From Isoetes taiwanensis (taxonomy: Eukaryota > Streptophyta > Lycopodiopsida > Isoetales > Isoetaceae), in the NCBI GenBank assembly GCA_021234155.1, contig JAJEKV010000308.1, positions 186,001-250,000 of the forward strand: a DNA stretch of 64,000 nt. Direction: 5' to 3'. Shown here one piece after another: positions 1 through 64,000 of the stretch (positions are counted from its first letter, which is position 1; each line of letters opens with the position of its first letter). Both the position numbers and the translations under genes were made by a program. The notes under the pieces were generated by a model, which was given only the letters and a program-made list of their open reading frames with translations, searched no databases and was not told where the DNA came from.

Positions 1-961
1 TATCACGCCACCCCTTGGTGACCCGAACCCATTGCAATGCCATTTCTCGCTTACCGGTGAGTTTGACAAGCGGATAGAAACGGACCTTGGCCCGCGGATC
101 AGGAGTTACGTGACATTTGGGAGAGTTTGGCTAAGGAAGCTACCATACGGATGCGGGCGTGGCTTTTCGTGTTTATAAGAAAAGAGGGCAATTTATTATA
201 TCCACAAGGATAAGTTGTGTGTCTGCCCCGGACTTGAGTGCGGAAACTCATTCTTCATGACACACACAATAGCCCTATATTTGGACGCGGGGTTTATGAA
301 AACCTACTTTAAGATTCGCTCCGGTTATTTCGGCCTTCTATGAAGAAGGACATTGCCAAATATATTAGGCGTGTCGGGTGTGCGGCCGAGACTAAAAGCG
401 AGCACGTTAAGAATCCTAGGTGAGCTACAACCTGCGGATGTGCCCAATGCCAAATGGGAAGTGATAACCATGGATTTTATTGTGGGCCTTCAAGGACTCT
501 CAGGGATATGATGCTTTGATGGTTGTGGTCGACAAATTGTCGAAAATGGCTCATTTCTTGCCATGTTGTACCCGCGGATACGACCTTTGATCTTGCTCAC
601 GCTATTTGCCAAGGAAATCTTCAGATTACGGAATGCCACAGTAATTGTGTGGGATAGGGATCCCAAATTTGTGGCGCGTGCGGAAGATTTCTTTACCACC
701 ATTCAGACCAAGCTTGCTATGAGCACGACATATCATCCTCAAAGCGGATGGCTAGGCGAGGCGGACCAATCGCATTATAGAGGATATGCTAAGAAGTTAT
801 GTATGGAGTAAGCAATCACAATGGGGTGACTATATTTATACGGTGAGAGTTTGCTTATACTTGATATGAAGCGAGGAATCTTCGGGATGTCTCCCTTTAT
901 GATAAATTATGGTTATCAATGCCTTACCCGGATACATGGCATAACCGAGTCTCTAAAGTAG
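1..961 (+). pseudogene. Integrase core, family A copy 1 (broken)
   Basis: Integrase of a Ty3/gypsy element, which would join element DNA to the host chromosome. Readable blocks are the first catalytic Asp in TMDFIVGL (Asp codon near 472), the KLSKMAHFLP block, and the second Asp in DRDPKF (near 653). The third catalytic residue should lie in the TER-type motif near 750, but the sequence there is scrambled (WLGEADQ). Several frameshifts separate the blocks. The reading frame is then cut at 962-966 by the nested LTR element and resumes after 3,867. The same break exists in the second copy, so this copy was probably not making integrase when it moved, unless the insert is spliced out or enzyme is supplied in trans. 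Confidence 0.85.
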
Positions 962-966
962 AGGTT

Positions 967-1559
967 TGTAATCCACGAGAATGGACCAAACCCCAAGCTG
1001 AAGCGAGAATGCAAAAAATATATGCATCGTTTAGCCACACCTCTACAAAACAAATAGATTAACACAAATTGCAGATGAAGAATGGAACAAGAGATCAAAA
1101 CACCTCAATTGCACAACCAAATCATAATCTAGATAATCACGGAGGTTCATCCTCCTCTTCATTATTATTTCTTCCATGGAACACTCTATACAAAATGGAT
1201 AATCTCCTCAAAAGAGCAAGAGTGTGAGAGAGAGAATGAGGAGACGTACCCCTCCTCTTAAACTTACACATCAAATCTCCTCCATTCATCTTTAAGCAAT
1301 CTCCACCATTAGATCTCAATAACTTACATGTCTCCTAGGATTTAAGCCACTTCACCCCCATGCTTTAACCATTGAAAAGGACTTTTATACACCTTCAAGT
1401 CCATAAGTTCAACTTCTATACATCATAAATGCTTCATCCCCAATATTTTCACATTTTTTACATTTTCTCCACATTACACCCATAGTGTTCTCCATTTATG
1501 CACACATTTCATCAATTTAAGCACATCATGCAAAAATAGTCAAGAAAAAACGCACAACA
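967..1559. repeat. LTR of family D copy 1 (left)
   Basis: 593-bp direct repeat starting TGTAATCCACG and ending CGCACAACA. It matches 3,278-3,862 almost base for base and the two LTRs of the second D copy. Confidence 0.9.
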
Positions 1560-3277
1560 TTATTCCCCCCCAAGATTATTCATCGTCCCGATGAATTTTT
1601 CAAAAATCTTTTCTTTGATCTTCATGTCTTCAACTTGGTCCTCTAATAGCATCACAACTTAACAAAAATCCAATGTCCAAATGTCTTCAAGCCTTCAAAA
1701 ACATCTATAGAAGTCTTCCAAGGAAAAAAAATACTAAAAACTTCTAACATCACTTCATCTTCATCAATTATAGGGTGGCAAGTCCCATCCAGGTCAGTGG
1801 CACCCTCGCTCTACTGCCCAGTATGGCGCTCTATCCCTTTCATAACACTTATAAATTTTCATCACATTTTACATAGGTCATGAGATGATGCTGCCTTTCT
1901 AGGTCAGCACATCCATCATGCCATCCATAATCACTTAAATAAAAATAAAACTTGTACAACTTCATTTGATAGCTTGAATTCTTGAAAAAACTTGGAAATT
2001 AGATCCAATCGAATTGCAAAAGCATAAACACTAACCACATAATCTTGATCTTCCTAATATGGCATTTGACTTGAATAGGCTTGTTTCTGGATAAATAGTC
2101 TTCTCTGAACATTGATGGTCTTCAAAAATATTAAAATTCCAAACAACAATGGTTGATTCTTCAAAGGAACTTCAATTCTTAAGTAATATTTGGGAATATG
2201 TTTTGGGCACATATATATGCTTGCATAAATAATATGGTCAAGTGCAATATTGGGACTTTAACTTGGTCTTGGGACTTTGCTAAAAATATGAACTTGGTGC
2301 GGATTTGAGCGGCCGAACCTCGCATTTGCTACTACATCTCTTACCATCCCATTCCAATTACTTTTGAAAAATTTTTCACTATCTTTTTTGTATTAAGCGA
2401 CTTTTACTTCTTTTTCTTTTTATTTTTCTTCTTCTTTTTCTGCTACTACTCAAATGCTTGGCGATGGTGGTTAGGGTATCGGAAGCAGATCGGTTTAGGG
2501 CTTCTTTCTTCCGCGGGTCCATCGAGCAGAGATGGCAAGGCGGAGTAAGGTATGGCTGCGAAGCTTGTAACAAAGGTTTGGCTATGGCATCCGCGGTGGC
2601 GGCATTCGACTCCTCTTCTACGATTTTTTTTCATCATGGCGGATCGGCAATGGCTAGCGAGAATCGAATGCCCTCACGATGGTCACGCTTGGGCAAATCG
2701 CCAATCCCTCCTCTTGGGTTTTTGCGGGGCTCGGGTGCGGCATTCGGCCAGGCGGTTGGATATAGCCAATTTAGGGTATGGGGATCTAACGAGAAGAAGC
2801 GGTCGATATGGTAGAAACCGCCGAAGGTATGGGCGTCGAGGCGGATGGCAAAAGCGATGCGGCAAGAATAAAGCAAGGAATGATGGGATATGGTTTTCCC
2901 TTTGCGGTATGGCACGAAGATCGTGAAGGCGGGCAAGGCAAAGCTGTAGATTTTTCGAGAAAAAGGTAAACCAATATCAAGAGGAATCTACGGAGGCTAG
3001 CTTTAGTTGGCTTTCTTCAATCAAATCGACAAGAATATGTAAATTTGTTTTACTTTTATTGCTTCCATTCTTATTGTCTTTGGCCGGATAAATAAAGCAT
3101 TCAAATCATACCTCTTGATTCTTTGCTTCAAAAGTCAATTGAGAGATGGCGGTTTTCTTGCTTTGAGATAATATCGGACATATCACCATATATTCTTTAT
3201 TCCAAATGAAGAATTGCTCCATATAATTGTATTCTTTCTTTGATAGAATCTTGCTATTCTCATAATGCCCCCACTTA

Positions 3278-3862
3278 TGTAATCCACGGAATGGACCAAA
3301 CCCCAATTTGGCGAGAATGCAAAATATATGCATCAGTGCGCCACCTCTACCAACAAATAGATTAACACAAATTGCGGATGAAGAATGGAACAAGAGATCA
3401 AAACACCTCAATTGCACAACCAAATCATAATCTAGATAATCACGGAGGTTCATCCTCCTCTTCATTATTTATTTCTTCCATGGAACCTCTATACAAAATG
3501 GATAATCTCCTCAAAAGAGCAAAAGTGTGAGAGAGAGAATGAGGAGGCGTACCCCTCCTCTTAAACTTACACATCAAATCTCCTCCATTCATCTTTAAGC
3601 AATCTCCACCATTAGATCTCCAATAACTTACATGTCTCCTAGGATTGCGCCACTTCACCCCATGCTTTAACCATTGAAAAGGACTTTTTATACACCTTCA
3701 AGTCCATAAGTTCAACTTCTATACATCATAAATGCTTCATCCCCAATATTTTCACATTTTTACATTTTCTCCACATTACACCCATAGTGTTCTCCATTTA
3801 TGCACACATTTCATCAATTTAAGCACATCATGCAAAATAGTCAAGAAAAAAGCAGCACAACA
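3278..3862. repeat. LTR of family D copy 1 (right)
   Basis: 585-bp partner of the left LTR, followed directly by the AGGTT target duplication. The run GCCCCCACTTA just inside it is, on the minus strand, the proposed primer-binding region. Confidence 0.9.
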
Positions 3863-4495
3863 AGGTTTCTCAACAACTCCTCTTGGAGATGCAAATTTGG
3901 TCGAAGAAGTTTAGGTGGTTATTTATTATTTATTTGCCGAGCCGAGGAGAAAAGTGTAGCCGACAAACACAGAACCCCCGCATTTTTCGGTGGGCTGACT
4001 CGTTTGGCTTAAGATTAAAGTGAAACAAGCCAAGCTTAAGATCTAAAACTGCAAAGAAGTTGGCACCTAGATGGGCTGGACCGTTCAAAATTCTTGGCGT
4101 GTGGGAGGCGGGCATATCGTTTGGAATTGCCACCCGGCAAAGATTCACAAGGTTTTCACGTGAGTCTTACGAAACAACATACCCCTGATCCGGAGGAGGT
4201 TTGGATTCCCCAACCCTCCTAGAAATGACGAAGAGCAAGCTGGAAATAGTGCGAAGCTCTTCTTGATCGAGCTTACAAGCAAACCAGAAGGACTCAAATG
4301 TTGCAATACTTGGTTAAATGGAAACACTTACCAGTTGAGGATGCTACGTGGGTAATGAAGATAGACCTTGACAAGCACTATCCGGACTTTATGCGGGAAT
4401 CTCAAGGCCGCACCATCAACGATGCTATCAACCCAGATCGGTCGGTGGCTTAGAAGCTTGATTGTCGGTAGCGCCTTAGAGGGCAAGATGCATAA
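3863..4495 (+). pseudogene. Integrase C-terminus and chromodomain, family A copy 1 (damaged)
   Basis: Continuation of integrase after the nested element. It is homologous to the intact 209-residue block at 21,450-22,076. Readable pieces include the LAPRWAGPF-type SH3-like segment and the chromodomain block with YLVKWKHLPVEDATWV (about 4,300-4,355). The N-terminal part is scrambled where the intact copy reads through GCTGCACGCAGCCGTCAG; here the same stretch reads TTTGCCGAGCCGAGGAG, so the damage coincides with CTG/CAG sites. In chromoviruses the chromodomain steers integration toward methylated-histone chromatin. Confidence 0.85.
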
Positions 4496-5032
4496 GTAGA
4501 TAATAACAATAACAGATGATGAGATCACCCTGTGTTCTCTAGGACGTGGGTACTGTCAATAGTGACTTGACCACAACTTGTTGCAGAGCATATAGTTGAT
4601 AACAGCCTAAGGAACTGCAAACCATAGACATGATAGCTTTCCCCATAGACAGTAAATTCTTTTAATTGTTATGAGGGGGTTGTCCCTTCAACCACAACTT
4701 CTTCATATGTACTAACATCTTTGGTAATGCGGGCCCGATAAACGATCGTGCCCTGCCCATGTTAGAGGGTTACTGATGACCCGACCTCTTCAGTTTTGCT
4801 TTGCCTTCATGTCTTGTTTATCGTTCCACGGATTTCGATCCTAAATTGTTTGACTATGATAATCATGTTGAATGCACCACGGTGCTTGAAATGTTTTGCA
4901 AACCTTAAAGTTGAATATATGTATTACTTTTCCGAAAAATAACGGATTATCTTCCGTCATAATGTATTTCTTTGTACATTTCCAACTAACCCCAATCTTT
5001 GAGGGGCGACATAAATTCTAAGGAGCGGAGAA
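4496..5032 (+). other. 3' non-coding region and polypurine tract, family A copy 1
   Basis: No credible ORF. It aligns closely with 22,077-22,604 of copy A2. The last bases before the LTR (AAGGAGCGGAGAA) are the polypurine tract that would prime plus-strand DNA synthesis. Confidence 0.75.
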
Positions 5033-6587
5033 TGTGACGTTCCAAGTATTTATACGGTGTACGTATAAATATTGAACACGTCACTCGGTATAGGTACGCC
5101 ACCTGGGGTATGATAACCTAGGGGGTTGGCCACAATGGATTTAATTAGCTATGTTAACCAGATTATAAAGGATAATTATCTAAGGACATGTGATTAAGTC
5201 AATCCATAGTAGGAAGGCGCCATTTGGCATGAACCAGGTGGCTAGCATGAGGATTGCTAAACTAGGCCACCAAAGGGAAGCGCCATCCTCATATCAGCCC
5301 AATATAGGAGCAGCTGAGCGCTCAAGAAGCAGTTGCTGTTCGTCCCCAGATCGCCAAGATACCCTCTACACCGTTTTGCTACCCGATGCAGTACCATGGA
5401 AGCACCCCTTGACAACGGGTCCAGCCGAAACTCTGGTTAGTGGTAGTTAACTTGCAAATTGTAGAATAATACTCTAGTATTCTTTCCTGGTTGGTTTTGG
5501 GTGAGATTAACCCTTCTTTGGTAATTAGGAATACTTTTCAATTATGAATGACGCTCTGTATGGAATGGTCGATGTCTCTATGAGTTAGTTTAGTAGTTTC
5601 CGTAAGCAGGGGGATTACTTGGGGGGTAGAGGCCTCTGAGCTTGAGTATAGAATGCTCCTAGTAGTCCTTTAACACCCTACTAGTTTTCGGCCTGTGCAC
5701 AAGAGCCCACCGGGTCATAGACGCTATGGCCTGGCTTAGCACCAGATAAGGGGACTTGGTGGTGAAGTAGGGGGTGGGGTATTGCCACGAGCATAAAGGC
5801 TCCCGAGACTCCTCATTGAGCTAGGCACGATAGCGGTCCACGTGGAGGGCGAGGTATGGGTCGACCTCCACAGGTGTAGTGGTGTGACCCGTATGGGGCA
5901 CCATGCACTTTGAGTAGAATTAGGGTGAGTAAAGTGAATGCACGGATGCGGGGGTGGCTGATGCGGACACGTATTCTCTAGCTCACCCACAACACCAGCT
6001 GTGATCACGGAGGGGCGCCTCCCGAGCCTGCCTCATCGGACCAGTGTCATGAACTTTGGAGTAGACTCAAGGGTGATCCACGAGTCTGCGTCTCGGAAGG
6101 CTATAAGCGAAGCCATAGCGTGAATCGACCCATCCGCAAAGTGCATTGGAGGGCGGATGGAGTGGACAACCCTAGCCGATGTTCTATGCCGATAGCGCCA
6201 TGCCAAGATTGGGTCTGCTGATCTCCGAGACCCGGTAGTCGGTAGCTCCCCACTAGAGTCCTGGTAGGGGTAGAACTTTGGGCTTTTGGGTGTCTTCTTA
6301 GTTAGATGCATATTACGTATTTGTTAGTAGTTGGATGGATCGCCACCCTTCGTGGTGGCCACTTATTATGATTTATGTTGTGTGCTAACCCTTGTATTCA
6401 TGCTCCGCGGCGTAGAAGCCCAAAGCGTGGGCCGAATGACCCCTCCGTGTCCTTCACCTGAGCGTCTTTATGTAGACGGCCCAGGTTAGATGGAGGGCCC
6501 TGCTCATGGCTGTGATGAATGGTCGCCATGGGAGGAAAGTCCCCGTATGTATACGGTAGGGGTAAATTATATATTGCAGGGGCGTCA
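5033..6587 (+). repeat. 3' LTR of family A copy 1
   Basis: About 1,555 bp, beginning TGTGACGTTCCAAG and ending near GGGCGTCA. It aligns along its length with 8,352-9,932 and 22,605-24,147. Many short differences lie at sites where one copy reads CAG or CTG and another reads CGG, CCGG or CTTTG: CACCAGCTGTG here, CACCACTGTG in the A2 5' LTR, CACCCTTTGTG in the A2 3' LTR. Confidence 0.9.
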
Positions 6588-8351
6588 CATCCACAAGTTG
6601 GTGCGGCTTCACGGCACCAATCAGACCACCAAATTCGCCTCACGGCTTACCAACTTTGGATTGCCAATGGCAAACAAGGCCCGCGTCCCGTTCTTCAGAA
6701 GCCACCTCGCGCGCCTCAGCAATCTACCTTTCAGACCCTTAAGCTGACTTATCCAACCTTTGGCAACACGAAGGCAAACCATTAGACCAAAGTGCTCGGG
6801 CCCACATGGAAGAATTTGAGGCTACGGCTGTCCTAAATGGTCATGCACAACCTCAACTTGAAATTCCATATCTTTTCCACCACCTTTGCGTGGCTCGGGG
6901 ATAGGTTCAATCTGTATCGTTTTATCATAATCGTATTTTTCGTTTGATCTGGCACAAATTTGGCGTTTAATCGTCAAAAATATGGCTAAAACAATTCCGT
7001 GAAAAACTTTCGGCGTAAGCAAAACAACTGTTTAAACTACGCGAAGATGCGGTTCAGCGTAAGCGGCTGTTATTTTTACTACAGCGAACCCGATAGTTTG
7101 GCGTAAAAGCGAAATGAGCCCATTTAAACTACGTGAAAAACTTATCTTGGCGTAAAGCGAAAACGATCGCTTTCAGCATCAGCGGCAGCGCTCAGTATAT
7201 GCCGAAAACTTATTAGCCCGAAACCGCCCGGCTTACAGCGAACGCCCGCCCAGCGTCGCCCAACGCAAAAGAATGCTACCTTGAACAAAAAGTTTGTCGC
7301 GAGCTTATCTGCCAAACACGAAAAGAGTTCGCGTGAAGCGAACATTAAGGCAAACTGCAGCGTGGGGATTCGGCGTGGCGAAACTTGAACTTAAACTGGC
7401 GAGAAAGAAAGTTCGTAAAAGCGAACAAAGGTTTAAACACGGCGAAACTTTTTCCGGGCGTGAGTATTAAATACAAAAATACGTATTTTTCCCAAAAATA
7501 CGTTATTTTTGCACTTTATCGTCTGAAAAAATAGTTTCATACGTCTGAGAACCTATCCTGCGTGGCTCTCCTCACCAATGGCTTATGTCCAACAAAAGCC
7601 ACTTTGGAAACAAGATTGGTCGGAAATGGCGCTTTTCTTTCTCACTATGGAACCGCGGATGATGATTAACTTCATCTCAAGCAACTCAATGACCTTCAAC
7701 AAGAGCCCCGGAGTCCGCCGAGGATTTTGCAGATCGACTTCATATCTTTTTCGGCCAAACTCAAAGAGTACGACCGCAGGCGGATCTTGGTCCGGTTTCT
7801 CCAAGGACTTCCTCCAGCTATCCGACTCATGGTGAATACAGCTGGCAAGACTTTGGGCGGGGCTATCGACCTGTCAATCACTCACTCAGTCAATGTTTCC
7901 TCAGTGGCGTGGCTCTTGGGGAGCTCCCTTTCATACCACCAGTCATGGTTCCCAGTGGCCGTCCAACCTCAACACGCCAATCTGGCGGTATGATCAAATC
8001 TACAGTGCCATATCTGCAAACATCAAAGGCCACTTGGCAAATGAGTGCAATTCCACCAATGGCCCGCCTCATTGTAAGCGATGCAACATGTGCAATCATG
8101 CCGCGGAAGAGTGCACTCGCACTCATCCTACACCTTTCGCAACAATTTTGGTTTATCAAGTGCAAACAACACCTCGGCAACAATCGCAATATCGGCCGCA
8201 ACCCACTGCGGGCTCAACCCAATCAACTCTATCGACCAGCGGGGCAACAAGGGGACCCAACACCGCCCCCTTGCGGTCCTTCTAAAGCTCGATGTTATCA
8301 TCTTTATCACGAATGGGGTCATACCACCACGGCATGTCCTCAACTTCCCTT
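6588..8351 (+). pseudogene. Family B gag fragment, cut by element A2
   Basis: Gag (capsid/nucleocapsid) of a second Ty3/gypsy family, in several frames. The first 200 bp (readable as YQLWIANGKQG) also occur after the 3' LTR of A2. A middle stretch (about 6,990-7,450) has repeated lysine/arginine-rich KLRE-like coding motifs. The capsid part is clear at 7,725-7,865 (SFSAKLKEYDRRR, RFLQGLPPAIRLM). Zinc knuckles follow: one with a one-base disruption (CHIC then GHLANEC, about 8,006-8,050), one intact CKRCNMCNHAAEEC (about 8,073-8,114), and a third degraded GHTTTAC. The fragment stops at 8,351, where the 5' LTR of A2 begins. No LTR of family B is visible upstream. Confidence 0.75.
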
Positions 8352-9932
8352 TGTGGCGTTCCAAGTATTTATACGATTGTCGCATTATAAATATTGAACA
8401 AATCACTTTCGGTATAAATACGCCACACGGGGTATGATAACCTAGGGGTTGGCCACAATGGATTTAATTAGCTATGTTAACCCAGATTATAAAGGATAAT
8501 TATCTAAGGACATGTGATTAAGTCAATCCATAGTAGGAAGGCGCCATTTGGCATGAACGGTGGCTAGCATGAGGATTGCTAAACTAGGCCACCAAAGGGG
8601 GCGCCATCCTCATATCAGCCCAATATCGACCCGACAAAGCGCCGGGGGCGGTGGCGCTCAAGAAGCGATTCTTTGATTTAGATCCCGGATCGCCAAGATA
8701 CCCTCTACTGTATTTTGCTACCCGATGCAGTTACCATGGAAGCACCCTTGACAGCAGGTCCGGCCCGAAACTCGGTTAGTGGTAGTTAACGCAAATTGTA
8801 GAATAATACTCTAGTATTCTTTCTGGTTGGTTTTGGGTGAGATTAACCCTTCTTTGGTAATTAGGAATACTTTTCAATTATGAATGGCCTTTCTGTATGG
8901 AATGGTCGATGTCTCTATGAGTTAGTTTAGTAGTTTCTCGTAAGAGGGGGATTAACAGGGGGTAGAGGCCTCTCGAGCTTGAGTATAGAATGCTCCTAGT
9001 AGTCCTTTAACACCCTACTAGTTTTTGATTTTGTGCACAAGAGCCCACGGGTCATAGACGCTATGGCCCGGCTTAGCACCGGATAAGGGGCCGAGTGGTG
9101 AAGTGGGGGTGGGGTCTTGCACGAGCATAAAAGGCTCCCGAGACTCCTCACAGTGGGCTAGGCCTGATAGCCGGTCACGTGGAGGGCCGGGTATGGGTCG
9201 ACACTCCACGGGTGTAGTGGTGTGACCCGGTATGAGGGCACCATGCACTTTGAGTAAAATTAGGGTGAGTAAGCCCTGCACGGATGCGGGGGTCGCTGAT
9301 GCGGCCGCGTATTCTCTAGCTCACCCACAACACCACTGTGATGATCACGGAAGGGGCGCCTCCCGACCTGCCTCATCGGACCAGTGTCATGAACACAGGT
9401 AGACTCCAAGGGTGATCCACGGAGTGCGTCTCAGGAAGGCTATAAGCGAGAAGCCATAAGCGTGAATCGACCCATGCGCAAAGTGTGTGCGGGGAGGCGG
9501 ATGGAGTGGACAACCCTAGCCCGATGTTCTATGCCAGCCAGCGCCATGCCAAGATTGATTGCTGATCTCACGAGACCCGGCCCGTCGGTGGCTCCCCACT
9601 AGAGTCACGGTAGGGGTAGAACACAGGCTTTTGGGTGTCTTCTTAGTTAGATGCATATTACGTATTTGTTAGTAGTTAGATGGATCGCCACCCTGCATTG
9701 GTGGCCACTTATATATGATTTATCTTTGTGTGCCCCAACCCTTGTATTCATGCTTCAGCGGCGTATGCCCATCGGCGTGGGCGAATGACCCCTCGCGTGT
9801 CCTTCACGGCGTCTCTCGTAGGCGGCCGGGTTAGATGGAGGCCTGCGCCAAAGCGCTGGCGATGGTAAGCCATGGGAGGAAAGTCCCCCGTATGTATACG
9901 GTCGAAGTCGTATATATTACTGGAGGGCGTCC
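8352..9932 (+). repeat. 5' LTR of family A copy 2
   Basis: About 1,581 bp starting TGTGGCGTTCCAAG; it ends shortly before the primer-binding site (last few bases uncertain). It carries TATAAATA at 8,386-8,393, which also occurs near the start of the other LTR copies, so this may be a core promoter. Long LTRs of this kind would hold the promoter and polyadenylation signals of the element. Confidence 0.88.
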
Positions 9933-9936
9933 GCGG

Positions 9937-9948
9937 TGGTATCCGAGC
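9937..9948 (+). other. Primer-binding site (initiator Met tRNA)
   Basis: TGGTATCCGAGC just inside the 5' LTR. The usual plant site is TGGTATCAGAGC; the only change is CAG read as CCGAG minus one base, the same kind of difference seen elsewhere at CAG sites. It identifies the 5' end of element A2 and its plus-strand orientation. Confidence 0.85.
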
Positions 9949-10704
9949 GCGTGATTTCGGTTGCTTTCGAAATCATAGCGGGCTTAAACACTAACTTCGT
10001 ATACGGTAGTTAGGAGGAGGCTAAGTTAATGTGTTGTTAGTCCTCTTTGATGTTTGGTTCGGTGTTAGGTTAAATTAGGAAATTGTAGCTTCAAGAAGGA
10101 TAGAGGCGGAGGAGGGCCAAAATTGGAAGAATTGTAAATGTCGGTGAGTAGCTCAAATGGCCGGAGAAGGTCGTCCATTGGATCGGGCATACTCAAATTG
10201 CCCTAGGGCCCGGTCGTCTCCAGGCGAAAAATGGTCAAGGGCAGGCCGAAAACCCACTCGGGCGCCCGCTTGCTTTTGTCGTCTTGGGCACGGGGGTAGA
10301 AGAGCCGAAAATGCAATTCGGCCCGGCCAGGTCGGTCGAGGAGTCAGCGGGCCCAAAGTCAATCTTTCGAGGCGCCCGGAGCAACGCGTATAATGCGGCC
10401 GGGCCCGGCCCAGTATGCCCAGCGTATTTCCGCCATATAATCATTTTATAATAATAAAAATTTAAAAGTTAATAGGAAAATTTTAAAACTTTTTTAAAAA
10501 AAGTTATCTGGCCGTTCAAATTTCTTCTTGTTATTTGTTTTGCCTTGTCTTCAGCACCTTCGACCGCCAGAGCCGCTGCCCGCCATCGCAACCCGACGTG
10601 ACGTTGCTTCATCGCCCTTGTGTTTTGGGGAACCCTAGCGCCTCCCTTGCCGTTTTCCCACCACCGCCTCACCGCTTGACTTCATCGACCTTAGTGCTAC
10701 CACT
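9949..10704 (+). promoter_or_regulatory. Leader between primer site and first extra ORF
   Basis: No convincing ORF. The segment 10,430-10,510 is AT-rich. From 10,540 to 10,704 the sequence is C-rich and resembles a plant 5' untranslated region, including GGAACCCTAGCG at about 10,629, a telo-box-like motif (AACCCTA) common in promoters of plant ribosomal-protein and histone genes. This suggests, but does not prove, that the following ORF came with its own promoter. Confidence 0.4.
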
Positions 10705-11064
10705 ATGGCCAATACCAAGAGCACCATCGACCCAAAGACCCTAAGCATAGTGCAGATCTATGCCTTGATTGCCCGGCACATGGCTATGGACCCGGCCTTC
10801 ATCGACATCCTTCTGGATGAGTTGGTGAACCGTTTTGAGAATAACGATAGGATTCCCTATCCTATCTATCACTTCTCGGAGCCATTCCTGATCCGGCTGA
10901 ACCTTCGTCGGCTTTCTTACACCCTTGTCGAGCAACCTGACATGGTTATGATGCTGATTAAGTTCTATCCTCCCGAGCAAGAGGGCCATACCGAGGAGGA
11001 GGATATCAGGGCAGAAGCTGATCGCATGGGGCCTTCGCCCGGGAAGATGACCATCGGGAGGTAA
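10705..11064 (+). CDS. Unrecognised ORF in the extra region of element A2 (119 aa)
   Basis: Begins at an ATG in a reasonable context (CACTATGGCC) and runs 119 codons. The product starts MANTKSTIDPKTLSIVQIYA, is mixed alpha-helical in character, and turns acidic (HTEEEDIRAEADRMG) near its end. I recognise no family. It lies upstream of a Pro-rich and then H3-like segment in the same orientation, with a frame interruption just after 11,064, so it may be the N-terminal part of one longer protein ending in the H3 fold. It is not a known gag or pol domain. The stop may be an artefact, because the flanking sequence shows the CAG/CTG-site damage discussed in the findings. Confidence 0.45.
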   Translation: MANTKSTIDPKTLSIVQIYALIARHMAMDPAFIDILLDELVNRFENNDRIPYPIYHFSEPFLIRLNLRRLSYTLVEQPDMVMMLIKFYPPEQEGHTEEEDIRAEADRMGPSPGKMTIGR

Positions 11065-11643
11065 ATGGCCGGATACGGGCTACTCGTGGCGGGAGTGCGG
11101 TATTTAGGGGCGGCTTTGGCGTCATAGATGGCAGGAAAATGGAGGTTCCGTCTGCGAATGGGATGAAGGCTCGAGCTTCATGTAGGGAAGCCCCAATCCA
11201 CGATATCGGTCTGGATTACGACAGCGATCCAGTTGATATGAACCAGCGACAACCCGTTACCATCTTGAAACTTCTTCGCCGGCGCCCGCCCAACAATTCT
11301 TTCGGATTCAAGAAGATCGAGGAGAGCCGGGGAGTACGGGAAGAACGAGAGGCTCGCAAAGGGAGAAGAAGGCTCCAGCAAGACCAGCTGACAACCCGGG
11401 GGGCGGGGGATGCAGGCGGGTCAGGGCCCAACCCCCCGCAGACATGTGACCGTTAAGCCACGGAGGAAGGGTTTGCTTGGGAAGGCTGGCGATCAATACA
11501 AAGGATAAGATTCTGAGCATCGGTGCTTTTTGGTAAGAAATCGAGCTCCAATGTCCAGAATGGCCGGCGGGTGGATGTCCGCCAAATTGTTGGGGCCAAG
11601 ACCGTTCCTGCACCAAGAGGGCCGCCTCCAACCCCTCCTCCCG
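11065..11643 (+). other. Broken coding-like stretch before the H3 fold
   Basis: Short ORFs in all three plus frames. One (11,139-11,456) is strongly basic (REEREARKGRRRLQQ); another reads a proline-rich stretch ending PPPTPPP at about 11,610-11,640 directly before the H3-like block. It could be an N-terminal tail of the H3-like protein, but frame continuity cannot be shown from this sequence. Confidence 0.35.
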
Positions 11644-11924
11644 AGGAAGCCCCACCGATATAAACCGGTACACGTGGCCTTCACGGAGATCCGTAAGTTT
11701 GAAGTCAACTCAACCCGATCACGGAAAAGCTCCCCTTCGGAGGTTGGTCCGGGAGATTGCCGAGGAGTTCAAGACCGACCTCCGTTTCGGACTTTTGCTA
11801 TTTTGGCACTCCAAGAGGCTGCTTTGAAGCCTATTTGGTGGCACTTTTAGTGCGCCAATCTTTCGCGGCGATCCACGCCAAGGGGGTAACCATAATGCCT
11901 AAGGATTTAGCCCTCGCCTGGTAG
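11644..11924 (+). pseudogene. Histone H3-like fold inside retrotransposon A2
   Basis: Three overlapping frames together read most of a histone H3 fold. In order: RKPHRYKP (11,644-11,667, H3 KKPHRYRP), EIRK (near 11,691), [16 protein letters not shown] (11,741-11,788), ALQEAA (11,806-11,823), AYLVALL (11,829-11,849) and [12 protein letters not shown] (11,871-11,906), ending in a stop at 11,922. H3 packages DNA with H4 in nucleosomes. The canonical loop EDTNLC is replaced by VRQSFA and the usual Arg of HAKRV is Gly, so this is a divergent H3. The preceding tail is Pro-rich and not the ARTKQTARKS tail. FKTDLRF is canonical and unlike typical CENH3. Frame breaks fall exactly where Gln (CAG) or a CTG codon is expected (11,738; 11,789; 11,824), so the gene may be intact in reality. 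Confidence 0.8.
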
Positions 11925-12130
11925 GATTCGGGAGCATCCTTAGCCCTATTATGCTTGGATCCGCATTGTAAATATTTTCTTGTATTTAATAGAAAAACTT
12001 TTTTATCTTGTATTTTTTTATCTATTTAGTAATTTAATATAAAAGAATGCGGCGTCAGCCTCAAATAAAGAACTTTTAAACTTCCTTTCACATTCGTTTG
12101 TTCTTTGTCCTCCCTCCCCTTTTTTAGCGC
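11925..12130 (+). other. AT-rich 3'-UTR-like gap after the H3 fold
   Basis: Contains TATTTAATAGAAAAAC and TAATATAAAAG stretches resembling plant polyadenylation regions, followed by a pyrimidine-rich run (CCTCCCTCCCCTTTTTT) before the next ATG at 12,131. It reads like a gene end followed by a gene start. Confidence 0.4.
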
Positions 12131-12637
12131 CATGGCGGCCGCCCGGCATATCGCTGGTACCATGGCCGGGAGAGCAATGGGATCCCAAGTCCCCTTCGAT
12201 CTCTGCGGCCTTTGCTATGCCGGTGCCTAGATCTCCTTGCCAACATGCGAGAGGCACCCGGTCGCCCGGATTTTTGGATTTTCTACGGGGAGGAGATGCT
12301 CCCTCGTGTATCCCTCTTGGGGATCCTCCCCAGCGTATATGGAGGCGGGGAGGTAGTCGAGAGATGCCTCGGGGAGATACTCATGCATATGATGTCACGA
12401 AGGAAAGCTCGGTGGGGCAAGCACCTGCCCGTGATGCGACATGTCGGGTGGCAATACCTTGAAGTTGCCTTGCATACTAGCCATCCTCATGGACCAATCG
12501 TCGAGGATGAAACCTTGCACGTAGAGAAAGGCAAATTGCACGAGTCTTCGAGGAGGGGAAGGCGAACACATGAGGCATGGCGACCGCCCGTTAGCAGATT
12601 GGCGGAAGAGCTGCCACCACCGGTGAGCAAGCTATAG
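12131..12637 (+). CDS. Unrecognised ORF, extra region of A2 (frame-disrupted)
   Basis: An ATG at 12,131 (GCGCCATGGCGGCC) opens MAAARHIAGTMAGRAMGSQ; after a disruption near 12,225 the coding character continues in another frame with DFWIFYGEEMLPRVSLLGIL and WQYLEVALHTSHPHGP to a stop at 12,635. No family recognised. Codon use is GC-rich at third positions, unlike the AT-rich genes at 50-64 kb. It probably joins the following ORF (gap of a few codons) as one protein. Confidence 0.4.
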   Translation, partial: HGGRPAYRWYHGRESNGIPSPLRSLRPLLCRCLDLLANMREAPGRPDFWIFYGEEMLPRVSLLGILPSVYGGGEVVERCLGEILMHMMSRRKARWGKHLPVMRHVGWQYLEVALHTSHPHGPIVEDETLHVEKGKLHESSRRGRRTHEAWRPPVSRLAEELPPPVSKL

Positions 12638-12639
12638 GC

Positions 12640-13485
12640 TTGTCGGGGCTGGATGCCCTTCGATTATTTACCACCAAGGGCAAGAATATCTTCTCTTGGA
12701 TGATATTATCTGGACTTATCACATGGTGGCCGGATTTAGACGCAAGCGTAAAGACCATGTGCTTTACGAGCTTGCGGAGTATTGCATGGATGACTTCATC
12801 GACTTCAATTCTATTGAGCTTCCTCCGGAGGCGGCGGTTGCTCGGTTCCGTCAAAGAGACCATAGAGCGGATGACACTCTACTACGTCTTGGGACCCCGT
12901 GATCACGAGGAGCCAACCTCTCAGCCCTCACCAGATGCCTTCTCGGCTATGGGACCTCACGTCCCAAACATTAATATGGTTGAGGTTCCCTCGGGTTCAG
13001 ATGACGAGGGAGAGGATTTATATCATAACCCTGCTCATGTGAAGGAGGAGCAGCAAGAACTTAAGGAAGAGGAGGTTTCCATGGATTTGGATAAGGAGAT
13101 GGCCACATCAGAGACCCCGCAAGGGAAGGTATCGGGCAACCACCTTACCCGTTTCTTTTTGTCAGCCTTTCGACAAGGGCAAGTCCTTTTTATAGCCCGG
13201 GATTTAGGGCCGGAGGCTGAAGCTTCGTGGTGGGCCCTCCGTGCTCTCTCTACACTAGCCGGCCACAAGAAGCTCCCCTATCATACGTTTACCTATGTAC
13301 TCGTGCGACGGGATCTTGCCCTGACGGCCTTGGGTCAGGATATTGCACCCTGGATGAGCATGAAGCTTCTCACGGCAGCCCCATTGGCCATTGCCTATCC
13401 ACGGAGGTTGCATCTCTTGCGGCGCCCACCCGGTAGACCAGGGGTGACTTTCTTTGCGACACCGACCGCCTCCACCACCTCCTAG
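12640..13485 (+). CDS. Unrecognised acidic ORF, extra region of A2 (281 aa)
   Basis: The longest continuous ORF of the extra region. The first third appears to be out of frame: the +1 frame at 12,696-12,902 reads more convincingly (DDIIWTYHMVAGFRRKRKDH, EYCMDDFIDFNSIELPPEAA). The central part is strongly acidic (SGSDDEGEDLYHNP, then a Glu-rich run at about 13,040-13,105), and the last third is hydrophobic and Leu/Ala-rich (WWALRALSTLAGHKKLPYHT). I recognise no domain. Chromatin-associated proteins often have such acidic stretches, but that is weak evidence. It lies between the H3-like segment and gag, in the same orientation. Confidence 0.45.
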   Translation: MSGLDALRLFTTKGKNIFSWMILSGLITWWPDLDASVKTMCFTSLRSIAWMTSSTSILLSFLRRRRLLGSVKETIERMTLYYVLGPRDHEEPTSQPSPDAFSAMGPHVPNINMVEVPSGSDDEGEDLYHNPAHVKEEQQELKEEEVSMDLDKEMATSETPQGKVSGNHLTRFFLSAFRQGQVLFIARDLGPEAEASWWALRALSTLAGHKKLPYHTFTYVLVRRDLALTALGQDIAPWMSMKLLTAAPLAIAYPRRLHLLRRPPGRPGVTFFATPTASTTS

Positions 13486-13734
13486 CCCTACGGATGAAGA
13501 GGGAGGACCTAGCTCTTAAATTAATTGTACTACGCATTTCTGTATTGCGTATGTTTGTGGAGTTTTGGGTTGGGTTAGCCACTTTATAATATGATATATC
13601 TTTCTTTCCATCGATTGTAATTACTATCTTATGAATACAATTGGAAAATTATTCCTTCTATCATGTGTTTTCTTTGGTTATTGAGTTGGTCTATAACAAA
13701 ATTATCCACCCCCTATATTCATTTCAATTGTCTT

Positions 13735-13956
13735 TGCGAAGAAACCCTCTGGGAATATGAGGAGAGGATTCTGGACATGATAAGGAGGGATGACCCGGGC
13801 GCCTTGAGGCGGGACTATGCGAGAGGTATGGCGAATATCGAATGGGATGAAGGCTATGAGATGGAACCCCGCCACCGGGGAGAACCCTATGATGCTGACA
13901 AAGGGTTGGAGATAGTTAACATCCTTAGGAATGAGCTTTTGAGGACACGAAGTTGA
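13735..13956 (+). CDS. Small unrecognised ORF, extra region of A2
   Basis: Open from about 13,663; the coding-like part starts near 13,735 (LCEETLWEYEERILDMIRR) and continues through charged sequence (YARGMANIEWDEGYEMEPRH, NILRNELLRTRS) to a stop at 13,956. Highly charged, no membrane segment, no recognised family. Confidence 0.35.
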   Translation, partial: CEETLWEYEERILDMIRRDDPGALRRDYARGMANIEWDEGYEMEPRHRGEPYDADKGLEIVNILRNELLRTRS

Positions 13957-14857
13957 CCACGTGCGTGCACAGGACTATTGGAGTATGAGCGGCCGCAGGC
14001 TTTCGAGGGCCGCCAATGACCACTGTGGCAACTCTTCTATGCTTGCGAAGGCTTTTCAATCTTCTTATTGTTAGCCCAACATGGGAATACCAACCCGGTG
14101 ATTGTCAAGCTGGAGCGCGCTACAAAGCTTCGTTAGAGAACATGCGGGAGAGTGTCAGCTACTCGATCCTTACCCCTTTTGCGAACCCCTAGGCTTGGTT
14201 CCACAAGTTATGTGTTTTGTTGTTGTTACGTTGTGTGCGGTTAGAACTTTAAAACTTCCAGCGTATAATACCTCATTAAATGCGACCCATGTACCAATCA
14301 ACTTGTTGTTGTACTCAACTTGAATGAAATGAAACATCGGTTTTGTTTGTACTTTTTCTTGTCCTTTGTCGGCAATTGTTATCTAAATAAAATTGTATGT
14401 TATTATTATGCGATGCTTATGCTTCCATGAATGCTCGATATAGGCGGTGCGAAATGCGCCGGCTTAGCGGAGACACCCTCAACGCCCGGATGGTGACTCT
14501 GAAGCGAGGCGATGTTAATGAAAAAGGCGGCTAGGCGAAGTGCGGAGCCCTACGTATTGCCGCCAACCCACGCCAACAAACCCGGGAAGATGGACGGAGT
14601 TACCTCTGCTACCAAGTCCACACACTGCTTGACCATCTCCCCACGGAGCTAGTCCGTACACACTAAGGAGGCCTCATGCTAAAGCGTCACCAAAGTTCCT
14701 CTAAAAGATAGTGCCACTTCCTCACGATCAACCACTTCCGTATCTTACGGTCCATCGATATCGCCGGTGACCATGCAGCGCCGAGACAAAATTACCAGTA
14801 AGGCGGTTGATACAGCTATAACTAGTATATGGAAGAATAGGAAATTGGCCCGGTTCG
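13957..14857 (+). other. Non-coding stretch before gag of A2
   Basis: Only one 73-codon ORF of no clear character. The segment 14,200-14,420 is T-rich with AATAAAATTG at about 14,388, like the 3' end of a gene. I see nothing identifiable from 14,420 to 14,857. Confidence 0.4.
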
Positions 14858-15640
14858 ATGGAAAATCCAGGCGGCTTAAATCCCGAATCCTGGTTGGATG
14901 AGATGAAGGAGTTTGGGAAGTCTTATGGAATGGCAGAGAAGGATACTGGGAAAGGTTGCCACCACCAACCTTACGGGGAGCTGCCCGTATTTGGTGGAAA
15001 GGGCTATGCGAGGGCCAAGCATTTGGACGGGGCGGATGCAACTTCAGAAAGTTTGCCAAGGCCTTCAAAGTGCGCATTATGTGCCCGATGCGCACAAATG
15101 CCAGCAGATCCGGACTTTCTACGGGTTGGGCGAGGAAGTATGTCCGTGAAGGCTTACGGATGAGTTTATTTGAGGTTGTATGTACTGGTATGAATGAGAA
15201 AAAGGCGTGGAAGGCTATATTGAGGATTGGCACCATCAATCAAGCGGATGGTTAAGGCCATAGACCCAAAATCGATTCTGAGGCGAGGCTAAAGCATTGA
15301 GTCTCGAGGAGGACCGCCAAAGAACCGGTATCCGTCCTGCGCCTTACTCGCAGACCCACGGCCCGTCCACACCTTACAAACCCGTTCTCCAAATGCGGGG
15401 CCCCTCGGTGAGAACTCTTATGGCGTCGGGGAAAAGAAGGTTACCTTTAGTGCGCCTGATAAGCAGAACAATGCCGGTAAGGAAGTTCGGAACCTCTTAC
15501 AGTCTATTCCTAAAGAGGCCCGTGAACAGCTCCGCCGCGATAAGGCATGCTACAGGTGTATGAGGCCAGGACACTTCATGCAAGATTGTCCTTATGTCAC
15601 CTTGAGGCCCTTGTGGCCATGGCGACCTCAATTGGGATGA
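14858..15640 (+). pseudogene. gag of element A2 (frameshifted)
   Basis: Structural polyprotein that would form the virus-like particle. The start of the capsid reads ENPGGLNPESWLDEMKEFG. The conserved retrotransposon-gag block reads GAARIWWKGLCEG (about 14,978-15,016), then KFAKAFKVR (about 15,053), and YVREGLRMSLFE (about 15,135). The nucleocapsid has one perfect CX2CX4HX4C zinc knuckle, CYRCMRPGHFMQDC, at 15,548-15,589. Blocks lie in different frames; several shifts sit next to predicted CAG/CTG sites, for example LTGAA read as LRGAA with ACAGGA changed to ACGGGGA. Confidence 0.8.
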
Positions 15641-16316
15641 CCTCGAAGCAACACAACCCGTCGAGGAGGAGGCTCCCGATTTCATTCACGGTGCGTCTCA
15701 TATCCTTGCAGCTATAGAAACCGGCAATGCTGAAAATCAGCCTGCTGTTATTTCTACCATAGGCCAGATAGACAAGAAGCCTTTTGTAATTCTTATGGAT
15801 ACAGGAAGTACACATAATTTTGCTTCTCCTAGGATGGCCCATGTCTTACGTCTAGAAACATTGAGGTCCCGTCAAGGACACGTCACTCTAGCCATTGATA
15901 AGGTCGGGGCATACCCATGGTCGTCGCATCAATCTCAACATGCAACTCCCAGGTGCACCGGTTGCTTTAGGTGCTGAATTGATGGATATTGGCAAATATG
16001 ACCTCATTGTTGGTATGGAATTCCTGGCATCCGCGAAAGCAAACATAGACTGCGAGAAGAGAGAAGTTACCTTCAATGCAGCTAATGGAGCTCGCGTAAC
16101 TCTTAAAGGTGAACCTCTCAACCCTATCCTGCAGTCTATGTCCATCAGGCAGTTACATAAAGCTATACACAAGGAAAAGCTCCTTTGCATCGTTATGCTT
16201 GCTTCCATCGAGTCAGATGCTAAGCAAAAAGCAGTGTCGGCAGCCCTCGGAGGGATTGCTAATCTTCTCGAATTTGGTGATCTTTTTCGGATGAGACCGG
16301 AAGCTTCCTCCTTTTA
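15641..16316 (+). pseudogene. Aspartic protease region of A2
   Basis: The retropepsin that would process Gag-Pol. The catalytic motif MDTGSTHNF is intact (Asp at 15,798-15,800) and preceded by the usual beta strand (GQIDKKPFVIL). The second conserved block reads YDLIVGMEFLASAKANID (about 15,999-16,052), equivalent to the ILGMDWL motif. One frameshift near 15,910 separates the two. The linker to RT (to 16,315) is open and basic. Confidence 0.82.
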
Positions 16317-17570
16317 GAGGGGTGGAATGTGAAATAGCTTTAGAACCAGGTACCAAGCCTACCAGCAAGGCTCCGTACCGTATGACTCCTCCAGAATTGG
16401 CAGAACTTAAGAAGCAACTTCAAGAGTTATTAAACCTAGGTTTCATCCGACCTAGTGTATCGCCTTTTGGTGCCCCTATTCTCTTTGTTAAGAAAAAGGA
16501 CGGCTCACTGAGGATGTGTATTGATTACCAAACAACTGAACAAGCATACCATCAAGAATGGCTATGCTTTGCCCTCGAGGCCGGATGACCTAATGGATGG
16601 AGTTACAAGGGGCTAAGTATTTCTCAAAGATTGATCTTCGCTCAGGATACCATCGGATAAGGATCAGGAGGAGGACATCCATAAATCCGCTTTTCGCACT
16701 AGGTATGGGCATTATGAATTTCTGATTATGCCTTTTGGATTAACTAATGCCCCGGCAAGCGTTTATCACGACTAATGAATGATGTTTTCCGACAATATTT
16801 GGATGATTTTGTTGTTATCTTCTTGACGACATTCTCGTCTCTGAAGAAGACCCTTGAAGAACATGAGAAACATCTTAAATTGGCCCTACAAAAGGCGAGG
16901 CGTCATCAACTCTATGCTAAGTTCTCTAAGTGCAAGTTAAGCCACTCCAAAGGAGAGAGGGAATTACTCTGAGACCCATAAAGATAGAGGGGAATGGCCT
17001 ATTCCGGGGAGTGTTTCGAAGTCAGGAGTTTCTTGGGATTAGCGGGCTACTATCGAAAATTTGTAAAGGATTTGTAGAAAGATTGCAGCTCCTCTTACAA
17101 ATCTCACAAGCGGGGAGAAGGTGAAGGATTGGATGGACCCTTTGGAAGGCGAAAGTTCATGAGAGTTTCCAGCGGCTTAAGGATGCCCTAACATCAGCAC
17201 CGGTTCTCACATTACGGATCACGAGCGGGGATAAGCTAGTGGCAACGGATGCGATTAAAATTGCCACCGGTGGGGTCCTAATGCGGGGAGGGAGGGTAAT
17301 ACCCTACGATTCAAAAGAAGATGAATGAGAGACGAGCAGCGATATCCTACCCATGATCAGGAATTGTTAGTCAGTTATGCGTGCTCATGGATATGGCGAC
17401 ACTACCTTCTTGGTAGAAGATTCCAATTGGATCACGGATCATCAAAGTCTGGGTTATTTATCCACCGGCCAAACCTCAATCTCCGTCGGAGAAGATGGAT
17501 GGAATTTCTCGAGGAGTATGATTTTGAGATTATGTATAAGCTTTGGCAAGCACAAGCGTGGTTGCGGATG
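16317..17570 (+). pseudogene. Reverse transcriptase and RNase H of A2 (frameshifted)
   Basis: The polymerase that copies the element RNA. The first 88 codons are open and typical: [49 protein letters not shown]. The catalytic motif YLDD is intact at 16,796-16,807 in FRQYLDDFVVIF. The following KHLKLALQKARRHQLYAKFS and FLGISGLL/YRKFVKDL segments are the thumb/connection. RNase H is recognisable from VLTLRI through ATDA and GGVL (17,205-17,280) and WITDHQSLGYL (about 17,429-17,461), with damaged catalytic positions. At least six frame changes occur. Confidence 0.85.
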
Positions 17571-18541
17571 CTATCACGCCACCCCTTGGTGACCCGAACC
17601 CATTGCAATGCCATTTCTCGCTTACCGGTGAGTTTGGCAAGCGGATAGAAACGGACCTTGGCCCGCGGATCCGGAGTTACGTGACATTTGGGAGAGTTTG
17701 GCTAAGGAAGCTCGCCGCGGATCTGAGGCGTGGCGCTTCCGTGTTTATAAGAAAGAGGGCAATTTATTATATCACAAGGATAAGTTGTGTGTACCGCGGG
17801 ACTTGAGTCACGGAAACTCATTCTTCATGACACACACAATAGCCCTATAGCTTTGGACCGCGAGGGTTTATGAAAACCTACTTTAAGATTCGGCTCGGTT
17901 ATTTACGGCCTTCTATGAAGAAGGACATTGCCAAATATATTAGGCGATGTCGGGTGTGCCAGCGAGACTAAAAGCGAAACGATTAAGAATCCTAGGTGAG
18001 CTACAACCTCTGGATGTGCCCAATGCCAAATGGGAAGTGATAACCATGGATTTTATTGTGGGCCTTCCAAGGACTCTCCGGGGATATGATGCTTTGATGG
18101 TTGTGGTCGACAAATTGTCGAAAATGGCTCATTTCTTGCCATGTTGTACCACGGATACAGCCTTTGATCTTTGCTACGCTATTTGCCAAGGAAATCTTGA
18201 TTACGGAATGCCACGAGTAATTGTGTCGGATAGGGATCCCAAATTTGTGGCGCGTGCGGAAAGATTTCTTTACCACCATTCAGACCAAGCTTGCTATGAG
18301 CCTGACATATCATCCTCAAGCGGATGGCTAGGGAGGCGGACCAATCGCATTATAGAGGATATGCTAAGAAGTTATGTATGGAGTAAGCAATCACAATGGG
18401 GTGACTATATTTACTGGTCGAGAGTTTGCTTATACTTGACATGAGGCGGGGAATCTTCGGGATGTCTCCCTTTATGATAAATTATGGTTATCAATGCCTT
18501 ACCCCGGATACATGGCATAACCAGTCTCTAAAGTAGAGGTT
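17571..18541 (+). pseudogene. Integrase zinc-binding and core domains of A2
   Basis: The N-terminal HHCC domain is present but scrambled (CRVCQ-like Cys pair near 17,950). The core reads WEVITMDFIVGLPRTLRGYD with the first catalytic Asp at 18,049-18,051, DKLSKMAHFLPCCTTDTAFD, and VSDRDPKFVARAER with the second Asp at 18,229-18,231. The motif that holds the catalytic Glu (TER) is obscured at about 18,322-18,340, although TNRIIEDMLRSYV after it is clean. A continuous frame of 165 codons covers most of the core. The gene is interrupted at 18,541 by nested element D2 and resumes at 21,432. Confidence 0.87.
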
Positions 18542-19130
18542 TGTAATCCACGGAATGGACCAAACCCCAAATTTGGCGAGAATGCAAAATATATGCATCG
18601 GGGCTGCGCCCACCTCTACCAGCAAATAGATTAACACAAATTGCAGAAGAAGAATGGAACGAGAGATCAAAGACACCTCAATTGCACAACCAAATCATAA
18701 TCTAGATAATCTGGAGGTTCATCGTCCTCTTCATTATTTATTTCTTCCATGGAACACTCTATACAAAATGGATAATCTCTTCAAAGAGCAAGAGTGAGAG
18801 AGAGAGAATGAGGAGACGTACCCTCCTCTTAAACTTACACAACAAATCTTGACCATTCATCTTCAAGCAATCTTCACCATTAGATCTTCAATAACTTACA
18901 TGTCTCCTAGGATTGCGCCACTTCACCCCCATGCTTTAATCATTGAAAAGGACTTTTATACACCTTCAAGTCCATAAGTTCAACTTCTATACATCATAAA
19001 TGCTTCATCCACAATATTTTCACATTTTTTACATTTTCTCCACATTACACCCATAGTGTTCTCCATTTATGCACACATTTCATCAATTTAAGCACATCAT
19101 GCAAAATAGTCAAGAAAAAAACGCACAACA
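18542..19130. repeat. LTR of family D copy 2 (left)
   Basis: 589 bp, TGTAATCCACGG to CGCACAACA, followed internally by TTATTCCCCCAAG (a purine tract on the minus strand). Confidence 0.9.
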
Positions 19131-20838
19131 TTATTCCCCCAAGATTATTCATCGTCCGATGAATTTTTCAAAAATCTTTTCTTTGATCTTCATGTCTTCA
19201 ACTTGGTCCTCTAATAGCATCACAACTTAACAAAATCCAATGTCCAAATGTCTTCAAGCCTTCAAAAACATCTATAGAAGTCTTCAAGGAAAAAAAATAC
19301 TAAAAACTTCTAACATCACTTCATCTTCATCAATTATAGGGTGGCAAGTCCCATCCAGGTCAGTGGCACCCTCGCTCTACTGCCCAGTATGGCGCTCTAT
19401 CCCTTTCATAACACTTATAAATTTTCATCACATTTTACATAGGTCATGAGATGATGCTGCCTTTCTAGGTCAGCACATCCATCATGCCATCCATAATCAC
19501 TTAAATAAAAAATAAAACTTGTACAACTTCATTTGATAGCTTGAATTCTTGAAAAAACTTGGAAATTAGATCCAATCGAATTGCAAAAGCATAAACACTA
19601 ACCACATAATCTTGATCTTCCTAATATGGCATTTGACTTGAATAGGCTTGTTTCTGGATAAATAGTCTTCTCTGAACATTGATGGTCTTCAAAAATATTA
19701 AAATTCCAAACAACAATGGTTGATTCTTCAAAGGAACTTCAATTCTTCGTAATATTTGGGAATATGTTTTGGGCACATATATATGCTTGCATAAATAATA
19801 TGGTCAAGTGCAATATTGGGACTTTAACTTGGTCTTTGGGACTTTGCTAAAATATGAACTTGGTCTGGATTTGAACAGCGAACCTCGCATTTGCTACTAC
19901 ATCTCTTACCATCCCATTCCAATTACTTTTGAAAAATTTTCACTATCTTTTTTGTATTAAACAGCTTTTACTTCTTTTTCTTTTTATTTTTCTTCTTCTT
20001 TTCTCTGCTACTCTGTGCGCGCGGCGATGGTGGTTAGGGTATCGGAAAGCAGATCAGTTTAGGGCTTCTTTCTTCTGCAGGTCCATCGAACAGAGATGGC
20101 AAGACAGGTAAGGTATGGCTGCGAAGCTTGTAACAAGGTTTGGCTATGGCATCACGGTGGCAGCAGTTCGACTCCTCTTCTCTGAATTTTTTTCATCATG
20201 GCAGATCAGCAATGGCTAGCAGAATCGAATGCCTCCTGATGGTCACGCTTGGGCAAATCGCCAATCCCTCCTCTTGGGTTTTTTGCAGGCTCGGGTGCAG
20301 CATTCGACAGGGCAGTTGGATATGGCCAATTTAGGGTATGGGGATCTAACAGAAGAGCAGATCGATATGGTAGAAACACAGAAGGTATGGAGGCGTCAGG
20401 CAGATGGCAAAGCGATGCAGCAAGAATAAAGCAAGGAATGATGGGATATGGTTTTCCCTTTTGCGGTATGGCACGAAGATCGGTGAAGGCGAGCAAGGCA
20501 AAATTTGTAGATTTTCAGAAAAAGGTAAACCAATATCAAAGAGGAATCTCTGGAGGCTAGCTTTAGTTGGCTTTCTTCAATCAAATCGACAAGAATATGT
20601 AAATTTGTTTTACTTTTATTGCTTCCATTCTTATTGTGCTGGCCAGATAAATAAAGCATTCAAATCATACCTCTTGATTGCTGCTTCAAAAGTCAATTGA
20701 GAGATGGCGGTTTTTCTTGCTTTGAGATAATATCGGACATATCACCATATATTCTTTATTCCAAATGAAGAATTGCTCCATATAATTGTATTCTTTCTTT
20801 GATAGAATCTTTGCTATTCTGCATAATGCCCCCACTTA

Positions 20839-21426
20839 TGTAATCCACGGAATGGACCAAACCCCAAAGTCGGCGAGAATGCAAAATATATGCATCGGTG
20901 CGCGCCACCTCTACCAACAAATAGATTAACACAAATTGCGGATGAAGAATGGAACAAGAGATCAAAACACCTCAATTGCACAACCAAATCATAATCTAGT
21001 TAATGCGGAGGTTCATCCTCCTCTTCATTATTTATTTCTTCCATGGAACACTCTATACAAAATGGATAATCTCCTCAAAAGAGCAAGAGTGTGAGAGAGA
21101 GAATGAGGAGACGTACCCCTCCTCTTAAACTTACACATCAAATCTCCTCCATTCATCTTTAAGCAATCTCCACCATTAGATCTCCAATAACTTACATGTC
21201 TCCTAGGATTGCGCCACTTCACCCCCATGCTTTAACCATTGAAAAGGACTTTTATACACCTTCAAGTCCATAAGTTCAACTTCTATACATCATAAATGCT
21301 TCATCCCCAATATTTTCACATTTTTTACATTTTCTCCACATTACACCCATAGTGTTCTCCATTTATGCACACATTTCATCAATTTAAGCACATCATGCAA
21401 AAATAGTCAAGAAAAAACGCACAACA
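20839..21426. repeat. LTR of family D copy 2 (right)
   Basis: 588 bp, matching the left LTR and immediately followed by AGGTT. Confidence 0.9.
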
Positions 21427-21431
21427 AGGTT

Positions 21432-22076
21432 TCTCAACAACTCCTCTTGGAGATGCAAGCGCTGGTCGAAGAAGTTCGTGGTTATTTATTAGCTGCACGC
21501 AGCCGTCAGAAGAGTGTAGCCGACAAACACAGAACCCCACGCATTTTCCAGGTGGGCGACTCCGTTTGGCTTAAGATTAAAGTGAAACAAGCCAAGCTTA
21601 AGATCGGAAACTGCAAGAAGTTGGCACCTAGATGGGCTGGACCGTTCAAAATTACTGAGCGTGTGGGAGAGCAGGCATATCGTTTGGAATTGCCACCCCG
21701 CTTAAAGATTCACAAGGTTTTTCACGTGAGTCTTCTGAAACAACATACCCCTGATCCAGAGGAGGTTTTGGATTCCCCAACCCTCCTAGAAATGACAGAA
21801 GAGCAACTGGAAATAGTGCCCGAAGCTCTTCTTGATCGAGCTTACAAGCAAACCAGAAGGACTCAAATGTTGCAATACTTGGTTAAATGGAAACACTTAC
21901 CAGTTGAGGATGCTACGTGGGTAATGAAGATAGACCTTGACAAGCACTATCCGGACTTTATGCGGGAATCTCAAGGCCGCACCATCAACGATGCTATCAA
22001 CCCCGCAGTCGGCGGTAAGCTTAGAAGCTTGATTGTCAGGCGTAGCGCCTTAGAGGGCAAGATGCATCGTAGATAA
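21432..22076 (+). CDS. Integrase C-terminus with chromodomain, A2 (intact segment)
   Basis: Open from the D2 junction to the stop at 22,074. The frame reads VSQQLLLEMQALVEEVRGYL, then VADKHRTP and FQVGDSVWL (SH3-like DNA-binding part), LAPRWAGPFKITERVGEQAY, FHVSLLKQHTPDPEE (junction typical of chromoviruses), and a chromodomain with LDRAYKQTRRTQMLQYLVKW and LPVEDATWV. The chromodomain aromatic cage positions are only partly kept (Tyr and Trp present in YLVKW and TWV). This segment keeps its CAG/CTG triplets and its frame, unlike the same segment in A1. It ends with a basic tail (RSLIVRRSALEGKMHRR). Confidence 0.92.
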   Translation, partial: SQQLLLEMQALVEEVRGYLLAARSRQKSVADKHRTPRIFQVGDSVWLKIKVKQAKLKIGNCKKLAPRWAGPFKITERVGEQAYRLELPPRLKIHKVFHVSLLKQHTPDPEEVLDSPTLLEMTEEQLEIVPEALLDRAYKQTRRTQMLQYLVKWKHLPVEDATWVMKIDLDKHYPDFMRESQGRTINDAINPAVGGKLRSLIVRRSALEGKMHRR

Positions 22077-22604
22077 TAACAAGTAACCGATGATGAGATC
22101 ACCCTGTGTTCTCTAGGACGTGGGTACTGTCAATAGTGACTTGACCACAACTTGTTGCAGAGCATATAGTTGATAACAGCCTAAGGAACTGCAAACCATA
22201 GACATGATAGCTTTCCCCATAGACAGTAAATTCTTTTAATTGTTATGAGGGGGTGGTCCCTTCAACCACAACTTCTTCATATGTACTAACATCTTTGGTA
22301 TGCGGGCCCGATGAACGATCGTGCCTGCCCATGTTAGAGGGTTACTGATGACCCGACCTCTTCAGTTTTGCTTTGCCTTCATGTCTTGTTTATCGTTCCA
22401 CGGATTTCGATCCTAAATTGTTTGACTATGATAATCATGTTGAATGCACCACGGTGCTTGAAATGTTTTGCAAACCTTAAAGTTGAATATATGTATTACT
22501 TTTCGAAAAATAGCGGATTATCTTCCGTCATAATGTATTTCTTTGTACATTTCAACTAACCCCAATCTTTGAGGGCGGCATAAATTCTAAGGAAGCGAGG
22601 AGAA
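22077..22604 (+). other. 3' non-coding region and polypurine tract of A2
   Basis: No ORF of note. AAGGAAGCGAGGAGAA (22,589-22,604) directly precedes the LTR and is the polypurine tract. Confidence 0.8.
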
Positions 22605-24147
22605 TGTGGCGTTCCAAGTATTTATCACGATTATGCGTATAAATATTGAACCGTCACTTTTCGGTATAGGTGCGCCACACGGGGTATGATAACCTAGGGG
22701 TTGGCCACAATGGATTTAATTAGCTATGTTAACCAGTTATAAAGGATAATTATCTAAGGACATGTGATTAAGTCAATCCATAGTAGGAGGAAAGCCATTT
22801 GGCATGAACCGGTGGCTAGCATGAGGATTGCTAAACTAGGCCACCAAAGGGAAGCGCCATCCTCATATCAGCCCAATATAGGAGCGGTGGCGCTCAAGAA
22901 GCGATTCTTTGTTAGTCCCCGGATCGCCAAGATACCCTCTACACAGCATTTGCTACTGATGATAAGTACCATGGAAGCACCCCTTGACAACGGGTCAGTA
23001 GAAACTTCACGGTTAGTGGTAGTTAACTTGCAAATTGTAGAATAATACTCTAGTATTCTTTCTGGTTGGTTTTGGGTGAGATTAACCCTTCTTTGGTAAT
23101 TAGGAATACTTTTCAATTATGAATGGCGCTCTGTATGGAATGGTCGATGTCTCTATGAGTTAGTTTAGTAGTTTCTAAATGCGAGGGATTAACAGGGGGT
23201 AGAGGCCTACGAGCTTGAGTATAGAATGCTCCTAGTAGTCCTTTAACACCCTACTAGTTTTTTACACTGTGCACAAGAGCCCTAGGGTCATAGGCGCTAT
23301 GGCACGGCTTAGCACCGGATAAGGGGCCTTGTGGTGAAGTAGGGGGTGGGGTATTGCACGAGCATAAAAGGCTCACGAGACTCCCTGGTGAGCTAGGCCT
23401 GATAGCCCGGTCACGTGGAGGGCCGGGTATGGGTCCGACACTCCACAGGTGTAGTGGTGTGACCCGGTATGGGGCACTATGCACTTTGAGTAGAATTAGG
23501 GTGAGTAAATTAGGATGCACGGATGCGGGGGTGCTGATGCGGCACGTATTCTCTAGCTCACCCACAACACCCTTTGTGATCACGGAAGGGGCGCCTCCCC
23601 GACCTGCCTCATCGGACCGGTGTCATGACACTGGGTAGACTCAAGGGTGATCCACGGAGAGTGCGTCTCCGGGAAGGCTATAAGCGAAACCATAAGCGTG
23701 AATCGACCCATGCAAAGTGTGCACGGGGGGCGGATGGAGTGGACAACCCTAGCCGATGTTCTATGCCGATAGCGCCATGCCAAGATTCGGTCTGCTGATC
23801 TCACGAGACCCGGTAGTCGGTAGCTCCCCACTAGAGTGCAGTAGGGGTAGAACACGGGCTTTTGGGTGTCTTCTTAGTTAGATGCATATTACGTGTTGTT
23901 AGTAGTTGGATGGATCGCCACCCTTCATGGTGGCCACTTATATATGATTTATGTTGTGTGCTAACCCTTGTATTCATGCTCGCGGCGTAAGCCCATCGGC
24001 GTGGGCGAATGACCCCTCGTGTCCTTCACGGCGTCTCTCGTAGGCGGCCCGGGTTAGATGGAGGCCACCCTTCAAATGGCGATGGTGCGCCATGGGAGGA
24101 AAGTCCCCGTATGTATACGGTAGAGTCGTATATATTACGGGGCGTCA
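22605..24147 (+). repeat. 3' LTR of family A copy 2
   Basis: About 1,543 bp, TGTGGCGTTCCAAG to GGGCGTCA, aligned with the 5' LTR at 8,352. Differences from the 5' LTR are concentrated at CAG/CTG sites, so divergence between the pair cannot be used directly to date the insertion. Confidence 0.9.
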
Positions 24148-25040
24148 TCCACAAGTTCGAGGTGCGACTTCACGGCACCAATCCGGACCACCTCGGTCGC
24201 CTCACGGCTTACCAACTTTGGATTGCCAATGGCAAACAAGGCCAGCGTCCGTTCTTGAAGCCACCTCGCTGGCGCCTCGGCAATCCGCGCTATCAACTGC
24301 TCACGCCCATCAACCTCGGATGGATCAACAAGCACGGGAAGAAATTTTTGAGGGCTCTTAATCCTCCGGTCCGGTAGTCAAATTGGGTTGGTTTGGTTTC
24401 GCCCGGAACCGAGGCGTCCGATCCCTTAACCATTATTCCTCAAGGCGCGAACCTGCCTTTGCGGTTGACACAATCCCTAATGAAGAGGACAAAAAGGTTC
24501 ACTTTGTACCGACTTGGGAAAACTCATGCCTCATGTCATGCCTAAAAATGCGCCAAAGCATTACGAACCTCATGCAAGCTGCTTTGAAGGCGCCGCGTTA
24601 GCTAATGTTCATGCCACCACGAGCTCGGCAAAGACAAGATGCACCTTCCACATCTCAACCTCCACGCTCTCGGACATATTCGAATATTGCTGGGAGGTCG
24701 ACTTACTCAAAGAAGTTCTTTGCTTCATTACCACGCACTCCGGCGCGAGTGGATCCGCAGAGATCCTTTTTCTCATGTACCTCACGGAACTCCAAGAGGA
24801 GCCGGCAAAAATCAAAATTCCCTTAAGTTTGGCAACAATTTTGAAACTATGTCTGCTCTCAAGGACCGGTTACCACTCCAAACCATTTTGGTTGGGGCTG
24901 TTGCTACCTCTACACCCACGGTCCATGCCCGGTGGGCAATCAACAAGTCAATCATGTTCAAATTGGCCGGAGAAGGGTTGTCAATCTCATCACGGATAAA
25001 CTCCATAAAACAAATGGGCATCAAACAACTCTATCGTTGC
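24148..25040 (+). pseudogene. Family B gag remnants after A2
   Basis: The first 250 bp match 6,588-6,780 and read YQLWIANGKQGQRPFLKPPR and NLGWINKHGKKFLRALN. The rest is in pieces: KLMPHVMPKNAPKHYEPHAS (about 24,515), then a Ser/Arg-rich stretch (STSQPPRSRTYSNIAGRSTY, 24,653) of the kind found between nucleocapsid and protease. The capsid block and the zinc knuckles seen at 7,725-8,330 are missing here, so this copy carries a deletion or a different gag. Confidence 0.55.
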
Positions 25041-25985
25041 CCCATATGACATCAAATTGGCTAATGGCCATATCCACGAGACCTCAAAGGCGTCACACCT
25101 CTTCTTCACATCAACATTGGAGATCTCCGATTCCCCTTAGAATTTGGTGTTTGGAATTTGGAGAAGATCACGGTGATTATGAAATGTTGGTTGGCGGGAC
25201 TTTTTTCTCGCCGGAGCCAAGAGTATCCATTATTGGGCCCGCGGATCGGTTAGTCATCACAGGATGGTCACCTCAATGCCACTATGGACTTGGAAGCGGG
25301 TAAGATCATTTACGATGCGACAATCTTTGAACCCTCTCTCTCCGACAACAGATTCGGGGGGCGCCCGAATATCTATCAAGTTCAGGCTCCACCTGTTAGT
25401 TTGCCTCTGTCCTCCTACCCCGAATATGCTGATCCTTGGGGAGAAATGACTCTTGATCAGGACCAGGCTGTGTCAGCCTTGCTTGACCCCTACCTGGCTC
25501 CTTGCAATCGCATCCAACGTGTTGATCACTTTTCAGATGCGAACTTCCTCCCCGATCCGGTTGATGTACACATTTGTCATGAAGCAACCTCTGCTGGATG
25601 AAAATCAGCAACCTCTCTTTTTCACCACGCACAGCGCCACTCATCCTGTCATGCTTCAACCTCCTGCTCATATTGTCCAAGACACGGAAGTTATCCCACA
25701 TATTCAGACTCCTGAAGTGAGATTGTGGGCGTGGGCAACAATCACCTGTCGCATTCTTTGCCAATCTTCCGGCACCCTATCGCAATAACGAGGGGCGTCC
25801 ACGCTCTTCAAAAGTTCAAACACATACCGAGCTACAGAGACCGCCGGGGATCAACAAAACCTTGGGGAACTCACCATTCATACCAAATCCGATGCCGTCG
25901 GTGTAGCAACGACAGCGGCGATCCGGCTCAACCCAATTACCGTGATCGCGTCAAGGCAAAATTGACAAACTCCTTGCTTTGCAGG
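25041..25985 (+). pseudogene. Family B protease and linker
   Basis: Readable protease-like blocks: VAPYDIKLANGHIHETSK (about 25,037) and INIGDLRFPLEF followed by NLEKITVI (about 25,108-25,180), matching the flap and the second conserved strand of gypsy retropepsins. The catalytic D-S/T-G region upstream (about 24,885) is scrambled, reading GAVATST. Downstream 25,284-25,601 is an open linker (DLEAGKIIYDATIFEPSLSD). The order before RT supports protease. Confidence 0.55.
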
Positions 25986-27240
25986 TTTGATCTATGAGGT
26001 CAAACATTCGAATGGGTGAGCCCCATTGTCATTACCTTTGAAACACAATGGAAAGATCCGCGTTTTCGTGGACTACGGAAACTAAATCAGGCCACGGGCG
26101 TGATCATTTTTCCACTTCCCTTCACGCACCGGGTTACGGAAGAGGTCATTTGGACATGAGATGTACTCTCCTTCATGGATGGTTTTTCGGCTACAATCAG
26201 ATCTCAATCAAAGAATCACTCAAGACAACTTTCACCACCCGTGGGCACTTTTGCCTACAAGGTGGTTCCTTTTGGATTATCAAACTCTCCATCAACGTTT
26301 CAGCGCATAATGCTCTCGGTTTTCATGATTTTATGAAGGAAAATCCCTTCTTGCAAAATTTTCAAGATGACTTTCTCGCCTCTGGTTCCATAGCTGACCA
26401 TTTGGATAAATTGGAACTTCGTCTTTCAGAAATGCGATGAGTCCGGCATTAGTCTCAATCCTCGGAGAAATGCACCTTTGCGTCACCGGTGTTACTGTTA
26501 GGACGCGTTGTAAAAAAGCGAGGTATCACCACGGATCTGCCAAAATCGGTTGTGTGCTAAAGGCTCAAGCACCGGTAATATCAAGGAGACACGCTCTTTC
26601 ACGGGTAAGGTAAATTATTACTCCATCTTCATTCCCCGGACTTGCAGCCATTGCGCAGATCCCATTCATAAACTCACGGTGATGAATCCACGGGCTTGGA
26701 ATTCCCAGGCGGATCTTTGCTTCCAACAATTGAAGCTTTTGCTTACTCAGGCCCCGGTTCTTGTTCCTCCTCAATGGGACAAGCCCTTTCATGTCCATGT
26801 AGATGTCTCGGCGTTCGCTATTGGAGCTGTTCTTTCTCAAGAATATGATGCGCACACTGACAAACCAAACCGATATGCCAGCAGAAAACTCAATCCTGCT
26901 GAGCGCAACTACTCTGCCACAGAGCGTGAAGCCTTGGGTTTAATTTTCTGTGTCCAACGCTTCCGTCACTATCTTTTAGGCAGTCAGATCAAATTCTTTG
27001 TTGACCACCAAGCTCTCCTTTATTTGATCAAAAAATCCACTCCCACGGGCCGCATTGCTCGTTGGGTCCTCCTTCTGCAAGAATTTGCACCCTTTGAAAT
27101 TGTTCACAAGGCAGGCAAATCTCATATTGTCCCGGATTATCTTTCACGCATCCATACAGATGATCCCTCCACAGGAGTCTCAGATGCCTTTCCTGACGCT
27201 CAACTCTTTTCTCGGTCACGGCAGCGCCACATTGGTTCCA
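25986..27240 (+). pseudogene. Family B reverse transcriptase and RNase H
   Basis: RT fingers/palm are frameshifted, with fragments KESLKTTFTTRGHF, VVPFGLSNSPSTFQRIM (third frame) and a degraded catalytic loop (QDDFLASGS, about 26,363). From 26,550 a long open frame reads the thumb and RNase H cleanly: GKVNYYSIFIPR, QAPVLVPPQWDKPFHVHVDV, SAFAIGAVLSQ, ATEREALGLIFCVQRFRHYL, KFFVDHQALLYLIKK and HIVPDYLSRI. The RNase H start reads HVDVSAF where gypsy elements usually have TDAS, so the first catalytic Asp is present. CAG/CTG triplets are frequent here, unlike most of A1. Confidence 0.82.
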
Positions 27241-28162
27241 CAACTTTCGCGCATTATCTCCTCACGGGTGCTCTTCCACCGGAGGACATCACGCTCTCTC
27301 CAGGTAAAGCGTCAATCCGTCGACACCAATTTCTCCGCGGAGGTCCGCGGACTACACCATGGTTGCAGGCCATCTTTACAAAGGGGCAAGGATCACGCCC
27401 TTCGCTTGTGTTCTCCCTCATGAGGTCCCGGATATTGTCCGAGAAGCCCATGAAGGGCTCGGTGGTGGTCATTTTCATGGTGACACCACAGCACGCAAAA
27501 TCCTTCTTGCAGGTTATTTTTGGCCCACGCTCTTCAAAGACGCTCCACGCCCACGACGTGTGATGCTTGTCAGCGTGTGGGAAGGCCCACGGCCCGTGAT
27601 GCTCTTCCATTGACGCCGGTCGCCACGCCACTTCCTTTCAGCAAATGGGGGATGGATTTTGTGGGACCCATTGATCCTCTGCGGCACACCCGCGTGCGCT
27701 TACATTCTGGTTCTCACCGACCACGCTACCAAATGGGCGAAGCTTGCGACTTCCGCATAAACTTTGCGGCAAACCGCCCAAGGTCATCTATCAGCAAATC
27801 ATCACGCGTTTTGGCTGCCCCACGGAGCTGGTCAGTGATAGAGGTGTCCATTTTATCAATCATACCATCAAGGAGCTGACGGATTATCTACTGATACATC
27901 ATCACAAGAGCACACCTTACTATCCTCAAGGGGCGGTTTGGCTGAAAGCACCAACAAAACTCTGGTCACAATTCTCAAGAAAATTTGTGATGCTTCTCGC
28001 ACTGATTGGCAAAACAAGCTTCCTACTGTTCTTTGGGCTTACAATACTTGTTTCAAAATAGCTACTGGTCACACTCCTTTCAAATTGGTTTATGGTCAAG
28101 AAGCTCTCATGCCTTTTGAATATATTCTTCCAACTCTCCGTTTTCACTGCTCTGACCCATAA
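27241..28162 (+). pseudogene. Family B integrase (zinc finger and core)
   Basis: HHCC domain: VREAHEGLGGGHFHGDTTAR, ILLAGYFWPTLFKDA and CDACQRVGRP (27,436-27,590). Core: KWGMDFVGPIDPL with the first Asp at 27,655, PTELVSDRGVHFINHTIKEL with the second Asp near 27,837, and the Glu in AESTNKTLVTILKK (27,941). Conserved TDWQNKLPTVLWAYNT and GHTPFKLVYGQEA follow. Four frame changes. The element would once have encoded a full enzyme. Confidence 0.85.
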
Positions 28163-28252
28163 TCCGCTTCTTGCACTCAAAGAAAGGGTTTATCAATTGG
28201 AGCAGTTGGATGAACTTAGGCGTGATGCTTACATTCGTGTTCTTCATGGACA

Positions 28253-28552
28253 ATGATTGCAAAATCTTTACATGACAAACGTATTAAGACAAAAACATTC
28301 ATAGAAGGAGATTTGGTTCTTCTTTATGATTCTCGTTACAAAAATTTTCCGGGCAAGTTAAAGTTTCGATGGCTTGGCCCTTATCAAATTGTTCAAGTGG
28401 TGCAACCCAGCGTTTTCAAGCTGGCTGAATTAGATGGAACTCCATTACCTACACTCGTTAATGGCTTTCGCCTCAAACAATTTCATACAACAGAAAGTGA
28501 CAATCATCCACCAGATGCTGTTCCAGACACAGACACAACAGATAGTGACTAA
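28253..28552 (+). CDS. Family B integrase C-terminal domain
   Basis: An open 99-codon block after the core: LHDKRIKTKTFIEGDLVLLY, FPGKLKFRWLGPYQIVQVVQ and LVNGFRLKQFH, the SH3-like end of gypsy integrases. It has no chromodomain, in contrast to family A. The acidic tail (DNHPPDAVPDTDTTDSD) ends at a stop at 28,550. Clean frame. Confidence 0.82.
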   Translation: MIAKSLHDKRIKTKTFIEGDLVLLYDSRYKNFPGKLKFRWLGPYQIVQVVQPSVFKLAELDGTPLPTLVNGFRLKQFHTTESDNHPPDAVPDTDTTDSD

Positions 28553-28589
28553 GCGGCATATTTATATTATATAGGTAAAATTTTTACAA

Positions 28590-28660
28590 AATGTGGGCAG
28601 AGCCCATCTATTTCCACTATGGGCAGAGCCCTATTTACAAAAACGGGCTGAGACCCCTAT
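28590..28660 (+). repeat. Triple GGGCAGAGCCC hairpin motif after family B pol
   Basis: Two copies of GGGCAGAGCCC (inverted repeat GGGC/GCCC with a 3-base loop, about 28,597 and 28,621) and a third degenerate copy, GGGCTGAGACCCC (about 28,644), spaced about 24 bases. They lie between the pol stop and the antisense ORF. Confidence 0.6.
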
Positions 28661-28686
28661 CTACTAAGTCCTAAGGAGAAAACCCT

Positions 28687-28953
28687 CTACTCCGGGTTTG
28701 GAGCAGAGGTGATACGCAGGATGTGGTAGTAATTCTGCTCCGGATCCCAGCGCAGGTGAATCACCACCTCCATCCCATTAGTCAGGGGATCGGGATGCTC
28801 AGCCATCCCGGCACACCACCCGTCCATAGCAATGCCACGGTTGTGGCACCGCCAGAGATCCAAGCAATCCATCTTGCAGGTAATCCACTCCAGGCAGTTT
28901 GAAGGCATAGTGCACTTATCGTGCAGTCCAGCAGCAGACATACTGAGCGCCAT
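28687..28953 (-). CDS. Antisense ORF with TATA box in family B element
   Basis: An 88-codon ORF opposite to pol. The product is Cys- and Trp-rich (MPSNCLEWITCKMDCLDLW, HNRGIAMDGWCAGMAEHPD) and ends WDPEQNYYHILRITSAPNPE; no known family recognised. CTATATAAG (28,983-28,991 on the minus strand) lies about 30-40 bp upstream of the ATG at 28,953, an ideal TATA position. Antisense genes between pol and the 3' LTR are known from the Tat lineage of plant gypsy elements (gene23 of Grande in maize); similarity to those is not shown here, only the arrangement. Confidence 0.5.
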   Translation of the reverse strand: MALSMSAAGLHDKCTMPSNCLEWITCKMDCLDLWRCHNRGIAMDGWCAGMAEHPDPLTNGMEVVIHLRWDPEQNYYHILRITSAPNPE

Positions 28954-28982
28954 CGGGTGTCTCAGCTTCGCCCACTGTTCGT

Positions 28983-28991
28983 CTTATATAG
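28983..28991 (-). promoter_or_regulatory. TATA box of the antisense ORF
   Basis: CTATATAAG on the minus strand, 30 bp from the ATG at 28,953. Confidence 0.5.
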
Positions 28992-29127
28992 CCAACCGAG
29001 GACCTCCCTGTCGACGTGGCCCAATCAGAAATTTCGCCAACGTGGTTGAAATGCAAGGTTGTTACTAAATGGGGAATCTTTTCTCCCGCCGCATATCTAG
29101 CCATGGTACCTTCTGACACCTCACTTC

Positions 29128-29262
29128 GAGTTGTCAGCATTAAATTGGTCCTGGTAGTAATACGGCTGCTGCTCTCTCTCTTTGTACTTGGGTCCCATAG
29201 GCCAGTTGGTCTCCGTGGACGATAAAATCATATTCTATTCTATTCTATTCTTTTCACTGAAA
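29128..29262 (+). mobile_element. LINE-1 family 3' end (plus strand)
   Basis: Contains GGGTCCCATAGGCCAGTTGG and GTGGACGATAAAA followed by (ATTCT)n at about 29,233-29,257. The same 3' signature is found at 57,742-57,800 (minus) and, without the pentamer array, at 37,150-37,190 (plus). Only the 3' end is present, so it is strongly 5'-truncated. Confidence 0.7.
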
Positions 29263-29567
29263 TCGAACATTAATAGGCGTCCTTTTTGCCATCTGTCACA
29301 TCAGATCATTTCCCTTACGTCTCATCGCCACCGTTCATTGCTTCTCCCTTTACCGATTGGGGACTTAGCCAAAATTTTACCTCTCAATCGCCTACTTCGC
29401 ATCTGTCGCCACCTGGCATCATCAACGGTTGAAGGTTCGCCCTCATTATGCCCCTTCACCTATACTTGCGCACCCTAAAACCTTTTCGTCTATCTGCGCC
29501 TTCGTCTTACGTTCTCTCGCTCTCCGCTTTCTCGACCGGTTCATACTGTTCCGGCGCTCTTCGCCAT

Positions 29568-32549
29568 GCATTTTGCACCCAAGTTTTCTACACTTCAAGC
29601 TTACGCTCCAAAGGGATCGACTCTTTTCAGTGTATCTTTCTTTCGACGCCCACCTTTCGCGAGGCCCTTGTTGGTCCGAGTCGGAAGTAGCGGAGCATAC
29701 AAGCTTCACAATTCTCATAGCTGGAGCTCCATTTAAATCGGGAACAATTGGGCGATTTATCGCTCACATATCGTCCAACGGCCGGAAGGATTTGCTCTAC
29801 GGTGGTCGATGGCACCACCATTTTTCTCATACAACCTTTGATTTACGAGGTATTCCGTATTCCCTGCAAAAACCCGTATCTTGGGCTGCTTTTCTGGGAC
29901 ATGGGCGTCCTCAGATTCGGTGCTCCACGCTTATCAAGCCAACCCAGCATCGCCTCACAATATTGCCAAGTCACATGATACTTTTGTGAAGTTTACGTGG
30001 CGCAAATTGCTTGGGTATTCTATCAAGAACACCCATATCAATAAACCATTCTATAATATGGTCATCAACGCCATCTGCTCCAATCTCCATATTGATTGGC
30101 CCCGGATATTATTCTATAGCCTCCTTCATGAAGTCGGACCGCATTCGGGCTACCCCCTCCTCTGGACATGAAGCCTCAGTGGGTGGCCATCTTCAGGCAC
30201 TCATCCGTCATTATCTTCACTGTTCTGCGACCCCTTCCACTTCTCATGCCTCCCTCGGCGGTCTCTGCATTCCGGCGTCAAAATCAACGATTTTTGTACC
30301 TTCCGCCCGGACTTCCCCGGTCATGTTCAAAACCGGACCACGCGTATCTTTGTCTCCTCCTCCTCCTCCTTTGAAGCCTGTATTCCACTTCGTCATGTCT
30401 CCCAACAATCTCGGACAAAGCCGCCGCGGGGCTGACCCTCCAAATCCTCGCCCGGCTTCTATACCAATTCGGCCGGGGATGTTCAAGCTGCTGCCGCTGC
30501 TGATTATAAGCTTCACGGGGCGCTCTCATGAATGGTGTTCAGCGCCCCTCGAGGCTTCGATGCGATTCAAAGAGACCTTCAGCGCCCCTTTGCACAAGTG
30601 CAAACTTTAGAGGTTCAACTTCAAGAAAAGCACGCGGCTCTATTACAGGCCCGTGTGGATCTCAAAAATGCTCAGGATCAGACCAGCCTGCTTGAAGATC
30701 AACAGGTTCAGCTCCAAACCACCATTCAGGACTTGTTGGAGCAAAACAAGACAAAGGACACCCTCCTGGGTGACAAGGAGAAAGACATTGCTAAGCTAGA
30801 CACCTTGTACACGGAGCTTTCTCAAAATTACCGCACTCAAGTTCATGACCTTCTAGGAAGCGTGATGCTAGACTCACCTCCCTAAGCTCGGCTTTCCACG
30901 CTGACCAATCAGCTAACGACCATCCAGGATCAGCTTTCGGAGGCTCAGAAACAGAAGGTCATCGATGATGCGGAGATTGCCACGCTTTGTCTCAATACTC
31001 CTGGGCAATCTTCTTCACATGCCACGCTTCATATTAAACGGGTCCGTGATCAGTCCGTCTTCTCTTAGAAAGGAGAGCGGATCCGTGACCTTGAACATCA
31101 ACTTCAGCAAAGTTGTTCAATGCTTGAAGAAGCCCAAAACAAACAGGAGGGCTATATTGACATTGCTACCAACATTCCTGTGGACTTCTCTACTCCTTCC
31201 GGCTATCTTGACTATGTGGTGGCCCGACGGCACCTTTTCCTTTTGAAGTGGTACGCGGCCAATGGCAATCGTTCATCAACGACCACTCAAAAGTGCAGCG
31301 GATTTCCGCCGGATCTGGCGGATCTTTACGTAGAAGACAAGGGTTTATTTTGTGCACTCTTAGTCTTTGATCAGCTCAATTTCGAAGATCCCGACTTGGT
31401 CATTTTCGTGTTGTTGACCAATGGCTTATGTTTTCATGACTTCTACCGGCGGATCTCCATGATAAATTCGAGATGAGGCCCATTGTGTTTTTCGAGGCAA
31501 CTCCAATGCTTTGCTTGGTTGTTATCATCAACCAACCAATATTTCAAGGATCCTGCTTTCGGTCTCGGCCTTTTGAGCAGGAGTACATGCGCACTTGCTC
31601 AAGACTTACCTACGTGGCAGGCTGAAACATTGAACAGGTAAACAAAATTTGGCGCATCCCCGACGATCTTGAGTTTGCCCAAATTTATATGCGACTTGGG
31701 GGAGGCTACAATCAATGCGTGGCCTTCGAAAGCAAGACCATCCCCACGGGTTGGGTAAATCCTCTGTTTATCAATTACTCTCTATGTCGAGTGGGACCAT
31801 TGGTGTCGTGCTCTTGATCGGAATCTTGTTGGCAAGATTGGGGGACATGGCTCTGCAACCCGCGACACGGCATGCTTCCCTCTCCATATGCTTCCTTAGA
31901 AGTCCCTCCGCCCACGGTTCCTCTCCGACCGGGCGTCTTTTTTGGACGAAGGTCATGGATGGCATCGTTGGTCGACTCACTTCTCGATCTCGGCGGATCT
32001 CGGTGGGATCCCGATTTGTCGAGGCGCTCCGATTGGGAGGATAATGCCACCTTTGACACTCACGAGAATTGGCTCTATATTGCTAATGGCGTGGTTGGCA
32101 ACGCCTTCTTGATGCTCTTCATGGCCTTGATACCTTCTTGCGGAATCGCCCACCTCACCGGACCCTTGATTAATCGGGCTGGTTGGTTTCAGCGGCTGCT
32201 CTCGGATGCATCGCGGTAAGCTCTTTAAATCGGCCGGCGTCAATTTTTATCGCAACCGAATGCTGTCCGAGGTTGCCTTTGGTCTTCGGGGACGCCTTCT
32301 CATGGAGTGCGGTTTGTTCCTTGGGGCGCCCATGCTGCCACGGAAGACATGGTGCGCTCTCACTTCCTCCTTGATGCAGAATCCCGCGCCCAGGCTTAAC
32401 ACTCGGCGACGCTCTTCAAACACGCCGGGGACCTCATTGCCATTACCATAATGGGCCCGTCCTCATTCCGTGAGGATCACTTCCAGGCTGTTGGTTTCCG
32501 CCTCTAAGCACTTCCTCCTTTTTCGACCGAAAGTGTCGCGTTTGGGGAG
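29568..32549 (+). pseudogene. Long extra coding region after pol in family B (globular, Pro-rich, coiled coil)
   Basis: Coding-like blocks in shifting frames. An N-terminal part starts MHFAPKFSTLQAYAPKGSTL (29,568). A globular part reads FVKFTWRKLLGYSIKN and WPRILFYSLLHEVGPHSGYP (29,990-30,160). A Pro-rich part has SLSPPPPPLKP (30,350). A clear coiled coil of 117 residues follows (30,532-30,885; LEVQLQEKHAALLQARVDLK and heptads onward), then DLEHQLQQSCSMLEEAQNKQ and further globular sequence to 32,450. The layout resembles the plant-mobile-domain/coiled-coil proteins carried by some plant gypsy elements, but I cannot name the family. No signal peptide or clear transmembrane pair suggests an envelope protein. 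Confidence 0.5.
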
Positions 32550-33190
32550 TGTTAGTCCCTGTGCCTCCCTGGTACAGGACTATTCATGCATACGACGGAC
32601 CAGGTCAAGGCCAAGGATCCACAACCAGGCGCGGGTCCGTCGTCAAAGGCTTAGCAGAAGACCAAGCAGACCACGCAGACAAAGACCACGCCTGGCATCA
32701 ACAAGAGGCGGCGGGGCCAGACAAGTGGCCCGCCGCCAGCGTCGGCGTCAGCTGATTTCGGGCTTTTCAAGAGGCACCGCCAAAGATTCCCCAAATCAGG
32801 CCTCCTTCGTGAGTCGGCACCGAAATCAGTCAGAGTGTCTATATTGGGCCAAAGGCCATTGTACTATATATATGAGTAGAGCTAGCACATAAGTTTTTAG
32901 ATGAGTTTGAGTCTTGTCTCATTTCAGTTTTCTCTTGGTTGCGAGAGCTCATGTATCATCATCATTGATATCAAGGAAGCTTATCATTGTTGTCTCATTG
33001 TTCTTTTGTTTTCTTTTCCCTTTCCTTTGTTTTCTTGCAAATCAGCGTGGACATAGTCCACGGATTCTCTATTAGATCCATGGGTCCTCACAGAGGGCTG
33101 TCTTGCAGGAGTTCCCGAACCCAGACCCCAAACACTGTGGACTGAGCAAGGGAAGGATTTATGTTCCTTCAAGTGGGGACCTTAGGGAGT
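32550..33190 (+). repeat. Probable 3' LTR of family B
   Basis: Starts TGTTAGTCCC after a purine tract (TTTGGGGAG, 32,541-32,549). TATATATATGAG at about 32,866 fits a TATA box, and the following 300 bp have the T-rich then GC-richer profile of an R-U5 region. The right end is uncertain and the 5' partner is not in the window. Confidence 0.5.
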
Positions 33191-34413
33191 CAATTCTCAC
33201 GTGAGCACCATGATACTCCACAAGGCTGGGCATGGAGGTGAATGGAAGATGTATGAGTTGGTTAAAAGCTTCTACTCATCGCCGGAGTTGCAAGATCAAG
33301 TCAAGGACTTGGTAAGTCACTGCTTGGTGTGTCAAGCGGTGAAGGCGGATCATGGGAAAACTCCGGGATTGTTACAACCCCTCCCTATACCAAATGAATG
33401 AAAAAACGTGAGTATGGACTTTATAGTCGCATTACCTAGAACTGCTAGGTAACATACTCAAATTTTGGTCGTAGTAGATCGGCTAACCAAGTATGCTAAG
33501 TTCATAGCATTAAAAGGGGAGGCTACGGGGCATGACATAGCGATTGCCTATATCAAAAGACATATTTCCAACCGGACTTCCCTCGTCCATTGTGAGTGAT
33601 CGGGACACTAAGTTCACAGGTCACTTCTGGAGAGATCTCATGAAAGGATTGAGGATCCGATTGTACATGAGTAGTGGAAATCATCCACGCATCGGACCGG
33701 GCAACCGGGGAGTGCATAAACATGATCTTAGAGGACATGTTACTAAGTTTTGTCCATGAGAAGCGATCTAGGTGGGAAGATTATTTACCCTATCTAGAGT
33801 TAAACATAATAATAGCCATCTGCGGGAATTCGGATGATTTCCTTTGTATGATGATGGGAACCCCGGGGCTTATTACGGTATGCATAAGTACCTTAGAACC
33901 CGAAGTTGCGATGGAGATATGCTCCATGATGTGGACGCAATCTTGTGGCAATGCAAGCAAGCTTTGCGAAAAGCTCAAGATAGGGCACAAACGTCTGCTA
34001 ACAAGCATAGACGTGATGTCTCTTATGAATAGGGTGATTATATTTTCCTAAGGATTGTTTATCCTTCGGCTTTGAGAATGAACACTTTATGACCTTTGAC
34101 CAAAGGTCGAGTGCCCAAACTTACTCCGCGATATGCTGGGCCTTTTAGGATTACTAAAAGGATCGGGGAAACAGCGTACGAGTTGAACTTACCACAGGAA
34201 GTAGGGATCCATCCTGTGTTTCATGTAAGTCAGCTAAAGAGGGCTATACTGGATACCGCTAACGTGGTTAGTCCGCAAAGTATACCGATCGTCTTAAACT
34301 CCTCTGTAATGCTAGAACGTCTTTTGGATAAAAGAGTTTGGCGGCTGCGCAATAGAGATGTGGTAGAACATCTGGTTCATATATCCCTAAAACAATTGAA
34401 TGGGTTGTTATAA
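33191..34413 (+). pseudogene. Family C gypsy integrase fragment
   Basis: A third Ty3/gypsy integrase. HHCC domain: HKAGHGGEWKMYELVKSFY and SHCLVCQAVKADHGKTPG (33,209-33,370). Core: MDFIVALPRTAR, VVVDRLTKYAKFIAL, SIVSDRDTKFTGHFWRDL (33,590) and INMILEDMLLSFV. C-terminal part: KHRRDVSY, LTPRYAGPFRITKRIGETAY, EVGIHPVFHVSQLKRAILD and a degraded chromodomain-like end (LDKRVWRLRNRDVVEHLVH). Several frame changes; stops at 34,411. No LTR belonging to it was recognised. It differs from families A and B at most positions. Confidence 0.8.
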
Positions 34414-34620
34414 AAAAAAAAACATAGATTCAAGATAAAAAATAATCACATTAGCTCATTAGGTACATTGATTAAAGTAGTTTTATTCGGACATTGAGTT
34501 ATTTTGGTAGAGGTTCGAGCCCTCATATTTCATATTCTAAAATCTTAGGCAAAGCCATATAGAGGTTCGATATTCCCTCAAAACCTTAAGCAAAATTGTA
34601 TTTCATATTTCAAAATCATA
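34414..34620 (+). mobile_element. SINE-like unit with A-box and B-box
   Basis: Short sequence starting with an A-run (34,414). TAGCTCATTAGG (34,452) resembles a tRNA A box and GGTTCGAGCCC (34,512-34,522) is a strong B box, separated by about 60 bp. The following region repeats 'AGGTTCGA' once more (34,563). No tRNA cloverleaf can be formed. A tRNA-derived SINE remnant is the simplest reading. Confidence 0.4.
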
Positions 34621-35600
34621 GGCGCATCCAATCATAAATGACTATAAGCGAAACGAGAGGTGCCCAGAGGCCCCAATATATGATCTGGGTCATAGGATCG
34701 ACGAATCCGACGGCTGTGGTAGTCCAGGGTGCACCTTGTTTAGAATAACTGGGTTCCAAAAAAAAGTGGGAATGGCATCCCACTTTAATTAAATGTGACT
34801 TTATCACTCTGCACTTCTTCATGGGCAAAGGGGTGCGCAAGTAGTGTTGTGGGCCTCTTGAGAGCATTGGATTGACTTGCTGTTGATAGTGTGCCATTTT
34901 AACATGTGTCAGAGCCTCTGCATCCCAGAGCTTGTGAAAACATTCCAACGGGAGAACCACTGGGCCTGCTTGTCCTTCCAACAGGCTCTGAGATGTTGTG
35001 GACCCATTGCTACTGCCAAAGCAATACTGGGCAAATGGGCATCACTTATACTGACTACCTTTTGGAAGTAAATGATATGGCATTCTAGTGCAACCCTCTG
35101 AAGGGGTAGAAAACCCGTCTCCTGGAGCAGGATCTAATATAGAACTGTGGACTTCATTCCATGTGGCGAGGGATATCACTGGACCCCACACCTCTGCTCT
35201 GTACCAAGGCCCTGAATAGGTGCGACTGGTGACCCCAGACATACAACCATGCCTTGAGGCTATTGCTCTGCATGGCATGTAGTGCTTTTCAGCCTGCCGT
35301 GACACGCAACCTGATGGAAGCATCCCAGTATGTGGTAGTAGAAAACTCGATCTCTAAATAATTATAGGACAGAGCTACCTCCACATCTTATTCCTGGTAA
35401 GTGAATGAGGGAAGCCTTGGTTGACAGGACGATGGAACTAGCGGCACTCTAGTTTTGGCCAAGTTAATCCTCATGCCAGTGAACCAGCAGAAATTGTCTA
35501 GAGCATCCAGGTGTCATTGTATGTCTTCTGGGGTATATGCTAGAAAGTCAACGTCATCAGCATATATGAGTTGCTGAATTATGTAGTGCATAAGCTGAGC
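34620..35600 (-). mobile_element. LINE-1 family fragment (minus strand)
   Basis: Reverse transcriptase end of a non-LTR retrotransposon. Catalytic block LIYADDVDFLAYTPEDIQ (about 35,514-35,570, minus), then RHLDALDNF and INLAKTRV, and near the low-coordinate end KLWDAEALTHVKMAHYQQQV and NPMLSRGPQHYL. These match the C-terminal region of the copies at 35,640-37,190 and 57,742-59,147. The 5' part is missing and the frame is broken. Confidence 0.75.
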
Positions 35601-37190
35601 TCCCCCTCCCCTCCTCCCCTCCCCCCCCCAACCCCGTGCTCGGCAAGCCAATCTTCTAGCTGATAAGGTAGTCATCATGGGAGATGCTCGTCTTCCCAAC
35701 CTTGCTTATGTCGTGGCACTAGGTCCACAGTGCCTTAAAGCCTGCTGGAAGGAAAAATGAGCTCAGTGGTTCTCCCGATAGAATGTACAGGAGCCATGGA
35801 ATAAATTACTACTCCTATATTTTTAGTATAGCCACATAGGTTTAGCTAAACTACCTTTGAATTGGAGCTACAAGTTTCTAACACTTGGCTAAACTAAATG
35901 GTTTTTCTCTATCATGGTTTCTTGCCTTTGGCTAAACTTTCACAAAATGTAGGTCAAATATTAGCCATCACACTATCCTTATTTTAAAATATCCAAGCCT
36001 TTGAACAAAGACATTGAACTTATTGTTATTACAATGTAATTCAATATAGAAAAATAAATGGCACAACTATAATCATTCTTATAACTTCCTTAATATAATA
36101 ATAAAACAAAGACATAAATTGATGCATAATCATATAAGCACATGTTCAAAGCTCAAAGAAAAATGCAGTGTTCCTTCTAGCTGTGTTCCTTCCTCTGATA
36201 ATTAACTTTTGAAATAAGAAGTTTCTACTTCAACTTCTTACTTGAAACAAGTTCTTTGGTGATTTCCTAAAGTTCCTATATATATTAGTGTCGGCTACTA
36301 GGCTAATCCATCCATTTTTCCAAGTCCACTCTTTCTTAAGTTTGGCTAATTGTTGTCCTGGAGGAGTTGTCTGGAGGTGGAGGTTTGGCTATTCAATCTA
36401 AAAACTCATTTAGTCGGCAAAAACATTGGGCTAAATTTTTCTTTTTTTGGGCAATTTTTTCCATTTACTTTAGCCGTTTTTCTTGGCAAAAATGCTACAA
36501 AATAGCCATTTGGCTAAACTTAGCCGTTATTTTATTCCATGACAGGAGCACAGGTACATACAGATTCAAACTGAAGAAGATCACTTAAGGCAGTGCCTTG
36601 GTGCTTGCTTCCTTAGCAAACTCTGGGATGCGGGTGCCCTGGAACAGGCTAAAATGACATACTACCGACAACAGATTAATTCCATGCTCACACGAGGTCT
36701 ACAACACTACCTGCATCTACATTCACCCATGAAGAAGCGGAGACTCTTCCATTTAGCAGTGCACATTACCTCTGCATTGAGATAGGTAAATGGATTAGGA
36801 AGGCATGGGGGACAAGCTTTTTATCGGTGTCACGAAGTGGGAGCTATTGAGGATGAATGTCATGCCCTTGAAATGTTTGGAATTCAACCATACGGACGCA
36901 CGCTATGTTGAGTTAGTCTGCCTAACCAATCGCAACATGTGTTGTTGGACACGGTCCCAGTGGGCTTACTAGAATCATATTTTCAAGAGATCATGGACAT
37001 GCGCACTTAGATATGTCATCCGGCACAGCGTTGAAACATATCCTAATATATCATTACGGTTTGTCAACATGCTTATTTTTGTCAAGTTTTTTCCCTCGAA
37101 AACCCTTCAAAGCAGTGTTTTTTTAATCGATAGTAATATGTTCGTTTTGGGTCCCATAGACCAGTTGATCTTCGTGGACAATAAAAATAC
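35601..37190 (+). mobile_element. LINE-1 family fragment (plus strand), interrupted by a hAT element
   Basis: The 3' part of a LINE on the plus strand: ADKVVIMGDARLPNLAYVVA before the hAT insertion (35,660-35,720), then KLWDAGALEQAKMTYYRQQI and NSMLTRGLQHYLHLHSPMKK (36,615-36,735), and the 3' signature GGGTCCCATAGACCAGTTGA with ATAAAAATACATACATTC (37,148-37,195). A C-rich low-complexity run (35,600-35,635) marks the join with the opposite-strand LINE copy. Confidence 0.65.
35795..36541. mobile_element. Non-autonomous hAT-type element (MITE) with 8-bp target duplication
   Basis: 747 bp bounded by terminal inverted repeats CATGGAATAAA (left) and its complement TTTATTCCATG (right). It is flanked by perfect 8-bp duplications ACAGGAGC at 35,787-35,794 and 36,542-36,549. 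An 8-bp duplication is the hAT signature. The interior has no transposase but many copies of a TTTGGCTAAACT-like motif (about 35,891, 35,927, 36,427, 36,508) and its variants, typical of subterminal transposase-binding repeats. It sits inside a LINE fragment, so it is younger than that LINE. Confidence 0.85.
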
Positions 37191-37729
37191 ATACATTCAT
37201 TTAGTTTTGTCACTCTTCTAGAATTGTCTTTATAGACTAGAACCAGAAGGCCCGATAGAATTTGTAATGAGGTTAAAAGCATAAATTGAAGACGATCAAA
37301 TATATATTCTGTATTCTCTTTGACTCTTTAGTCCTGGCATCTTTATGTGAGTCTCTTAGCACTTTATATGTATCTGAATCAAATAATACATTCCATTCTG
37401 ACATACAAAGGTGTCAGAATCAAATTGTACATATCGATCATATAGGCAGGATGAAGAGATCACGATATATTGTTGAGAAAAAAAAAATGATGGGCTCTAA
37501 AAGGTGTGCGGACTTTGCTTTAATTTTATGCAATGTGCTTTTAGAATTTAGAACAAACTTTCTTAGCAAATGATAATTCTTGAAATGTCTACCTTACTTG
37601 AGTTTTGCAAAATCTAATCAGTCCTGAAGAATATTTACTTGCATTTTGTAACTGAATAATTGCTTATGCATAAAAGTGAATTATCTTCAAGTTGTTATCC
37701 ATAATATAGTAGGTATTTTTTCATGGATG
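37191..37729. other. No recognised feature
   Basis: AT-rich, with one 95-codon ORF (37,286-37,573) of no recognisable family and low-complexity composition. I see nothing supportable. Confidence 0.4.
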
Positions 37730-38130
37730 GGCCTTTATGCCCCAAAACAAAGTTGAAGAGGCTCCACGGATGAGATGAGGCGATGCGATTGGCGAGCGGC
37801 AGGTGTGTGCCCGAGTTTGGTAGAGCGTAAAGGCACATTCCTTGAAAATTCCTAAGCGAGATATATGTCATTTGGTTGCATTTGGAGAGGGTTATCTTCT
37901 AGCTATGGCTATGGCTCTTTTGTTGGGTTGCAAGAACCCTTTGCATATGCGATCTATTCACAGTTTAATTTTGCAAGTCAGAGTAAAATTTTAAGAGATT
38001 CTCTTTGATGCTAGTTTTTATATGCAGGAAATGGTCATGCTGCTTAAATCCTTCAATATGCTTTTACTACAAAGCTCTGAAGGCGTATAGCATCAAAAGG
38101 AACATCGGAACAAATTGGCTAGCATTCGAA
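37730..38130 (+). repeat. Diverged dispersed repeat, copy 1
   Basis: Aligns in order with 46,555-47,080: GATGAGATGA, then TTTGTTGGGTTGCAAGAA / TTTGTTGCTGGGTTTGCAAGAA, TTTGCATATGCGATCTATTC, ATGCAGGAAATGGTC, CTTTTACTACAAAGCTC and GAACAAATTGGCTAGCAT. The copies are strongly diverged. No ORF; the nature of the repeat is unknown. Confidence 0.55.
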
Positions 38131-39449
38131 GGGAAGAGAATGGGAGGACTAAGTGGGGCCACTCCTCCAATGCTGGAGGAAAGTTTTCATAGTGGTATAT
38201 ATCAATAATATATACTAGAAACGTGTGCCCGGCGATGCCAGGCATTAGTCGTGGACGTGTGGAACAGATAGACATAATGGCGTTCGTAGGTGGAATGAAA
38301 ATATGTAAATGCAATCGTATCCATAGAAGTAATTGAGTGCCAAGTGTGAAGGGTGTAGGGATATTGGGCATAATAAAATTCATCATGTGGAATTGAATGG
38401 GTAGAGGTAAAGGAATACATACAATTTAGGGTGTTGGTTGGGGCTTGTGGTAATTTAGTTTGTTGAAGAATGCGTAGTCAACAAATTGCAATTGGAGTCT
38501 AGTGGAAAATTTGGATGTTGGTTGTGTCTGTAATGGGAGATGGAAGATGTGTGTGAGTATGGAAGATGTGTGTGAGTATGTTTTTAATTCTAAATTTGCC
38601 AGAGTCGCATGATATGATGAATCTTTTGACCCTAAACTCCTAAACACATGATCCCTAAACCCATAAATACTAAACTATTGAATTCTACAGAGTTGCATGA
38701 TATGACGATACCGAGCAATAATAGTTGTGCCTTGGTTTAGTAAATTATCCATACAAGAAACTTATCGCGGCGGCCAAGGCCGCCGCGAACGTTTCTCTTC
38801 CCCAACTCGTCTATACATGCCTTGTCAAAGAAATAAACTCTTGCAAATAGCATGTTACTTGCTACCTAAATTGTTTCAAATATTGCCTAAAATGCTTTTA
38901 CTTGCACTGGTTCATGGAAACATACTATATTTTGCTCTCCACTTAGAGCTTGTGAAAGATAAAGTTGCATATCATGAATGTGGTGATGTCCAAGGCTAGA
39001 AACTTTATAGAATAACTGGATGGCATCACCCCATGGCCATAGAACAAATGCCTTAAACTGTGGCCATAAAGTACATGCCTCAAACTAATGCATGTGACCT
39101 AGCATATATATAAAAATTCTGATATCATTTCCCATTTGACTTGTATCATTTCCCATTTGACTTATTCACTTTTGCAAACTAGATTTGAAACATAGGTCGT
39201 GGTCCAGATAGAAATGATGAAGCAACACGGTAGACTAATGTGGTGGATGGTTTAACCTAACTTAGGATGTACATTCCATCATTATTGCATAACAATGCAC
39301 ATTTGAAGCAATCAACATAATAGAGATTAGAGAACTAGCTATATGATGCAAAGTGCGTGGCAATTACCAAATGCTACTTAATAACGATTATCACATGAAA
39401 TGCACAAATGTTGCCACCTTGTAAGTTAACCTATGACCTTAACTTTTCT
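38131..39449. other. Gene-poor stretch with a GC-rich palindrome
   Basis: AT-rich with two tiny tandem repeats (19-bp unit TGGAAGATGTGTGTGAGTA at 38,541; 21-bp unit at 39,123) and the palindrome at 38,765. No credible ORF. Confidence 0.4.
38765..38788. repeat. Near-perfect 24-bp GC palindrome
   Basis: TCGCGGCGGCC, a 2-base spacer AA, then GGCCGCCGCGA: 11-bp arms, every base paired. It stands out as an isolated GC-rich block in AT-rich DNA. Confidence 0.8.
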
Positions 39450-39452
39450 TTA

Positions 39453-39803
39453 AACATTTGAATTGACAACACAATTTTCAAGATAAACATCGCCATCATC
39501 TTCAACGTGAGAAAATACTTGAAGGGAGCGAAGCATTTTAAGGCTAGAAATGGTTTTATAGAGCAAGAGTTTTAACGAGACAAATTTCTGACTGCTTTGT
39601 ATCTTACCAGCTTTGCTTTCTATCTTACCAAATGCGTACAACCTACCATCATTTGCACTAGCGGCAACCTCAAGATCACAGTGCGTAAATTGTAGCAAAA
39701 AGTCAAGCTCACGGTTATTTAATTGCGGAAACATAATACACGGGCATAACATATCTACATTAATAAAAGCTAGAACATAAAGGGAAACAAAAAGAGAGGA
39801 CAA
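39453..39803 (-). CDS. Unrecognised ORF or exon (minus strand)
   Basis: An open frame with coding-like composition: NNRELDFLLQFTHCDLEVAA, SANDGRLYAFGKIESKAGKI, SLKLLLYKTISSLKMLRSLQ and a stop at 39,453. A possible splice acceptor (TTTATTAATGTAG) lies about 33 bp inside the upper end, so the true part may be 39,453-39,770. No family recognised and no neighbouring exon found. Confidence 0.3.
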
Positions 39804-41747
39804 TAGTTCAAGATTGCGGGCATAAAAAAGTGAAATTCACGAAGGTCGATCGGCCTTACGGCCGATTTTAAGAATCATGTTTTCAAAATAATGAGATCCC
39901 TTTCAACAAAAGAGAAAATTGCATGTCTTTAGAAGAGAGAGCTCCACCCATTTTCCATTTGAAATTTGCCCGGACAAACATTTTAAAAACTAAAGAGGAA
40001 CTTGCCTCCCTGTGGATCGGAGTACTCACAAATCCCACAAAAATCTTCTATTACAAATCTCCTTTGTGTTCAAGAACTTAGTTGCCTCAAGCAAGAAATT
40101 CGGCCTTGCCAAAGCCACCTTCTTAAGAAATTTTAAGCTCGGACATTTATTCCCTAAGATCTAAAACAAAGACTACACATCAATTGAAGCTTGCAGGCCT
40201 TTCTATTTGCAACTTTACCCTGGCATGTGATCATGGGGCTAAATGCCACGCTCTAAAACAAAAGCACAAGGGAAGGCATGTGATCATCCGCCTAAATCTT
40301 TGAGACCAAGCCCCGTTTTGGGGTCTACAAATCAGTTCCATGGGCCTTACAAATCATGGCACACAAGCCCGGTTGTGGGCAAAATTTCAAACCCTCATGT
40401 GTTGGAACCGGAGTTGCAGAAAAACCCACAACAAAAGATCCAAAGCACAACAGTTTTGGGCTTACCATTTTCTCCGTCAAGCATGATCAAATCGGCAAAG
40501 GCGTGTATAGCGAAGCAATGTCCTTGATATAGATCTCAAATCCGGATCCCGCAAGAGTGCAATGTTTTAAATCAAAACGAAGCGGAAGAGTCCCTTAGCA
40601 TTGCTTATCACGGCCATAACGGAGCTTTAATTTAAAAAAAAAAAATAGAAGGGTTTCGGTTCAGGTTGACAACGAACCCGAGTCCGAAGGAGAAAGCTTG
40701 CCGAGCCCAAAGCGTAAGAATCGGTGTAATTTTCCAGCTCCTCTATCTTGAAACCTCGTAGCTGATTTAACTTAGAAAAATAGGCTGATTTTAGAAAAAA
40801 GAGGGAAGCTTGCATCTCATTTCTCCTCTACAACAAATGCGGGGAAGAGAAGAAACAATGCAATGCGGATTAGGGCTTGCCTACTCGACACAAAATGCAT
40901 TTATTTGCCCTCACAAAATTTGGTCCACCTTGGGATGCTAATGGGACCCGGTTCTCGAGTCACTTAGGAAATGAGACTAGAATTAGCAGAAACAAAAATC
41001 CATCCATTGGGTAAACCTGGGCCCTGTTGGGAAAATTTCGGCATGCTTTCTCTTGCTTGTAATTTGCCCCATTTTGCAGAGGCTGCTTCGCAGGATAATA
41101 TGCAAATGGCAGGGCTTTTTTTCTCGAAGCTCAAATCACCTGGTCCTCAACATCGGCAGCCAGATGCAGAGGCTTGCTTCATATATTTCCGAAGCCCTCG
41201 TCCGAAACTGGGCCGGAAGCAATGGCCGGATTGCAGAGCAATGGCCCTTTTTGCCTCTAGATTTGACACATCTTCGACGCTGCTTCTATGCCTAATGAAG
41301 TGTAAATGAAGCAAAGAAGACCACCACGAAGAACCCTTGTTTCTTGATTCTTTTCCTCTTGTTCTGCTCCAAATCCGGCGATTCTAAGCTCCCGTTCTCT
41401 ATTTTTGTCTGAATCGGATGATGCATGGAAAAATTTCCATGTGGGCGATGGAGATTTTCTTTCTTTTGGTTTCCTACCCAAAAATCCCACATCATTTGGT
41501 TTCGATTCTTACCGTTATGGGTAGCAGGAAAGGTCGCGTTGTTTACCTGAGAATCCCCATTCAAGCCGAAGAAATGAAAATGACGTTTCCGTTACAGTCT
41601 TCGCTTTTCTAATATAAGGCTGAACCACAACACGTGTCGGCATGAAAATCATTTGCAACGAAATTAGATCAAACAAAATAGGAAATGAAAAAAATGAAAC
41701 TGCATTACATATGAGTGATAACCATTCTTTAAAAGGATACAATTTTT
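39804..41747. other. No recognised gene; mixed-composition stretch
   Basis: Contains the hairpin ATCGGCC-TTAC-GGCCGAT (39,849-39,866) and overlapping ORFs below 115 codons on both strands (longest 40,971-41,309 plus), none with a recognisable domain or splice context. Confidence 0.35.
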
Positions 41748-41853
41748 GAGATCTTATAAATAGACACTTTGAAGTTCTGGTGAGTGCATATGTGAAGAGT
41801 GAGATCTTATAAATAGACACTTTGAAGTTCTGGTGAGTGCATATGTGAAGAGT
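41748..41853. repeat. Perfect 53-bp tandem duplication
   Basis: GAGATCTTATAAATAGACAC onward, 53 bp, repeated exactly at 41,748 and 41,801. Identity implies a recent event. Confidence 0.9.
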
Positions 41854-44458
41854 GAGCATAGCAATGCCAGACATGTATAGAGGCATATGTTAATCTGGAA
41901 ACCAATAAGGTTGGAAAGCATGACATTTTTTATATTGTAAAATCTCTTGGGAATGTTATACATGTTGCGTTAAACTTTATCTCATATGGGCATATGTAGT
42001 TCCACGGGTTAAAAGATGTAAATAAATGTTAAGTTATGGCAATTTGTATTCCTCTAACAGAGATGGGAGCATTGCTTGAATATCAGTGAAGAATGTTGGC
42101 ATCCTGCATGAAGTTAGATTAGGTTAGTTTTCCTGGTTAGGCTTGCCTTTCCTTACCTTGCCAATTCCGATGTCTTTTGCTCCTCCTTACTTTTCCAGCA
42201 CAGTATTCTACAGCAGTATTTTCCAAGTGGCATACAATTATCACAGTCCAAGTGGCATACAATCTTCAATTCCTGTATTTTAAAATGCGTAGATCATATA
42301 CCTGTGTAAACTCTAGATAGTACCATTGATTGTTGATGATTATATCTTGATCTGCAAATCTGGTTCTGCAACATTGCTAGGCCAAATGACATGCATCTGC
42401 ACTTAGGATTGCCAATAAATAGCAGAAAAGGCTATTAACAGCAGAAATGAATAGTCTAGTTATCTGAGGCTTCCCACTAAACCATGCTCCAGCATCAATC
42501 CATAGACTCGTGAAATTTTAAAATGTAAATACACGTAAACCTAAATGATATATGCCACGCTGCCAGAACGAATGTTTACAAAAATTTTAAAACTTGAGAA
42601 GGTTTCAGTGCTTACAATATAACATCGGATTTGCCCAAACTTCCAGCAACGGATTAAAAGATTTCCAGGCGGATTTGCTTGCCGAGATGCCCAAGTTTAA
42701 AAATAAGCACCAGAATGTGCCTTAGTTTTTACAGCTTAGATGCATCAAAAGCTTCAAGAAGCTCTGTTGCATTTTGAACCAAGAGCCTTAAGCCTGAGAA
42801 ACTGAACCATCTCCCATTTCAAGTTCTGAAAACAAACCAAATGCTTGCAGCAGCTCTGCTAGGGATGCCACAAACTCCAGCCATGCTTAGGATCGGTAGA
42901 GGTGGCGAGAGGTGGCCAGGTTGTGAACTGTGCAAGTCGAAACCAAGGAACATCCATGCTTAATGAGTGTTGTTTAAAATTCTTGTCGTTAGCACAACTT
43001 ACCAACAATAGTATCCATACAGCAGAATAGCAAAGGATGTCATATATTGATGGTGGATTGGCATGGACTCAAAAAAAAGTTTGCCACTCTCGAGCAAACA
43101 TACAACTCTAAGCATGAATTAGAATCCGAAACCATTGTCAAACTTTTGTACAATGATGACTATCTCGAGTCAGAGTTTGCTCCTAAATATTTTGTACTTT
43201 GAGGACATTGAGCTTCGTTCATTTTTTATTCTAAATCAGGCCAAGGATGCAGTACAATGCTTAATGCTTAAATTTGAGATAAGGTTTAAATTGAGTTGAT
43301 AATAGATACCTCCATATCCTCCTCCACACAATGCTTAAATTTGAGATAAGGTTTAAATTGAGTGTGATAATAGATACTTCCACGCTAGAAAACCGTCTAG
43401 GGGTTCATTCACATATCAAGATGATAGAAAGAAGAAGAAAGCCCAAAGGTACTTCTATGGTATTGCAATACATTTATAGGTGTTATTTTTTAATATCTTC
43501 CATTTTTGTAGCGTGTGTTGAAATAAATCATGTGCGTGACATCAGCAATTAATAAACAACATAAGAGGGCCTAGGCTACATGCATAGCAAAGGACATCAA
43601 CTGTTGTAAACCAAGGAGTGCAAGATACAATAATAAATATTATCGTGATCCCGGCATGGCATTTGCCATATTTTCCATTATTTTAATCATAAGACAGATC
43701 AATATCAATGCTATTTATTTGAGAAATAATCAGACAACTATTTCTTCCAAAAATTGTCTAGCTGTTTTTCTGCATATGGTTGATCAACATAATGTGCAAG
43801 GTAAAATATCATGTGTCTCGTAGGTTTCAAATGTAAACTGGATGAAGCCTTGATGCAAATATCAACATCGAAATGTACTAATCGCATGGGTTAACTTTTG
43901 TAAAACAGAATCAAGTAAGAATCAAGTAATATGACAAATTCAAGATGGAATAGATGTAAACCTACTTAGATGTCCCAAAGGCGACAAAACCTTATGATTC
44001 CTAAATGGGTTGTAACAGCTTATATCATTGTAAAGGTGTTAACAGTGAAAACCTAAAGGTATTAAAGAGTAGAACTGAATAGCAATTATAAAAGTGCAGG
44101 ACTTATTATGCCCTGCGCTGAGCATAAATAGAATGCATGCACCAAACTGTATTTGCCACTACGATCTTCAATACGGTGGAAATAACCCTTTTAATAAACA
44201 TGATCTGCAAATGCCTTAAAAATACCTCTTAGACAAAAATCCCTATAATCATTGTTCATGGACATGTATTGCGTTTCTAACAATAGGATCTGAATTTTAT
44301 AGGTTAAACATGAGAAGAACAAACTTATACTTTGAAGTCCTTGCTCCCAAAGCATAACGTGACCATCCTGTATGAATCTAGTCCAGGATCCAATAGATGC
44401 ATAATTTTAAGAACAAAATTATGTCACTTTGCCTCAAGCACATGTATAATAATACTCT
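41854..44458. other. No gene seen; small tandem duplication at 43,263
   Basis: AT-rich non-coding sequence. AATGCTTAAATTTGAGATAA and what follows occurs at 43,263 and again at 43,330 (67-bp period). No ORF with coding character. Confidence 0.4.
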
Positions 44459-44835
44459 GCAAATGAACACTAAGAAAAACAAACTATGAAAAGATTGAAA
44501 GGGATTGAAGATGGAATAAAGAAATTGTTTCAAGAAAAAAGAATGAGAATGAGTGGAGAAGATGTGAGAAACCTTCATAGACAGGAAATTTGTTGTTCTT
44601 GGCGATGAGATGCAAATGAGTCAAATGGCTTGTTATAATAGTATGAGCCCATCAAATACTACGCAAATGAACAATAAGAAAACAAACTATCAATATACCT
44701 AAGGGAATGAAGATAGAAAAAAGGGAAAGAATGAGTGGGAAAAATTTAGGTAACAGTCATAGACAGAAAAATTGATTGCCCTTGCCAATAGATACACCAC
44801 TCAAATGGCTTGTTATGATAATAGGAGTCATCGAT
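44459..44835. repeat. Diverged tandem duplication, period about 204 bp
   Basis: GCAAATGAAC...GAATGAGTGG...CATAGACAG...CTCAAATGGCTTGTTAT occurs from 44,459 and again from 44,663, with many substitutions and indels. Confidence 0.7.
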
Positions 44836-46125
44836 TATCAAAAGAATCCATGTTGTCTGTTACCTTGAACACAACAAATACAATATAATGATTGCGATCA
44901 TGGTCCGGAAGTTCGAAATCGGCTTTTAAATCGTCACTAATTGATCAATGGTAGAAGTATTTGTGTGGCTTCATTTTCCCAATCCAATGGGCATCAAAGT
45001 TTTACGCATGATCACCATAATGTACCCAATACTTATGAAGCACCTAATTGAAGCTCCTTCCCATCATTTGTTGCAGCTAGATTTAAGGGAGGCAAAACAA
45101 ACCATGGAAGAAAGCACAAAAGAGAAACAAATATAAGCTCCAATAGTTATTTTGACCCAACTCAAAAGCAATAGAGATGAAATTGAAAGCCAGAAACTCG
45201 TTAGCAACAGACTCACGAATCTTTAATTCGAACAACAACATCGAATGGAGATTTACTCTAAGAAATTTTAAGGAGATGAAACCTATTTTGTTGTCACCTC
45301 CAAATCCTTCTTTGGCTAATGACGGGCTTCACAACTTCTCGGGGATACCAATATTTAGTTTATATCTAAAAGGACACCTTAGAAATCCTGCATTGAAATG
45401 AGTTTGCTGCATGTGATCTCTACCTGTATATACGTTTTGCACAAACCAAACCGTAGCAGCCCAGTTTTGCCATAGCCCGAGCTTCACCATTTACCTCTAT
45501 TTCGCTCTTCAGATCTAACCTGCATGCCAGATACTTCACTAACATGAATCTCCAACCGGTTGCTATCTGGGTAACACTGCAAGGAAGTAACGATTAGCTT
45601 AAGAGCACGCTTCAAATGCTAAAACTACAATAGAAGAGAAAGAGCTGGAAAACCGCCCTTCTGCCTAACCTATTCCGAAGAAATGTTGAAGCGGCTTCGT
45701 TTCTTGATATACTGAGTTCCCAAGAAACGAAGTTACTGACATTTTGGTGCCAAACTAAGAATCGGAGATGAGTAAGAATACTGAATCACGTTTTAGTATA
45801 GATGGGTCAGTCATTTTACCTCTGTCTCTGCACGATTTTGTAAAGCTCCAACAATGGCTCAGAAGACATGAAACAGAGAGAAATATGAGAAGAGTGCATA
45901 TTCAGATGCTTGCCACAACTTGGCCTATTGAATAATAAAAATGCCTAAAAATTGAAGCCGATTTGATAACTCCATTTTTTTTTTCTGATCTTTCTAAAAC
46001 TAAGAAAGCACTGAAAGCCTCTTTTCTGGCTAAGCAAGCCGATTAACTGATCTAATGCGCCAAGCATATTGTGAACGTTTGCATAAAATGTGTGAGCATA
46101 TAAAAATGCGCTCCATATTGTAAAA
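44836..46125. other. No recognised feature
   Basis: AT-rich; ORFs of 62 and 74 codons (44,948 and 45,177, plus) show no domain. Nothing supportable. Confidence 0.35.
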
Positions 46126-46440
46126 GTGCAAACGAAGTTCGAACTTGCAAATAAGAGCGGAACATTGAAAAGGAGGTATAGAGGAGAGAAAGACCACCGA
46201 GACCAAAAGTTTTCCGCAAAACATCAGGCTAAACTTGTTGAGTTATACAATATGGACTCACCATATGACGATCCAAACAGCTCAAGAATCGACGATCCAA
46301 AGGAGGCTAAGATGAGAGAGCAAAAACCGAGAGAAATTGTAGGAGGGAGGGACAAGTTGCATCGAATATCTCGCCAATTTGAATTGGCATTAATTCGGCA
46401 ACTCAAGTTTCGGGGAGCCGCAGGGGAGCCGCGAAGATGA
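46126..46440 (+). other. Charged ORF of doubtful status
   Basis: 104 codons, very Lys/Arg/Glu-rich (RRYRGEKDHRDQKFSAKHQA, RISRQFELALIRQLKFRGAA). No domain and no splice context. The opposite strand is also open (46,224-46,469), so either could be chance. Confidence 0.2.
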
Positions 46441-46448
46441 AAAGGGAA

Positions 46449-46475
46449 CGCCGCATGCGCGCGTAACATGCGGCG
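46449..46475. repeat. GC-rich hairpin
   Basis: CGCCGCATG, a 9-base loop, then CATGCGGCG: 9-bp perfect arms. Confidence 0.75.
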
Positions 46476-46554
46476 CTCCTCGGCACGGTTCCCAACCCCA
46501 TCCCAAAATAAAAAGAAGATAAACCAAACATTTATTAAGCACTAGGTGATTTTT

Positions 46555-47080
46555 GTGGGGTGGGCATTTACGCCTGATAAAAAGTCGAGGCAGCATTGCA
46601 AGATGAGATGATGCATAAGGGTGCTTTCCTATGGGCTCCCAACCTGAAGATTTTCTGGAAGTCAAGATCTTGGCGTGCAAGTTCCCATAGGTGCCTCAAC
46701 ATGAAGAACTCAAGATTTTGACCTGAATTTAAAGAATTCTGAACGATATTTTCAGGTTGACAGTTTCATGGAAACAACCCTACGCAAATGCGCCGCCGAG
46801 ATTTTTTTGGCGTAAAGGCCCACCCCACGAAAGTCCATTATAAGCAAGACACGTGGCACATGGAAAGGGCCACCTTCCGGCCATGACTTTTGTTGCTGGG
46901 TTTGCAAGAAGCCTACTATTCTTTGCATTTGCAATATATTCGCAGCCTATTTTTGCAGATCAAAGTGGAGATGCTGCTTCCCTATGCAGGACATGGTCTT
47001 CCTTCAACAGGCTTTTACTACCGAAGCTCAGAAGGCTCGTAAAGGAATAGAGGAACAAACTGGCCAGCATACCAAATAGG
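46555..47080 (+). repeat. Diverged dispersed repeat, copy 2
   Basis: Partner of 37,730-38,130, in the same orientation and with the same order of blocks. No ORF of note. Confidence 0.55.
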
Positions 47081-47617
47081 GTTATATTTTGTAAAATTGT
47101 AGGGTTTTTTCGCGGGAGCCCTGCACTGCATAGACCGATCTTGGGCTTTCAGAAAAACGCCTGCACAAAACACCGTCAGTGTCAAAGAAGGACGCAACCC
47201 AAAACCCAGTTGCACTTTGCCCATGAACATTTAGTTACCAAATATCCCACACGCCAAATGCTGAAAAGAGGGACAAACATTTCTGATATAAAGAATGCGC
47301 ATCATAAGTTAAAATTCAGCAAGCCGTGTGATGAGCACAGAGCGAACTATTCTTTCGCCTTTTACTAAAGAATACCGTGTGCTCGTTACAATTAGCGGCA
47401 TATGCCATTTTTTGGGATGCCTTCTCTTTGGAGAGGGCTCAACAAAGAAACATCAAATAGAAAGCCTTACCATTGATACGTTCAAATGATATGTCAAAAA
47501 GGTTGTTTTCCTGGCATATATAGGGTACCAACATTTTTTCTGAATCCAATGATTAAATGGTTTGTTTATGTGTTGCAGGCATGGACATGGCTGAGGTATG
47601 TTCTACCGTCCTGGATT
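47081..47617. other. No recognised feature
   Basis: Short overlapping ORFs on both strands without domains. Confidence 0.35.
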
Positions 47618-47869
47618 TTCTTTTGTGCAGTAAATGTTTTGTCTGGAAGTATGTTTTGTCAGTGAGGAGCAAACTTGGATATAGTTTGATGGCTATCAGC
47701 TATTCTTCATCTCGTGTCGTCCATCTCTACTATGGCAGTGGGTTCTTTTTTGCAGTAAATGTTTTGTCTGCAAATATGCCCAAACACATAATCAGTGATA
47801 GAGCAAACTTAGATATAGTTTGATGGCTATGAGCTATTCTTCATCTCGTGTCCATCTCTACTATGGCAG
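47618..47869. repeat. Tandem duplication, period about 125 bp
   Basis: GCAGTAAATGTTTTGTCTG through ATCTCTACTATGGCAG occurs twice, starting at 47,618 and 47,743. Both copies read TTTTG/TTTGCAG-like junctions. Confidence 0.8.
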
Positions 47870-48973
47870 AAATTGCGCTTATAAACTCGACTTTCACCCA
47901 AAGGCTCATGCCACTTTAAGATATGTTCAATGCCATTACAACTGGATTATTGCAAGAAAATTGAAACTGAAATAAATGAATAATCAAAATATACCTTACT
48001 GATAAAATGCATGATCATAGAATGATCTCTTAGGGCATGAGTGTCAAAGAATGGAACCAGAACCATGCCACCAAATGACACGGTGACCAGGAAACACATA
48101 TAAACAGGGAACACACATGACGAGGACTGGTATCCATTTAGATCTTGGAAAGCATGGGATTCGGAATGACAGGTGTTGCGACATAAAGGAGTTATTTCAT
48201 ATCCTCCTCAACTACTTTCATTCCCCCCGAAATATGAATATCTTACCTCTGAAGCTCAGCAGTTTCTGCTGAATAATCCATGCCACAAGACCTCGTGACC
48301 CACGGATCCGCATTTGTAATAACCTTGTGTTTCATGGTCTGCATTTGTATTATATTTCATCTTCATTAACCTGCAAATTCGGGTAAGGGTAAATTTCTGG
48401 TTGAACTTGTGATAAGTAAATTTGAACCGCCTACTTAGCGTCTTAGCTCACCCCGCTTTCCAAGAATGTAGCCTTTCTACTCAGTCAGCCGATGCTAATG
48501 TGTTTACTATGGATGAGAAAATAAGGGCCTGCTGGCTCTTGAAGAACTATCCTGGAGATACACTAGTTGATAGTATAATGAGCCATGACAAGACGATACT
48601 CCAACACTCCTCCCTGAAACTGAAATCCAATTGATCATAAGCATGGTGTATTCATAGCAACATCATGCGGCCTAGTTATAACTGTAAGTGTCAGATTGAT
48701 CATTAAGGTGTAAGTACACTTATAATTTGGTTATGCAATACATGCAGTTTATTTTGTTGTGAATCCTCTCTTCTGAAGATGAAATTCGTTTGAAAGCATC
48801 AGGCTACAGATTGGCAATCATTTGAAACTTCAAAAGACGAAGCTGGAAATAAATTAATTCATTGCATTGTACAGTTGTGTTCACTTCTGGGAAAAACTGC
48901 TGACTGTTACTGAATCTCCTGCTGTTGCAGAATCTGGTAAAACTTCAAGAAAAGGACCAAACTTTGAACAGCT
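47870..48973. other. No recognised gene
   Basis: One 70-codon ORF (48,422-48,634 plus; MDEKIRACWLLKNYPGDTLV) could be an exon but matches no family I know. Otherwise non-coding. Confidence 0.3.
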
Positions 48974-49357
48974 CGGTAAACCACCACGCAACCCAGGCCT
49001 TCTTGTTTCAAGTTCTGTGCATCTCGAATACATATGTTAAGACAAACAAACACCCTAAAGCCCTCAACATTAGTTTTTTAAACCACAAAATACATTTCCT
49101 TTCCTAGCAATGTAATTGTGCAGCAGTTAGAAGTGCACATCTTGCAGGGTTCTGTTGTTTTGCTTCGATAAACCACCACGCAACCCATGCCTTCTTGTTT
49201 CAAGTTCTCTGCATCTCGAACACATATGCTAGACAAACAAACACCCTAAAGCCCTCAACATTTGTTTTAACCATAAAATACATTTCCTTTCCTAGCAATG
49301 TAATTATGCAGCAGTTAGAAGTGCACATCTTGCAGGGTTCTGTTGTTTTGCTCTGCC
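48974..49357. repeat. Tandem duplication, period 192 bp
   Basis: TAAACCACCACGCAACCCA to CAGGGTTCTGTTGTTTTGCT occurs at 48,974 and 49,166, about 90 percent identical by eye. Confidence 0.85.
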
Positions 49358-50446
49358 ACGCTATTACCATGTACATACAGAATAGTTGGATCTCTTCTTA
49401 TGCCATGGGACAAAAGGCATTGGTCAAAGTTGTTACTAATATACTACATTTTATCCGTCTTACGGCCTTAGTTTTACTGCCAGTCTGAATTTCGACAAGG
49501 CGCATTCTTAACCAAAAGGCAATTAGGGTGAGGAGAAACTTTGGCAACCCAATAACCACATCATTCTAAGACAATTCACCAACTACACCTCCTACATCTT
49601 CAAAACTGGCATGCCAAAGATAACTTTGACTATCTTGTCCTAGAGACATGAGGATACCCATCCATGTTGTAGGCTATAATGTACATTTTCGCACCTGTGA
49701 AATGGGCAGGGTCGCCCTCTCTATTCAACTGAGAAGCTGAAAGTAAATATGTTTGCACAGCATATGCAGATGCACAACATAATTAGCCATTATTACAATT
49801 CAAATCAAGTAATATATTCTGAAATAGATTACCCGTGGCTATGTATAAGGGAGCAGTTGAAGGTACAGTTGTATTAAGAAACTCTTCCCTTGAATACCTG
49901 CTGTAGAGACCTAAGCAGACTTCAAAACTAGTGCCTCAATTCCAGCACTTAGATTGTGATCTTTTCCTGCTAGTCGATGTGAAAGTCTTTCAGAATTCTT
50001 GCTTACAATGAATAGCTGAATTATGGCACTTGTGGCCATGTGTTTATACAATTTCTCAGCAGTTGGGTGATAAGCTCTGTGTCACTTATCTCTCTACTCG
50101 CTGCAATCAAATCGTCCCTAAGGTGCTGACATGCGCCTGCTCACAGATTGACCTAAGTCTAATTGCTCCTTTGCTTACGAAAGCCAGGTATTGCGCAAGA
50201 AGTTTTCAAAACTTCTCAAGCATCTTTGAGAGCTTATATGGCCTCCGATCTCCTGGAATGTGCACCTACAAGATTTATACTCTATCTTTTTTAATATCTG
50301 ATTCTGCACATATTTCAAACCAAACAGGCACAAATACATCTCTGTACGTCTACTACTTTTTGACATACAAGATGGGATTGGATGTCTATCAAACTTCACC
50401 CGATCCTAATGAATGTAATAAAGTATGTAAGATTTAGCCTCACAAA
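49358..50446. other. No recognised gene
   Basis: A 135-codon ORF (50,030-50,437 plus) is the longest in this area but has unremarkable Ser/Thr/Tyr-rich composition and no motif. Probably chance. Confidence 0.3.
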
Positions 50447-50665
50447 GAGATAATAAAAGGGACTAGATGTGGACATTCTTCAAAAAGCCTCTCCAAGTCT
50501 GATAATTAAAGCCATCAAGAACTGATAAGTAGAATCATCAAGCACTGGGTGGACATTGAGATAATAAACGGGACTAGATCTGGACATACTTCAAAAGTCT
50601 CTCCAAGTCTGATAATTAAAGCCATCAAGAACTGATAAGTAGAACCATCAAGCACCGGATTAGAA
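50447..50665. repeat. Tandem duplication, period 111 bp
   Basis: GAGATAATAAA(A/C)GGGACTAG through CATCAAGCAC(T/C)GG occurs at 50,447 and 50,558. Confidence 0.85.
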
Positions 50666-50887
50666 CAAAGATTCTCTTGGTTCAACTGCAGTCTCACGAG
50701 AAATAGTGATAAAGCTAAAGGCAAGAACTGAAAAACAAAATGTTACTAGATCGATATGATCTGTACTTGGTTTGTTCCAACTTGCAATCCAATTTCTCCA
50801 GGAGAGCAGTGCCACTTAGAAAGATTTTGCAGCATAAAAAGATGATTGATTTAGCTTAGTGCCCAAGAGATAGAGATCCTTTACCTC

Positions 50888-51613
50888 CTACATAAAAGAT
50901 TTTAAATCGTGCAACAGCCACCATATTAGTTTGTGGCCAGGTTCTCCACTACTGAAAATCTCGGCAGATATATTGACTAAGCTCCTGCTCCGCAAACTCC
51001 TTACTCTCCCTGGTTGTGCATCCTGCTTTAGCCATTGCCAAGAAGTGGCACAGCTTTTATCAAATCCAAGTATACTTGCTCTGAACTCCACTACCGAATG
51101 AGGGCACAACCTTAGTAAATTTCTAAGATGAAGCTTCAACTTGGTTAAACACAGAAAAATCATCAGTTGGATCAGACTGCAGTGAGACAAACATGGCACA
51201 GAACTTGATAGATAATATAGGCACTGCTTCAATGGCAGTATAGCAAATACCTAGTCACAAACGTACAACTTAAATAGACAAAGCCTGCAATCCGCAAAAC
51301 TGGTACTTACTAGTTAAGATTAATTTGTAGGCCGGAGCCAGAGGCCAGCCTTCCAGAAATTTTCCTGGCTCCCGTGAGGAAGCCGAGGAAGGGGTTTGGA
51401 AATAGTTTTCAACCAGCAATTGACGCGTCTCGGATAAACCTCACTAACTGCGTCATTGCCCCAAGCGCAAAGATAACAAATGTTTGTAGCATACCTCGCT
51501 ATATACCTCCTCCTCTTCTTCTTTTTTCCGTCAACGGCTGTGGGATATTTCAAATGCACAAGATAGAATGCCCGTAGACCCAAAACTAGACATTCTCGAA
51601 ACGATTTATACAA
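50888..51613 (-). other. Possible spliced gene, unrecognised (minus strand)
   Basis: Two open segments. The lower one (50,888 to about 51,130) reads HSVVEFRASILGFDKSCATS and RSLVNISAEIFSSGEPGHKL to a stop, preceded by a possible acceptor (CTTCATCTTAG, about 51,123). The upper one (51,320-51,613) is followed by a good donor match (AACTAGTAAGT). No family recognised and the exon connection is unproven. Confidence 0.22.
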
Positions 51614-52538
51614 CTAGAAGATGGAGACTCCCTCCCTTCTATATGGAAAAGCCCATATCCCTAGTCATGGACGAGCTAGAAGGCGCATGTTAAGGAAATT
51701 GTTTTGGGGCTAGGTATCCACGTTATGGCCAGGCCTCGAATTTAGATTTTGCACTAACCAGCAAAAATGCCGCCTTTTATTTATGCTTACTGGATTTTTG
51801 AGAAAAATACCTCAAACTTGCTGGATTTAACACTATTTTTATGAATTTTCGACCGGAATTTTGCCTGCATCTACTTTAGCAAATCGGATATTACTTTAAT
51901 CGGATATTCTTGGGAGGAACCCCCCTAATTTCGACCCTTGGTTATGGCCATGTATGTGGATTGACTTTGGCCAAAATGGCTCAGGCGTGGCTTTGCGCAA
52001 CCCCAGGGATAAACTGCGGAGGATAAATGGCATAAACATGCACAGATGACACATAAATGCCATTTCTGCTCATTAGTTTGTGTCTTGTAGTAGATAGCTG
52101 ACGTTTTTGTAACAGATTATTATTATAGGATCTCATTGAAAGGTGCTTTAACCTTTGAGAAGGCATTGGAGGTTTCTGACATGGCTTCTGATTATGTATT
52201 GCTAGCCCAAACGTGATGAATTTCGACAATTGAGAACCTTTTGAAATTAATTGGAGACTATGGTCATATAATGAACTGGGGAAAAATGGAAGGACAAATA
52301 TAGTCCCATTTTGCGTACTTTAGAATGAAGCTAACCATATTTCCTTTCTATGATAGTCAAGCTTCTCAACTATTGCATCATATTGAATAGCTCAACTCCT
52401 CCTATTGATTTGCTCCTAACTAGAAGATTAGACCCTTCAATCCACTTTTCACAGTTTAAGATTGAGAACTTGGTTTCAATTATAAGCCTTACATACTACA
52501 ATCTGTACACCATGCTAGTTGCATTCAACTCAAAAAAG
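51614..52538. other. No recognised feature
   Basis: AT-rich sequence downstream of the LURP-one-related gene. Nothing supportable. Confidence 0.35.
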
Positions 52539-53314
52539 TTAAATAGCTCCTCCTCCTGCTTCTCCTCCAAAATCTCCTCCTCCTCCATGTCCTACTTCTC
52601 CTCCATGCGAAGCCGAGCTGCGCCGGCGCCGGTCTTCAAGAATTGCAACAAGTATTGCACACACTAAAGAATAATCCACTGATGCAGCATCAATCCAAAC
52701 ACATTTATCACCAGACAACCAGCCTTTGCGCTTCATCTGCAAATATAACCAGAAATTGCGCTTTACTGAATGCTTCAACCCTGTTTACAAGAGCAAAAAA
52801 ATATATACCTGTGCCACCATGTGTTCGCTGCAACCCTGAAAGATGGAAACCGTAGATCCAGATTCTTTTGCCCTAAAATCTGGTTCATCGTCCTTCTCGG
52901 TTTTGGGAGCCACAAAAACATGCAAAGATGGATTGAAGAAGCCAGAGTATTTGATTGTAAAAAGCCTGGCAGCAGGGTTGATTCCATTTCCACTGTATGC
53001 CCTCCATTTTCCCTGCGTTTCACATACTTTAGCATTTATCTGGAAGTAGAGAAAGCTAATGAAGGACTTACGTTTTTGTGGAGAGTGAGAATGGGTTTTT
53101 CTTCTGCATCATGCAAGATTATTGAAGAGCTGGAACAGCAGGCGGAAAGCTTCTCTGTTTGCAAGAGGAGTTTTCCGGTGGCCTCATCTGTAATTACTTC
53201 CTGAAAACTGGAGCAACATGGTCCGGGAGTTATGAGCAGGGACAGAGATCGGGAGGTGCTAAAGGGCTCCGCCATAGCTTGGGTCATAAATGTTTTGGGA
53301 AATTTGGAAACCAT
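52539..53314 (-). CDS. LURP-one-related (LOR) protein, three exons
   Basis: Minus-strand gene with exons 53,314-53,072, 53,012-52,809 and 52,736-52,539, both introns phase 0. Splice sites are canonical: donor AAC|GTAAGT, acceptor CGCAG|GG (59-bp intron); donor CACAG|GTATAT, acceptor TTTGCAG|AT (72-bp intron). The 214-residue product reads EVITDEATGKLLLQTEKLSA, DAEEKPILTLHKN (exon 1), WRAYSGNGINPAARLFTIKY, SLHVFVAPKTEKDDEPDFRA (exon 2) and WLSGDKCVWIDAASVDYSLV, CAILVAILED (exon 3). This order and length fit the LURP-one family (tubby-like beta barrel with a C-terminal helix); Arabidopsis LURP1 takes part in oomycete defence. The tail after residue 190 is Gly-rich and unusual. The start at 53,314 is the first ATG; MAEPF at residue 14 is possible. 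Its exon 1 has two damaged copies upstream. Confidence 0.85.
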
Positions 53315-53711
53315 TGCATATTAGGCTATTAACTAATTCTTTAGTTACCTTGAATCGTATACAGGAAGGACTCTCTACTCAAGCAATTTCTTTCTTGCAT
53401 GAAATCCTTTACTTGGACGCGCACACCATTAACATGTGTTGGTGTCCATAGGTAACAACCAACATACAAACTAATGTACCTATATCAAACAAAAGTGTGC
53501 CCCCTTTGGACTTTGGACATTTCGAATATGCCCGACAATCAATTAACACAACCCCCAAATAGGGCGTGATTTGTTTCTTATCTTGGCTACAAAGCTTCCT
53601 GCGTAATTTGCATCAGAGGAGTTTCTAGGTCATAATTCTTTGCGTGGTTGTATTCCTTAGCCTCAGTGCATATAAAACAATTTAATAAATTAAATTAAAT
53701 CAAATTGATTT
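53315..53711 (-). promoter_or_regulatory. 5' flank of the LOR gene (duplicated)
   Basis: The first 200 bp upstream are also found upstream of both exon-1 copies (56,179-56,376 and 59,826-59,930). No clear TATA box seen. The duplication ends near TGCCCCCTTTGGAC. Confidence 0.5.
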
Positions 53712-54006
53712 ACGCTTGTGAGAGACCCACAGGACCATGAAGCAAATATATTTATATCATATCTTAAAGTTTGAGCAAAATGTTTCTATGGAATTCCACC
53801 TCCTTGAGATAACTGCCAATTGGGATCCTTTGCCACTTGCATGTCTCTATTCTGAGCTCACGCTTGTGAGAGACCCAAAGGGCCATGAAGCAAATATATT
53901 TACATCAGATCTTAAAGTTTGAGCAAAACGTTTCTATGGAATTCCACCTCTTTGAGATAATTGCCAATTGGGATCCTTTGCCACTTGCCTGCTCTATTCT
54001 GAACCA
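53712..54006. repeat. Tandem duplication, period 148 bp
   Basis: ACGCTTGTGAGAGACCCA(C/A)A through GATCCTTTGCCACTTGC occurs at 53,712 and 53,860, over 90 percent identical by eye. Absent from the second unit at 56,376. Confidence 0.88.
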
Positions 54007-54229
54007 ATGAGAGCTAGTTTTATATTGCACTACAATTCATTGTATACTCCTGGATATCAGGGCATTCAAGTAACTTTGAGCTGTACATAGAAGCATTAGA
54101 TTTATTTCATTCCTATAAAACTCAATCCTAAATCCTTGTATTTGATAAATCTTGTCCACATATTTTGTTTGCACCAGATCCCTGATAGCTATATTTTTAT
54201 CGGGCTAGTTTCTTTGTTCCCCTTTATTC

Positions 54230-54360
54230 AGTTTAGTGGCTAGTCCATTGGGTTAGCAATTAAGAGATCTTGTGTTCTAGTCTCTGGAGGTCCGTCATAT
54301 GCCCTCATGGATGCTGCCAATGTGGCATGACGTAAAAATACTATCTATCTATCCTCAATC
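54230..54360 (+). mobile_element. SINE-like head with Pol III boxes
   Basis: TGGCTAGTCCATTGGG (54,237-54,252) fits an A box and GTTCTAGTC (54,274-54,282) a B box, 37 bp apart, as in tRNA-derived SINEs. It ends in CTATCTATCTATCC, a simple tail. A copy with a damaged A box lies at 56,450-56,570. Confidence 0.4.
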
Positions 54361-54539
54361 CCTCATTTGCATCTTCATTCTATCACATCATGATACCACC
54401 CCTTTTTTCTAGATTCTGTGGTAGCAAATCATGATAGGCATGACTCATCAAGGCCTTTCAATCTACATATGAAATTGAGAGCCAAGCATAAGCCCTCAGC
54501 CTCAATAGGTAGAAGCCATGTCTCAAGGTAAGGAATTTG

Positions 54540-55493
54540 TTGCCAAACTCAAGCCTCTCCTATAAGAAGCTCTTAATCACACTTTCAATTTTCTCCCACA
54601 TCCTTATAGAAATAGCTGGATCCGATAATTGAACGCCATAGAGAAGAACTGGATGCACCAAAGTTTTGAACAACATGCATCTCATACCAATCATGTAGAG
54701 CAATTTTGTTACAGTTTCTAAGCATATTAAATATTGCATGCTTGCCACCAATAACCCTTTTCTTAATACATTCCTTTCAAGAGTAATTTGAACACGCCGG
54801 AACACACATATGTCTCAACTACTTCAACTTGAATCCCCTTGTAACAGAAATTTGACCTCTATATTGTACTATAACTATGAAGTTTGTCTTAGATAAGTTG
54901 ATTGTCATGCCTTTCTTGTCACAGAAGGTAGCCGAGTTATTTAAATGTGTCCTTATAATCCACTTATATCCTCAAGGACCATAATGATGTCGTCTGCATA
55001 CAATAAGAGTTGTACCACATAGAATCCCAAACTTGTACTCGCATGACCTTGATATCTAAGCCATTGTTCCAACTCGTCTATGAACAACCCAAACAGGGCA
55101 ATAACTTCATAAAGTCGCGATACTAAACCATCCAAGAAATCTGGAACTCTGAGTTTCTCAAGCCGCTCTCCCAAATTGCTCCATGAGATCGAGTTGAACA
55201 CTTTCACATAGTTAATGAATGCCGGAAATAATTTCTTCCTTGGAGCTTTTACTCTTTATATAAAGGTCCTAAGTGTTAGTATGTAGTCTAGTGTTGCTTT
55301 GTAAAATTAACCTGCACTATTGCTCGTTTTTTCATAGACTCTGACTAGCTACCCAGCTTGGGCTCCAATAGCCCACCAAATAGTTTTGCAAAGATACTCC
55401 CTAACATAATTCTCCAATAATTAACCACATCCGACCTATTTAATTTATATACACATGCAATATCTGCAATATTTTCCATCCCTTGTCGCCTGA
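54540..55493 (-). mobile_element. LINE-2 family fragment, copy 1 (minus strand)
   Basis: Non-LTR reverse transcriptase pieces: FNSISWSNLGERLEKLRVPD, LLLYADDIIMVLEDISGL (catalytic YADD) and LFKTLVHPVLLYGVQLSDPA near the low-coordinate end. It is a different family from the LIYADDVDLLAYTP LINE. 5'-truncated and frameshifted, and part of a larger duplicated unit with the LOR exon-1 copy. Confidence 0.75.
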
Positions 55494-55935
55494 TTTAAGA
55501 GAGCAATAATAATTGGCACCAAACTGTTTAATAACACTTGAGACTACAACTACTTTCAAAAAACAACATGTAGAAACGCATGTTAATTCCTACGTATATA
55601 GATAATTTTGACAAAATTCTACACGTAGACTTTTTGCCAAAAAACTACACGTATAAAAATCTGGCTAAAAACTACATATACTTCCTAGCAAATTCGGATA
55701 AAAATCACCACGTAGCTTTTTTATGTTGTTATTTGGCAAAAATCACACTGAAAAACAACACGTGGTCCCAGTATTGGGGTTGTTGTATAAATCCACTGTG
55801 ATCACCCTTTAAATCACATGCTTTTCCATTAGCCGTCCTTTTTAACCAACTCTAACATCTACTTCTAAACAAATCTTCATTCACTACGTGGAGGACCATA
55901 GAACCTGTGTTGGGCACAACCTGCATTGGACTTAT
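55494..55935. repeat. Spacer shared by two exon-1 copies, copy 1
   Basis: GAGAGCAATAATAATTGGCACC to CATTGGACTTAT. It matches 59,146-59,582 closely and contains a run of CTACACGTA-like repeats (55,570-55,770). No gene. Confidence 0.75.
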
Positions 55936-56178
55936 GTTTTTGTGCAGATTGAGAATGGGCTTTTCTTCTGCTTCATGCAAGATTATTGAAGAGCTGGAGC
56001 AGCAGGTGGAAAGCTTCTCTGTTTGCAAGAGGATTTTTCCAGTGGCCTCATCTGTAATTACTTCCTGAAAACTGGAGCAACATGGTCCGGGAGTTATGAG
56101 CAGGGACAGAGATCGGGAGGTGCTAAAGGGCTCCGCCATAGCTTGGGTCATAAATGTTTTGGGAAATTTGGAAACCAT
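55936..56178 (-). pseudogene. LOR exon 1 duplicate, copy 2
   Basis: 243 bp, the same length as exon 1 of the gene and still open, with a few changes (KILLQTEKLS, LNLHKN). The donor GTAAGT is ATAAGT, so splicing at the old site should fail, and exons 2 and 3 are absent; the frame runs on to 55,852. It is most likely a non-functional copy. Confidence 0.85.
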
Positions 56179-56759
56179 TGCATATTAGGCTATTAACTAA
56201 TTCTTTAGTTACCTTGAATCGTATACAGGAAGGACTCTCTACTCAAGCAATTTCTTTCTTGCATGAAATCCTTTACTTGGACGCGCACACCATTAACATG
56301 TGTTGGTGTCCATAGGTAACGACCAACATACAAACTAATGTACCTATATCAAACAAAAGTGTGCCCCCTTTGGACAACTGACTCAGAACAGCCTGATAGC
56401 TATATTTTTATCGGGCTAGTTTCTTTGTTCCTCCTTATTCAGTTTAGTGGCTACTAGCAATTAAGAGATCTTGTGTTCTAGTCTCTGGAGGTCCGTCATA
56501 TGTCCTCATGGATGCTGCCAATGTGGCATGACGTAAAAATACTATCTATCTATCCTCAATCCCTTATTTGCATCTTCACTATCCTCAATCCCTCATTTGC
56601 ATCTTCATTCTATCACATCATGATACCACCCCTTTTTTCTAGATTCTGTGGTAGCAATGATAGGCATGACTTGTCAAGGCCTTTCAATCTACATATGAAA
56701 TTGAGAGCCAAGCATAAGCCCTCAGCCTCAATAGGTAGAAGCCATGTCTCAAGGTAAGG

Positions 56760-57741
56760 AATTTGTTGCCAAACTCAAGCTCCTCCTATAAGAAACTCTT
56801 AATCACACTTTCAATTTTCTCCCACATCCTTATAGAAATAGCTGGACCCGATAATTGAATGCCATAGAGAAGAACTGGATGCACCAAAGTTTTGAACAAC
56901 ATGCATCTCATAGCCAATCATGTAGAGCAATTTTGTTACAGTTTCTAAGCATCTTAAATATTGCATGCTTGCCACCAATAACCCTTTTCTTAATACATTC
57001 CTTTCAAGAGTAATTTGAACACACCGAAATACTTATATGTCTCAACCACTTCAACTTGAATCCCCTTGTAACAGAAATTTGACCTCTATATTGTACTATA
57101 ACTATGAAGTTTGTCTTAGATAAGTTGATTGTCATGCCTTTCTTGTCACATAAGGTAGCCGAGTTATTTAAATGTGTCCTTGTAATCCACTTATATCCTC
57201 AAGGACCATAACGATGTCGTCTGCATACAATAAGAGATGTACCACATAGAATCCCAAACTCGAACTCGCATGACCTTGATATCTTAGCCATTGTTCCAAC
57301 TCGTCTATGAACAACCCAAACAGGGCAATAACTTCTTCATAAAGTCGCGATACTAAACCATCCAAGAAATCTGGAACTCTGAGTTTCTCAAGCCGCTCTC
57401 CCAAATTGCTCCATGAGATCGAGTTGAACACTTTCATAAAGTTAATGAATGCTGAAAATAATTTCTTCCTTGGAGCTTTTACTCTTCATATAAAGGTCCT
57501 AAGTGTTAGTATGTAGTCTAATGTATTGTGTTGCTTTCTAAAATTAACCTGCGCTATTGCTCGTTTTTTCATAGACTCTGACTAGCTACCCAGCTTGGGC
57601 TCCAATAGCCCACCAAATAGTTTTGCAAAGATACTCCCTAACATAATTCTCCAATAATTAACCACATCCGACCTATCTAATTTATATACACATGCAATAT
57701 CTGCAATATTTTCCATCCTTTGTCGCCTGGTTTAAGAATAG
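56760..57741 (-). mobile_element. LINE-2 family fragment, copy 2 (minus strand)
   Basis: Duplicate of 54,540-55,493 with the same truncation points. RT reads EKLRVPDFLDGLVSRLYEEV and LLLYADDIVMVLEDISGLQG. Unit 2 lacks about 660 bp present in unit 1 (53,512-54,178). Confidence 0.78.
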
Positions 57742-59147
57742 AATAGAATAGAATAGTTTTTTTATCGTCCACTGAGACCAATCGGCCTATGGGACCCAGA
57801 AGGAGTGCAGCAAACTTATTACTGTCCGGGTTAAAAAACCCCCGCCCCGAAGGGTTTTCGAGGGAAAAACCGTGGCAGTAATAAGAATGCTGTCAAACTG
57901 TACAAGTATACATCATCATGAAATAAATGTGTATGTACATGTCAAGTGCGTGCCCGAGGACATAGCTGATCTCGCATGTCCATGACCTCCTGAAGGTATG
58001 ATCCTAGCATCCGTACGCGGATGCCGTGCTCAATGTCACATGTAGCGGTGGCGGGCGACCAACTTCGGCATAGCGGCGTCCGGATTTGATCATATCTTTG
58101 GGCAACTTTGAAGGGTATGAGATTCATCCTCAATGACTCCCATTTGGCGGCATTGGCGAGCACGCCCCGGCGTGGCTCACCAATCCATCCATCTTTGTCT
58201 CAATTCGAAGATGATGTGCCCCAATGCTTGAATGGAGGCAATGAGTCTGCGTCTTTTCATGGGCAAGTGGGTGCGCGGGTAGCATTGTGGGCCTCGTTCC
58301 AATGTGGGATTTATGTGGCGCATTTGGTAGTGTCTTTGTCTTGACTTGTTCAAGGCGGCATCCCAAAGCTTCTTTGATGAAGCAAAGCGTCAAGATATTG
58401 CCTCAAGCTATGGCGATCTGCCTCTGTTTGCACATGTATGCACCTCGTGCTCACGCACATTCCATCTAGCCATCCATTGAGCTCTCTTTTCCCTCCAAAG
58501 AGGCCTTGAGGCGTTGTGGCCCCATTGCCATGATATAAGCTAGTTTTGGGAGGCGAGCATCGTCCATGTTGACCACCTTCCGAAAATAGACAATGTGGCG
58601 ATCAAGGGCCGCCCTCTCGAAAGAGGCAAGAATCTGTTTCCTGCGGTAGAATTTGATATGGGACTGTGGACTTCACCCCTAGTGCTCGTACCAAGAAGGC
58701 TTTTCTTTTGCTCCAAGTCATTCAAGTAGCGAGGGATACTCTTTGGGCCCCATACTTCAACCCCGTATAAAAGGACGGGGCTCCACTAAGACTTTGAGCA
58801 GGTGTGGTGATGGGTCCAATCATACAACTCCGCTCTATGACTATTGTTTTGCATTGCATATAGTGCTTTTACCAGTAACTTCGTAGCCGTATGGATGTGT
58901 CCCAGTGCATAGTAGACGGAAACTTCACTCCCAAATATTTGTATGTGGATGCTACTTCCACATTCTGCCCTCGGTAACGGAAGGAGGGGATCCTCGGCTG
59001 TCGTGAAGATGATATGAAAACCACCTTAGTCTTGGCCAAGTTGACGCGCATATCAGTCGCTTGACAAAATGTGTCCAGGGCATCGAGATGTCGTTGCATG
59101 TCTGCTGGTGTGTAAGCTAGGAGGTCCACATCATCAGCATATATTAA
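57742..59147 (-). mobile_element. LINE-1 family, 5'-truncated insertion (minus strand)
   Basis: A 1.4 kb LINE 3' part. It begins (low coordinate, element 3' end) with (TATTC)n on the minus strand and the CCATAGGCC signature, and ends in the RT at ALLIYADDVDLLAYTPADMQ. Between lie DTFCQATDMRVNLAKTKVVF, QNVEVASTYKYLGVKF and, near the 3' end, RMLGSYLQEVMDMRDQL. The copy without the insert at 55,493 shows the empty site; TTAAGA occurs at both junctions and may be the target duplication or microhomology. Confidence 0.82.
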
Positions 59148-59582
59148 GAGAGCAATAATATTTGGCACCAAACTATTTAATAACACTTGAGACTACAACT
59201 ACTTTAAAAAAACAACATGTAGAAACGCATGTTAATTCCTACGTATAGATAATTTTGACAAAATTCTACACGTAGACTTTTTGCCAAAAAAACTACATGT
59301 ATAAAAATCTGGCTAAAAACTACATATACTTCTTAGCAAATTCGGACAAAAATCACCACGTAGCTTTTTTATGTTGTTATTTGGCAAAAATCACACTGAA
59401 AAACAACACGTGGTCCCAGTATTGGGGTTGTTGTATAATCCATTGTGATCACCCTTTAAATCACATGCTTTTCCATTAGCCATCCTTTTTAACCAACTCT
59501 AACATCTACTTCTAAACAAATCTTCATTCACTATGTGGAGGACCATAGAACTTGTGTTGGGCACAACCTGCATTGGACTTAT
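59148..59582. repeat. Spacer shared by two exon-1 copies, copy 2
   Basis: Partner of 55,494-55,935; same CTACACGTA-rich content. Confidence 0.75.
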
Positions 59583-59825
59583 GTTTTTGTGCAGATTGAG
59601 AATGGGCTTTTCTTCTGCATCATGCAAGATTATCGAAGAGCTGGAACAGCAGGCGGAAAGCTTCTCTGTTTGTAAGAGGATTTTTCCAGTGGCCTCATCT
59701 GTAATTACTTCCTGAAAACTGGAGCAACATGGTCCGGGAGTTATGAGCAGGGACAGAGATCGGGAGGTGCTAAAGGGCTCCGCCATAGCTCGGGTCATAA
59801 ATGTTTTGGAAAATTTGGAAACCAT
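59583..59825 (-). pseudogene. LOR exon 1 duplicate, copy 3
   Basis: 243 bp, open, sharing KILLQTEKLS and LNLHKN and the ATAAGT donor with copy 2, so copies 2 and 3 arose from one another after the donor was lost. No exons 2-3; the frame runs on to 59,499. Confidence 0.85.
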
Positions 59826-60175
59826 TGCAATATCATTAACTAATTCTTTAGTTACCTTGAATCGTATGCAGGAAGGACTCTCGATTCAAGCAATTTCTTG
59901 CATGAAATCCTTTACTTGGATGCGTGTTGAGCACAGCCTATCGTGTTTGAAAGGTATTTTATTCATGGAGATGACTTATTCTGTGGATACAATAAGAATC
60001 AATTGTTAGTCATAGAGATAAATGTCTACCCAAAAGTGTTACAAGTTCAGACAAGTTCTAAATGTAGAGAGCTTTAGCCTTGGTAAAATAGACTTTTTTT
60101 GAAGGCCTGTAGCGAGAAAATTGATCTGATAAGCGTCAATACATACTGAATTAATGCTTTGAAGTTGTGGATTAC

Positions 60176-60318
60176 CTTTTTTGCACTGCTTAACCATATT
60201 CTGAAGAAATTGATCCTGTGCCCAAGACCATAGAGCTTGGGAAGCATTGTAAACCATCATATGATGTTCAAGATAAAGAAAATCCGAGCTTGGTAAGATA
60301 ATTTTGAGTACAATAGTA
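60176..60318 (-). other. Possible internal exon, unrecognised
   Basis: An open segment reading IILPSSDFLYLEHHMMVYNA and SQALWSWAQDQFLQNMVKQC, ending at a donor-like AAAAAAG|GTAATC and starting after a weak acceptor (AAAG). No family recognised; a helical repeat protein is possible. Confidence 0.28.
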
Positions 60319-60996
60319 CTTTAGGCATCTAACTAAGCAAATTTGGCATTCCTAATATCAGTTGCATGGAAAATAAAGTACAAAGCCTGTCTAGCACACA
60401 ATTTAACATCTCATAAAAAACAAAATAAAAAACTCCTTATAAAACGGAGTCCTAGATCAAAAGTTATGCTAGAAACTATGTTGCCGGCGAAAAGCTGCGC
60501 TACATGGCGCCTAGGGTTTCACAGAAGGGTAAAGGTTCTATCTTTTTCTTTTTGATTTTATTTCTATTTTTAACAGGGTTGCCTAACCTCCCCTGCCCGA
60601 TTTCCTGCATTCCTAGCTATGCCACGTGTCGTGACACATCAGCAAAAATTATTGCAGGCTGTTGGATCTCCAATATTTTGCATCGACGGCCTGTAAAATT
60701 AGAAAATACCCTGAAAATCTGGTTGCCTTCCTTTGCGCAGCTGAATTCCTTCCGATCTCTTTATTTTACTTAAGGGAGCTATCAACGTTCCAGTTGGAGA
60801 GCTAGGTTGAGAAAGAATCGATCATCGCCGTTCTTGAGCAGTTGGGCTGACGAAGTTGCGGTTAGGATAATCCCAAGATTTTATTTGCAGGCGTTGAATG
60901 GAGAAGACAACCACTTTTGGCCTTTCTTGCGTCATAGCCGACCTCCATACTTCATTGCAGGATCATTTAGGGTTGTTTACACAGATAAGTAACATT

Positions 60997-61258
60997 TCAT
61001 AGAAAATTGGCCTGCCAATTCAATGGAAAATTTCCCAGGGAAAATTGGCCTGCTAAGTTCCAAAGCTTGAGAGACAAAGATGCGTGGTAGTCAATAACAT
61101 TCCCACGAACTTCCATACAGATTTGCAGTGCTGAAGCTTGAAGGATGAACATGGGACCGGTCTTAAGTGATATAAGTAGCCCCGGAAACAACATCAAAGT
61201 TTCTTCATTTCGCCCTGTTACTTCATAGACCATCTCTGAAATTTCCTGAATACAACTT
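60997..61258 (-). other. Possible exon, unrecognised
   Basis: Starts after TTTACAG and reads SCIQEISEMVYEVTGRNEET, LMLFPGLLISLKTGPMFILQ and MEVRGNVIDYHASLSLKLWN to a stop at 60,997. Composition is coding-like and helical. A third open segment (61,517-61,798; KVCKQMQHEIEQVTTSRWLW) lies upstream. They may belong to one gene, but the joins are not established. Confidence 0.3.
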
Positions 61259-61798
61259 CTGTAAAGAATCAAATAACACAGCGGTAAGGCTCTTAGTCGT
61301 GGGTGTTGAGGGACACACTGTGTGGATTTTTCGGCATTGAGGTAACTTTGTTTGCATTTTTCCTCTATTCAGAAATTAGGTTTTCTCTTATACTATGCAC
61401 TGGACTGGCGAAAAATTTCTTGCATAGTTTTTGCTGCTTATGACTTTCCATTGGAAGAGAAATATAATTCCGAAATTGAGAGAATGGTTGTTTTAGCTAC
61501 GTAATTGATGGAGCTTTCAACATGGAAATATCATCTGGTCTGATCTGACATGGTTGCTTATTTGATTAAACATCTGTGGCACAGTGCTCCGTGAACTCCG
61601 TATGCCTAGATTAGCTACTCTCTTCTTCTCCAGTGAAATCCACAGCCACCTGCTGGTCGTAACCTGTTCTATCTCATGTTGCATTTGTTTGCAGACCTTT
61701 GATCTGCCATAAAAGAACATATGAGTAGCCTTCCTTAAGATTTTTTTTGATGCATACAAAAGATGGCTGGAGAACCGATTTAGATTTATAGAAAGCAT

Positions 61799-62922
61799 CC
61801 AACTAAATTAGTCACGTATTTGCAGCATTACGTAAAAAATTGAAGGAGCTCTTGCAAAGAAATCATCCTAGGGTGTTTCTTTCTACATGTTGCTTAGATC
61901 TAGCCTGAACATCCTAGTCTTAAAGATCTGCTTTATAACCTAGGATTAGACATCAAGCAGTAGGCATTTGAATCTACATCATGTTTATCCAAAAAGAATC
62001 TAGTTTGCTGCTCTCGTAACTGGTGTAACACTTCAGGAGGCAATTGACCTGACCCATTTTGTGCCTTGTCCATAAGAATGTGCTATCTCACCGGCAATAT
62101 AATTTGCCATCTTACAGCTAGGCAAGTTTGATAGAATACCATCTACTACAATTTGTGAAATGCTTGACTAAGATCTAATCCATAGCTTTGCTGCTACACA
62201 TTGATTTTGGCTTCTGCAGATTGATTCTATCTTAAAGATGCATATACGCAAAAAGCATGGAACCTAACTCTGAATCCTGCCATTGTTCTCTTTTTTTTGG
62301 TTTATGCTTTAGGTAGGCGCTTTACGTTTTTCAAGGTTGTTGCAGGTGCACTTACGACACTTCTAAGCTTTATATAAAAGACTGAACTCCCATATACTTC
62401 TGAAAATCAAATTTGCAGCAATGCTTAATTTACTGAGCTTCAAGCTTTCCATTTAGATCCTTCTATTTGGACAAATTTCTTTTTACTACTAATGCCAGTC
62501 TGTCTATGTTATGTTCCCTGCTATATTTCATGTCAGGCTTTTCATATTCAACCAGTCTGTTATACCCTTTGAACATTATATTTTATTGAATCATCAGGCT
62601 CTGTCGCATGAAAGTCATGGCAAAGGATGCCCAACTTTGGATTTGCCTTGCAATGGAAGTGTCTACTCTTTTGTCGAGATGAGGTTAATGAGCAGTTTCA
62701 GGTAATGGGCACTAGAAGGTGCAGAGTAATTCATTCTATCTATTCCTTTCCTCAAAATGAAATAGATTTGAATGCCATTGCATTTTACATCTGGTGAGCT
62801 GCATAACCATATTGTTTGGAGAACATCCAATCAAATCTTCCTCCTTGGCCTCCAGGTTTTTCATAGTTATCTAACACATGATGCTTTAAACTTCGTTATT
62901 AGCCTATTTTTCAGCAGATTTT
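61799..62922. other. No recognised gene
   Basis: AT-rich, short ORFs only. The end (ATTTTTCAGCAG, to 62,918) looks like a splice acceptor for the PPR segment that follows. Confidence 0.35.
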
Positions 62923-63840
62923 TTGATGGAAGGAATGAAAATATCTGAGCTGGTTGTTGAGAATGGACTTGAAACGGACATCATTGTTGGAACTGCACTG
63001 GTTAACATGTATGGAAAATGTGGTTATCTTAAAGATGCACGACAAATGTATGATCAAATTATTAGTAAGGACGTTATACTTTGCGATGCAATGCTGCGTA
63101 TGAACAACATGGGAAGGGAACGGAAGCATTTGAAATTTACAAGTGGATGTTGTTGCAGCACATCGAGCCAGACAATGTCACGTTGGTGAACATCATTTGT
63201 GTATGTTCCGGTTGGGCACTACTAACTAATGGGAAGCACATGCATGCTCAAGTTATTGTATGTGGTGTTCACTCTGATATTGCCATTGCAACTGCACTCA
63301 TTAATATGTATGGAACTAGTAGAAGCCTAGAGGATGCTCAAAACGTTTTTGATAGAATAAATGGGCAATGTGTGATGTCTTGGAATGCTTTGATTGCTGC
63401 ATTTTCCCAGCATGGGAAGTCCATTGAAGCATTACACTTTTTCTAGCAGATGCAATTGGAGGCCATCATGCCGAACTGTATTAGCTTTATAAGCCTTCTC
63501 TCTGCATGTGGCCATGCAGGTGCATTAGATGCTGGGAGCCATTTGTTTGCCATGATAAGTAGCAGCTTTAGTCTTACACCATCTCTAGAGCATTATCACT
63601 GCATCATTGATTATCTTGGGCGGGCAGGTCTCTTGCAAGAGGCGAGAGGATACAATTTGTGAGATGCCATTTTTGCATACAGCCATGTCATGGACAAGCT
63701 TGCTTGGTTCTTCGTGGTCCTCAATGACTTGGTGCGTGGAAAAACGCAGTTGGAAGCATTCTCTCTTTGGGATGTGGAGACTCTTCAGCATACACTCTAT
63801 TATCCAACATCTATGCTACATCTCATGAGTGGCATGATGG
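62923..63840 (+). pseudogene. PLS-class PPR protein gene, decayed
   Basis: Pentatricopeptide repeats, which in plants bind organellar RNA for editing or processing. Repeats read ETDIIVGTALVNMYGKCGYL, AAYEQHGKGTEAFEIYKWML, SDIAIATALINMYGTSRSLE, VMSWNALIAAFSQHGKSIEA, CISFISLLSACGHAGALDAG and YHCIIDYLGRAGLLQEA, followed by a degraded E-domain-like MPFLHTAMSWTSLLGS. The gene is broken: frameshift near 63,095, an in-frame TAG at 63,444-63,446, and another shift near 63,655. A normal member has ten or more repeats; about six remain. A start may lie upstream beyond an intron. RNA editing acts in organelles, so it would not repair this nuclear copy. Confidence 0.85.
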
Positions 63841-64000
63841 ACATGGTAATGGAGTAAAAGTATAAGTCATATGCATGGGTCATCCTTACAAATTGCCTGG
63901 CTCAAACACGCCAGCTAGGCTCCAACATGCCAAGGTGGCTCCAACATCCCAATTCAAACATTAATGGCCTAAAAATGCCATTTCTATTGAAATATATTTT
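63841..64000. other. No feature at right edge
   Basis: Short imperfect repeats of GGCTCCAACATGCC / GGCTCCAACATCCC (63,916 and 63,936). Nothing else. Confidence 0.35.

Follow-up and report, generated by a model that had tools for sequence, protein, structure and literature searches.

A chromodomain retrotransposon family of Isoetes taiwanensis with a fused histone H3 domain maintained by purifying selection

The window analysed here is a stretch of 64,000 nucleotides from Isoetes taiwanensis (contig JAJEKV010000308.1, positions 186,001 to 250,000). A chromodomain Ty3/gypsy LTR element, A2, occupies about 8352-24141 of this window, and the following features were located in it.

8352..9936 (bounds approximate), plus strand: 5' LTR of A2, from self-alignment with 22605-24141 and 5033-6586
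9937..9948, plus strand: primer binding site TGGTATCCGAGC; TGGTATCNGAGC matches nowhere else on the plus strand of the window
10705..11943, plus strand: ORF1, its frame broken in A2; homologous ORFs are open in 14 loci
11647..11940, plus strand: histone H3 core (H3 residues 37-135) of ORF1, frame-shifted in A2 and intact in other copies
12128..13500 (bounds approximate), plus strand: ORF2 region, with an open 310-aa piece in copy L060
13621..14190 (bounds approximate), plus strand: ORF3 region, with open frames of 165-175 aa in copies L059-L061
14822..15640, plus strand: gag, capsid region and CCHC zinc knuckle (zf-CCHC and a weak Retrotrans_gag in the window)
15606..16314, plus strand: aspartic protease (RVP_2)
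16295..17648, plus strand: reverse transcriptase and RNase H (RT_RNaseH at 17325-17645)
17944..18541, plus strand: integrase core (rve below the Pfam cut-off in the window, likewise in L060); a nested element follows after 18541
21427..22073, plus strand: integrase C-terminus and chromodomain, the latter at about 21816-21962 (Pfam Chromo 3e-8 and SH3_Tf2-1 1.2e-22 on 21243-22073)
22605..24141, plus strand: 3' LTR of A2, from self-alignment

The element has LTRs with an adjacent primer site at 9937, which we take to be tRNA-Met-like. The order gag-PR-RT-RH-INT is seen directly in copy L060, which is co-linear with A2 from 12593 to 21821 at 93.7% identity and reads through from gag to integrase in a single open frame of 1307 aa, with the Pfam domains in that order; the zinc knuckle, protease, RNase H and integrase pieces of A2 itself match it. 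In L060 the part homologous to A2 gag gave Ty3_capsid and Retrotrans_gag, and the part homologous to the A2 reverse transcriptase gave RVT_1 at 1.6e-36, while the Pfam scan of the A2 reverse transcriptase piece gave no match. A chromodomain lies at the integrase C-terminus (E 3e-8, window 21243-22073). Two other copies are informative: L059 is A2-like through gag and has lost most of pol, and L061, representing a subfamily 68-73% identical at the DNA level, aligns in the same order. For the reverse transcriptase of the family, P0142 is the nearest (74%) of the 120 relatives listed, and none of the rest exceeds 65%. The H3-bearing family is a Ty3/gypsy chromovirus. Of its three ORF regions before gag, ORF1 alone contains a known domain, that of histone H3; the 310-aa piece of ORF2 and the ORF3 of L060 matched no Pfam family.

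A nested element of 2.9 kb with 590-bp direct repeats (about 95% identical) is found at 18542-21426 and also at 967-3862. It sits in the integrase region of A2, of the upstream element A1 and of L060 (the C1074 copy), and not in that of L059, in which 18542 is joined to 21427 without the insert. It seems to be a nested LTR-type element that travelled with the A2/A1/L060 sublineage. A1 (1-6724) and A2 (17572-24285) have common sequence that includes about 140 bp past the 3' LTR; their bodies are 95.4% identical and their 3' LTRs only 89.5% (gaps left out). Because these 140 bp beyond the 3' LTR are common to both, A1 and A2 look like a duplication with an offset of 17.6 kb rather than two insertions.

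The original prediction placed the landmarks of histone H3 on the plus strand at 11644-11924. They are indeed present there, split over three frames; the place was right and the end slightly short, as the homologous core begins with K37 at 11647 and extends to the stop-equivalent at 11941-11943. When two single-frame pieces were scanned, one matched Pfam Histone at E 0.005 and the other gave no match. A frameshift-aware alignment of H3 to 11400-12100 scored 270, against maxima of 48 with shuffled H3 (40 shuffles) and 44 with shuffled DNA (60 shuffles). When both strands of the entire window were scanned, the next best scores were 72, from an overlapping chunk at the same place, and 58 elsewhere. 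A chance match to H3 was rejected on the score of 270 against at most 48 in the shuffles. The three-frame translation and histone profile search that had been proposed as a check gave a hit to Pfam PF00125 at 2.8e-20 with a composite reading, pieced together by hand from the three frames, and the best PDB matches of this composite were H3 chains (E 1e-29).

Three details of the segment had been taken as marks of a variant H3. The Pro-rich tail proved to be the linker of a larger fusion protein that starts at the ATG at 10705. Loop 2 read as VRQSFA occurs in none of 36 intact rows of the family, in which it is G/S-D-A/T-N-L-C, and the Gly in HAKRV is likewise found in 0 of 36, R116 being invariant there. 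Judged from these rows, both are peculiarities of the noisy window copy. When A2 or A1 was compared with L060 or L002 (over window 10641-18500 and 1-4252), indel/mismatch ratios of 0.83, 0.85, 0.91 and 1.05 were obtained, mostly due to 1-bp indels, versus 0, 0.02, 0.07 and 0.25 in four pairs of other copies. Much of the frame breakage in A2 may come from base-calling error; an unpolished contig is the simplest reading and real decay the alternative. Claims based on reading frames in this contig, rich in 1-bp indels, therefore need care.

That a chromodomain element also encodes an H3-like protein between its primer site and gag is supported by other copies of the family. A DNA search of the genome (1.66 Gb) with 11560-11940 gave 1232 first-look candidates, and all of the 40 that were scored matched, at 81-100% identity. 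In a genome search with the H3 protein, 150 of 9031 candidates were scored; they comprise 15 host H3 genes, 97-99% identical to H3, and 135 others at 72-87%, many of which lie in open frames of at least 420 aa. From these searches, 28 DNA-selected loci (L001-L028, including the window copy as L001 and A1 as L003) and 15 protein-selected element loci (L044-L058) were taken; L051 is the same as L011 and L056 the same as L017, so that there are 41 distinct loci in total. The 99-codon H3 core was uninterrupted in 21 of the 28 DNA-selected and in all 15 protein-selected loci, shares that are biased upward because both selections, on resemblance to H3 or the window sequence, favour good copies. As a sample independent of H3, the genome was searched with the first 225 residues of ORF1, giving 151 matches from 3573 candidates. 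Among the 150 listed, 122 have no stop inside the match; in 70 the match is free of stops and part of an open frame of 400 aa or more, which leaves room for H3. In at least 57 of the 150, one of the 145 H3 places used for comparison follows 726-953 bp downstream in the same orientation. The possibility that other copies of the family lack the segment is contradicted by these 57 or more copies picked by their N-terminus.

The surroundings of the H3 segment are conserved as well. Of 20 seven-kb loci (L009-L028), 18 have A2 5' LTR sequence upstream, each of them together with the primer-site region, and the exact motif TGGTATCNGAGC is present in 14 of the 20, at 1.50-1.66 kb upstream of the H3 reference point. 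ORF2 sequence follows downstream in 19 of the 20; the distance is 1.0-1.1 kb in 18 of these, and L013 has it 1.9 kb away.

In intact copies, ORF1 encodes a protein of about 400-421 aa, located between primer site and gag, of which H3 forms the C-terminal 100 residues or so. It consists of an orphan N-terminal part, a charged region, a basic Pro-rich linker and the histone. The start motif M..TKS together with an open frame to the end of H3 was found in 14 of the 41 distinct loci (L002, L004, L009, L013, L016, L021, L026, L027, L028, L048, L050, L052, L055 and L057). Counted from the ATG, the lengths are 419 aa in L048, 411 aa in L050 and 421 aa in L055; the whole open frame of L028 is 401 aa. 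Pfam PF00125 matched ORF1 at E 5.6e-41 (L048) and 4.8e-39 (L055), which places the domain in the H3-type histone fold. A homolog search with full-length ORF1 was dominated by ordinary H3s. A search of 5.8 billion proteins with residues 1-310 of L048 ORF1 gave nothing at E <= 0.001; as it requires shared 5-residue words, distant relatives could escape it. A match of the ORF1 N-terminus to IMG/VR (L062, 38% over 60 residues) was judged to be chance, an unrelated long frame seeded by one of the search words. The single-sequence structure model of the window N-terminal piece was poor (pLDDT 48).

To characterize the selection on ORF1, the 14 full copies were compared by the method of Nei and Gojobori. 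In the H3 core (91 pairs), dN was 0.0147 and dS 0.508, that is, a dN/dS of 0.029. The ratio was 0.074 over alignment columns 1-150 (88 pairs usable), 0.147 over columns 150-240 (89 pairs) and 0.274 in the linker, where one pair was at 1 or more. For the H3 core of other sets of copies, values of 0.040 (21 DNA-selected copies, 210 pairs) and 0.054 (13 distinct protein-selected copies, 78 pairs) were obtained. Mean dS in the core was 0.34-0.66, and no pair had dN equal to or above dS. Among the 11 close DNA-selected pairs (dS < 0.15) the core ratio was weaker, 0.105, as expected because unselected decay of single copies adds in; three close protein-selected pairs have no replacement in the core. 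Variable columns of the core number 16, 8 and 65 at the first, second and third codon positions (of 99 each). As yardsticks, the pair L060/L059 gave dN/dS of 0.089 for gag-PR, 0.124 for part of ORF2 and 0.088 for ORF3; by this measure ORF2 and ORF3, which are open in other copies, are constrained. The core value of 0.029 is below those of the other ORF1 parts and below that of gag-PR. The H3 core is free of indels in the 14 full-length copies, whereas the 900 nt that follow ORF1 have 1.19 gap openings for every 100 aligned bases, a contrast favoured by choosing copies with an intact frame. A ratio below 1, proposed beforehand as a check on the H3 segment, was obtained in all three sets (0.029-0.054). 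Neutral decay of a processed H3 pseudogene was rejected at 0.029-0.054 among intact copies. Comparison of the coding sequences shows that the H3 fold is kept by purifying selection in the element family. Such selection shows that the element needs the H3 fold and is silent on its use.

Concerning the origin of the domain, a tree of the core DNA separates 36 element rows (34 distinct copies) from the 15 host H3 genes, the branch between them having support of 100/98; this branch is compatible with a single origin and is no proof of one. The element rows have residues of their own: T86, I89 and L124 in 36 of 36, and A102, G105, A107 and P135 in 35 of 36 each. Synonymous differences between element and host were 0.81-0.98 (pS, 4 host genes against 6 copies), to which codon usage may add; among themselves, the host H3 genes have a mean pS of 0.605. 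Synonymous change is therefore fast here, and saturation alone gives no age. A recent copy of a host H3 gene was rejected on the saturated synonymous sites, and the suspicion that the segment might be a young, unselected copy fails both on these values and on the core dN/dS of 0.029-0.040. Because the synonymous sites are saturated relative to host H3, the capture looks old; it also looks selected, and not like a young passenger. A single, old capture of a cellular H3 agrees with the data. As to the donor, the two deep-branching rows L047 and L053 keep H87, whereas the host genes (L029-L043) have E77 in 15 of 15 and H87 only in the H3.3-like L029. Since the H87 of the two deep rows occurs in just this one host gene, it hints at an H3.3-type donor. 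In CENH3, loop 1 is longer than in H3. An origin from CENH3 was rejected, as the core is H3-like and its 99 residues align with host H3 without gaps in the 36 rows (rows of other length, L019 and L025, were left out of this comparison).

The residues that are conserved in the domain bear on its possible partners. K64, R69, R83, F84, C110, H113, K115, R116, V117, T118, K122 and L126, which we take to be contacts with DNA, with H4 or between H3 and H3', are invariant in the 36 rows. R63, R72 and R49, presumably contact residues of H3 too, are present in 35, 35 and 33 of the 36. Since these contacts with DNA, H4 and a second H3 are kept, it is likely that the H3 domain of ORF1 pairs with H4. Residues 87-90 are FAIL, or HAIL in two basal copies. 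The canonical H3 tail with K4, K9, K27 and K36 is replaced by a different, variable linker upstream of the core. Of 29 copies counted, 28 have R at position 36, and L055 has K; the basal L047 and L053, outside this count, also have K, so that loss of K36 is not general. The motif ARK[S/T] occurs in 19 of 25 copies with its context. This motif could be open to methylation, which speaks against a tail that simply escapes modification. As the linker evolves fast (0.274, with one pair at 1 or more), any function of the tail is putative.

Plant LTR retrotransposons are silenced largely through modified H3 tails. The reading we prefer, and regard as reasonably probable, is that of a chromodomain family with a selected ORF1-H3 whose protein pairs with host H4 and is placed on chromatin with a replaced tail. 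The ORF1 protein would pair with host H4 through its H3 fold and enter nucleosomes, or at least chromatin, by an H3.3-type route, the element-specific N-terminal part standing in for the canonical, modifiable tail. Its most likely use would be that nucleosomes made or marked on element cDNA or on integrated copies render host silencing through H3 tails less effective; the second most likely use would be to tether the pre-integration complex to chromatin, complementing the chromodomain of the integrase. In the available text of a report on viral histones, single viral H3s are expected to form nucleosomes with host histones, and the viral motif SAIL is judged likely to allow assembly, provided that the viral tail can act as a substitute (PMC9145170). 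Retroviral DNA, according to the accessible parts of two reports, is loaded with histones and silenced before integration (PMC8621569, PMC7104181), a step at which an H3 of its own would be useful to an element. A more specific form, in which ORF1-H3 replaces host H3 on element DNA so that the tail is illegible or unwritable for the silencing machinery while the chromodomain reads host marks for targeting, is put forward tentatively.

Several other explanations have to be weighed against placement of a selected H3 on chromatin. One element might have picked up a copy of a host H3 gene, which has since been an unused passenger, as the frameshifted window copy and the 7 of 28 DNA-selected loci without an open 99-codon core (window copy and A1 included) would suggest. 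This is highly improbable given the low core dN/dS at a mean dS of 0.34-0.66 with no pair at dN >= dS, the core without indels in the 14 full-length copies against the gap openings downstream of ORF1, and the retention of 72-87% identity to the H3 protein despite saturated synonymous sites. It is conceivable that the H3 domain has a structural role, compacting element RNA or cDNA in virus-like particles and never entering host chromatin, and the position of ORF1 before gag, in the 5' half of the element, would suit such a role. The kept residues, however, include the presumed H4-pairing and H3-H3' interfaces besides those for DNA contact, suggesting a histone partner, and we consider packaging rather improbable.

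Two further explanations were considered. As an integration tether only, nucleosomal ORF1-H3 would provide the chromodomain or integrase with a protein contact or with a methylated, ARKS-like mark. The chromodomain in the same element and the frequency of ARK[S/T] (19 of 25) speak for it, but the motif is not invariant and sits in the fastest-evolving part of ORF1; tethering as the sole function seems unlikely. By analogy with the tail-extended bracovirus H4, as described in the available text of PMC9145170, the protein might instead act as a poison or decoy histone and upset host silencing throughout the genome. A large N-terminal extension on a conserved fold agrees with this, as do the abundant copies (at least 135 element H3 matches scored and at least 150 matches to the ORF1 N-terminus); a purely toxic decoy, on the other hand, would presumably harm a host carrying so many copies, and we give this explanation little credence.

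Transposable elements with H3-like genes have been described in fungi, and these form the nearest precedent. In the available parts of the reports, these are hAT transposons, with H3L in Pyrenophora tritici-repentis (PMC3538342) and a further case in Pseudocercospora fijiensis (PMC6710886). They resemble the Isoetes family in having an amplified H3-like coding sequence from a cellular H3, and the H3L of P. tritici-repentis is stated there to have an altered tail and ESTs (PMC3538342). As far as these texts go, however, the fungal elements are DNA transposons with H3 as an ORF of its own, whereas in Isoetes a retrotransposon carries H3 fused to an orphan domain. The fungal copies described there number 26, nearly identical, in one case and 784, mostly truncated and RIP-inactivated, in the other; the Isoetes H3, in contrast, is under strong purifying selection across diverged copies. 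Membership in hAT-H3L was rejected, as the element is LTR-bounded with reverse transcriptase and integrase, and no hAT domain was among the Pfam hits of the ORFs scanned.

The A2 family shares with plant chromoviruses the LTRs, the primer binding site and the gag-PR-RT-RH-INT-chromodomain order, and differs from them by extra ORFs before gag, the first of which ends in histone H3. In a screen of 121 angiosperm genomes for extra domains of LTR elements, the available text names no histone (PMC9289625), and by word search 'histone' is absent from the main text of PMC7264820. Gypsy elements of orchids that carry an AlkB m6A demethylase, as presented in the former text, are similar in having a fixed host-type accessory domain, one proposed to counter host control; unlike the A2 family, they are similar to Ogre and carry an RNA demethylase in place of a histone (PMC9289625). 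Single viral H3s and the bracovirus H4 are like ORF1 in that the viral genome encodes a single core histone close to the host's, in some cases with a long N-terminal tail, and their alpha-2 motif SAIL or TAIL resembles the FAIL/HAIL of ORF1-H3; the carriers are viruses of other kinds, and the available text has no hit for 'retro' and one for 'transposon' (PMC9145170). Among the papers listed in a literature search covering titles and abstract openings, with subscription papers mostly outside its scope, there was no report of a histone in an LTR retrotransposon. H3 borne by a transposable element is already known from the fungal hAT elements, and what is new here is therefore stated as a chromovirus with a selected, fused histone H3.

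An H3 of its own with a replaced tail under strong selection would imply that element and host are in conflict over, among other things, the control of H3 itself. ORF1 would then offer a natural H3 fusion for testing how histone tails direct silencing, and a core histone is added to the few domains of host origin that have become fixed in LTR retrotransposons of plants. In genomes of this type, such elements can raise the number of histone genes counted.

Elsewhere in the window, full-length matches to the U5 (47322-47439, plus strand) and U4 (51338-51474, minus strand) spliceosomal RNAs lie 3.9 kb apart. A cluster of direct repeats of 0.35-1.4 kb, 93-98% identical, extends over 53064-59924 and contains a tandem pair at 53712-54002 with an offset of 148 bp.
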